DNA from: Bacteroidales bacterium
GTDB lineage: Bacteria > Bacteroidota > Bacteroidia > Bacteroidales > UBA932
Length of the DNA: 34,921 bases
Direction of reading: 5' to 3'
Assembly (NCBI GenBank): GCA_028708215.1
Contig: JAQVZL010000012.1
Coordinates: 1-34,921, forward strand
In this document: piece after piece, positions 1-34,921 of the stretch
Numbering within the stretch: the stretch's first letter is position 1
Layout: every line of letters begins with the position of its first letter
Notes under the pieces: model-generated
What the model was told of the DNA's origin: nothing
Databases searched by the model: none
What the model saw: the letters and a program-made list of their open reading frames with translations, nothing else
Position numbers and translations under genes: made by a program

Positions 1-579
1 GTTATAAGTTTTAGAAACAACTAGGTAATAGCTGTTGCCTCCATACATAGAAGTAACTCTGGCACTTATAAATTCGTTATTGCCTTTAGATTTCTCTTCC
101 ATCTCTTTTATTACGGCTTTCTTTGCCTCTGCTTTTTCTTCTGGAGTTTTAGCCTTTTTTACAGCTTTTTCTATTTTCTTTGTAACATCTGTAAAGCTTT
201 CAAGAAAGGTAACAGATAGCCCCTCGGCAGGTAGCTCCTCTTTACGGTTCATAGCCCAAAAACCATGCTTTAAATAATCGTTCTCTACGCTACTGAGTTT
301 TTGAATTGCGCCATACCCACAGTGGTGATTTGTAAGAACAAGACCCTCTGCAGAGATAATCTCGGCAGTGCAACCGCCTCCAAAATGGACAACAGCATCT
401 TTAAGGCTGGAGTTGTTAATATCGTAGATGTCTTTAGCGGAAAGTTTGAAGCCCAGCTGTGACATCTTTTTCATATTTAGCTTCTCTATAAGAGGAAGCA
501 GCCACATTCCTTCGTCTGCTTTAACTGGTCCAAAAGAGAGCAGAGTGGCTAATAAAATTAAAAGTGCGGTTTTTTTCAT
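1..579 (-). CDS. Peptidase S46 family dipeptidyl-peptidase (DPP7/DPP11 type), 3' end outside window
   Basis: The ORF track omits this frame, but it is open from an ATG at 579 to base 1 (193 codons) with no stop, so the gene runs off the window. The protein starts with a Lys-Lys signal peptide (MKKTALLILLATLLSFG) followed by DEGMWLL, the usual mature start of S46 peptidases. At about residues 80-95 it has GGCTAEIIS and then TNHHCGY, which carries the catalytic His of the S46 serine peptidases. These are periplasmic enzymes that remove dipeptides from oligopeptides and feed amino-acid catabolism in Bacteroidales. The residues that separate DPP7 (hydrophobic P1) from DPP11 (acidic P1) lie in the missing part, so the subtype is open. 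A good promoter lies just upstream. The family call is firm. Confidence 0.93.
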   Translation of the reverse strand, partial: MKKTALLILLATLLSFGPVKADEGMWLLPLIEKLNMKKMSQLGFKLSAKDIYDINNSSLKDAVVHFGGGCTAEIISAEGLVLTNHHCGYGAIQKLSSVENDYLKHGFWAMNRKEELPAEGLSVTFLESFTDVTKKIEKAVKKAKTPEEKAEAKKAVIKEMEEKSKGNNEFISARVTSMYGGNSYYLVVSKTYN

Positions 580-618
580 TATTTTTTATTAAATTTACTT
601 AGTTTGCTTGATTGTAGG

Positions 619-652
619 CAAAGATAAATAATTGGGGGAATATATGACAAAA
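619..652 (-). promoter_or_regulatory. Bacteroidetes-type promoter for the S46 peptidase gene
   Basis: On the minus strand the sequence reads TTTTG, 21 nt, TATCTTTG. This matches the Bacteroidetes primary sigma factor consensus TTTG/TAnnTTTG. Transcription would start about 35 nt before the peptidase ATG at 579. The -33 box overlaps the start codon region of the divergent glycerate kinase gene. Confidence 0.6.
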
Positions 653-1810
653 GTTCTTATAGTAGTAGATAAATTTAAAGGAAGCCTTACTGCCCGTGAG
701 GTAGCCTCTATTATTGCTACCCAATTTAAAAAACAAATTCCAGACATAATAACCTGCGAACTTCCTCTTGCAGATGGTGGCGACGGTACTTTAGATGCGG
801 TCTCACATTTTGGGCACCAAACTTTTCAAATAGAGAGTATAGATCCTTTGGGGAGAGCTATTCAAGTGCCAGTTCTTAGAATAGGAGATAGAGTGCTTTG
901 TGAGATGGCTAAGTCTACTGGCTTATGGTCACTTGCTTATGAGGATAGGAACCCTCGCCATACCAGTAGCTATGGGTTTGGTGTTGTTATTGATAAAGTT
1001 GCCAAGATGGGATTTAAGAATATTCTGTTGGGTATAGGTGGCAGTGCTACTAACGATGTAGGCACTGGTATGTTGGGCGCATTAGGTTATCGGTTTATAG
1101 ATAAAGAGGGTAATTTTATTGCAGCTCATTCAAATGATAGCCTTCCTTTTGGATTCATGACAGGCTCTTGTTTAGAGAGAATTGAAACGATAGATCCTAG
1201 CGGAGTTCCAGATTATTTAAAAGGATTAAACATAGAAGTAGCTTGTGATGTGAATAATCCATTAACTGGGATTTATGGTGCCAGCCATGTTTATGGGCCT
1301 CAGAAAGGGGCTTCTCCCAAAGATGTAGAGTTTTTAGAGAGGGGAGTAGTTCATTTTGCAACAGTTTGTAATAATTTTTTCGAAAAAGATTTTACTGAAT
1401 TACCTGGTGCTGGAGCTGCTGGCGGGATGGGGTTTGCACTGGCAGCTTTTTTAAATGCCCAACTTTTAAGTGGATGGAGAGTTCTCTTCGATTTTCTTGA
1501 CGTAGATAACCAAATAGAAGATGCTGCCCTTATTATTACAGGGGAGGGGAGAGTAGATGGGCAGAGTCTTTCTGGTAAATTATTAGACGGGGTTTTAGAT
1601 GTTGCAAACAGACATGGAAAAAGAGTTTGGGTTATTTGTGGAGATAATTTGCTTACTAATAGAGAGCTAGAGATTGCAGGTATAGAGAAACTATATTCAA
1701 TTTCTCAATTGCAACCATCTAAAGCCAAGGCCATTGCAAATGCAAAGCACTATTTAGAAATAATTTCAACAGAGGCTGCAACTTTTTTCTACTCTACGCC
1801 GTCTAACTAG
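644..1810 (+). CDS. glxK: Glycerate kinase (GlxK/GarK family)
   Basis: This 388-aa protein matches glycerate kinase type 1, which phosphorylates D-glycerate using ATP. It begins TKVLIVVDKFKGSL, the family signature at the N-terminus, and has LADGGDGTLDA at about residues 44-54. The glycine-rich GIGGSATNDVGTG lies near residue 133, and LPGAGAAGGMGFA near residue 255. The track starts at a TTG (632), but the ATG at 644 gives the usual family start and is preferred. Length is normal for the family (about 380 aa). It stands alone, divergent from the S46 peptidase and convergent with rnhB. Whether it makes 2- or 3-phosphoglycerate cannot be told from sequence alone. The family call is firm, the exact symbol less so. 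Confidence 0.92.
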   Translation: MTKVLIVVDKFKGSLTAREVASIIATQFKKQIPDIITCELPLADGGDGTLDAVSHFGHQTFQIESIDPLGRAIQVPVLRIGDRVLCEMAKSTGLWSLAYEDRNPRHTSSYGFGVVIDKVAKMGFKNILLGIGGSATNDVGTGMLGALGYRFIDKEGNFIAAHSNDSLPFGFMTGSCLERIETIDPSGVPDYLKGLNIEVACDVNNPLTGIYGASHVYGPQKGASPKDVEFLERGVVHFATVCNNFFEKDFTELPGAGAAGGMGFALAAFLNAQLLSGWRVLFDFLDVDNQIEDAALIITGEGRVDGQSLSGKLLDGVLDVANRHGKRVWVICGDNLLTNRELEIAGIEKLYSISQLQPSKAKAIANAKHYLEIISTEAATFFYSTPSN

Positions 1811-1911
1811 CAGACTATTAGCTATTGATGTTTGGCTTATGCAACGTGTAAGATGGTGTGCAGTATGTATTCCATAGTTTAGAAGATATAGCTAGGTGAA
1901 AAATTTTAGAG
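1805..1911. repeat. Possible short copy of the CTAG-rich repeat seen at 20.8-21.3 kb
   Basis: The gap between the convergent genes glxK and rnhB starts AACTAGCAG...TAGCTA and ends AGCTAGGTGAAAAATTTTAG. The right end of the large element at 21235-21333 has AACTAGCAG...TAGCTA...AGCTAGGTGGGAAACTTTAG, with similar spacing (85 against 78 nt between the two 9-mers). The middles do not align well. An inner part, CAGTATGTATTCCATAGTTTAG, resembles CAGTACATTATTTCATGTTCTAG at about 21011. The similarity was found by eye and is suggestive only. Confidence 0.35.
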
Positions 1912-2526
1912 TTTGTTTTGGGAAGGTTTGCCATAGAGATTGAATGAGACCCTGTGGTGTTTTGTTAAACCAAATTTAATAATGGCCTCTCTATGCTTTT
2001 TAGTTGGGTAGGCCATATTTCTTTCCCAACCATACTGCGGGTTCTTAAGAGCTAACTCTCTCATATGATTGTCTCTCCATGTCTTTGCAAGAATAGAGGC
2101 AGCAGCTATTGAGGCATATTTCCCATCTCCCCCTACTATGCAGCTATATTCAATATCTCTGTACTCTTTAAATTTATTTCCATCTACCAAAATATGCTCT
2201 GGAGTTAAAGAGAGTTTGTCCAGAGCTCTGTGCATAGCCAATATTGAGGCATTTAAAATATTTATAGAGTCTATTTCTGCTGCCGAAACAGATGCTACAG
2301 CCCACGCAGTAGACTCCTTTTCAATTATATCTTTTAATGAATATCGCTGCTTTTCTGTTAGTTTTTTAGAGTCGTTTAATAGAGGGTGGTAAAAGTTAGA
2401 AGGGAGAATTACTGCAGCAGCAAATACGGGCCCAGCAAGGCACCCCCGGCCTGCCTCGTCGCACCCAGCCTCTATATTATTACTGTTATAAAAACTTGCA
2501 AGAGAAGGTTTGTCTTTTATTCCCAT
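1906..2526 (-). CDS. rnhB: Ribonuclease HII
   Basis: RNase HII cleaves the RNA strand of RNA-DNA hybrids and starts removal of single ribonucleotides from DNA. The 206-aa product has the N-terminal motif GCDEAGRGCLAGPV with acidic residues Asp23 and Glu24. ILVDGNKF near residue 115 supplies the third acidic residue, and SILAKTWRD near residue 150 the fourth, so the DEDD active site is complete. The C-terminal region has YGWERNMAYPTKKHREAI, the usual late family motif. Length is typical. The ATG start gives a normal N-terminus. It is convergent with glxK and followed on the same strand direction upstream by the XRE regulator, separated by 75 nt. Confidence 0.97.
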   Translation of the reverse strand: MGIKDKPSLASFYNSNNIEAGCDEAGRGCLAGPVFAAAVILPSNFYHPLLNDSKKLTEKQRYSLKDIIEKESTAWAVASVSAAEIDSINILNASILAMHRALDKLSLTPEHILVDGNKFKEYRDIEYSCIVGGDGKYASIAAASILAKTWRDNHMRELALKNPQYGWERNMAYPTKKHREAIIKFGLTKHHRVSFNLYGKPSQNKL

Positions 2527-2601
2527 TGAGAGTTGTTAGTTAATAAATTCACTTTTGAACGTGCAATTTACTCAAAAAAATAGAGCTTAAACTAAAGAGT
2601 T

Positions 2602-2997
2602 TTAGTACTGCTCTTTCTTCTCATTAAGAACTCCAATAATTTTTTCTTTGGTTATTAACTTAGAATTAAGAATACTCACCTCCTCTTCTTTCTGTGCTAA
2701 CTCTATTTTGTGATTACTTATGAGCTCAATTATTTGAATACGATGTTCTCGCTTTAACTCTTCTATTTTTTCTTGAGCCTGGTTGTTGTTAATGTGCCCA
2801 AACAGAAGACTCTCCATTGAAAGCTTTAATATCTCTGCAATTTTTTCTAGCCTAGGATTAATAAGCGTAGTGGGTCCAGCTTCAAGCTCTCTATATGAGT
2901 TAGTAGATATTCTCAAGAGTTCTGCCATCTCTTCTTGAGTATAATTATTTGCTCTTCTAGCTTTTTTAATTCTCTCTCTTATTTCTTGGTATTTCAT
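2602..2997 (-). CDS. XRE-family HTH regulator with C-terminal coiled coil
   Basis: This small DNA-binding protein (131 aa) starts MKYQEIRERIKKARRANNYTQ at the ATG at 2997. The track's longer start adds 26 Cys-rich residues that run over the promoter, so it is rejected. Residues about 5-60 form a Cro/CI-type helix-turn-helix (NYTQEEMAELLRISTNSYRELE). The C-terminal half is highly charged (EEKIEELKREHRIQ...LAQKEEEVSILNSKL) and should form a coiled coil, probably for dimerisation. This HTH plus coiled-coil layout is common in Bacteroidetes, and the target is unknown. It is divergent from the AraC-like gene. A TATATTTG box sits almost at the start codon. Confidence 0.85.
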   Translation of the reverse strand: MKYQEIRERIKKARRANNYTQEEMAELLRISTNSYRELEAGPTTLINPRLEKIAEILKLSMESLLFGHINNNQAQEKIEELKREHRIQIIELISNHKIELAQKEEEVSILNSKLITKEKIIGVLNEKKEQY

Positions 2998-3003
2998 ACA
3001 TAA

Positions 3004-3011
3004 CAAATATA
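3004..3011 (-). promoter_or_regulatory. Candidate -7 box of the XRE regulator
   Basis: The minus strand reads TATATTTG, a perfect TAnnTTTG box. Its end lies 6 nt before the ATG at 2997, so the transcript would have almost no leader. No convincing -33 TTTG is seen at the right distance. Confidence 0.4.
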
Positions 3012-3033
3012 ATTTACAAGAGCCAATAGTTGC

Positions 3034-3070
3034 TAACAGGCAAAGCATGTTTAAGTAACAAGCAAAACAT
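3034..3070. promoter_or_regulatory. Two-unit direct repeat upstream of the XRE gene, possible operator
   Basis: TAACAGGCAAAGCAT (3034-3048) and TAACAAGCAAAACAT (3056-3070) match at 13 of 15 positions. They start 22 bp apart, about two helical turns. They lie just upstream of the putative XRE promoter, so they could bind this regulator or an activator. No binding evidence exists beyond position and spacing. Confidence 0.35.
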
Positions 3071-3140
3071 TGCAATAAGAGAAAAAATGAATAGGAAGAG
3101 ATAAATAAAAATTAGGAATAGATAAATCAAACCTTTAGCA

Positions 3141-3172
3141 TTGGAAAGAGCCCTTGTTTAGGGTTATATTTG
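3141..3172 (+). promoter_or_regulatory. Bacteroidetes-type promoter for the small AraC-like gene
   Basis: TTG at 3141 and TATATTTG at 3165-3172 are 21 nt apart, fitting the TTTG/TAnnTTTG consensus. The box lies about 20 nt upstream of the ATG at 3193. It also shows that the TTG start at 3154 given in the track is not translated. Confidence 0.55.
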
Positions 3173-3192
3173 TAGTAACAAAAAACACTACC

Positions 3193-3504
3193 ATGGTAAC
3201 AAACGAAATTCAAACAGATAAGGTAATAGAGATGTTTTGCTCTTTAATGGAGAAGAAAATATTTCTTACTAGAGGTATTACTCCAAAAATTTTAGCAGAA
3301 TTTTGTAGTTGTAAGCCAGTATATTTAAAAAAGGTTCTATTTGAGCAATTTGGGTTTTCAATTGGGCAAATTATAACTTTATATAAGGTTGGGTATGCTC
3401 GGGAATTGCTCTCAATTGGAGTGGGGTATGAGTTTGCTTGTAAATATTCGGGGTTTAACTCTATAAAAGAGCTAGAGAAGGCATTGGAGTGTGTTGATAA
3501 TTGA
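3193..3504 (+). CDS. Stand-alone AraC-type HTH DNA-binding protein
   Basis: This 103-aa protein is little more than an AraC/XylS DNA-binding domain. ITPKILAEFCSCKPVYLKKVLFE fits the first helix-turn-helix. GFSIGQIITLYKVGYARELL fits the linker helix, where family members have a conserved run ending in RA..LL. YEFACKYSGFNSIKELEKAL fits the second helix-turn-helix with its GF motif. No ligand-binding or sensor domain is present. The ATG at 3193 is chosen over the TTG at 3154 because the promoter overlaps the longer start. It is divergent from the XRE gene and lies 67 nt before the EF-G2 gene on the same strand. The regulated genes are unknown. Confidence 0.75.
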   Translation: MVTNEIQTDKVIEMFCSLMEKKIFLTRGITPKILAEFCSCKPVYLKKVLFEQFGFSIGQIITLYKVGYARELLSIGVGYEFACKYSGFNSIKELEKALECVDN

Positions 3505-3523
3505 TTTATTTTTTATAAATTTG
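3494..3523 (+). promoter_or_regulatory. Strong Bacteroidetes-type promoter for the EF-G2 gene
   Basis: TTG at 3494, 19 nt, then TAAATTTG at 3516-3523 is a close match to the Bacteroidetes consensus. The -33 box lies inside the end of the AraC-like gene. The leader before the ATG at 3572 would be about 45 nt. Confidence 0.6.
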
Positions 3524-3571
3524 ACATTCAATTTTAGTAAAAATAGTAATTAATGAACTAAATAGAGTAAT

Positions 3572-5725
3572 ATGAAAGTTTATCCCACTCAAAATGTTCG
3601 CAACGTAGTGCTTATAGGAAATAGTAAGTCTGGAAAGACTACTCTTGCGGAAACCATGTTGTTTGAAGGCAAAGTCATTGACCGGCGTGGTTCGGTCGAA
3701 GCAAAAACAACTGTAAGTGACAATACAGAGATAGAACAAATTTATCAACGTTCAATCTATCCTACTCTCCTTTACACAGAGTTTATGGATACTAAGTTTA
3801 ACTTAGTTGATACCCCTGGTTCAGATGACTTTATAGGTGGAGTAATATCTGCTTTTAAAGTTGCCGATGCAGGAATAATGGTTATTAATGCACAGCATGG
3901 AGTTGAAGTGGGTACCGAAATATTATCTCGTTATGCAGAGAAACATTGTAAACCATTAATTCTAGCTCTTAATCAATTAGATCATGATAAAGCAAACTTT
4001 GAAGCTTCGCTAGAGTCGCTTACTAAGACATTTGGTAAAAAGGTTGTTGTTGTTCAGTTCCCAGTAGATGCTGGCACTGGTTTCACCTCTTTTGTAGATG
4101 TTCTTAAAATGAAAATGTATCGTTACACAGATGAAAGCGGAACTAGAGAAGAGCTGCCAATTCCAGAAGATCTAAAAGACCAGACCGATGAGTACTTACA
4201 GGAGCTGGTAGAGATGGCTGCAGAAAATGACGAGCCATTAATGGAAGCTTTCTTTGAAAAGGGAGAGCTTAGCGAAGAGGAGATTAAAAAAGGGCTTTCA
4301 ATAGGAATGGCTCAGTGCGAAATTATGCCACTATTTTGTATCTCTGCAAAAAAAGATATAGGTGTTAAAAGGTTAATGGAGTTTGTTATTAACGTTGCTC
4401 CAACTCCAGATAAATCTGTACAGAGATTAAAAGATGGAGAGATAGTTCCATGTGATGCTTCTGGGCAAACTTCACTATTTGTCTATAAAACTGCAATTGA
4501 GCCTCATCTGGGAGAGGTATCTTATTTTAGAGTAATGTCTGGTACGCTCAAAGAGGGTATGGATGTAGTTAATCACGAGACAGGAGCCAAAGAGAGAATT
4601 TCTGTAATTTATGCTGTTGCTGGTAAGAAGAGAGAGAAACTTACAGAAATTGTAGCAGGAGATATTGGTTGTGCAGTTAAACTAAAGAGTGTGAAAACAA
4701 ATCAAACTCTGAATGCTGGAAATAAAGAGTGGGCATTTGAACCTATAGAGTTCCCTCCTTCAAAATTCCGTACAGCAATTAGAGCTAAACAAGAGAAAGA
4801 TGAAGAGAAGTTGGGAGATATCCTTCACCGTGCACATGCAGAAGACCCTACTATAAAAGTTGAGTATTCAAAAGAGTTAAAACAGACTATTTTGAGTGGC
4901 CAAGGCGAGCATCATATTAATATTCTTAAATGGCATATTAATAATACTCACAAGTTAGAGGTAGATCTTATAACTCCTAAAATTCCTTATAGAGAAACTA
5001 TTACAAAAGTTGCTACTGCAAACTATCGCCACAAAAAGCAGTCTGGTGGTGCTGGTCAGTTTGGAGAGGTATATATCTTAATTGAGCCAGCAAAAGAGGG
5101 AGTTCCACCAAAAAATAGATTTAAGGTAGATGGCCATGAGTTAGTTCTAAACATTAAAGGTAAAGAGGAATACCCTATGGATTGGGGCGGAGTTTTAGAG
5201 TATTACAACTGTATAGTTGGAGGCTCTATTGATGCTCGTTTTATGCCAGCTATTCTTAAGGGTATTATGGAAAAAATGGAAGAGGGGCCATTAACTGGTT
5301 CTTATGCAAGAGATATTCGTGTGTTTGTATATGATGGTAAAATGCACCCAGTAGATTCAAACGAGATTTCATTTAAACTTGCAGGAAGAAACGCTTTTAG
5401 AGAAGCCTTTAAAAAAGCGGGACCTAAGATTATGGAGCCAGTTTACAATGTAGAGGTTTTGGTGCCGAGCGATTGTATGGGAGACGTAATGAGTGATTTA
5501 CAAAATAGAAGAGCTACAATAATGGGTATGAGTAGTGACAAGGGGTTTGAGATTCTTAACGCAAGAGTTCCTTTAGCCGAACTCAATAAATACTCTACTA
5601 CATTGAGCTCGCTCACTTCTGGTCGTGCAACTTTCACTATGACTTATGCAGACTATCAGCAGGTTCCTTCAGATGTTCAAGATAAGCTTCTTAAGGAGTA
5701 TGAAGCAAGTGAAGATGACGATTAA
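3572..5725 (+). CDS. fusA2: EF-G2-like translation elongation factor paralogue, GTPase centre altered
   Basis: The 717-aa product has the EF-G domain order: G domain (about 1-280), domain II (about 300-390), III, IV (YRETITK...KKQSGGAGQFGEVY) and V (VPSDCMGDVMSDLQNRRA). It is not canonical EF-G. The P-loop is GNSKSGKTT (residues 16-24) instead of AHIDAGKTT. Switch I lacks RGITI and reads QRSIYP. Switch II is DTPGSDDF (80-87), with Ser84 where translational GTPases keep the catalytic His. The G4 motif is NQLD (134-137). This pattern fits the Bacteroides thetaiotaomicron EF-G2 paralogue, reported to support translocation without GTP hydrolysis and to build up in carbon starvation. Function here is inferred from that. 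lolD follows 7 nt later. Confidence 0.9.
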   Translation: MKVYPTQNVRNVVLIGNSKSGKTTLAETMLFEGKVIDRRGSVEAKTTVSDNTEIEQIYQRSIYPTLLYTEFMDTKFNLVDTPGSDDFIGGVISAFKVADAGIMVINAQHGVEVGTEILSRYAEKHCKPLILALNQLDHDKANFEASLESLTKTFGKKVVVVQFPVDAGTGFTSFVDVLKMKMYRYTDESGTREELPIPEDLKDQTDEYLQELVEMAAENDEPLMEAFFEKGELSEEEIKKGLSIGMAQCEIMPLFCISAKKDIGVKRLMEFVINVAPTPDKSVQRLKDGEIVPCDASGQTSLFVYKTAIEPHLGEVSYFRVMSGTLKEGMDVVNHETGAKERISVIYAVAGKKREKLTEIVAGDIGCAVKLKSVKTNQTLNAGNKEWAFEPIEFPPSKFRTAIRAKQEKDEEKLGDILHRAHAEDPTIKVEYSKELKQTILSGQGEHHINILKWHINNTHKLEVDLITPKIPYRETITKVATANYRHKKQSGGAGQFGEVYILIEPAKEGVPPKNRFKVDGHELVLNIKGKEEYPMDWGGVLEYYNCIVGGSIDARFMPAILKGIMEKMEEGPLTGSYARDIRVFVYDGKMHPVDSNEISFKLAGRNAFREAFKKAGPKIMEPVYNVEVLVPSDCMGDVMSDLQNRRATIMGMSSDKGFEILNARVPLAELNKYSTTLSSLTSGRATFTMTYADYQQVPSDVQDKLLKEYEASEDDD

Positions 5726-5732
5726 TTAAAAG

Positions 5733-6386
5733 ATGATAAAGGCTCAAAATATTAATAAATCTTTTGGGAATCTTTTAGTCCTAAAAGGGATAGATTTTGA
5801 AGCAAAAGATTCTGAGGTATTAAGTATAGTTGGAGCAAGTGGGGCTGGAAAGTCTACTTTGCTCCAAATACTTGGTACGCTTTCGCGTCCAGATACAGGA
5901 AAGGTTTTTATAGATGGGAAAGATGTTTTTGCTTTGAAGTCAAATAATTTAGCCGATTTTAGAAATAAAAAAATAGGATTTGTTTTTCAATTCCACCATC
6001 TATTGCCAGAGTTTACTGCTTTAGAGAATGTGGCTATTCCTGCCTTAATTGGCAAAGCAAGCATGTCTGCCGCAAAAGAGAAAGCAAGGGAGTTGTTAAC
6101 TTTATTGGGTCTCTCTAGTAGGCTCTCTCACAAACCATCTGAATTGAGTGGAGGAGAGCAGCAGAGAGTTGCTATTGCAAGAGCACTTGTTAATAACCCG
6201 TCTGTTCTTTTTGCCGATGAACCTTCTGGGAACTTAGATACATCTACTAAAGAAGAGATTCATAAGCTTTTTTTTGATTTAAGAGATAGGTTTGGTATTA
6301 CAATAATAATTGTAACACATGATAGAGAGTTAGCAGCCTTGAGCGATAGAACTCTTGAAATGAGAGATGGCAAGTTTCTATTTTAA
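5733..6386 (+). CDS. lolD: ABC transporter ATPase, LolD type (lipoprotein release)
   Basis: This 217-aa ATPase has Walker [10 protein letters not shown] (about residues 34-42), Q-loop [18 protein letters not shown], signature [15 protein letters not shown], Walker [13 protein letters not shown] and the switch His in [20 protein letters not shown] is typical of the LolD/MacB/FtsE group, and the closest fit is LolD. LolD powers LolCE, which removes lipoproteins from the inner membrane for transfer to the outer membrane. The LolC/E membrane partner is not in this window, so the partner and exact substrate are inferred. It lies 7 nt after the EF-G2 gene and its 3' end overlaps the methyltransferase gene by 20 nt, so the three are probably co-transcribed. 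Confidence 0.87.
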
Positions 6387-7155
6387 AAAATTTGTAGTAG
6401 AGCAATCGAACTCGGCAATGAAAGTTAACACAGATGGTGTTCTTTTAGCTGCTTGGGTCTCTTTAGATGCTCCTGTTAAACTTTTAGATATTGGTTCGGG
6501 CACAGGTGTTATCTCTCTAATAATAGCTCAAAGATTAGAAGAGATACTCTCTAATAATTTCAATATAACAGCAATAGATGTAGATTATAACTCCTATCTG
6601 GAGTCTTATAACAATTTTAAAAACTCTATTTGGTCAGATAATTTAGAAGCTCTTCATATCTCTTTGCAAGACTTGTATCTAGATTATAAATCCTCTACCG
6701 TTGGCCAGGGTAAATTTAATTTGATTCTCTCTAACCCACCTTTTTTCACTAACTCTCTACCAGCTCCTTCTAAAAGGAGAAATATTGCAAGGCACAACCA
6801 CTCCTTGCCTTTAGAGCTATTGTTGGAGTCATCTACCCTTCTGCTTAAAGAGGGAGGCCTATTGGCTGTTGTTTTGCCTGTAGAAGAGGGAGAGAGACTA
6901 TTGGAGATGGTCTCTGCTAACAAAGAGTTTGTTGTTAAAAGAGTATGTAAGGTAAAAACAGTTTTATCTAAGCCTCCAAAAAGATATCTTATAGAGCTCT
7001 GTATGCTAAAAAACACTCTATTGGTTGCAAAGGATGCACATTTTGAGCTAAAACAAGAGACTCTTGTTATTCAGCAGAAGGGAGGGGAGTGTTATACTCA
7101 AGAGTACAATGAGTTGGTTAAAAGGTTTTACCTTAAGGAGTTAAAAACAGATTGA
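6367..7155 (+). CDS. trmN6: tRNA1(Val) (adenine(37)-N6)-methyltransferase, TrmN6/YfiC family
   Basis: This 262-aa enzyme is a Rossmann-fold SAM methyltransferase. It starts [27 protein letters not shown], the typical family opening where the DG..L.AW run is conserved. [18 protein letters not shown] is the SAM-binding motif I. SNPPFF near residue 125 is the N6-adenine motif IV. The later run [17 protein letters not shown] also fits TrmN6. The family methylates N6 of A37 in tRNA1(Val). The ATG lies inside lolD and the genes overlap by 20 nt in different frames, suggesting translational coupling. Its stop is 1 nt from the stop of the convergent gene. Confidence 0.9.
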
Positions 7156-7156
7156 G

Positions 7157-7660
7157 CTATTTGGGTTCTTTATTATCTGTAGGCTGGCGTGCTCCACTGC
7201 GTAGCTGATGAATCATCTTTATTCGAAAATTCTCTTCTGTAGCATACATCTTTGCAACTTTCTCTACAGGGAATATTTTCAGGAATTTTTTGTAGTACTC
7301 TTTATGAATTTCGCCCTCTGCAGTAGTGTTAGAGATATAGGTTTCCATAAGGCTTTTCAACTCTTGGTCGGTTGCTTTCTGTTCATTGTCGCAGACAATT
7401 CTGTTAATAGATCTAAGTGCTTGAAAAGATCTTCTATTTGCTCTTTCGCGAGCTCTCCAATATTCGTTATATAGTGGCCAAAAGTTTTCGGCCTCGTCTG
7501 GTGTAAGCTCTAACTCGGCACTAAAAAAGGCAATTTTTGCACTTTGAATTTGTTGGTACCTTTGACTTTTGTGCTGTTGTCTCTGTGCCTCGGTGCGTGG
7601 TTGTGCAGTAAGTGAAACTGCAAATGTGCATATAAGAGAAAGGATTATTAATTTTTTCAT
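7157..7660 (-). CDS. Small exported protein of an ECF sigma operon
   Basis: The product is 167 aa from the ATG at 7660 (MKKLIILSLICTFAVSLTAQ), a clear signal peptide; the track's longer start at 7687 is not needed. The mature part is helical and charged, with TPDEAENFWPLYNEYWRARERANRRSFQALRSIN. This resembles small periplasmic proteins that databases often call sensor of ECF-type sigma factor, and it is loosely like the CpxP/Spy helical fold. It is last in the run transketolase N, transketolase C, ECF sigma factor, one-TM protein. It may sense envelope stress or act as a chaperone, but this is inference from position and general form. Confidence 0.7.
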   Translation of the reverse strand: MKKLIILSLICTFAVSLTAQPRTEAQRQQHKSQRYQQIQSAKIAFFSAELELTPDEAENFWPLYNEYWRARERANRRSFQALRSINRIVCDNEQKATDQELKSLMETYISNTTAEGEIHKEYYKKFLKIFPVEKVAKMYATEENFRIKMIHQLRSGARQPTDNKEPK

Positions 7661-7673
7661 AATAAATAATGAA

Positions 7674-8138
7674 TTAATCTTGTACATCTAAATAAGAGAG
7701 AGTTATAAGATCTACATTTTCACTTAAGTAGTCTATAAGTTCATCTTCTGTGATTTGCTCGTTAGTAGTAGTTAGCGAGTCTATAGAGCTGTAAAAGAAA
7801 TCTACAAAAGTAGATTTTAAAAAGCCCTCTTCTACATATTCAATGTTAGAGCCTATTATGGTAGTAGCAGAACCACTTTTATCTCTTAAAGAGAAATTGC
7901 TATCTGTAGGGAAAATGTGAAATATTGTATATGCAAATAAAAACACAAAAGCGAATAGAGATACTAGCCCTAATTGGGGCTTAGCAACTGTCCAAAAACC
8001 AGTTTTTTGAGTTTGTGCCGAAATTTTATCTGAGATATCTACTCGCACACTATTGAAATAGCCATTAGGAACCTTATATGGGTTCTCTTGTAGGTGCTTC
8101 TTATTAGCAGGCTCTTCTATGTTAAAATTTGTTCTCAT
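7674..8138 (-). CDS. One-TM protein downstream of an ECF sigma factor, possible anti-sigma
   Basis: This 154-aa protein has a cytoplasmic N-terminus with ENPYKVPNGYF at about residues 18-28, a motif common in Bacteroidetes membrane proteins encoded next to ECF sigma factors. One hydrophobic segment follows (LGLVSLFAFVFLFAYTIFHIF, about residues 55-76), then an acidic C-terminal part (EQITEDELIDYLSEN). It lies 30 nt after the sigma factor gene and 13 nt before the small exported protein gene. The topology and position suggest a membrane anti-sigma factor, but no ZAS or FecR-type motif is seen, so the role is inferred. Confidence 0.65.
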   Translation of the reverse strand: MRTNFNIEEPANKKHLQENPYKVPNGYFNSVRVDISDKISAQTQKTGFWTVAKPQLGLVSLFAFVFLFAYTIFHIFPTDSNFSLRDKSGSATTIIGSNIEYVEEGFLKSTFVDFFYSSIDSLTTTNEQITEDELIDYLSENVDLITLSYLDVQD

Positions 8139-8168
8139 ATCTCTTTGACTATCTAAACTTCAAAAGGA

Positions 8169-8711
8169 TTAAATAGATTCTTTTAAAATTTCCTGAATTT
8201 TTTTAAATGCGTGGTGATAGGAGGCTTTTAGAGCTCCAACAGAGGTGTTTAAAATCTCTGAAATCTCTTCATATTTTAGTTCGTCGTAGTAGCGCATATT
8301 AAAAACAGCTCTCTGTTTTGGAGGGAGAGTCATTATTGCTTTACGAAATACTCTTTGGGTATTGTCTCCATCAAACCAAGGGTCTGCCTCTAATTGGTTT
8401 TCTACCTGTTTAGAATAATCACTTAAAGAGAGAAAAGATCTTAGCTTGGAGCGTTTCAAAAAGGTTAAAGATTCGTTGGTGGCAATTCTATATAACCAAG
8501 TAAAGAGCCTGGACTCCTCTCTAAATTTGGGCAGAGCACCCCAGGCCTTTATGAATGTATTTTGCAGAATGTCGTTAGTATCTTCGTGAGAAGTTACAAG
8601 TTTTCTAATGTGCCAATATAATCTTTCACTATGCTTTTCAACAATAAGGTTAAAGGCGTAATTTTCTTTCCCCTTTTCTCTAAACAGTGCTAAGAGATCC
8701 TTATCGTCCAT
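8169..8711 (-). CDS. ECF (sigma-70 family) RNA polymerase sigma factor
   Basis: The 180-aa product has the two-domain ECF layout. Sigma region 2 covers about residues 15-85 (HEDTNDILQNTFIKAWGALPKFREESRLFTWLYRIATNES), including the conserved D-LQ-TF--AW run and the FTWLYRIA region. Region 4 covers about 120-178 (LPPKQRAVFNMRYYDELKYEEISEILNTSVGALKASYHHAFKKI), a helix-turn-helix that should read the -35 element. No region 1 or 3 is present. The ATG lies 12 nt after the transketolase C gene stop, so it is probably read from the transketolase promoter as well. The two downstream genes look like its regulators. Target genes are not known. Confidence 0.93.
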   Translation of the reverse strand: MDDKDLLALFREKGKENYAFNLIVEKHSERLYWHIRKLVTSHEDTNDILQNTFIKAWGALPKFREESRLFTWLYRIATNESLTFLKRSKLRSFLSLSDYSKQVENQLEADPWFDGDNTQRVFRKAIMTLPPKQRAVFNMRYYDELKYEEISEILNTSVGALKASYHHAFKKIQEILKESI

Positions 8712-8723
8712 TAGTTTAATAGA

Positions 8724-9680
8724 TTACTTACGTTTTATAACTTTTTTGGCAGCTTCTATTATGGTTGCCGAGTTTAATTTATACTCTTCCATTAGTTGTG
8801 CAGGAGTACCGCTTTGGCCAAAAATATCGTCTACTGCAACAATCTCTACCGGAGTTGGAACTTCTCTTGCAAGAACACCTGCGATGAGCTCTCCCATACC
8901 TCCTGCTATTAAATGCTCCTCTGCAGTTACTACAGCTTTTGTCTTAGCCGCCGATTCTATGACTGCTTTTACATCTAAGGGTTTAATGGTATGTATGTTT
9001 ATTAGTTCAACAGAGATACCCTCTTTTTCTAAAGAGTCTGCTGCTTCAATAGCTTCCCATACCATATGGCCAGTAGCAAATATAGTAACATCTTTCCCTT
9101 GAGATAATGTTACTGCTTTGCCTATTTCAAAAGGGGCATCTTCTTTTGTAAAGTTAGGAACAGAAGGGCGCCCAAAACGTAGATATACAGGGCCTTCGTG
9201 TTCTGCAATTGCTATTGTTGCAGCTTTTGTTTGGTTGTAGTCGCAAGGGTTTATTACTGTGAAGTTTGGTAACCCTCTCATTAGACTAATATCTTCCATT
9301 GTTTGGTGGGTTGCACCATCTTCTCCAAGGGTAATTCCTGCATGGGATGCACATATTTTTACATTGGTCTCTGAGTAGGCAATTGATTGACGTACTTGGT
9401 CATATACTCTACCTGTAGCAAACTCGGCAAATGTTCCTGCAAACGGGATTTTACCGCTAAGCGCCATACCCGCAGCTGTACACATCATATTTGCCTCGGC
9501 AATACCACATTGAATAAATCTTTCTGGAAACTCTTTTTCAAAGGCATTCATCTTTAGTGAGCCAGTGAGGTCTGCACAAAGGGCAACAACATTCTCATTT
9601 TTTTTCCCTAGTTCTAGAAGCCCGGCACCAAAGCCAGAGCGTGTATCTTTATTTCCACTGTTTTTAAATTTCTCTTTCAT
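8724..9680 (-). CDS. Transketolase, C-terminal subunit
   Basis: This 318-aa protein is the pyrimidine-binding and C-terminal half of a split transketolase (or a close thiamine diphosphate relative such as a DXS-like enzyme). It starts with a short lead and then the core [32 protein letters not shown] at about residues 59-76 contains the catalytic Glu that activates thiamine diphosphate. [16 protein letters not shown] and LRFGRPSVP are further family motifs. The last third ([17 protein letters not shown] onward) is the C-terminal transketolase domain. It follows the N-terminal subunit gene by 34 nt. Together they form the full enzyme, which moves two-carbon units between pentose-phosphate sugars. 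Confidence 0.93.
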
Positions 9681-9714
9681 ATCTGTAGTTTGAACGGTCT
9701 AAATATTATTACTT

Positions 9715-10560
9715 TTAAAAGTCGCCTAGAGTCTCTTTGAGTTGAGAAAGGGCATTTTCAGTCTCTTGTGCATTAGGAGCTTTTCCGTGCCAATGGTGTG
9801 TCCCTTGCATAAAATCTACTCCTCGGCCCATATCGGTTTTCATTAGCAGCATTTTAGGTTTCCCATCTCCAGCTAAACTTTTAGCCCACTGTAAAGCCTC
9901 TTTTATTGCATCAATATTGTGCCCATCTACAACCTTACAACTCCAGCCGAAAGCCTCCCATTTAGGTTTTAAGTCTCCAGTATCTAGAACTTCAGTTACG
10001 GGGCCATCTATCTGTTGCCCGTTCCAGTCTGTAATTACAATTAGTCTATCTAGTTTTTTGTGTGCTGCAAAAAGGGCAGCTTCCCAAATTTGTCCCTCGT
10101 TGCTTTCACCATCGCCAATTACTGCATAAACAAAATTATCTTCTTTATTAATTTTTTTAGTTAGAGCTGCTCCACATGCAACAGAGAGCCCTTGGCCTAG
10201 TGAGCCAGTTGCTACATGAACTCCTGGGAGCCCTTTGTCTATAGAGGGGTGCCCTTGGAGCCTAGATCCCATTTTGCGGAATGTTGCAAGCTCTTCAATT
10301 GGGAAGTAACCGCTACGAGCTAAGGTACTATAGTAAGCTGGTGTAAGATGGCCTGCAGATAAAAAGAACATATCTTTATCTTTGCCATCTCTTCTCCACT
10401 CTTTGGGTGAGTGATTCATTTCAGAGAAAAAAAGTGTAGTTAGCACCTCTGTAATACTGAGTGACCCGCCAGGGTGTCCAGACGAAGCCATGTTTACCAT
10501 ACGAATAATATCTCTCCTTATTTGAGAAGAGACCTCTTGTAAATTTGTGTTTTGAGCCAT
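9715..10560 (-). CDS. Transketolase, N-terminal subunit
   Basis: This 281-aa protein is the diphosphate-binding half of a split transketolase. MASSGHPGGSLS at about residues 24-35 and VHVATGSLGQGLSVACGAAL near residue 115 are family motifs. GDGESNEGQIWEA followed by ITDWNGQQ is the GDG...N motif that binds thiamine diphosphate and magnesium. GTHHWHGKAPN near the end carries catalytic-site His residues. The gene has a normal ATG start and a candidate TAnnTTTG promoter upstream, shared in overlapping divergent form with lepA. Two-gene transketolases are common in several anaerobic lineages. The substrate in vivo could be another ketose, but transketolase is the best call. Confidence 0.94.
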   Translation of the reverse strand: MAQNTNLQEVSSQIRRDIIRMVNMASSGHPGGSLSITEVLTTLFFSEMNHSPKEWRRDGKDKDMFFLSAGHLTPAYYSTLARSGYFPIEELATFRKMGSRLQGHPSIDKGLPGVHVATGSLGQGLSVACGAALTKKINKEDNFVYAVIGDGESNEGQIWEAALFAAHKKLDRLIVITDWNGQQIDGPVTEVLDTGDLKPKWEAFGWSCKVVDGHNIDAIKEALQWAKSLAGDGKPKMLLMKTDMGRGVDFMQGTHHWHGKAPNAQETENALSQLKETLGDF

Positions 10561-10625
10561 TATTTTTTTGATATTTATTACTGAATTAGACTTTAAAATT
10601 AATAAATGATACTCTACTATTTTTA

Positions 10626-10633
10626 CAAAGATA
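10626..10633 (-). promoter_or_regulatory. Candidate -7 box of the transketolase operon
   Basis: The minus strand reads TATCTTTG, a perfect TAnnTTTG. It lies about 65 nt upstream of the transketolase N start. No clear -33 TTTG is seen. The lepA promoter faces away from it about 30 bp further on. Confidence 0.45.
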
Positions 10634-10663
10634 ACATCAAACTTATAATTTTAGAATTATTTT

Positions 10664-10671
10664 TATCTTTG
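10664..10671 (+). promoter_or_regulatory. Candidate -7 box of lepA
   Basis: TATCTTTG is a perfect TAnnTTTG box 28 nt upstream of the lepA ATG at 10700, giving a leader of about 24 nt. The -33 region is not convincing. Confidence 0.5.
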
Positions 10672-10699
10672 CAACAATGATTAATCCCAAAATTGTAAA

Positions 10700-12487
10700 A
10701 TGAAGCAGATTAGAAACTTTTGTATTATAGCCCATATAGATCACGGAAAGAGCACTCTTGCCGATAGGTTGTTGGAAGTTACTCACACTATGGTATCTAA
10801 AGCTACCGATAAACAGGTACTTGATTCCATGGATTTAGAGAAGGAGAAGGGCATTACAATAAAAAGTCATGCTGTTCAAATGGATTATGTTTACAAAGGA
10901 GATAAATATATTCTTAATTTAATTGATACTCCTGGTCACGTAGACTTTTCTTATGAAGTATCGCGTGCTATTGCCTCTTGCGAAGGAGCGCTTCTAGTTG
11001 TAGATGCATCTCAAGGAATTCAGGCACAAACTATATCTAATCTTTACTTAGCAATTGAACAAGACCTAGAAATTATTCCCGTTCTTAATAAGATTGATAT
11101 GGAAAGTGCTATGGTAGAGACTGTAAAAGATCAAATAATTGAGCTTATAGGGTGTAAAGATGAAGAGATTTTGCTTGCTAGTGCAAAAACAGGAATAGGT
11201 ATTGAAGAGATACTAGAAGCTATAGTAGAGAGAGTGCCTTCTCCCACTGGAGACGAGGAGGCTCCCTTACAAGCACTTATTTTTGACTCTGTATTTAACT
11301 CTTTTAGAGGAATTATGGCCTATTTTAAAGTTCAAAATGGTGTAATACGTAAAGGAGACAAAGTTAAATTCTTTAATACTGGGAAAGAGTATGAGGCAGA
11401 CGAGGTAGGAAAACTTCGTTTGAAAATGGTACCTACAGGCGAGGTGCGTACTGGAGATGTGGGCTATATTATTTCTGGAATTAAAACAGCAAGCGAAGTA
11501 AAAGTAGGAGATACCATAACCCATAGAGATAGGCCTTGTGAAAAATCTATTGAAGGTTTTGAAGAGGTAAAACCCATGGTTTTTGCAGGGTTATATCCAG
11601 TAGAGGCAGACAACTATGAAGATCTTCGTAACTCTTTAGAGAAGTTACAGCTAAACGATGCCTCTTTGGTATTTGAACCTGAATCTTCTTTAGCGTTGGG
11701 CTTTGGATTTCGTTGTGGCTTCTTGGGGCTACTCCATATGGAAATTGTACAGGAGAGATTGTATCGTGAGTTTGACGTAGATGTTATTACAACTGTTCCT
11801 AACGTCTCTTATAAGGTTCATACAACTCAAGGAGAGACTTTAGATGTTCATAACCCCTCTGGGCTCCCAGCACTCACACTTATAGACTACATAGAGGAGC
11901 CTTATATAAGAGCTCAAATTATTTCAAAATCTGAGTATTTTGGAGTTATTATGAAGTTATGTATGGACAAGCGCGGAACTTTAGTAAATCAAAACTTTCT
12001 TACTAGCGAGAGAGTAGAGCTCAGTTACGATATGCCTCTTGCAGAGATTGTATTTGATTTTTATGATAAACTTAAGTCTGTCTCTAGAGGCTACGCCTCG
12101 TTTGATTACCATGTAACAGGCTATAGAGAGTCTGTATTAGTTAAGTTAGATATTCTTCTTAACGGAGAGCAGGTAGATGCACTCTCTAGTCTTATTCACC
12201 GAGACCACGCCTATGATTTTGGCCGCCGTATGTGTGAAAAGCTAAAAGAGCTAATCCCTCGCCAGCAGTTTGATATTGCTATTCAAGCAGCAATAGGAGC
12301 AAAAATTATTGCACGTGAAACAGTTAAAGCAGTACGTAAAGATGTTACAGCTAAATGTTACGGAGGCGATATCTCACGTAAACGTAAGCTTTTAGATAAA
12401 CAGAAAAAGGGGAAAAAGCGTATGCGCCAAGTAGGTAACGTAGAGGTTCCCCAGAGTGCTTTTATGGCTGTACTCAAACTTGATTAA
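10700..12487 (+). CDS. lepA: Elongation factor 4 (LepA), back-translocase GTPase
   Basis: The 595-aa length and motifs match LepA/EF4, a ribosome-bound GTPase linked to back-translocation and 30S assembly. G1 is AHIDHGKST (about residues 11-19), G2 KGITIKS, G3 DTPGHVDF with the catalytic His kept, and G4 NKID. The LepA-specific C-terminal domain is present near the end ([26 protein letters not shown] and [25 protein letters not shown]). All GTPase residues are normal, in contrast to the EF-G2-like protein in this window. A strong palindromic terminator follows 22 nt after the stop. Confidence 0.98.
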
Positions 12488-12508
12488 TACGTTTTTATTA
12501 TCTAATAT

Positions 12509-12544
12509 AAAAAAAAGGAGTCAAAATTTTGACTCCTTTTTTTA
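12509..12544. terminator. Bidirectional palindromic terminator
   Basis: A perfect 34-bp palindrome (12510-12543) with core GGAGTCAAAATTTTGACTCC is flanked by A- and T-runs on both sides. It lies between the convergent lepA and lipoprotein genes and can end transcription from both. Confidence 0.9.
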
Positions 12545-12573
12545 TTAAAATATCTTTATTTACGTACTAAAGA

Positions 12574-14226
12574 TTACTCTCTGAACTTTGCAAATTCAAT
12601 ATCGTTTTCTGAGCGAGCTTTTAGTTCTGGGTCTGCATAAACTCCCTGCAACTGTTTTGCTACTTCGCTCATTCTTCCTTGGCGAGCTGCAATAATTGCT
12701 CTCATATAAGAAGCGCGAGGGCACTCATGCTTAAGCACTTTAGATGCCTTGTCTAGCTGGTTAGTAAGAATGTAAGCAAGTGCTTCATTCCCTTTTCCAG
12801 AGCCAACAAGCTTAGTAGAAGCAATTTTGTAATTACCATTTAGGATATCTATAATTGCAGAATTGTATTCAGCCTCTTTTAATGAAGATTTTGCAAACAT
12901 TTGAGAAGCAGTTGGGTAATTCTCTTCGTGAAGAGCTACAACACCAGCATTATTATAGTAGTATGGGCAATTTTTGTCTTTAACTTTAGAAAGAGCGGTT
13001 TTGGCTTCACCTAGGTTTTTTTCTCCAAGAGCTACTGCTGCAAGGTTTAGGTAACCACGGTCACTCTCAAATTTGTCACCAGCTTTTTTGTAAAGCATAG
13101 CTTTTGTTTCATAATCTTCTACTAGAGTAGCAGTATAAAGAAGAGCTTCCTCGTCCATTATCTCTACATTTGAAGATATAAGAGCAACAAGCTCTTTGTC
13201 ATTATAGTTAGTGTAATCTACATTGGCTATCATTCTTGCTCTTCTGAGTTCAGGAAGAATTTTGTCTGCCAAAGTTTTGAATACCATAGACATGTTTTTA
13301 ATCTCTCTTTCGCGAACAGCAGGGTCGCTGTACATAGAAAGAACGCGTAAGATTAACTCCTTATCTTGAATGTTAGATGCTGCTACTAATTCTTGGAATC
13401 CTTCCCAATCTTCTGCAATAGTCTTAACATTAATTGGAGCCTCTACAGGAACGTCTTTGGTTATTTTGTCAAATGCACTCTTAGCTGTCTCTCCACGTTT
13501 GCTAGAAAGTTTAGAGTTAAGAGTTGTAGGGCCATCTGGAGAAGCATAAGCTACAATATCTGTGCTTTTAACTTGACGGCGCTCATCTTTTTCAATTTGT
13601 GCAAGGAACTCTTGGAACTCTTTAATCTCAGATTTTGTAAGCTCTTTACGGCGAACTACTGGGCTGTTTATAGTATAAAGAATTTGAGTCTCTTTTTGCT
13701 CTTGTATCACTTTCTTATAATTATTTGGAGCAATAGCTGTTACGCCACTAGTGCCAACTAGCTTATAAGTTATGTTAGCCCCATCTGCTAATTTATAAGG
13801 AGCAGGGAAATCATACTTTTTAAGTTTGTTCCATACTGCAACTCTAAGTTCTAAATGAGATTTTTCCATTCCTGGCTTATAAGCAAACTTTACAGTGTTG
13901 CTAGCACTTCCGCCAGAAAGGTAGATAGGTTTGTAGTTGTCTGTGATTTTTTCTCCTTGAAGTTTAAATGTTGGAGCAGCTACCTCGCCTCCTTGATATA
14001 CAAGTACAGGGATAACTTCTAAAACAGCTTTAGGGTGGAAATAGCCCTCAGGAAAGTTCATTGTGTAAGTTGCAGTTATTTCATCTGCAACTACTTCAAG
14101 AATTTGTGGCACGCTTTCAACTGTTACCAGTTGAGCATCTTTTGCCATTTTTGAGGGGTTGCTGCAAGATGCTATTGAAATTCCAATAATAGCAACTGCT
14201 AAAACTTTTAACAGGTTTTTTTTCAT
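12574..14226 (-). CDS. Outer-membrane lipoprotein with OmpA-like and TPR-like regions
   Basis: This 550-aa protein has a lipoprotein signal ending in the lipobox IGISIASC (Cys at about residue 22). The first part (30-180) is beta-rich with no family I recognise. At about residues 215-260, VAYASPDGPTTLNSKLSSKRGETA resembles the OmpA C-terminal peptidoglycan-binding domain, where YASP-G...N..LS..RA is the core. The last 170 residues are helical and look like tetratricopeptide repeats (YYYNNAGVVALHEENYPTASQMF, then similar units). It probably joins the outer membrane, peptidoglycan and protein partners. It stands alone, convergent with lepA. Exact function is not known. Confidence 0.75.
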   Translation of the reverse strand: MKKNLLKVLAVAIIGISIASCSNPSKMAKDAQLVTVESVPQILEVVADEITATYTMNFPEGYFHPKAVLEVIPVLVYQGGEVAAPTFKLQGEKITDNYKPIYLSGGSASNTVKFAYKPGMEKSHLELRVAVWNKLKKYDFPAPYKLADGANITYKLVGTSGVTAIAPNNYKKVIQEQKETQILYTINSPVVRRKELTKSEIKEFQEFLAQIEKDERRQVKSTDIVAYASPDGPTTLNSKLSSKRGETAKSAFDKITKDVPVEAPINVKTIAEDWEGFQELVAASNIQDKELILRVLSMYSDPAVREREIKNMSMVFKTLADKILPELRRARMIANVDYTNYNDKELVALISSNVEIMDEEALLYTATLVEDYETKAMLYKKAGDKFESDRGYLNLAAVALGEKNLGEAKTALSKVKDKNCPYYYNNAGVVALHEENYPTASQMFAKSSLKEAEYNSAIIDILNGNYKIASTKLVGSGKGNEALAYILTNQLDKASKVLKHECPRASYMRAIIAARQGRMSEVAKQLQGVYADPELKARSENDIEFAKFRE

Positions 14227-14275
14227 TCTAAGTATATTTAGTTGTTTATCATTAATTGTAAATGGCCTATTGGTG

Positions 14276-14283
14276 CAAATATA
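14276..14283 (-). promoter_or_regulatory. Candidate -7 box of the OmpA/TPR lipoprotein gene
   Basis: The minus strand reads TATATTTG, a perfect TAnnTTTG, about 50 nt before the ATG at 14226. The -33 box is weak. Confidence 0.45.
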
Positions 14284-14316
14284 TAAAAAAAAATAAAACT
14301 ATTTTACACAATTCCT

Positions 14317-15066
14317 TTATATAATCTCTTTAGCTCTTAAATTTTCAATATCTTGAGGAGTATCTATGGAATAAGAGTCAAATAGAGTTCTGTTTGTGGC
14401 TATTTTAATACCACTCTCAAGCCAGCGAAGCTGTTCTAAACTCTCTGCTTTTTCAAGAGGAGACGGAGCTAATTCTGCAATTTCTAAGAGAGTTTCTCGC
14501 TTGTAACCATATAGGCCTATGTGCTTATAGTATTGGTGATTACTTAACCACTCCTTAGATGGGATATCTCTTATATATGGGATAGGAGAGCGGCTAAAAT
14601 AGAGAGCTTGCCCATTTGTCCCTAAAACTACCTTTGGTATATCTTTAGAAAAAAGCTCGCTAGAATCTGTTATTTCTTTAACTAAAGTAGCAATTTCTGT
14701 TTGTGGGTTATTAAAACATTCAATTAGCTCTTTTAATTGTTCTGGTTTTATAAAAGGCTCGTCGCCTTGAATATTTATTACATATTTGCAGTGGACTCCT
14801 CTTAGCTTTTCAATTTGGGTCATAGCTTCTAGTACTCTACTTGTACCATTGAGGTGGGAACTTAATGTCATTATTGCTCTTCCGCCAAACTCTTCTACGG
14901 TTTTGAAAATTTGGCTGTTGTCTGTTGCAACATATACATTTTCAAAAGCTTTGCTGCTTTGTTCGTACACTCTCTCTATCATTGTTTTTCCCGAAATCAT
15001 TGCGAGAGGTTTGCCAGGGAATCTGGTAGAAGCATACCTTGCAGGGATAATGGCTAAAAATTTCAT
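14317..15066 (-). CDS. kdsB: 3-deoxy-manno-octulosonate cytidylyltransferase
   Basis: KdsB activates the sugar Kdo with CTP to give CMP-Kdo, used to build the inner core of LPS in the cytoplasm. The 249-aa product starts FLAIIPARYASTRFPGKPLA, the nucleotide-binding signature. VYVATDN (about residues 43-50), INIQGDEPF (about 98-106) with the metal-binding Asp, and YFSRSPIPYIR (about 150-160) are all KdsB motifs, as is KHIGLYGYKRETL. Length is normal for the family. The gene is divergent from the sigma-54 activator, with overlapping promoters. It fits with lptE nearby, both serving LPS. Confidence 0.97.
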   Translation of the reverse strand: MKFLAIIPARYASTRFPGKPLAMISGKTMIERVYEQSSKAFENVYVATDNSQIFKTVEEFGGRAIMTLSSHLNGTSRVLEAMTQIEKLRGVHCKYVINIQGDEPFIKPEQLKELIECFNNPQTEIATLVKEITDSSELFSKDIPKVVLGTNGQALYFSRSPIPYIRDIPSKEWLSNHQYYKHIGLYGYKRETLLEIAELAPSPLEKAESLEQLRWLESGIKIATNRTLFDSYSIDTPQDIENLRAKEII

Positions 15067-15087
15067 ATTATTAAATGTTTAATTTTT

Positions 15088-15095
15088 CAAAGGTA
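15088..15095 (-). promoter_or_regulatory. Candidate -7 box of kdsB
   Basis: The minus strand reads TACCTTTG, a perfect TAnnTTTG, about 22 nt before the kdsB ATG at 15066. No good -33 box is visible. Confidence 0.5.
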
Positions 15096-15106
15096 TAAAT
15101 TTTATC

Positions 15107-15114
15107 TATTTTTG
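15107..15114 (+). promoter_or_regulatory. Candidate -7 box of the sigma-54 activator operon
   Basis: TATTTTTG is a perfect TAnnTTTG box that ends 6 nt before the ATG at 15121. If used, the mRNA would be leaderless or nearly so. Confidence 0.4.
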
Positions 15115-15120
15115 TGTGTT

Positions 15121-16308
15121 ATGAATTTGAGATCTATTAAGCAGAGATTTGATATTATTGGAGACAACCCTGTCTTAGATAGGGCTTTGACAGTTGCTGT
15201 GCAAGTTGCCAAGACAGACCTCTCTGTGCTTATAACAGGGGAAAGCGGTGTTGGTAAAGAGGTTATCCCTCAGATAATTCATGTTAATAGCCATAGAAAA
15301 CATAACCATTATATAGCTGTAAACTGCGGAGCCATTCCAGAGGGAACAATAGATTCAGAGCTTTTTGGCCATGAAAAAGGCTCTTTTACTGGGGCATTAG
15401 AGACTCGGAAAGGTTATTTTGAAGTAGCAGATGGTGGAACTCTTTTTCTTGACGAGGTTGCAGAACTTCCTCTCTCTACACAGGTAAGACTTTTAAGGGT
15501 AATTCAATCTGGAGAATTTATTAAGGTTGGCTCTTCTAAGGTCCAAAAAACAGATGTGAGAGTTATTGCAGCAACTAATGTAAATCTCACAAGAGCTATA
15601 ACCCTTGGCAGGTTTAGAGAAGACCTTTTCTATCGTTTAAACACAGTTCCTATTCTTGTGCCTCCTTTAAGAGAGCGCCCGGGCGATATTCACCTGCTAT
15701 TTAAAAAGTTTGCGTTGGACTTTGCAGATAAATACAAAATGCCCGCAATAAGGTTAACTCCAGAAGCTGTTACTCTATTGGAGAGTTTCCGCTGGCCAGG
15801 TAATGTTAGGCAGTTAAAGAGTATTGCCGAGCAAATCTCGGTAATTGAACACATTAGAGTAATAGATCAAGATCTTTTAAAAAAATATTTACCAGAAGAG
15901 CCCTCAAGCCGCCTTCCTGCTATAACAGAAGCGCATGGAGCAGACTATTTAACAGATAGGGATATTATCTTTAAGGTATTATACCAGCTAAGACAAGATG
16001 TAGAAGAGCTTAAGCAAAAGTTAAATAGAGAGTCTATATCTGGGCCGTCAAGAATTACTTCTAGAAAAGAGCTTGAAAGTAATGTAGAAGAGACCTCTGT
16101 AGTTGATTATGATACAGATGCAGAGGAGGTAGAAAGTGAGTCTAAAGAAGCAAATGAGGTTTCTTTATCTTTGCAAAAGGTAAGTGAAGAGCTAATAAAA
16201 AAAGCTTTAGAAAAACATAATGGTAAAAGAAAACCAGCTTCTATTGAGTTAGGAATTTCTGAAAGAACACTCTATAGAAAAATAAAAGAGTTAAATTTAG
16301 ACTTATGA
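15121..16308 (+). CDS. Sigma-54 interaction-domain transcriptional regulator without receiver domain
   Basis: The 395-aa product begins directly with an AAA+ sigma-54 activator domain. Walker A is GESGVGKE (about residues 38-45), the sigma-54 contact loop is GSFTGA (a usual variant of GAFTGA), and Walker B is GGTLFLDE. The arginine-finger region is FREDLFYRL, followed by PLRERPGDIHLL and WPGNVRQL. An acidic linker comes next (residues about 300-350), then a Fis-type HTH at the C-terminus (SIELGISERTLYRKIKELNL). No receiver, GAF or PAS domain is present. The ATG at 15121 is preferred to the TTG at 15112. Its stop overlaps the lptE ATG (ATGA). Confidence 0.93.
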   Translation: MNLRSIKQRFDIIGDNPVLDRALTVAVQVAKTDLSVLITGESGVGKEVIPQIIHVNSHRKHNHYIAVNCGAIPEGTIDSELFGHEKGSFTGALETRKGYFEVADGGTLFLDEVAELPLSTQVRLLRVIQSGEFIKVGSSKVQKTDVRVIAATNVNLTRAITLGRFREDLFYRLNTVPILVPPLRERPGDIHLLFKKFALDFADKYKMPAIRLTPEAVTLLESFRWPGNVRQLKSIAEQISVIEHIRVIDQDLLKKYLPEEPSSRLPAITEAHGADYLTDRDIIFKVLYQLRQDVEELKQKLNRESISGPSRITSRKELESNVEETSVVDYDTDAEEVESESKEANEVSLSLQKVSEELIKKALEKHNGKRKPASIELGISERTLYRKIKELNLDL

Positions 16309-16823
16309 GAAGAGTAGTAAGCGTTATTATTTCAATTTTTATGTTTGTTTCTGGGGCTTTCTTAGTTGCAAGTTGTGGGATATACTCTTTTTCGGGAACC
16401 TCTATTCAGCCAGATGTTACCTCTATAACTGTTTATAATATTGAGAATAGGGCTATGAGAATAAACCCCTCTTTGAGCAATAGTATAACAGAGGGGCTAA
16501 AAGATAAATATAGAAGACTCACAAAGCTTAACTCCATGAACGAAGGGGGAGACCTTATTGTGGAAGGCCATATAACTAGTTACGAGACAGCGTCAATTGC
16601 TGTTACAGCGCAAGAAGTGGCTGCACAAAACAGGTTAAGTGTTACAGTGAAAATTATTTTTACAAATAATAAATACCCCCAAGATAATTTTGAAAAAAGT
16701 TATGTAGCTTTTGAAGATTACCCCTCTACCTCTTCTTTAGATGCTGTGGAATCTAGACTTGTAGAGAGTATTATAGAGAAATTAACAGAACAGATTTTTA
16801 ACGATACTGTTGCAAATTGGTAA
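16305..16823 (+). CDS. lptE: LptE-like LPS assembly lipoprotein
   Basis: This 172-aa protein has a signal peptide with lipobox FLVASC (Cys at about residue 24) and continues GIYSFSGTSI, the opening typical of Bacteroidetes LptE. The body (ITVYNIENRAMRINPSLSNSITEGLKDKYRR...DLIVEGHITSYE...) fits the LptE fold. LptE plugs the LptD barrel in the outer membrane and helps insert LPS. It overlaps the sigma-54 activator by 4 nt and is 3 nt before the TPR gene. LptD is not in the window. The call rests on the lipobox, the GIYSFSG motif and this conserved gene order. Confidence 0.85.
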   Translation: MRRVVSVIISIFMFVSGAFLVASCGIYSFSGTSIQPDVTSITVYNIENRAMRINPSLSNSITEGLKDKYRRLTKLNSMNEGGDLIVEGHITSYETASIAVTAQEVAAQNRLSVTVKIIFTNNKYPQDNFEKSYVAFEDYPSTSSLDAVESRLVESIIEKLTEQIFNDTVANW

Positions 16824-16826
16824 ACT

Positions 16827-17558
16827 ATGTCTGAATTTAGCCTATCTGCAAATGAGAAAATTATAACAAGATATCCTTGGTATAACCTAGGCTATTTAGA
16901 TATTTATGAATATATATGCACAGAAGACCAAGGGAGTTCTAACACATACTTAGAAAAGGCAGCTCTTAGAGTTTACTCTAGAAAAAAACTGTACAATACC
17001 TATAAATCAGTTACTGAAAATAGAGATGAAGTTCTCCCCGAAACTCCAGACGAAGTCCCAGCTGAAGTCCCAGCTGAAGCTCCAGCCGAAGTTCCAACAG
17101 AAGTCCCAGCCGAGCTCCCTGCTGAGTTGCCAAACCAAACGTTAGTAACTAGTGTAAAAGAAGAGGAGATTGTTTTAGATCAAATAACAGATTTTGTGCC
17201 AGATAGTATGCCCCGCTTTGTGCTTGCCGGGGGAGACTATTTTACAAGAAAAGATTTTGAGCAGGTAGAGCTAGATAGAACTAAACCTCTAGATAATTTT
17301 ATTGCAGAAAAGCCAAGTTTGCTTAGATCTTTAGTGAAAGGTAAAAAAGCCGACCCTCTTCAAGTAAACGAGATAGATGCTTCTGAACTATTTGACGATG
17401 CCTCTTTTTATACAGAAACTCTTGCCTCAATTTATACAGAGCAAGGTTTTTACAAAAGAGCCTTAGATGTTTATGCAAAACTTATTTTGCTATATCCAGA
17501 AAAAAGTAGTTACTTTGCGTCCCTTGTAAAGGAATTAAAAAGAAAACATAAAATATAA
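16827..17558 (+). CDS. TPR-like protein with a VPAE repeat tract
   Basis: This 243-aa protein has no signal peptide. Residues 1-60 (EKIITRYPWYNLGYLDIYEYIC) look like a helical hairpin. Residues about 70-103 are a low-complexity tract of Glu-Val-Pro-Ala units coded by seven 12-nt repeats. The C-terminal 50 residues (FYTETLASIYTEQGFYKRALDVYAKLILLYPEKSSYFASLVKEL) form one clear TPR-like pair. It sits between lptE and secG, and a similar protein is found at this place in other Bacteroidales. The function is not known; a link to envelope protein assembly is a guess from position. Confidence 0.75.
   Translation: MSEFSLSANEKIITRYPWYNLGYLDIYEYICTEDQGSSNTYLEKAALRVYSRKKLYNTYKSVTENRDEVLPETPDEVPAEVPAEAPAEVPTEVPAELPAELPNQTLVTSVKEEEIVLDQITDFVPDSMPRFVLAGGDYFTRKDFEQVELDRTKPLDNFIAEKPSLLRSLVKGKKADPLQVNEIDASELFDDASFYTETLASIYTEQGFYKRALDVYAKLILLYPEKSSYFASLVKELKRKHKI
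17052..17135 (+). repeat. Seven 12-nt tandem units coding EVPA
   Basis: Seven in-frame units based on GAAGTCCCAGCT. Units 1 and 2 are identical and later ones have drifted at a few positions. It codes EVPA, EVPA, EAPA, EVPT, EVPA, ELPA, ELPN. The number of units could change by slippage without shifting the frame. Confidence 0.9.
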
Positions 17559-17567
17559 TATCACATC

Positions 17568-17915
17568 ATGTATACAGTAATAGCTATTCTCATTGTCATA
17601 GCCAGTATATTACTAACAATAGTTGTTTTGGTTCAGAACTCAAAAGGTGGTGGCCTTGCCGCTAACTTTGCTTCTGGTAATCAAACTTTCGGAGTTAGGC
17701 AAACTGCCGATTTTCTAGAGAGAGCAACGTGGACTCTTGCAATTTCTATATTAGTTCTCTGTGTTCTAGCAACAGCGTTTGTATCTACAGGAGAAACTAA
17801 AAAGCAAAACACTATACAGGAGCGTATAGAGAGCTCTGCACCTATCCAAGGTCAGCCAGAGTTTCCAACTACTCCGGCTCCGTCAAATGAATTGCCTAGC
17901 GCACCTCAAGAGTAA
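17568..17915 (+). CDS. secG: Preprotein translocase subunit SecG
   Basis: SecG is part of the SecYEG protein export channel in the inner membrane. The 115-aa product has two membrane segments (IAILIVIASILLTIVVLV, about residues 4-21, and TLAISILVLCVLATAFV, about 56-72). Between them lies the family motif QNSKGGGLAANFASG (about 23-37). The tail after the second segment is long, Pro- and Thr-rich, and probably disordered, as often seen in Bacteroidetes SecG. It closes the sigma-54 activator operon and is followed by a terminator. Confidence 0.95.
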   Translation: MYTVIAILIVIASILLTIVVLVQNSKGGGLAANFASGNQTFGVRQTADFLERATWTLAISILVLCVLATAFVSTGETKKQNTIQERIESSAPIQGQPEFPTTPAPSNELPSAPQE

Positions 17916-17939
17916 TTTTAGTTTTTATCACACTATATG

Positions 17940-17968
17940 AGCTCGTTACAGAAGTAACGAGTTTTTTA
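17940..17968 (+). terminator. Rho-independent terminator after secG
   Basis: Stem CTCGTTAC / GTAACGAG (8 bp) with loop AGAA is followed by TTTTTT. It ends the sigma-54 activator to secG operon. Confidence 0.9.
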
Positions 17969-18012
17969 TTTAAATTTAGTACTATGTTGCGCACAGTATT
18001 GAAAAAAATACA

Positions 18013-18020
18013 TATATTTG
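18013..18020 (+). promoter_or_regulatory. Candidate -7 box of the pspC-padR-pspC genes
   Basis: TATATTTG fits TAnnTTTG and lies about 75 nt upstream of the first pspC ATG. A TTG at 17987 is 23 nt away, slightly longer than usual. Confidence 0.45.
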
Positions 18021-18092
18021 CAGTACCTAATTCTATAAAAATAATTGTAGGGTAGTAATTAGGAATGTAAATTAATTTTAAATGAGAATAAT

Positions 18093-18656
18093 ATGAAAAA
18101 AGTAGTTACTGTAGGAATAGGCAAAAAAAGCTTTGTAATGGACGAAGACGCCTATCAAAAACTCGGCATCTATCTTACTAAGTTCAAAGAGAAAACAGAG
18201 ATGGGAGTTCACTCGGCAGATGTTATGGAAGATTTAGAAGAGCGTATAGCAGAGCTTTTCACTGAAGCGCTTGGTACAAGATATCAAGTTGTAAATATAG
18301 CAACGGTAAATAATATTATTGTCCAACTAGGAATGCCAGACGGAAGTCAAATGGACGATTCATTTGCCACCTCTAGTGAATTTAGTGGCTATAGAACAGC
18401 TAGGAAGCTATACCGTAACCCAGACGATAAAACTATTGGGGGAGTTTGTAGTGGCCTGGCACTCTACCTTAACATAGATGTAATTTTAGTGAGAGTCTTA
18501 TTTATTATAGCACTTTTTTTGGGTAGTGCAGGTTTTTGGGCCTATATAATCATTTGGTTAGTGGCACCGCTTGCTAGGACATCTGCACAAAAATGTGAAA
18601 TGAGAGGAATTCCGGTTACAGCAGAGAATCTCAGAAGATTTTCTAGTTACAGATAA
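18093..18656 (+). CDS. PspC-domain membrane protein, short form
   Basis: This 187-aa protein has an N-terminal cytoplasmic domain (about 1-100) with EDLEERIAELFTE, then a PspC domain (about 107-167) starting RKLYRNPDDKTIGGVCSGLALYLNIDVILVRVLF and two membrane segments (FIIALFLGSAG and WAYIIIWLVAPLA). PspC proteins act in membrane-stress responses in many bacteria. It is a paralogue of the longer PspC protein two genes on, sharing the whole N-terminal layout. It lies 18 nt before padR. Its exact partner is unknown. Confidence 0.9.
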   Translation: MKKVVTVGIGKKSFVMDEDAYQKLGIYLTKFKEKTEMGVHSADVMEDLEERIAELFTEALGTRYQVVNIATVNNIIVQLGMPDGSQMDDSFATSSEFSGYRTARKLYRNPDDKTIGGVCSGLALYLNIDVILVRVLFIIALFLGSAGFWAYIIIWLVAPLARTSAQKCEMRGIPVTAENLRRFSSYR

Positions 18657-18674
18657 GATTAAAATTATTAGATT

Positions 18675-19013
18675 ATGAACGATATTAATACAGAAAATAT
18701 TAAGTCGCAAATGCGTAGAGGTGTTTTGGAGTATTGTGTTCTAAGCATATTGAACAAGAACGACGCATATGCATCATCGCTTATAGGTGAATTAAAAGCA
18801 GCTAAGATGATTGTAGTAGAGGGAACTCTTTATCCCCTGCTTACACGCCAAAAAAATCAAGGATTATTAAATTACAGATGGGAAGAGTCTTTGCAGGGCC
18901 CACCAAGAAAGTACTATTCATTAACAGAAAAAGGTAAAGAATTACTTGCAGAGATGGATATAGCTTGGGAAGATTTGGTAGAGACAATTGCATTTCTAAG
19001 AAATAAAAAATAG
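18675..19013 (+). CDS. PadR-family transcriptional regulator
   Basis: This 112-aa protein is a short PadR-type winged helix repressor. MRRGVLEYCVLSILNKNDAYASSLIGEL (about residues 13-40) is helix 1 to the start of the HTH. VVEGTLYPLLTRQKNQGLLNYRWEES is the recognition helix and wing, and GPPRKYYSLTEKGKELL the later wing motif of the family. It lies between two pspC genes with gaps of 18 and 5 nt, so it probably controls that operon. The ligand or signal is unknown. Confidence 0.93.
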   Translation: MNDINTENIKSQMRRGVLEYCVLSILNKNDAYASSLIGELKAAKMIVVEGTLYPLLTRQKNQGLLNYRWEESLQGPPRKYYSLTEKGKELLAEMDIAWEDLVETIAFLRNKK

Positions 19014-19018
19014 TAATT

Positions 19019-20578
19019 ATGAAAAAAGTTGTAAAAATAAGTATTGGGAATTTGGCTTTTACTGTAGAAGAAGATGGATTTCTTCTTATTAAAGGTTATT
19101 TAGGTGAAATCCAAGATCATTACCAATCCAATGAGAATGGCCGCGAAATAGTAGAAGGTATTGAAGAGAGAATGGCCGAGCTTTTTTTAGAAAAAGCCCC
19201 AGCAGGATCTGTTGTTACAATTTCTATTGTTAAAGAGGTAATTGCAATATTAGGGAGGCCCTCTGCAATTGACCAAGAGCAGGGAGATGTAAGATTTGCC
19301 TCTTCTAGTTATAATTATAAAAGAGTTCCAAAAAAGTTATATAGAAATGGGCAAGATAAAGTTTTAGGAGGAGTTTGTTCTGGTCTTGCAGCATATAGCT
19401 CACTAGATGTTGCACTTGTAAGAATTTTATTTGTTATTCTTTTAATAGGGTTTTCCTTTTTTGGATTGATTCATATTGGTGGCGGTTCCTTTATGATAAT
19501 TGCATATATTATAATGTGGATAGTAATTCCCCAAGCTAGAACTGTTGAGCAGAGGTGCGCTATGTTTGGAGAACCTATGGACCTCTCCTACATAAATCAA
19601 AAAATTGGGAAGGGAGCTACCAACCAAAGCTCTGGAGCTCTAAAAGGTTTAGGAAGGCTTCTCTCTATAGTTTTCTCAGTTTTATTAATTATTATTTCGG
19701 TTTCGGGTTTAGCAACTCTTTCATTTTCTTTGTTTGGGTTAGAAGTTTTTAAAGGGGTAATCCCAATTAATATGCTAGATTATCTCTATTTAGGAGTTGA
19801 AAACGGGCTCTTTCTTAAAATAGCAATAATCTCTTTTCTAACTCTTCCATTTTTAGGGATGCTATACGGTGGGATACAGCTTTTGTTTAGATTTAAAACA
19901 ACGCGAGTTAGACCAGGTTTGATTATATTGCTTTTATGGATAATTTCTCTTTTTGCAGTAATATTCTATACAGTAAAATCTACAAGACCATATTGGGATA
20001 GTGCAGAATACAGTGGGCAAATAACCTTAAATCAAGAAGTAGATACTATTTACGTTAGATTTATCTCTAAAACTCCAATGCCAGAAGAGAGAGTACTTTT
20101 GAGTGCAGATTATTCAGATTTCTTTGTCTCTTGGATGGATAATAACAGAGAGCTTGTTGTTTTTCCCAATCTTAGAATAGTAAGGCAGAGCCCCAAAGCA
20201 GAAAGGGTATTAAAGTATAGAACCTATGCACATGCCAACAGCTATTCATCTGCATTAGTAAAAGCACAAAGAGCTGTTCCCTCTATACAAATTAAAGATT
20301 CTGTAATAACAATATCTCCTAAATATTACAATAGGCAACAGAAGTGGGATGGTCTTTCTCAAGAGATATCATTAAATATCCCAGAAAGTGTAATAATAAT
20401 TGTAGAAGAGCCACTGCAGCACAGTTTTAATAAAGTTATTAGAAAAGAAGGAATATTTAGATTTCATAAATGGGAGCGAAACTTTGAAAGAAAATTTGAC
20501 AATTGGGAACATCGCTTCGAGAGAAAACTAGATAGGTTTGAAGATAGAATAGAGAGATTCGAAGAGCGTTTCGATTAA
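19019..20578 (+). CDS. PspC-domain membrane protein, long form with extra TM segments and charged tail
   Basis: The 519-aa product shares its first 170 residues with the short PspC protein upstream (N-terminal domain, then RNGQDKVLGGVCSGLAAY and two membrane segments). It then has three more likely membrane segments (about 215-240, 258-285 and 298-322). Next comes a beta-rich region (about 335-480) that may be outside the membrane. The tail is a highly charged helix (HKWERNFERKFDNWEHRFER, then more of the same), with aromatic and Arg/Glu residues spaced like a coiled coil. The gene starts 5 nt after padR, so it is co-transcribed. The role is probably in envelope stress; the tail's partner is unknown. 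Confidence 0.87.
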   Translation: MKKVVKISIGNLAFTVEEDGFLLIKGYLGEIQDHYQSNENGREIVEGIEERMAELFLEKAPAGSVVTISIVKEVIAILGRPSAIDQEQGDVRFASSSYNYKRVPKKLYRNGQDKVLGGVCSGLAAYSSLDVALVRILFVILLIGFSFFGLIHIGGGSFMIIAYIIMWIVIPQARTVEQRCAMFGEPMDLSYINQKIGKGATNQSSGALKGLGRLLSIVFSVLLIIISVSGLATLSFSLFGLEVFKGVIPINMLDYLYLGVENGLFLKIAIISFLTLPFLGMLYGGIQLLFRFKTTRVRPGLIILLLWIISLFAVIFYTVKSTRPYWDSAEYSGQITLNQEVDTIYVRFISKTPMPEERVLLSADYSDFFVSWMDNNRELVVFPNLRIVRQSPKAERVLKYRTYAHANSYSSALVKAQRAVPSIQIKDSVITISPKYYNRQQKWDGLSQEISLNIPESVIIIVEEPLQHSFNKVIRKEGIFRFHKWERNFERKFDNWEHRFERKLDRFEDRIERFEERFD

Positions 20579-20598
20579 ATAAATAGATCTACTATTTA

Positions 20599-20787
20599 TT
20601 AATGAAAATCTTTCTCAAGTAAAAAAGCAATATCTGCTGTTATAGGCCTCTTCCCTTTTAAAATTTCATTCAAAAAAGAGGCCTTTACACCTAATTATTT
20701 GGCTAAATCCTTTTGGTGTAGTACTCACTTAGAAAGCTTCATATCTGAATCAAATTCTCTAAATTCACTTATCTTATGTACTGTCAG
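20599..20787 (-). pseudogene. HigA-type (XRE) antitoxin remnant with two in-frame stops
   Basis: Read on the minus strand in one frame, this stretch codes a degraded HigA-type antidote protein. It reads ISEFREFDSDMKLSK, stop (TGA, 20725-20727), VLHQKDLAK, stop (TAA, 20695-20697), LGVKASFLNEILKGKRPITA, then DIAFLLEKDFH and the final stop. HigA antitoxins have QKELA..LGV...LNEILKGKRPITADIALLLEKALG, so the match to the helix-turn-helix is very good. It is cut short after LLEK compared with the family, and the stops leave no usable reading frame. No HigB toxin was recognised next to it. The ORF track missed it because of the stops. Confidence 0.75.
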
Positions 20788-20853
20788 TAGGTTAGAAGAG
20801 GAGGGTTTGTAGATTTAAGTTTCCCACTCTGTAACTTGTTGACACAAAATCAT

Positions 20854-20984
20854 CCATCAGATGAATTAGCATGTTGCTTACTTGCAGGGGCTTGCATAGT
20901 GTAGAAGTCTTGAAATAGCTGTTTATAGAGTTTTTTACTATGGCAAGGGTCTCATTTGTAGATAGTTGCTAATTTATCTGATGG
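20854..20984. repeat. Inverted repeat pair, 18-nt arms
   Basis: CCATCAGATGAATTAGCA (20854-20871) and TGCTAATTTATCTGATGG (20967-20984) are reverse complements at 17 of 18 positions, 95 nt apart. They lie in the left half of the nested repeat element and could form a separate stem. Confidence 0.85.
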
Positions 20985-21106
20985 ATAAAATTATCTGATT
21001 AGAATTTTACCAGTACATTATTTCATGTTCTAGCTATTTGCTAGTTGTGGTGTGGAAGACGATTTTTCGGGAGATGATTGCTCATAACTTACTTACAGTA
21101 TGGTAG

Positions 21107-21152
21107 TTAGCTTTTGAAAATAAGCCCTTTTGAGCTTATTTTCAAAAGCTAA
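21107..21152. repeat. Perfect 19-bp inverted repeat with 8-nt loop
   Basis: TTAGCTTTTGAAAATAAGC (21107-21125) and its exact complement (21134-21152) flank the loop CCTTTTGA. It forms the centre of the nested element. No T-run follows the stem on either strand, so it does not look like a simple terminator. Confidence 0.92.
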
Positions 21153-21377
21153 ATGCCTAGATACTAGGTATTTACGTACAATCATCTCCTGGCAAAGTTT
21201 GCTTTGCTCTGCTAGGCATAAAGCAACAGCTAGCAACTAGCAGCAAATAGCTAATAACCAACATCATTATAAGAAATTACATAAATAAAATAAACATTAT
21301 TATGAGAAGCAAAGCTAGGTGGGAAACTTTAGTGGTTTATTTATTATTTAATAAAGCTATCTAACATGGTTTTAGTT

Positions 21378-22568
21378 TTAGCTTATAACGCCCAGCTCTT
21401 TGCCTACTTTAGTGAATGCAGCTACGCATTTGTTTAAATGTTTGATTTCGTGCCCTGCGCTAATTTGTACACGAATACGTGCTTGATCTTTAGGAACAAC
21501 TGGGAAGTAGAAGCCAATAACATATATTCCCTCTTCTAGCATTCTCTCTGCAAATTTTTGGGATAATTTTGCATTGTAGAGCATAACTGCACAAATAGCA
21601 GATTCAGTTGGTTTTATATCGAAACCTGCTGCTATCATTTTGTTTACAAAATACTCTGTATTGGTGTGCAGTTTGTTTTGAAGTTCATTGGTTTCAGACA
21701 TTAGATCAAACATTGCACTTCCTGCTGCTGCAACCATAGGGGGGATTGAGTTAGAGAAGAGATATGGACGAGACCGTTGGCGTAACATATCTATTATCTC
21801 TTTTTTGCCTGTAGTAAAGCCACCAATAGCTCCGCCAAATGCTTTCCCTAGGGTGCCAGTAATAATTTCTATTTGCCCAATTAGGTTAAAGAGTTCTGTA
21901 GTTCCTTTCCCTTTCTCTCCTACAACACCTGCAGAGTGAGACTCATCTACCATAATCATAGCGTTGTATTTATTGGCTAGTTCATAGATTTTATCTAGTG
22001 GTGCTACGTTGCCATCCATAGAGAAAACGCCATCTGTAACAATTATACGAAACCGTTGAGCTTGAGATACTTTAAGGCACTTTTCTAACTCTTCCATATT
22101 GGCATTTGCATATCTATATCTTTGTGCTTTGCAGAGCCTAACTCCATCTATTATAGATGCGTGGTTAAGAGAATCAGAGATAATTGCATCTTCTTCTGTA
22201 AGTAGAGGCTCAAAAACACCACCATTTGCATCGTAGCAAGATGCATATAGAATAGTATCTTCTGTACCAAAAAATTGAGCTATTTTCTTCTCAAGTTCAA
22301 GGTGGTAATCTTGTGTCCCACAAATAAAGCGTACGCTAGACATGCCGAACCCTCTTTCATCTAAAGCCTTTTTTGCTGCTTCTACAAGAACTGGACTATT
22401 AGATAGTCCAAGGTAGTTATTGGCACAAAAGTTGAGAACTTCTTGGCCAGAATCAACTTTAATAGACGCTTGCTGGGGTGTTACAATTACTCTCTCTTCT
22501 TTGTAAAGGCCAGCTTCTTCTATTGATGTTAGTTCCTTCTGAAGGAACTCTTTAAAGTTTGTATACAT
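21378..22568 (-). CDS. kbl: Glycine C-acetyltransferase (2-amino-3-ketobutyrate CoA ligase)
   Basis: This 396-aa enzyme is a PLP-dependent alpha-oxoamine synthase. Kbl cleaves 2-amino-3-oxobutyrate with CoA to glycine and acetyl-CoA, the second step of threonine breakdown. NFCANNYLGLSN (about residues 46-57), SVRFICGTQDYH (about 78-89), IMVDESHSAGVVG (PLP-contacting Asp and His), and ITGTLGKAFGGAIGGF with PLP-binding Lys242 are all family motifs. Length is exactly typical. Threonine dehydrogenase (tdh) is not next to it. Related synthases (BioF, SPT) are possible, but RFICGT and the overall match favour Kbl. Bacteroidetes also use SPT for sphingolipids, and this is the main alternative. Confidence 0.9.
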   Translation of the reverse strand: MYTNFKEFLQKELTSIEEAGLYKEERVIVTPQQASIKVDSGQEVLNFCANNYLGLSNSPVLVEAAKKALDERGFGMSSVRFICGTQDYHLELEKKIAQFFGTEDTILYASCYDANGGVFEPLLTEEDAIISDSLNHASIIDGVRLCKAQRYRYANANMEELEKCLKVSQAQRFRIIVTDGVFSMDGNVAPLDKIYELANKYNAMIMVDESHSAGVVGEKGKGTTELFNLIGQIEIITGTLGKAFGGAIGGFTTGKKEIIDMLRQRSRPYLFSNSIPPMVAAAGSAMFDLMSETNELQNKLHTNTEYFVNKMIAAGFDIKPTESAICAVMLYNAKLSQKFAERMLEEGIYVIGFYFPVVPKDQARIRVQISAGHEIKHLNKCVAAFTKVGKELGVIS

Positions 22569-22606
22569 ATATAGTTGATTTATAAAATTTTAAATTACTG
22601 TTTACA

Positions 22607-22614
22607 CAAAGTTA
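22607..22614 (-). promoter_or_regulatory. Candidate -7 box of kbl
   Basis: The minus strand reads TAACTTTG, a TAnnTTTG match, about 40 nt before the kbl ATG at 22568. No -33 TTTG at a normal distance was found. Confidence 0.4.
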
Positions 22615-22657
22615 ATAAGTAAATCACAAAATATTACTAAAAAACAGAAAAACTATT

Positions 22658-22689
22658 TTTGTTTTTGTAGTTTTAGTGTAGTACTTTTG
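22658..22689 (+). promoter_or_regulatory. Bacteroidetes-type promoter of the tetR-efflux cluster
   Basis: TTTG at 22658-22661, 20 nt, then TACTTTTG at 22682-22689 fits the consensus well. It lies 35 nt upstream of the tetR ATG. Confidence 0.6.
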
Positions 22690-22724
22690 CAACCTTATTT
22701 TTAAGTGGTGTTTAATATACTAAA

Positions 22725-23330
22725 ATGGATCTTAAAACAAAAATAATTGAAAGGTCGCTTCAGCTTTTTTTAGAAAGAGGCTGTAAGGCTGTTACAATGG
22801 ACCAAATTGGTCATGAAAATGGTATATCTAAACGTACTCTTTACGAGGTCTTTACAGATAAGTCTCAACTGTTAGAAGAGTGCTTACAATTAATGTACTT
22901 GCAAATGAGAGATTATGCTACCAATTTTAATAATAAATCTGAGAATGTAATAGATGGTCTCTTTAAACTTCATGATAATCAATCAGATGTATTATTAGAT
23001 TTGAAAAGAAACTTCTTTTCAGATTTAAAAAGATACTACTACGGAATTTATAAGAAATCTATTGAGTACTTTATTGAGTTCCATAAAAAAATGACCCACG
23101 ATTTTATTATTAGAGGTCAAAAAGAGGGACTCATAAGAGACAATATAGATACCGAACTTGTTTCAAAAGTAATTATTGAAATATCTAGTGTTCTTGAAAA
23201 TTCAGAAGTTTTTTCTCTAAAAGCTTATTCTAGAAAAGAGCTTTTTAGAGAGGTAATTATATTTTATGTAAGAGGGATTTGTACAGTTAAAGGCATAGAG
23301 TTAATAGATAATAAATGCAACCCCCTTTAA
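22725..23330 (+). CDS. TetR/AcrR-family regulator of the RND efflux genes
   Basis: This 201-aa protein has a TetR N-terminal HTH at about residues 5-50: TKIIERSLQLFLERGCKAVTMDQIGHENGISKRTLYEVFTDKSQLLEECL. The core TMDQI...G.SKRTLYE.F.DK.QL is a clean family match. The remaining 150 residues are a helical ligand-binding and dimer domain with no close motif. The gene is first in the run tetR, tolC, MFP, RND, all on the plus strand, so it is probably the local repressor and may respond to efflux substrates. An inverted repeat that may be its operator lies just after its stop. Confidence 0.93.
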   Translation: MDLKTKIIERSLQLFLERGCKAVTMDQIGHENGISKRTLYEVFTDKSQLLEECLQLMYLQMRDYATNFNNKSENVIDGLFKLHDNQSDVLLDLKRNFFSDLKRYYYGIYKKSIEYFIEFHKKMTHDFIIRGQKEGLIRDNIDTELVSKVIIEISSVLENSEVFSLKAYSRKELFREVIIFYVRGICTVKGIELIDNKCNPL

Positions 23331-23337
23331 ATAGACA

Positions 23338-23356
23338 ATATTGTAATTAGCAATAT
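23338..23356. promoter_or_regulatory. Inverted repeat before the tolC gene, possible TetR operator
   Basis: ATATTG, 7 nt, CAATAT between tetR and the TolC-family gene has the size and symmetry of a TetR operator. The arms are only 6 bp and AT-rich, so the call is weak. Confidence 0.3.
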
Positions 23357-23408
23357 AATATAAAACAAATATTTAAGAATTTTAATAAAGAATAAATATA
23401 AGAGCTAT

Positions 23409-24770
23409 ATGGAATTTAGAAAAAGTATAAAAAAAATAGTTACACTATTTATGCTTCTCTTTTTGAGTGTGGGGTTACATGCTCAAACCGCTGTTGCTAC
23501 CTCCCAAGTTTCGGAAGAGCAGCTTAATCTAACTCTAGAGAGTGCAGTTGAGCTAGCTTTAGACCAAAACCTTACAGTTAAAATAGCAGACCAAGAGATT
23601 AAAAGGGTAGATTGGTTAACTAAAGAGAACTGGTATGCTCTCTTACCAGGAGTAAGTGCAAGTGGGCAGTACACCAATAATGTATTGAAGCCTGTTTTCT
23701 TTTCAGATTTTTTCCCTGGAGGTAAAATGGAGGTTGGTTCTACTCATAGTTATGCAGTTACTGGAGCTCTTCAAGTGCCAATTATATCTATGCCTCTTTT
23801 TAAGAACATAGAGCTTTCAGAGATAGAACTTAAGGGAGCATTGGAATCTTTACGTAATACTAAAATAGAGCTATTAGCGCAGGTGAAAAACTCTTTTTAC
23901 GGTATATTAATGATGGAAGAGTCACTTAAGGTTTTACAAGAGAGTTATAACAATGCAAAAGAGACAGCCAATAATATTAAAAAAATGTACGAAAATGGGC
24001 TAGCATCTGAATACGATATGATTCGTTCAGATGTCTCTGTTAGAAATATTACTCCCTCTATAGCTCAGGCAAAAAGTGGATTGGAGTTAGCAAAGATGCA
24101 ACTTAAAGTACTTCTATCGCTAGATTTAAACACTCCTATTAAATTAGAAGGAGATATAAATTCCTATAAAGAGCAGATGGTAGCCTCTTCTCCCACTTTG
24201 CATCCGCTATTAGAGGGAAACAGTAACCTCCGTACTTTAGATATTCAGCTGGAGTCTTTAAATAAAACTTTTGAACTTATTAGGTCTCAAAGGTTACCTT
24301 CACTTGCAGGGTTTGCAAATTATCAATTGCAAATGCAGAGTAATGAATTCACATTTAGCGAAGCTTGGACAAACTCTTTTGCAGTAGGGCTTTCGTTACA
24401 AATTCCTATTTTCAATAAACTTTCAATAACTCTTAAAGAGAAACAGACAAAAGTTGGCATTCAACAATTACAATATCAAAGAGAATTAATGGAGAATAAT
24501 TTAGCAATATCTGTAAGAAACTCACAAAATGAGATGAATAGGGCTAAAGTGCAGCTTGAATCAGATATGGAAGCAGTAAAACAAGCAACAAAGGGTTACC
24601 ATATAGCTAAAGTTAGGTACAATACTGGAGCAGGTACTCTTCTGGAACTTAACGATACAGAGATGGCATTGACCAATTCAAAATTAAATCTTAATCAAAC
24701 AATATATGACTATATAAAAGCTAAGACAGAATACGATAAAGTTCTTGGCAAAGAGAGTTTAATTAATTGA
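23409..24770 (+). CDS. TolC-family outer membrane efflux protein
   Basis: The 453-aa product has a signal peptide (residues 1-25, ending HAQ) and the two long helical repeats of the OEP family. LTLESAVELALDQNLTVKIADQEIKR (about 40-65) starts repeat one. ELNDTEMALTNSKLNLNQTIYDYIKAKTEYDKVLG near the end closes repeat two. It forms the trimeric outer-membrane channel of the tripartite pump. It lies 78 nt after tetR and 55 nt before the membrane fusion protein gene. Confidence 0.94.
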   Translation: MEFRKSIKKIVTLFMLLFLSVGLHAQTAVATSQVSEEQLNLTLESAVELALDQNLTVKIADQEIKRVDWLTKENWYALLPGVSASGQYTNNVLKPVFFSDFFPGGKMEVGSTHSYAVTGALQVPIISMPLFKNIELSEIELKGALESLRNTKIELLAQVKNSFYGILMMEESLKVLQESYNNAKETANNIKKMYENGLASEYDMIRSDVSVRNITPSIAQAKSGLELAKMQLKVLLSLDLNTPIKLEGDINSYKEQMVASSPTLHPLLEGNSNLRTLDIQLESLNKTFELIRSQRLPSLAGFANYQLQMQSNEFTFSEAWTNSFAVGLSLQIPIFNKLSITLKEKQTKVGIQQLQYQRELMENNLAISVRNSQNEMNRAKVQLESDMEAVKQATKGYHIAKVRYNTGAGTLLELNDTEMALTNSKLNLNQTIYDYIKAKTEYDKVLGKESLIN

Positions 24771-24825
24771 TAAGATTTAGATTAAAAGAGATAGTAAATA
24801 GAAATAAAATAATAAATCAAACAAG

Positions 24826-25857
24826 ATGAAAAAATTGTTGTCGCTAATTGTTACAGGCTTACTTATTATTACTGCTTGTACAGAAACAGAAACTGCTAAG
24901 GAATTGGGTAGTGAAGAGAAAACAGTCTCTGTTAAGGTAGAGACTATTCAGAAAAAATTTGTAGATCAAACAATAGAATTTACAGGTAATATAGAGCCGT
25001 TAATAAAAAACAATATATCTAGTTCTGCTGCTCAAAGAGTAGAGAAAATATATGTAGAGGTTGGCTCAAAAGTTAAAAAGGGTCAGCTGCTAGTAGAGAT
25101 GGAAAGCTTAAATTACGCGCAAGCTAAAATTCAGCTTGAAAATCTTAAAGTAGACCTTTCAAGGACAGAAGCGCTCTACAAAGCAGGAGGTATTCCAGAA
25201 CAGCAGTACGATCAAATTCTAACACAAGTAAAAATCTCTGAAGAGAGCCTAGCTAACTTAAGTAACAATACAAAGCTCCTCTCTCCTATAGATGGAATTG
25301 TTACCCAAAAGAATTTTGACAATGGAGATTTAGCCGTTGGGCAGCCAATTCTAGTAGTAATGAAAATGCAACCTGTAAAGATACTTATTAACATTTCAGA
25401 AGAGTTTTTCCCTGAAGTGAAAATAGGTACTCCTGTAAAAATAGTGCTAGATATTTACCCTAATAAGGAGTTTCCTGGTAAAGTAATGCTAATTCACCCT
25501 GTTATAGACGCTACTACTCGTTCTTTTCAGGCCGAGGTTAGAATAGATAATCCATCTCTTCTATTGCGTCCAGGAATGTTTGCTCGCGCCATTGTAGATT
25601 TTGGCTCGCGAGAAAAGGTGGTTGTTCCAGATAGAGCAGTTATAAAGCAGTCTGGTACAAATGATAAATACGTATATGTTATAAATGGAGATAGAGTTAC
25701 CTATACAAAAGTTGAACTAGGCCGTAGAATAGATTCTATTTATGAGGTAGTTAGCGGTGTTGAGCAAGGGCAGCAGGTAGTAGTTGCTGGTAATACCTCT
25801 TTAATGGACAACACTAAAATCCAAATTTCTGAATCTAAATTAGATATTACACTTTAG
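24826..25857 (+). CDS. RND efflux membrane fusion protein (periplasmic adaptor lipoprotein)
   Basis: This 343-aa protein is a lipoprotein with lipobox LLIITAC (Cys at about residue 18). The adaptor folds follow: barrel-sandwich VEKIYVEVGSKVKKGQLLVEM (about residues 75-95), a short helical hairpin (about 98-140), the return strand LLSPIDGIVTQKNFDNGDLAVGQP (about 145-170), and a beta-barrel with ATTRSFQAEVRIDNP and LRPGMFARAIV. It links the RND pump to the TolC-type channel. The stop is 5 nt before the RND gene, so they are coupled. Confidence 0.94.
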   Translation: MKKLLSLIVTGLLIITACTETETAKELGSEEKTVSVKVETIQKKFVDQTIEFTGNIEPLIKNNISSSAAQRVEKIYVEVGSKVKKGQLLVEMESLNYAQAKIQLENLKVDLSRTEALYKAGGIPEQQYDQILTQVKISEESLANLSNNTKLLSPIDGIVTQKNFDNGDLAVGQPILVVMKMQPVKILINISEEFFPEVKIGTPVKIVLDIYPNKEFPGKVMLIHPVIDATTRSFQAEVRIDNPSLLLRPGMFARAIVDFGSREKVVVPDRAVIKQSGTNDKYVYVINGDRVTYTKVELGRRIDSIYEVVSGVEQGQQVVVAGNTSLMDNTKIQISESKLDITL

Positions 25858-25862
25858 TTATT

Positions 25863-28800
25863 ATGAAAATATATGAAAGCGCAGTAAGAAAACCAGTTAC
25901 TACAGCACTTGTATTTGTTGCGATAGTTGTTTTAGGGTTATTCTCTCTATCTAAGCTCTCTGTAGACCTCTATCCAGAAATAGAGTTAAATGCAGTAACT
26001 GTTATGACAACATATTCGGGAGCAAGCGCAACCGATATAGAACAGAACGTTACTAAAAGGCTAGAGATGTCGCTTAGTACAGTATCTGACCTAAAAAAGA
26101 TTACCTCTACCTCTAAAGATAATATCTCACTAATAACTGTAGAGTTTGAGTACGGTACAGACATGGACGAGGCTGTTAACGATATACGGAGTGTTATTGA
26201 TATGCAGAGGAATTTTCTTCCAGACGATATAGATGCTCCAGTGGTTCTTAAGTTTAACTCTAGTATGATGCCTATACTCTTCTTAAGTGCTAGTACTTCA
26301 TCTAACCCTCAAGGGTTATATAAAATTCTAGAAGAGAAGGTGGCAAATCCCATAAATAGAATAAACGGGGTAGCTTCTGTATCTATCTCTGGTGCTCCGC
26401 AAAGAGAGATTCAGGTTCTTACCAATCCTAAAAAGATGGAGGCCTATAACCTAACTATAGAGCAGTTAGCAGGAGTTTTAGCTCTTGAAAATAGGAATGT
26501 TCCAGGAGGTAATATGGATATAGGGTCAGAAACTTTTTCTGTTAAAATAGAGGGAGAGTTCAAAACTAGCGATCAAATAAAAGATATAATTGTTGGTAGC
26601 TATATGGGTAAAAACATCTTTGTGAAAGATGTTGCAACGGTGAAAGATACGCTAAAAGAGAGATCTACAATTGTTCTTACAAACGGAGAGGTCTCTGCAA
26701 TGATTGTTATTCAAAAACAATCTGGCTCTAACGTTGTAGATATTGCAAATAAAATTAACAAAGAGCTACCAAATATTAGAGCAACGCTCCCTCCAGATCT
26801 GGAGCTTAACGTAGTTATAGATACTTCTGATTTTATTAAAAAGAGTATTAGGTCTCTATCTAACACAGTTATGCTAGCAGGGCTATTTGTAATGGTTGTA
26901 GTGCTGTTTTTCTTGGGTAGGTGGAGAGCAACATTTATAATTATTCTAACAATTCCTGTATCGCTCATTGCTGCCTTTATTTACTTAATGGCAACGGGCA
27001 ACACTTTAAATATAATATCTCTAAGTTCATTATCTATTGCCATAGGTATGGTGGTAGACGATGCTATTGTAGTTTTAGAAAATATAACCGAACATATAGA
27101 GAGGGGTAGCAAACCAAAAGATGCTGCAATATATGCAACTAATGAGGTTGCTGTAGCCGTTGTAGCTTCTACTTTAACAATTGTAGCTGTTTTCTTCCCT
27201 TTAACTATGGTATCTGGTCTTGCTGGTATAATGTTTAGACAGTTAGGCTGGATTGTAACTATAATTATTTCTGTCTCTACACTTGCAGCACTTACTCTAA
27301 CTCCTATGCTAAGTGGGTTGATGCTTAAAAAAGATCCAAAAAGAGGAAAGTTATTTGAGCTGTTTTACCTTCCTATAGAAAAAGCTTTGAACGCCTTAGA
27401 TGGTGGTTATGAGAGGCTACTCAAATTTGCCTTAAAAAATAGAACAGTAGTTATTGTAGCCTCATTTGGGTTGTTTTTAGCGAGTCTTTTTTTATTGAGG
27501 AGTGTTGGCACAGACTTTTTCCCAGAAACAGATAACTCGCAAATTTCTATACAGGTAGAGCTTCCGGTTGGAACAAGAGTAGAGCATTCCCGTATTCTTA
27601 GTAGCCATATTTACTCTATATGGAGTGAGAAATATCCAGAGATAGAAGTGCTTCAAACCTCTATGGGACAGTCAGATGGTTCAAACGTGTTTATGTCTAT
27701 GGGAAGTTCAGGCACAAATCTAATCTCTTACACAGCTAGGCTTACAGATGCGTCTGATAGAGATAGGGATATTTTTTTAATAGCAGATATGATGCGTGCA
27801 GATTTAGACGCTATTCCAGAGATTTATAAATATGAGGTAACCCCAGGAGGTTCTGGAGGAGGAATGGGTGCAGGCTCTTCAGATATAGAGATGGATGTAC
27901 TCGGTTATAATATGGAAGATGCAGCTGTTGTGGCAGAACAAATTTCAGATTTGATGAAAGGAGTTAAAGGGCTAAGAGATATTAAAATAAGTAGAGAAGA
28001 TTATATACCTCAATTGAGAGTAGAGTTTGATAGAGATAAATTAGCTATGAATGGGCTTAATTTAACAACTGCTGCATCTGCTGTTAGAAATCGTATAAAT
28101 GGGCTTATTACAACTAGGTTCCGTGAAGATGGAGAGGAGTATGATATAGTGGTTAAAAATAGCATTAATTTTAGAACCAATATAGAAGATATAAGCTCTA
28201 TACAGCTCTACAATAATGCGGGAAAGCCTGTACGATTAAGTGAGGTTGGAGAGGTTATTGAAGATTTTGCTCCCCCTTCAATTGAGCACGTAGATAGAGA
28301 GCGTGTAATAAAAGTATCTGGAACAATCTACAAAAGAGCGCTGGGCGATATTGCAAAAGATATTAATAGAGGTGTTTCCAAAATAGATCTACCAGAGAAT
28401 ATTGCTGTGAAGATGACAGGTTCATTCGAAGAGCAGCAAGACTCTTTTGCAGATATGTACACTCTATTGTTACTAGTAGCAATGCTTACCTATATTGTAA
28501 TGGCTGCTCAGTTTGAGTCTTTTAGAGACCCCTTCATTATTATGATGTCTTTGCCATTTGCTTTTACTGGTGTTTTTGTAGCACTCTGGCTTACCGGAAC
28601 ATCTTTAAGCCTTATTGCTTTGATTGGAGCAATTATGCTAGTTGGAATTGTGGTTAAGAATGGAATTGTTTTAATTGACTACATTAATCTTAACAAAGAG
28701 CGGGGGATGAGTGTTATGCGTTCTATTGTTAAGGGAGGAAAGTCTCGTTTAAGGCCAGTGCTTATGACCACACTAACTACTATTTTGGGGATGACTCCTA

Positions 28801-28985
28801 TGGCCATAGGCATTGGAGATGGTTCAGAAATTTGGCAACCAATGGGTATCTCAATAATTGGTGGTTTAACACTCTCTACACTTCTTACTTTGCTTGTTAT
28901 TCCAACTATTTATTGCTCTCTTAATGTGCGAGATATCAAGAAAATAAGGAGAGCACATTTAAAAGGTTTAAAGAGCAAAAATTAA
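25863..28985 (+). CDS. RND-family inner membrane efflux pump (HAE1 type)
   Basis: This 1040-aa protein has the full RND layout: TM1 (about residues 11-30), a large periplasmic loop, TM2-6 (about 335-490), a TM7 near 530, a second loop, and TM8-12 (about 865-1020). TM4 has the proton-relay pair Asp399-Asp400 in VVDDAIVVLENI, and a Lys in TM10 (VGIVVKNGIVLIDYI). The motifs place it in the hydrophobe/amphiphile group, where substrates are drugs, bile salts or dyes. The heavy-metal CusA group is less likely, as its marker Met/Glu residues are not seen. PGGSGGGMGAG in the second loop is a short flexible run. The PII-like gene follows after 28 nt. Confidence 0.95.
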   Translation: MKIYESAVRKPVTTALVFVAIVVLGLFSLSKLSVDLYPEIELNAVTVMTTYSGASATDIEQNVTKRLEMSLSTVSDLKKITSTSKDNISLITVEFEYGTDMDEAVNDIRSVIDMQRNFLPDDIDAPVVLKFNSSMMPILFLSASTSSNPQGLYKILEEKVANPINRINGVASVSISGAPQREIQVLTNPKKMEAYNLTIEQLAGVLALENRNVPGGNMDIGSETFSVKIEGEFKTSDQIKDIIVGSYMGKNIFVKDVATVKDTLKERSTIVLTNGEVSAMIVIQKQSGSNVVDIANKINKELPNIRATLPPDLELNVVIDTSDFIKKSIRSLSNTVMLAGLFVMVVVLFFLGRWRATFIIILTIPVSLIAAFIYLMATGNTLNIISLSSLSIAIGMVVDDAIVVLENITEHIERGSKPKDAAIYATNEVAVAVVASTLTIVAVFFPLTMVSGLAGIMFRQLGWIVTIIISVSTLAALTLTPMLSGLMLKKDPKRGKLFELFYLPIEKALNALDGGYERLLKFALKNRTVVIVASFGLFLASLFLLRSVGTDFFPETDNSQISIQVELPVGTRVEHSRILSSHIYSIWSEKYPEIEVLQTSMGQSDGSNVFMSMGSSGTNLISYTARLTDASDRDRDIFLIADMMRADLDAIPEIYKYEVTPGGSGGGMGAGSSDIEMDVLGYNMEDAAVVAEQISDLMKGVKGLRDIKISREDYIPQLRVEFDRDKLAMNGLNLTTAASAVRNRINGLITTRFREDGEEYDIVVKNSINFRTNIEDISSIQLYNNAGKPVRLSEVGEVIEDFAPPSIEHVDRERVIKVSGTIYKRALGDIAKDINRGVSKIDLPENIAVKMTGSFEEQQDSFADMYTLLLLVAMLTYIVMAAQFESFRDPFIIMMSLPFAFTGVFVALWLTGTSLSLIALIGAIMLVGIVVKNGIVLIDYINLNKERGMSVMRSIVKGGKSRLRPVLMTTLTTILGMTPMAIGIGDGSEIWQPMGISIIGGLTLSTLLTLLVIPTIYCSLNVRDIKKIRRAHLKGLKSKN

Positions 28986-29013
28986 GAGGGCTATACATTA
29001 AAAATATTAAGAG

Positions 29014-29307
29014 ATGAAAGCTGTAATGATAATATATAACCAAGCGCACTCACAAGTAGTATTGGAAATCTTAGATAAATGTACTGTAAGAGGCTTTACT
29101 AAATGGGTAGATGTACAAGGTAGGGGTTCTAAAAGAGGAGAACCCCACTACGGAACACATGCATGGCCATCAAAAAATATGGCAACTTTAGCTGTAGTTC
29201 CGCAGGAGAGGGTCCAGCCCCTTATGCTAGAACTTAAAAAAGCCAATGAAATGGCAGAAGATCAAGGATTGAGAGCTTTTGTATGGGAAGCAGATGTTCT
29301 TGTGTAG
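29014..29307 (+). CDS. Small PII-like protein at the end of the RND operon
   Basis: This 97-aa protein looks like the PII fold (a trimeric beta-alpha-beta ferredoxin-like module). It reads MKAVMIIYNQAHSQVVLEILDKCTVRGFTKW, then VQGRGSKRGEPHYGTHAWPSKN, which fills the T-loop position, then ATLAVVPQERVQPLMLELKK and VWEADVLV. No uridylylation Tyr or the ammonium-transport markers of GlnB/GlnK are recognised. Similar small proteins occur beside RND pumps (DUF3240-like), so it may sense a ligand and tune the pump. It is 28 nt after the RND gene. The fold is inferred by eye; the role is a guess. Confidence 0.65.
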   Translation: MKAVMIIYNQAHSQVVLEILDKCTVRGFTKWVDVQGRGSKRGEPHYGTHAWPSKNMATLAVVPQERVQPLMLELKKANEMAEDQGLRAFVWEADVLV

Positions 29308-29394
29308 TTTTGCTTTTTAGTTACTGTTAGGATTTTAAAAAAAAACAGACTAATTTAGCACTCACTTTATGTTTAATTTATAATTTTAGAAATA

Positions 29395-29712
29395 ATGGCA
29401 ATAGCAGTAAACGATTCAAACTTTGATGAGATAATTTTGAAATCTAGTAAGCCGGCAGTGGTAGATTTCTGGGCACCATGGTGTGGCCCATGTAGGATGA
29501 TAGGGCCTATAATTGAGGAGCTTGCAGCAGAGTACGAGGGTAAAGCAGTAATATCTAAGTGCGATGTAGACTCAAGTGAAGAGGTTCCTGTAAAATATGG
29601 AATCCGTAATATTCCTACAATTCTATTCTTTAAAGATGGAGAGTTGAAAGATAAAATTGTTGGCTCTACAACTAAATCTGCGATTGTATCAAAGATTAAT
29701 TCACTAATGTAA
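29395..29712 (+). CDS. trxA: Thioredoxin
   Basis: Thioredoxin reduces disulfides in cytoplasmic proteins. The 105-aa product has the active site FWAPWCGPCRM with Cys30 and Cys33, Asp24 buried before it, and the cis-Pro loop GIRNIPTILFFKDGE near residue 75. No signal peptide is present, so it is cytoplasmic. Length is normal. It sits 87 nt after the PII-like gene and 7 nt before a beta-barrel protein gene, with which it may be transcribed. Confidence 0.97.
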   Translation: MAIAVNDSNFDEIILKSSKPAVVDFWAPWCGPCRMIGPIIEELAAEYEGKAVISKCDVDSSEEVPVKYGIRNIPTILFFKDGELKDKIVGSTTKSAIVSKINSLM

Positions 29713-29719
29713 TTTTATT

Positions 29720-30310
29720 ATGAAGAAAATAACCACCCTTTTATTGCTAATTTTCCTTTCAACCGCACCAATGTGGTCTCAAGGAAGATTCGGTATTAAG
29801 GGAGGGTTAAATTTTAACTCCCTTAAAGATGTATCAGAAAATATTGATGATACATGGAAAAATCAAACAGGGTATCATTTGGGTCTGACTTATCAAGCTA
29901 AAATTCCCTTTTTGGGGCTTGGATTTCAGCCAGAACTTCTGTTTGAAAGACAAAAAACTCAAAATAGCATTAATCAAAGTCTCTATTTAGACTATTTGAC
30001 TCTACCAGTAAATATACAAATAGGGTTAGATCTTCTTTTGTTTAGACCTTTTGTAATGTTTAGCCCCTATATCTCATATGCTGTTGGCAAAGGAGATATG
30101 TTATCTGGTCAAGATTGGGACAGCATTAACAGGTTTGATTATGGCTATGGGCTTGGAGCAGGTGTAGATATTTGGAAACTTCAGGTTTCTGGAAAGTATA
30201 TTTGGGGTTTAGGCAAGTTGCAGGATGCAACTTCTCAACCAATTAACGGAGATACTTTTAAAAACGCAAAAATGGAGGGTTTCCAACTTTCAGTAGCTTG
30301 GATGTTTTAA
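29720..30310 (+). CDS. Outer-membrane beta-barrel protein (porin-like, OMP_b-brl family)
   Basis: This 196-aa protein has a signal peptide (residues 1-20, ending MWSQ) and then GRFGIKGGLNFNSLKDV, a common start of Bacteroidetes small outer membrane barrels. Strands alternate polar and nonpolar residues, as in YHLGLTYQAKI, LDYLTLPVNIQIGL, YGYGLGAGVDIW and VSGKYIWGL. The last residues (FQLSVAWMF) end in an aromatic, as outer membrane barrels do. Length suggests 8 to 10 strands. PLPVNIQ-like motifs also occur in the PorT group, but the match is too loose to claim PorT. The function is not known. Confidence 0.82.
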   Translation: MKKITTLLLLIFLSTAPMWSQGRFGIKGGLNFNSLKDVSENIDDTWKNQTGYHLGLTYQAKIPFLGLGFQPELLFERQKTQNSINQSLYLDYLTLPVNIQIGLDLLLFRPFVMFSPYISYAVGKGDMLSGQDWDSINRFDYGYGLGAGVDIWKLQVSGKYIWGLGKLQDATSQPINGDTFKNAKMEGFQLSVAWMF

Positions 30311-30320
30311 TAAATATTAA

Positions 30321-30908
30321 ATGTCAAAGAGAATATCTATTTACTGTTCTTCCAGTAATATTTTGGATGAAAAATATATTGAGGCCGCCAGAGAATTTGC
30401 ACAGGCGGTCTCTTTGTTAAACTACACTGTTGTTTGTGGTGGCAGTTTAAGGGGTCTTATGGGGGTAATAATAGACACTATACTCTCTAATGGAACAGGC
30501 TCTAGGGTAGAGGGTGTTATTCCTCAATTCATGGGAGAAATGGAGATTCACCACCCTGGTCTTGAGCATTTGAAAATTGTAGACTCTATGAGTGAAAGAA
30601 AAGAGTTGTTAAGGAGAGATACAGACGCAGTTATTGCTTTCCCAGGTGGCTTAGGTACTCTAGATGAGTTTCTAGAAACGTACACTCTCAAGAGATTGGG
30701 TAGGTACAATGGAACCGTAATTCTATTTAACCAAGATGGCTTTTACAATTCATTCTTGGCTATGTTAGATAATTTTGTGCAAGAGAAAGTTTTAAACTCG
30801 AACTACAAAGATAGTTTAGTTGTTGTAGATAGTGTAGAGGAGTTATTAGTGGCTGTGAAAAATTGTGAGAAAGGTTTTTTAAATTTAGCACACTATTTAC
30901 CTGAGTAA
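30321..30908 (+). CDS. LOG-family nucleotide 5'-monophosphate phosphoribohydrolase (TIGR00730 type)
   Basis: The 195-aa protein is a Rossmann-fold LOG/YvdD-type enzyme, which cleaves nucleoside monophosphates to base and ribose 5-phosphate. ISIYCSSSNILDEKYIEAARE starts the fold. VVCGGSLRGLMGVI near residue 37 fits the GGG..GLMG motif, and MSERKELL is the conserved helix. FPGGLGTLDEFLE near residue 112 is the hallmark PGGxGTxxE. In plants such enzymes make cytokinins, but here the natural substrate is likely a nucleotide. It lies 10 nt after the beta-barrel gene. Confidence 0.92.
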   Translation: MSKRISIYCSSSNILDEKYIEAAREFAQAVSLLNYTVVCGGSLRGLMGVIIDTILSNGTGSRVEGVIPQFMGEMEIHHPGLEHLKIVDSMSERKELLRRDTDAVIAFPGGLGTLDEFLETYTLKRLGRYNGTVILFNQDGFYNSFLAMLDNFVQEKVLNSNYKDSLVVVDSVEELLVAVKNCEKGFLNLAHYLPE

Positions 30909-30946
30909 ATTGTAGTTGCTTTTAAACTAATTATTTAACTTGCAGA

Positions 30947-31921
30947 ATGGATTTAAAATCGATACAGGAGTTACTCAAAGAAGATATACAAAAGGTAAAT
31001 GACCTTATTAAGGTTAGTTTAGAGAGCCATGTAGAGCTGCTAAGTACTATTAATAGCTATCTTTTTGAAGAGAAGGGCAAGCAATTACGCCCTCTTTTAA
31101 GTCTTACCACTGCAAAAGCGTGTGGAGCAACTACACCAAATACATATATATGTGCAGCTGTTGTAGAGATTATTCACACAGCTACACTTTTACATGACGA
31201 TGTTGCAGACAATGCTCCTAAAAGGAGAGGAGCAGAGACTATCCAATATAAGTTCTCACCTGCCTCTTCTGTTCTAACAGGAGATTACTGGCTAGCAAAA
31301 GCATTTTTTCTTTTAGTAGAGGCCAATGATACGCAATTAATGAGCTTCTTTACAAACGCTGTAGAAGATTTATCTGAAGGAGAGCTTTTTCAAATGCAAA
31401 AAGCAATTAGTTTAGATACTACAGAGGAAGATTATATTAATATTATCTCTCGTAAAACTTCTAGTCTTTTTATCTCTGCTATTGCTGGAGCTGCTTACTG
31501 TGCAGGAGCTCCTCAAAGAATTATAGATGAGATGAGAAAATATGCCTACCACTTAGGGATAGCATTTCAAATAAGAGACGATATTTTTGACTACACTCCA
31601 GAGATAAAAACGGGGAAAAATGCAGGGACAGATATAAAAGAGAAAAAAATAACTCTTCCTTTAATTTGCGCTCTTAAATCTTGTAGTTTAGAAGAGAAAG
31701 GTCAAATGCTAAGTTTCATAAAAGAGTCTAGCTCTAACGAAGAGACTTTATTAAGCAAAACTTTCAATTTTGTAGAAAAATATTCGGGAGTTGCTCATGC
31801 ACAAGAGATACTTATGAAACACTCCACAAAGGCTATAGAGGCCTTAAGCTGTTTAGTAGATTCTAAATATAAAAACGAGCTAGTCAATATTGCGTTATAC
31901 GTGGGCACAAGGCAAGAATAA
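30947..31921 (+). CDS. Polyprenyl diphosphate synthase (octaprenyl/heptaprenyl type)
   Basis: The 324-aa enzyme makes a long trans-polyprenyl diphosphate, probably for the menaquinone side chain. KGKQLRPLLSL (about residues 43-53) binds isopentenyl diphosphate. LLHDDVADNAPKRRG (about 83-97) holds the first Asp-rich motif DDxxD, and FQIRDDIFDY (about 204-213) the second, with GKNAGTDIKEKKITLPLI after it. All catalytic Asp residues are present. Its 3' end abuts the stop of the convergent DUF3109 gene with no gap. The chain length cannot be told with certainty. Confidence 0.95.
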   Translation: MDLKSIQELLKEDIQKVNDLIKVSLESHVELLSTINSYLFEEKGKQLRPLLSLTTAKACGATTPNTYICAAVVEIIHTATLLHDDVADNAPKRRGAETIQYKFSPASSVLTGDYWLAKAFFLLVEANDTQLMSFFTNAVEDLSEGELFQMQKAISLDTTEEDYINIISRKTSSLFISAIAGAAYCAGAPQRIIDEMRKYAYHLGIAFQIRDDIFDYTPEIKTGKNAGTDIKEKKITLPLICALKSCSLEEKGQMLSFIKESSSNEETLLSKTFNFVEKYSGVAHAQEILMKHSTKAIEALSCLVDSKYKNELVNIALYVGTRQE

Positions 31922-32512
31922 CTAGCCAGAGCAGATTTGTTCGTAGGCCTTTTCAAGCTGGATATAGAAATCTTTGCCGAAAGAGAAAACTAGAGGTTCT
32001 TTTAAAAAGCGGAAAACGGGGATTCCCTCTTTTTTCCCTTTTGCGTATGCATCTAAGCAAATATTCCATTCATGCAAATTTAAAGCTATTAAGCCATTTG
32101 AAAGGTAAGAGACTCTTATTGGGTATAGCCAGCATGAAATAGGTTTTTTCATAGTAGAGTTACCATCTCTATGCGCTGTTTCTATACCACAAAAACAGTT
32201 ATGATTTTCATCGAAAATGGTGTAGGCACACTCTTCTCCTTTAATAAGAGGGGTTACAAGATCTTGGTCTAAATCTCTTACAAATAGCCCCTGCTTTTTT
32301 ATAGAGTTAATTCCCTCTTTCCTAAGATGGTTAGAGATAGAGTTATACTCCTTAGTTAGAGTTGTACACTCTTGTCCAGTTAAGGGAGCTCCACTATCGC
32401 CAATTATGCAACATGCCCCGTGGCATTTAGAGATATCGCATGTAAAGTGTTCTGTAAATATTGCAGATGAGATAAGAATATTGTCAATTTCTATAATTGT
32501 ACGGTTGGTCAT
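31922..32512 (-). CDS. DUF3109 family Cys-rich protein
   Basis: This 196-aa protein is DUF3109, a family common in Bacteroidetes with unknown function. Conserved Cys groups are visible: FTCDISKCHGACC at about residues 23-35, ECAYTIFDENHNCFCG at about 92-107, SCWLYPI near 126 and WNICLDA near 149. These could bind an Fe-S cluster or zinc (inference). No signal peptide or membrane segment is present, so it is cytoplasmic. It stands alone. The stop touches the stop of the polyprenyl synthase gene. Confidence 0.9.
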   Translation of the reverse strand: MTNRTIIEIDNILISSAIFTEHFTCDISKCHGACCIIGDSGAPLTGQECTTLTKEYNSISNHLRKEGINSIKKQGLFVRDLDQDLVTPLIKGEECAYTIFDENHNCFCGIETAHRDGNSTMKKPISCWLYPIRVSYLSNGLIALNLHEWNICLDAYAKGKKEGIPVFRFLKEPLVFSFGKDFYIQLEKAYEQICSG

Positions 32513-32562
32513 TTATTAAAGTATAATTTAATATGTATGGTTAAGCCATGCTAAGTAATATA

Positions 32563-32604
32563 AAACACTGCTACTTATTTTTCTATTAACAAGTAGCAGT
32601 GCTC
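32563..32604 (-). terminator. Terminator of the M16 peptidase gene
   Basis: The minus strand folds CACTGCTACTT / AAGTAGCAGTG (11 bp) with a 14-nt loop, followed by TTTTATATT. It lies 15 nt after the M16 gene stop, so it is read on the minus strand. Confidence 0.8.
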
Positions 32605-32616
32605 TTTAAAAGGTAT

Positions 32617-34921
32617 TTAGTTTTGTGAATTGGGTGCTTTCCCATTCATTACAACCTCTACTCTATTGTCTGTAGAGAAAATCTCTTTAATATAGTTATG
32701 TAGCTTCTCTGGCGTAATAGACTTAAGAGCAGCTTCATATGTTGTGTGCTTATCTTTACCCAGTAGATATCTAGTATTTATAACAGACATCCAATAGCTA
32801 TTTTCACGAAGGTTTTGGGTGTAGTTCTTAGACATATACTCCATAATTTTGTTGAAGTCATCTACATTTACACCTTGCTCAACTACGTTGTCAATCTCTT
32901 TGTATGCTCTTTTTAGCAATCTCTCTTTAAGAGCCACATCTGTATCAAAACCAAACATGAAAGTATAGGCATCTTCTGGATAGTAGGTTGTGCTCATATT
33001 AACACCAACACCATATGTGCCTTGCTCTTCTTCGCGAATTGTACGAGTAAATACAATATCAAAAACCTGTTTCGTCATACTTGCAAGAATTTTATTTTCT
33101 ACATTGTATGGTATGTTCCCAGTATATATACTGTAAATAGTAGATTTTGGAGTTTGCATCTCTTTTTCAAACTCTTTGTGCACTTGCCCTTTTACTGGTA
33201 CAAGACCAATGTTTTTCCAATCTTCTTTATTTGCTTTATTAGCAGGAAGAGAAGCAATATATGTCTCTACAAGTGGCTTAAGAACAACCTCATCTATATT
33301 CCCTACAAAAGTAAATACAAAGTCGGCAGCATTAGAAAAACGTTCTCTCCCTAACTCAAGAGCTCTATTGTAGTCTATATCACTTAGCATATCTAAAGTA
33401 ACTCTTTTTGCATGTGGGTTATTGTTAAACAATACGCTTTGTAGAGTATCTGTGAAAGCCATCATAGGGTTGGCTTGTGAGTTCTTAAGTTGAGCCTCCA
33501 TTCTACCTATGTATGAATCAAATGCCTCTTGGTCTTTTCTTATAGAAGTGAAGTTAAGATAGAGAAGCTGCATAAATGTTTCAATATCTTTAGGAGTAGA
33601 GCTCCCACTTATTGTTTCGCTTGTTGTGCCAACTTTAGCACTTACTCCCACATTTTTACCAGCAAGTACTTTACGTAAATCTGTATTGCTAAAGTTACCT
33701 AGCCCCCCTACAGAGATGAGGTCGTTAATAACTTTTGAGGTTAAAATATCTTCGTCGCTAAATAGAGAAGTACCGCCACGGCTAGAAGCTGTTAAGAGAA
33801 TTTGGTCTGCCTTAAAATCTGTTGTCTTAAGAACTACAGTGGCCCCATTAGAGAGGTTCCATACGGTAGCACCGCTAATTGGCTCTTTAGATTCAGAGAT
33901 AATTTTACCAGGGGCAGGAATGTTAGTGAGTAAAGGCTCATTAGAGACAGTCTCTACATAGGCCTCTATTTTAGCCTCTTTAGCTGTATTGTATACATTA
34001 AGAATCTCTTCTTTAGTAGGAACTTCTAAACCCTCTTTCTGAGGCATCATTGCTACTATTACTACATTCTCTTCTGTAGGTAGAGTCATTGCATGTGCAT
34101 TTACCTGCTCTAAAGTTAACATAGCACTAATTTGCTGCATAATTGCATACTCTCCTTCAATACCAGGGTAGGCTTCTCCTGTAAGAAAATGGTTTAAAAT
34201 TTGATCTACAAAGAAACTGCTATTTAGTTTTTCACGTTCATTGTACATTTGCTCTAAACGGCTGTTGTAGTTTGCCTTGGCCCTTTCTAACTCAGATTGA
34301 GTAAAGCCATATCTTCTAATTTTCTCTGCTTCGGTAACAATAGCTGTAAGAGCTCTATTAATTTCTCCATCTTTTGCTCCAGCAGAAATGTCGAAAGAAG
34401 ATTTTGTATTAGAGACAAGGAAGTCTCCGTAAGAGGCACGTGCGCCAGTAAAAGGAGCATCTGCCTTTTGAGCTATTTCAGACATTCTAGCATTGAACAT
34501 TCTAGTAACAAGAGAGTTCATATAATCAAAAGCAATAGACATTGCAGTTGAACGGAACTCTTTTGGAAGAACCTCTTTTTTATACATAAGCATAATGCTT
34601 GTAGAAGTTGCTTCTGGGTCTGTAGCTACACCAACAAGTGGCTCAACATTATTAGGTACCTCAAATTCGGTTCTTGGAGCAGCATCTGGTTGGTTTGGTA
34701 TCTTCCCAAAAAGCGTTATTATTTTCTGCTCTACCTCATGGGCATCTATATCTCCAACAACTATAATGCCTTGTAAATCTGGCCTATACCACTTCTCGTA
34801 GTAGTCACGTAGTTCTTGGTAGGTAAATGTGTTTACCACCTCTACAAGCCCACCAGGAAGCCTATGTGCATATTTGCTATTTGGCATAATCTCTGGTAGA
34901 ACTTTTTCTATCATTCTCATT
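32617..34921 (-). CDS. M16 (pitrilysin/insulinase) family zinc peptidase, 5' end outside window
   Basis: The open frame runs from the right window edge to the stop at 32617 (about 768 codons); the ATG at 34920 is internal, as the frame stays open to the edge. WYRPDLQGIIVVGDID near the start is the strand after the zinc-binding helix of the first M16 unit, so the HxxEH part is beyond the window. A second unit starts near residue 345 (ATVWNLSNGATVVLKTTDFK), as is usual for the inactive half. It carries the R..GTYGVGV motif near residue 645. The full protein should be about 930-950 aa, presumably exported. The signal peptide cannot be seen. Confidence 0.93.
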   Translation of the reverse strand, partial: MRMIEKVLPEIMPNSKYAHRLPGGLVEVVNTFTYQELRDYYEKWYRPDLQGIIVVGDIDAHEVEQKIITLFGKIPNQPDAAPRTEFEVPNNVEPLVGVATDPEATSTSIMLMYKKEVLPKEFRSTAMSIAFDYMNSLVTRMFNARMSEIAQKADAPFTGARASYGDFLVSNTKSSFDISAGAKDGEINRALTAIVTEAEKIRRYGFTQSELERAKANYNSRLEQMYNEREKLNSSFFVDQILNHFLTGEAYPGIEGEYAIMQQISAMLTLEQVNAHAMTLPTEENVVIVAMMPQKEGLEVPTKEEILNVYNTAKEAKIEAYVETVSNEPLLTNIPAPGKIISESKEPISGATVWNLSNGATVVLKTTDFKADQILLTASSRGGTSLFSDEDILTSKVINDLISVGGLGNFSNTDLRKVLAGKNVGVSAKVGTTSETISGSSTPKDIETFMQLLYLNFTSIRKDQEAFDSYIGRMEAQLKNSQANPMMAFTDTLQSVLFNNNPHAKRVTLDMLSDIDYNRALELGRERFSNAADFVFTFVGNIDEVVLKPLVETYIASLPANKANKEDWKNIGLVPVKGQVHKEFEKEMQTPKSTIYSIYTGNIPYNVENKILASMTKQVFDIVFTRTIREEEQGTYGVGVNMSTTYYPEDAYTFMFGFDTDVALKERLLKRAYKEIDNVVEQGVNVDDFNKIMEYMSKNYTQNLRENSYWMSVINTRYLLGKDKHTTYEAALKSITPEKLHNYIKEIFSTDNRVEVVMNGKAPNSQN

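Follow-up and report, generated by a model that had tools for sequence, protein, structure and literature searches.

A chimeric MITE with IS4/ISPepr1-type ends probably occupies the longest gene-free gap of a Bacteroidales contig

The window analysed here, a stretch of 34,921 nucleotides from an uncultured Bacteroidales genome, contains between two convergent genes a gap that a preliminary description had marked for its nested inverted repeats, and the question is whether a MITE, a foldback element, a cruciform site or a long structured RNA lies in it. We concluded that positions 20814-21332 very probably represent a non-autonomous MITE that arose by fusion of two element types (A and B), was moved in trans by an IS4 (ISPepr1-type) transposase and acquired its central hairpin by template switching. 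The gap is the longest stretch of the window without genes (799 bp). The features in and around it are:

19019-20578, plus strand: PspC-domain gene, left flank of the gap, convergent with kbl
about 20599-20805, minus strand: relic of a decayed HTH_3 (HigA-like antitoxin) gene (PF01381, E = 1.6e-6) with in-frame stops
21378-22568, minus strand: kbl-like gene of the aminotransferase fold, right flank of the gap

The HTH_3 relic adjoins the MITE and had been overlooked; positions 20599-20805 are therefore not plain spacer. Relatives of the kbl product assign the host to uncultured Bacteroidales, the nearest named record being that of Rikenellaceae bacterium UBA12406 (86% protein identity). The distance between the PspC-domain gene and kbl ranges from -8 to +81 bp in 13 relatives that share this gene order, compared to 799 bp here. 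The comparison with empty sites that had been proposed was thus performed and, judged by the gene gap, revealed an effectively empty PspC-kbl site in these 13 relatives, the exact empty site not being resolvable at such divergence.

All four arm pairs of the preliminary description were found in the sequence, and an additional internal inverted repeat that it had missed was identified:

20817-20827 and 21319-21329: outer arms, matching at 11 of 11 positions
from about 21031 (TAGCTATTTGCTAGTTG) and ending at 21253 (CAACTAGCAGCAAATAGCTA): second arm pair, with a 3-nt insertion
21070-21080 and 21179-21189: third arm pair
21107-21125 and 21134-21152, plus strand: arms of the central hairpin (part of 21107-21152), perfect at 19 of 19 positions
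20852-20871 and 20967-20986, plus strand: arms of the additional inverted repeat (95%) in the type-A module, spanning 20852-20986

Since the additional pair falls in the left part of the element, off-centre, the repeats do not all share one centre, contrary to what had been described. The stretch folds much more stably than its dinucleotide shuffles (z = -6.6 on the plus and -9.0 on the minus strand), and its structure clearly exceeds what is expected by chance. No match above the gathering score was obtained when the stretch was searched against Rfam.

The genome that contains the window is a 1.90-Mb Bacteroidales MAG in 112 contigs, about 90% complete. When positions 20780-21360 were used as a query, as had been advised in order to find further copies, 76 matches at about 40 places of this genome were obtained, and these correspond to recurring blocks, not to whole copies. 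There are 35 exact occurrences of the 13-mer TAAAGTTTCCCAC and 62 with at most one mismatch, compared to 4 of the reversed control pattern. The outer arms turned out to represent the terminal inverted repeats (TIRs) of the element, with the sequence CTAAAGTTTCCCAC(C), as the preliminary description had supposed; the limits of 20817 and 21329 given there have to be shifted, as the true ends are located 3 bp further out (20814 and 21332). Thirteen other copies, 129-689 bp in size and with mixed end types, are bounded by both TIRs. None of them contains a transposase reading frame, and in the single-TIR loci of the genome only ordinary genes and no transposase were seen. The window element itself, with a size of 519 bp, likewise has no transposase gene, its longest open stretch comprising 51 aa. 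Three subterminal end types and one internal unit recur:

E1: CCTGTAACTTGTTGACACAAAAT
E2: TTGCAACTAGCAGATAAACA
E3: TAGCTTTGCTTCTCATAATAATG
21070-21189, plus strand, in the window: C unit, palindromic, 120 bp (GGAGATGATT...AATCATCTCC), at least 31 copies in the genome, 31 aligned

Type A has the arrangement E1-E2 and a size of about 250 bp (L010 and L011), and type B the arrangement E2-C-E3 (L009 and L033). Some C copies occur outside the type-B context, and most C copies are located within other elements. TIR ends are located 5-8 bp from the ends of C units at loci L010, L023, L046 and L078, a recurrence that suggests a hot spot of insertion at the ends of the C unit.

Alignment with these types resolved the window copy into the following parts:

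20814-21332, no strand assigned: whole chimeric MITE copy, 519 bp, delimited by repeat-family boundaries, TIR positions and type A/B alignments
20814-20827, plus strand: left TIR, TTTAAGTTTCCCAC, decayed at 2 of 14 bases of the consensus CTAAAGTTTCCCAC, both of them outer
20817-21055, plus strand: type-A module, 239 bp, with E1, the body and most of E2, its right end; identity of 86-87% with L010 and L011
21054-21055, no strand assigned: fusion point
21054-21332, plus strand: type-B module, 279 bp, with 90% identity to L009 and E3 at its end, its own left part of about 119 bp missing
21319-21332, minus strand: right TIR, GTGGGAAACTTTAG, perfect consensus

Similarity to type A stops at 21055 and similarity to type B begins at 21054. 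At this junction lies the microhomology TGGGAAAC, which is common to the right TIR of type A (GTGTGGGAAACTTTAG) and the interior of type B (CCCTGGGAAACGATTTTC in L009). As the A and B alignments meet at the junction, the nested symmetry stems from the fusion together with the palindromic unit in one partner. Thus, the single symmetric nested element described earlier gave way to two fused MITE types, one of which holds a palindromic unit that is also found elsewhere. The arrangement E1-E3 of the window copy was found only once, and the fused element may thus never have been mobilised as a whole. We propose that a type-A MITE on the left would have been fused at a short homology with a C-carrying type-B MITE on the right, and that the product would still resemble one element because both outer TIRs survived.

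As to the origin of the fusion, that an A-type element jumped into or beside a B-type element and a deletion followed has about an even chance of being correct, the alternative being recombination or a template switch between separate copies. Locus L010 holds an A-type element within a B-type element, right beside the C unit, which is consistent with insertion and deletion, as is the proximity of TIR ends to C units at the four loci named above. However, the window copy is flanked on its left by the gene relic instead of the left part of a B element, and on this route the left approximately 119 bp of B would have to have been lost together with the right TIR of A.

Across the two-ended copies, identity between left and right flanks displayed a sharp peak at 7 bp (p = 0.002 for the own genome, p = 5e-5 for own genome and relatives), while lengths of 4-6, 9 and 10 bp were not significant and lengths of 8 and 11 bp reached 0.02 in the pooled set. 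Exact 7-bp duplications in the own genome are ATATTCT (L020) and TTAACCT (L036). The flanks of the window copy, TTGTAGA and TGGTTTA, match at 4 of 7 positions, and the duplication of this copy is therefore unproven; formation of a 7-bp target duplication upon insertion is shown for the family and would extend to the window copy.

Elements with related ends also occur outside the genome. Four genomes of the same genus contain TIR-paired elements of 171-554 bp that have CTAAAGTTTCCCAC[AG] ends and unrelated interiors, some of them flanked by exact 7-bp duplications (AGCTTTA at L183, TGTTGGG at L185). An autonomous element of 1655 bp was found in another genus of the same family (L177). It has the TIR CTCAAGTTTCCCACC and encodes a transposase of 481 aa that matches NCBIfam transpos_IS4_4 (E = 6e-119) as well as Pfam DDE_5 and DDE_Tnp_1 and carries the YREK motif YQIRWNIEVLNKENK (Y-2-R-3-E-6-K). 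A second element, of 1668 bp, from the same order (L198) has the near-matching TIR CTAAAGTTTCGCA and an exact 7-bp duplication (TTAATAA). The IS4 subgroup ISPepr1 is characterized by the ends YT-AA-YTT---A and direct repeats of 7-8 bp (De Palmenaer et al. 2008, PMC2266710, Table 1), and CTAAAGTTTCCCA fits this end consensus at 9 of 9 specified positions. By sequence, the TIR, the duplication length and the YREK motif all fit this subgroup. As no IS4_4 transposase homologue was found in the own assembly (about 90% complete) and the autonomous relatives belong to other genera, the mobilising enzyme can only be inferred; TIR sequence, duplication length and kinship point to an ISPepr1-type enzyme having moved the window family. 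Such an IS4-family transposase would act in trans and recognise only the terminal repeat of about 14 bp (CTAAAGTTTCCCAC), and the element would have been cut and pasted into intergenic DNA. The family would then have spread within the lineage, the transposase now being absent from the genome or unassembled in it.

Two other candidate parents were considered and rejected. An IS630/Tc1-mariner parent with a TA duplication was discarded, as DDE_3 (PF13358) is absent in the own genome and the duplication is 7 bp. A TIR pair 2003 bp apart in genome G011 (L185 1000-3002) was examined as an autonomous copy; its frames appear to represent an IS3-type insertion within a 554-bp MITE. Two overlapping frames of 154 and 307 aa at this locus resemble an IS3-type transposase, and the enclosing MITE keeps the exact duplication TGTTGGG. 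An element of 554 bp flanked by the identical 7-bp duplication AGCTTTA (reverse complement TAAAGCT) is present in two same-genus genomes (L183 128-681 and L184 995-1548), apparently as a shared orthologous insertion.

The distribution of the family is narrow. No match to the window element was obtained in the 60 relatives searched, of which 24 belong to its own genus. The plasmid and phage collections searched gave no match either, and the exact C-unit pattern gave none in 84,980 GTDB genomes or viral contigs, from which the window's own record was possibly left out. When 149 genomes were searched with a covariance model of C, only one weak match was obtained outside the own genome (36.5 bits, E = 1.7e-4).

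The central stem is fully paired (19 of 19) only in the window copy and imperfect in the other 30 of 31 C units. In the window hairpin, the 5' arm is identical to the consensus of the family, and the 3' arm carries five changes that jointly perfect the stem. This one-armed rewriting is the product expected of template switching at imperfect palindromes, a process described in PMC8794818, and the hairpin thus appears to result from homogenisation of an imperfect stem by a template switch, in which one arm would have been copied onto the other during replication. A mirror case is located at L028 469-589, with four changes in the 5' arm, a 3' arm at consensus and 18 of 19 pairs. Across the C copies, paired positions amount to 94.7% of cells compared to 93.6% in shuffles, with 23 versus 10 double-changed cells, and 1 of 500 shuffles reached as high a value; this modest covariation may have the same cause.

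Could the symmetry itself be the functional unit, as in a foldback element or a cruciform-forming site with long symmetric arms? Several arm pairs are roughly centred on 21129, and the perfect 19-bp hairpin fits such a unit. However, the outer arms are merely a TIR of about 14 bp, and subterminal E1 and E3 are unrelated to each other beyond it, so that long arms do not make up most of the element. Moreover, the second arm pair spans two different modules, the hairpin is imperfect in the 30 other copies, and no nested symmetry is seen in the other TIR-bounded copies (types A and B). We regard this explanation as very improbable.

An explanation that deserves somewhat more weight, yet is still unlikely, is that selection maintains the C unit and its carrier MITEs because they act as a structured RNA or as a transcription terminator at the 3' ends of genes, mobility being only the means of spread. 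Of 36 insertion sites that could be classified by a crude gene calling, 19 are in convergent, 14 in tandem and 3 in divergent gene gaps. Any chromosome contains roughly as many convergent as divergent gaps, so that 19 to 3 represents a genuine bias (about 0.0009 in a two-sided binomial test). A role as terminator is a possible cause, and the finding of two minus-strand sites that resemble terminators (0.4 expected), the slightly better pairing of the C hairpin and the highly stable fold are in line with it. However, selection against promoter disruption would yield the same bias and is its simplest cause, and the covariation can have arisen through template switching or through the common ancestry of the copies. 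In addition, the copies diverge freely outside the stems, 148 relatives are without C apart from the one weak match, and Rfam gave no hit. A bolder version, in which C has been domesticated as a structured RNA or two-way terminator and has used MITEs to reach gene 3' ends genome-wide, its stems being partly maintained by template switching, appears a little less probable still. In contrast, the MITE option of the preliminary description, in which the outer arms are the terminal repeats, holds and agrees with the many copies, the shared TIRs, the 7-bp duplications of the family, the effectively empty site and an autonomous IS with matching TIRs. The foldback, cruciform and structured-RNA options of that description are less supported and not needed.

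The window copy is, in this MITE reading, a chimeric element with IS4/ISPepr1-type ends, and the family to which it belongs is new and restricted to its lineage but of a well-known kind. With the ISPepr1 group (PMC2266710) it has in common the terminal repeat alone, and it codes for nothing. The family as a whole shares with this group the ends, the 7-bp duplication and a related transposase with Y-2-R-3-E-6-K that is assigned to IS4 by NCBIfam; however, the transposase is not in the assembly, and the autonomous relatives (1655-1668 bp) slightly exceed the typical 1500-1600 bp. The MITEs of Porphyromonas gingivalis (BrickBuilt, MITE239 and MITEPgRS; PMC4596501) also belong to Bacteroidales, are gene-less, occur in tens of copies, include one MITE nested in another and have TIRs matching IS elements, in their case resident ones. 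They differ in having IS5-type TIRs and a 4-bp target duplication, and their interior holds tandem repeats where the window family has a palindromic unit. The MITE of Cardinium oGibbosus (PMC9769881) is likewise IS-derived and spread in a single Bacteroidetes lineage, but its IS982-type parent persists in the same genome.

The locus provides a clear case of MITE diversification, in which elements that share only a TIR of about 14 bp swap ends and interiors, nest and fuse, yet pass as one unit. It also ties an abundant gene-less family of an uncultured Bacteroidales to an IS4/ISPepr1-type transposase missing from the assembly, and provides 31 hairpins from a single genome for comparison, two of them with an arm that has apparently been rewritten to match the other. 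Further end types at L071 2994, L086 255, L074 2016, L078 2078 and L018 505 share only the terminal repeat CTAAAGTTTCCCACC, and more element types must therefore exist than the three described. At L035 1501-1851 (G000:C60:46302-46647), the same 119-bp MITE end is present on both sides of a run of N, which probably reflects a duplication made by the assembly at a repeat.

Follow-up and report, generated by a model that had tools for sequence, protein, structure and literature searches.

A candidate PII-like accessory subunit encoded with a XepCAB-type RND efflux pump in Bacteroidota

Why should an operon for an RND efflux pump end in a gene for a small PII-like protein, and does that protein act on the pump beside which it is encoded? 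The question is raised by a 34,921-nucleotide contig of a Bacteroidales bacterium (the whole of this stretch is referred to below as the window), in which such a gene follows an RND permease gene by 28 nt. Here, we describe the identity and predicted fold of the protein, the inheritance of its gene, and the features of its T-loop and ligand site that bear on a possible partnership with the pump.

A PII-like gene at the end of a five-gene pump operon

The PII-like gene is co-encoded with the pump as the last gene of its operon, in the order TetR-TolC-MFP-RND-PII (Table 1). The first-pass annotation of this DNA had described a 97-residue open reading frame at 29014-29307 on the + strand, 28 nt after a pump gene, as the fifth gene of an RND cluster, and the frame, its distance from the end of the RND gene (28985) and its place in the cluster were all confirmed. 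No terminator-like site was seen in a scan of the + strand from 22500 to 29800, and the genes downstream of the PII-like gene are trxA, one for a barrel protein of the outer membrane and a LOG-like gene. With 778 bits against NF033617, 561 bits against NF000282 and 444 bits against TIGR00914 (CusA/CzcA), all of them below the NCBIfam cut-offs, the permease appears to lie nearer to multidrug permeases than to those of the CusA/CzcA type. Homologues of the PII-like protein occur in 73 of 100 related genomes, and comparison with nine copies from the same genus (pN/pS 0.19-0.28) shows that the gene is under purifying selection.

Table 1. Positions of the pump operon, the PII-like gene and the loci used for comparison
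Feature	Position	Strand	Basis or remark
TetR-family regulator	22725..23330	+	PF00440
TolC-type outer membrane efflux protein	23409..24770	+	PF02321
RND periplasmic adaptor (MFP), lipoprotein-like signal	24826..25857	+	TIGR01730 211 bits, cut-off 94.9
RND permease, AcrB/HAE1-like	25863..28985	+	PF00873 866 bits
PG0541-family PII-like protein (NF045581), 97 aa	29014..29307	+	ORF, Pfam, NCBIfam, AlphaFold2, Foldseek
T-loop codons, residues 36-52 (GRGSKRGEPHYGTHAWP)	29119..29169	+	AlphaFold2 low-confidence loop, conservation
Second RND (contig-cut) and PG0541 paralogue	L061 (G000:C34) 1-1440		Window's own genome
Counterpart of the second pair in G082	G082:C16, L168 2583-6032		
Pump-only operon of G088	L161 (G088:C133) 4429-10690		Natural case for comparison
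SMR/HAD genes between RND gene (or its former place) and PII-like gene	L101 3851-4982; L160 3851-4974; L162 1727-2717		

The protein belongs to a family that NCBIfam has already named, 'PG0541 family transporter-associated protein' (NF045581; score 110.6 bits, cut-off 45, with residues 2-92 aligned to positions 1-91 of the 91 in the model), and its association with transporters is likewise already in NCBIfam; what is new here is the tightness of the link between pump and PII gene. In sequence and five-gene order alike, the window protein and its operon show no material difference from the family of Porphyromonas gingivalis PG0541, and PG0538-PG0540 are presumably the genes of XepCAB. XepCAB is an RND pump of P. 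gingivalis that exports rifampin, puromycin and ethidium (PMC4790292). Among the papers searched, none deals with the function of PG0541; they mention it only as one of a set of Bacteroidales-specific proteins (PMC1887533) and as a hypothetical P. gingivalis gene that was up-regulated in a rat model (PMC4493947).

The PII-like layout first ascribed to the protein was borne out by several lines of comparison. The window protein matches PF00543 (Pfam P-II) at 35.7 bits (cut-off 25), 15 of 16 diverse PG0541 members match the P-II profile at E<0.1, and a sequence profile search of the PDB returns PII proteins, including CPII, at E of about 1e-4. An AlphaFold2 model of the monomer, built from 43 sequences (mean pLDDT 84.6), has a predicted beta-alpha-beta-beta-alpha-beta topology (E2-8, H10-22, E29-36, loop, E53-62, H64-80, E87-92), in which residues 37-52 are poorly determined and occupy the T-loop position between strands 2 and 3. 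When this model was compared with the PDB by Foldseek, CPII (5d4o) came first at E 3e-7, followed by PII, GlnK, SbtB and PotN structures (TM 0.65-0.80; top-match E 3e-7 to 1e-5). Because the Pfam and PDB profile matches, the modeled topology and the Foldseek matches all point to it, a PII fold is well supported, and the prediction of an unrelated fold, on which the first-pass annotation would have been abandoned, did not arise. A search of IMG/VR gave no relatives, and a fold search of a viral library gave nothing beyond weak ferredoxin-like matches.

DUF3240 (PF11582) had been suggested as another possible identity, and is unsupported. The DUF3240 PII-like proteins of Proteobacteria occur near metal RND pumps; they share a PII-like character and a link to RND genes with the window protein, whereas the pump here seems to resemble the multidrug type more than CusA/CzcA. 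The window protein had no DUF3240 match at E<=1, one of the 16 diverse members matched weakly (E 0.073), and a whole-genome search, which had no positive control, returned no match.

Inheritance of the PII-like gene with the pump

Gene order was followed in two surveys, one of 100 relatives together with about 300 phylum genomes and the other of 80 loci in named genomes of GTDB; these locus sets overlap, and counts from them are not additive. Among the relatives and the phylum, an RND gene lies upstream on the same strand in 45 of the 46 distinct PG0541 loci that passed as family members and were inspected, including a remote clade in which the PII-like protein is 23-30% identical to that of the window and the adjoining RND merely 32-39% identical. 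Among the named genomes, the RND gene is directly upstream in 71 of 80 loci (median gap 28 nt), counting one, L160, whose RND-PII gap of about 1.2 kb holds other genes; the other nine are cut by contig ends (four) or unlinked to RND (five). The linkage with RND genes on which the first-pass annotation had staked its reading is, therefore, strongly conserved by both counts. Annotated NCBI records of Parabacteroides distasonis and Bacteroides finegoldii likewise read TetR, TolC, adaptor, RND and PG0541 family transporter-associated protein.

Some loci depart from this pattern in their immediate surroundings. In Prevotellaceae-labelled MAGs, the RND gene, or the place it once occupied, is set apart from the PII-like gene by an SMR-type (QacE-like) transporter gene and a HAD-phosphatase-like gene (Table 1). 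In addition, two records labelled as plasmids (L197 and L198; NZ_OY725754.1 and NZ_OY725917.1) carry housekeeping genes (pth, L25/Ctc and MutS family) beside the operon, and look like parts of a chromosome.

Conserved position could, in principle, reflect passive hitch-hiking, with a protein of unrelated role encoded by chance downstream of an RND operon. Within the genus of the window, the downstream trxA, outer-membrane protein and LOG genes are indeed syntenic in the same way, but this downstream synteny is confined to the neighborhood of that genus, and beyond it those neighbors change (trxA is kept in 9 of 80 loci) while the RND gene stays (71 of 80). We regard chance association as highly improbable, and it is largely refuted by the co-retention of pump and PII gene where the two are separated and by the existence of a second paralogous pair, to which we now turn.

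Matches to the window's RND in the 100 relatives fall into orthologs above about 810 bits and others below about 580 bits, contig-cut or frame-broken pieces excepted. On this division, 71 genomes have both the PII gene and an orthologous RND, 26 have neither, two have the PII gene only and one has the RND only, an agreement of 97 in 100. The corresponding Fisher P of 1.4e-20 takes no account of shared ancestry or operon inheritance, and for this reason the separated cases weigh more. All five unlinked genomes hold exactly one PII copy and an orthologous RND elsewhere (47-57% identity, 994-1315 bits), the two genes being on different contigs in four genomes and, in the fifth, on the same contig at a distance of about 8.6 kb. 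The PII gene is inherited with the pump, even where the two genes are separated. As for the discordant genomes, the pump is actually there in one of the PII-only pair (G060), where it is cut by a contig end, and no orthologous RND was detected in the other (G052), which is incomplete. The RND-only genome (G088) is complete, and its TetR-TolC-MFP-RND cluster is followed by an ABC gene, with no PG0541 PII gene anywhere; the pump can, therefore, do without PII.

These same genomes bear on the possibility that the protein is a soluble metabolic sensor or small-molecule binder with targets elsewhere, which shares the operon for the sake of co-expression under the same stress. Survival of the gene apart from the pump in five genomes would suit such a role, as would its presence without an orthologous pump in the incomplete G052; moreover, a search of the window's own genome with PF00543 gave no match besides the window protein, which could thus have assumed general roles. 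Yet the pump ortholog is kept in five of the five separated cases, and 26 of the 28 pump-less genomes are without the PII gene, one of the two exceptions being the contig-cut pump. We consider targets elsewhere an unlikely explanation.

Further evidence of pairing comes from the window's own genome, where a second RND gene is immediately followed by one for another PG0541 protein, a divergent one that scores 69 bits (C34:1126-1398). Among 61 genomes, the only close relative of this paralogue is found in G082, 15 nt after a related RND. With a second paralogous pair in two genomes, pump and PII can be said to travel as pairs.

Linkage does not by itself single out the pump as the partner, because the TetR gene of the operon is nearly as conserved. 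In Corynebacterium, GlnK acts on AmtR, a TetR-family repressor, and the PII-like protein might similarly act on the TetR of the operon rather than on the pump, its ligand-bound form freeing TetR from DNA and so serving as a transcriptional feedback sensor. A TetR-family-looking gene heads the window operon and most of the PII-containing operons inspected, remote ones included. Against such a role, however, one remote operon (L072) has RND and PII with no TetR adjoining the cluster, G088 keeps TetR though it has lost PII, and the PII gene adjoins the permease gene, not tetR. Action through TetR is a serious alternative but, in our judgment, an unlikely one, and we favor the pump itself as the partner.

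The T-loop and the putative ligand site

The Gly/Arg/His-rich T-loop string reported by the first-pass annotation, GRGSKRGEPHYGTHAW, was found at residues 36-51. Judged from the family alignment, no segment of the PG0541 protein is as conserved as the T-loop: residues 36-52 hold 8 of the 13 family-invariant residues (hypergeometric P 1.3e-4), and mean entropy is 0.59 bits in the loop versus 1.58 bits elsewhere in the protein. Such strong conservation is what would be expected of an element that contacts a partner. G36 and G38 are invariant in the 43 sequences, giving the classical Gly-x-Gly of the T-loop base (Gly35/Gly37). A metal-binding HxxxH (H45, H49) was considered as a family-wide logic and set aside, as it is not general: in the remote clade Arg takes the place of H49, and the second paralogue, which keeps WPGYN, has neither histidine. 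Across the wider PG0541 family, the T-loop histidines are partly conserved.

The window protein resembles GlnK of the GlnK-AmtB system in its fold, in the GxG of its T-loop base (VQGRGSKRG in the window protein, VKGFGRQKG in E. coli GlnK) and in the position of its gene beside that of a trimeric membrane transporter. It differs in that the partner gene here encodes an exporter, and in the residues of the classical switch. Gln39, which in classical PII closes the Mg-ATP/2-oxoglutarate site (PMC8395244), has no equivalent, since position 40, aligned with it in the GlnK comparison, is Lys and is variable in the 43 family sequences. The B-loop GDGK is absent from the window protein, in which the region reads QGLRAF, and a basic residue, often R87, lies near the Lys90 position in the family. 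The C-loop residues Arg101 and Arg103 are missing, as the protein stops at residue 97, before both, and the uridylylated Tyr51 is absent, the sole T-loop Tyr (Y46) being Y, F, L or M in the family. Because the Gln39 position is variable, GDGK is absent and the protein ends before the C-loop arginines, a classical 2-oxoglutarate/Mg-ATP switch is unlikely in the PG0541 protein; likewise, because the residue that closes the site is not conserved, the ligand is probably not 2-oxoglutarate.

Perhaps the ligand cleft is altered as in CPII, which is possible by analogy. CPII is carboxysome-associated and, unlike the window protein, is not associated with an RND pump. The protein of Thiomonas intermedia (5d4l-5d4p, 5drk, 5ds7) is the closest in fold of the solved structures and also ranks near the top by sequence (about 26-28% identity); its ligand site is altered within a PII fold, as that of the window protein appears to be. 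Its structures are described by their depositors as bound to AMP, ADP or bicarbonate, and an adenine nucleotide or small anion is thus the nearest ligand precedent for the PG0541 protein.

A putative partnership with the pump

We postulate, with about even confidence, that the window protein serves a XepCAB-type RND pump as a PII-like accessory subunit, a trimeric regulator in the cytosol whose T-loop would dock on the RND trimer. RND permeases are trimers, and a PG0541 protein that forms a cytosolic trimer could bring its conserved T-loop up against the permease from the cytosolic side in a 3:3 complex, as in GlnK-AmtB and SbtB-SbtA. In these systems, the T-loop of GlnK inserts into Amt, 3:3 (PMC8395244), and that of SbtB inserts into SbtA (PMC8352866). 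The docked PII may then raise or lower the activity or assembly of the pump, an effect that would be set by a small ligand in the inter-subunit cleft. Co-retention, the second pair and the constraint on the T-loop strengthen the case for a functional partnership.

A basic C-terminal tail of the permease was examined as a signature of the docking site. Net charge of the tail is about +6 in linked RNDs, +1 in unlinked paralogues and +5 in the pump that lost PII; the comparison is confounded by clade, and the tail was rejected as a docking signature because it is kept in the pump that lost PII.

It is tempting to extend this reading to the family as a whole, and to propose, somewhat more tentatively than for the window protein, that throughout the Bacteroidota PG0541 proteins serve as a dedicated class of PII-type regulators, cytosolic proteins that dock on RND multidrug pumps and gate them. 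Control of RND pumps is thought of as mainly transcriptional. If the proposal is true, drug exporters would also be subject to post-translational, metabolite-dependent control of the GlnK or SbtB kind, with a ligand logic that differs from 2-oxoglutarate. The small regulators of RND pumps treated in one review are the membrane peptides AcrZ and WatS1 (PMC10710835). A PII-type partner that tracks a single clade of pumps across a phylum, and is kept even where it has left its operon, offers a concrete and easily tested case for a multidrug exporter under direct metabolic control in the Bacteroidota of gut and mouth.

SbtB-SbtA, on whose T-loop docking the proposed mechanism is modeled, likewise pairs a PII-like gene with that of a trimeric transporter in one operon. 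The window protein ends ...FVWEADVLV and is without the C-terminal CGPxGC present in some SbtB, and its partner gene encodes an RND permease, a different transporter family from SbtA. Matches in the phylum below the PG0541 cut-off were not accepted as family members, all but one of them looking by sequence like other PII-like proteins. The one inspected in context (L076 8409-9675), in a Bacteroidota genome, is an SbtB-like PII gene that comes immediately after the gene of an SbtA-like transporter.
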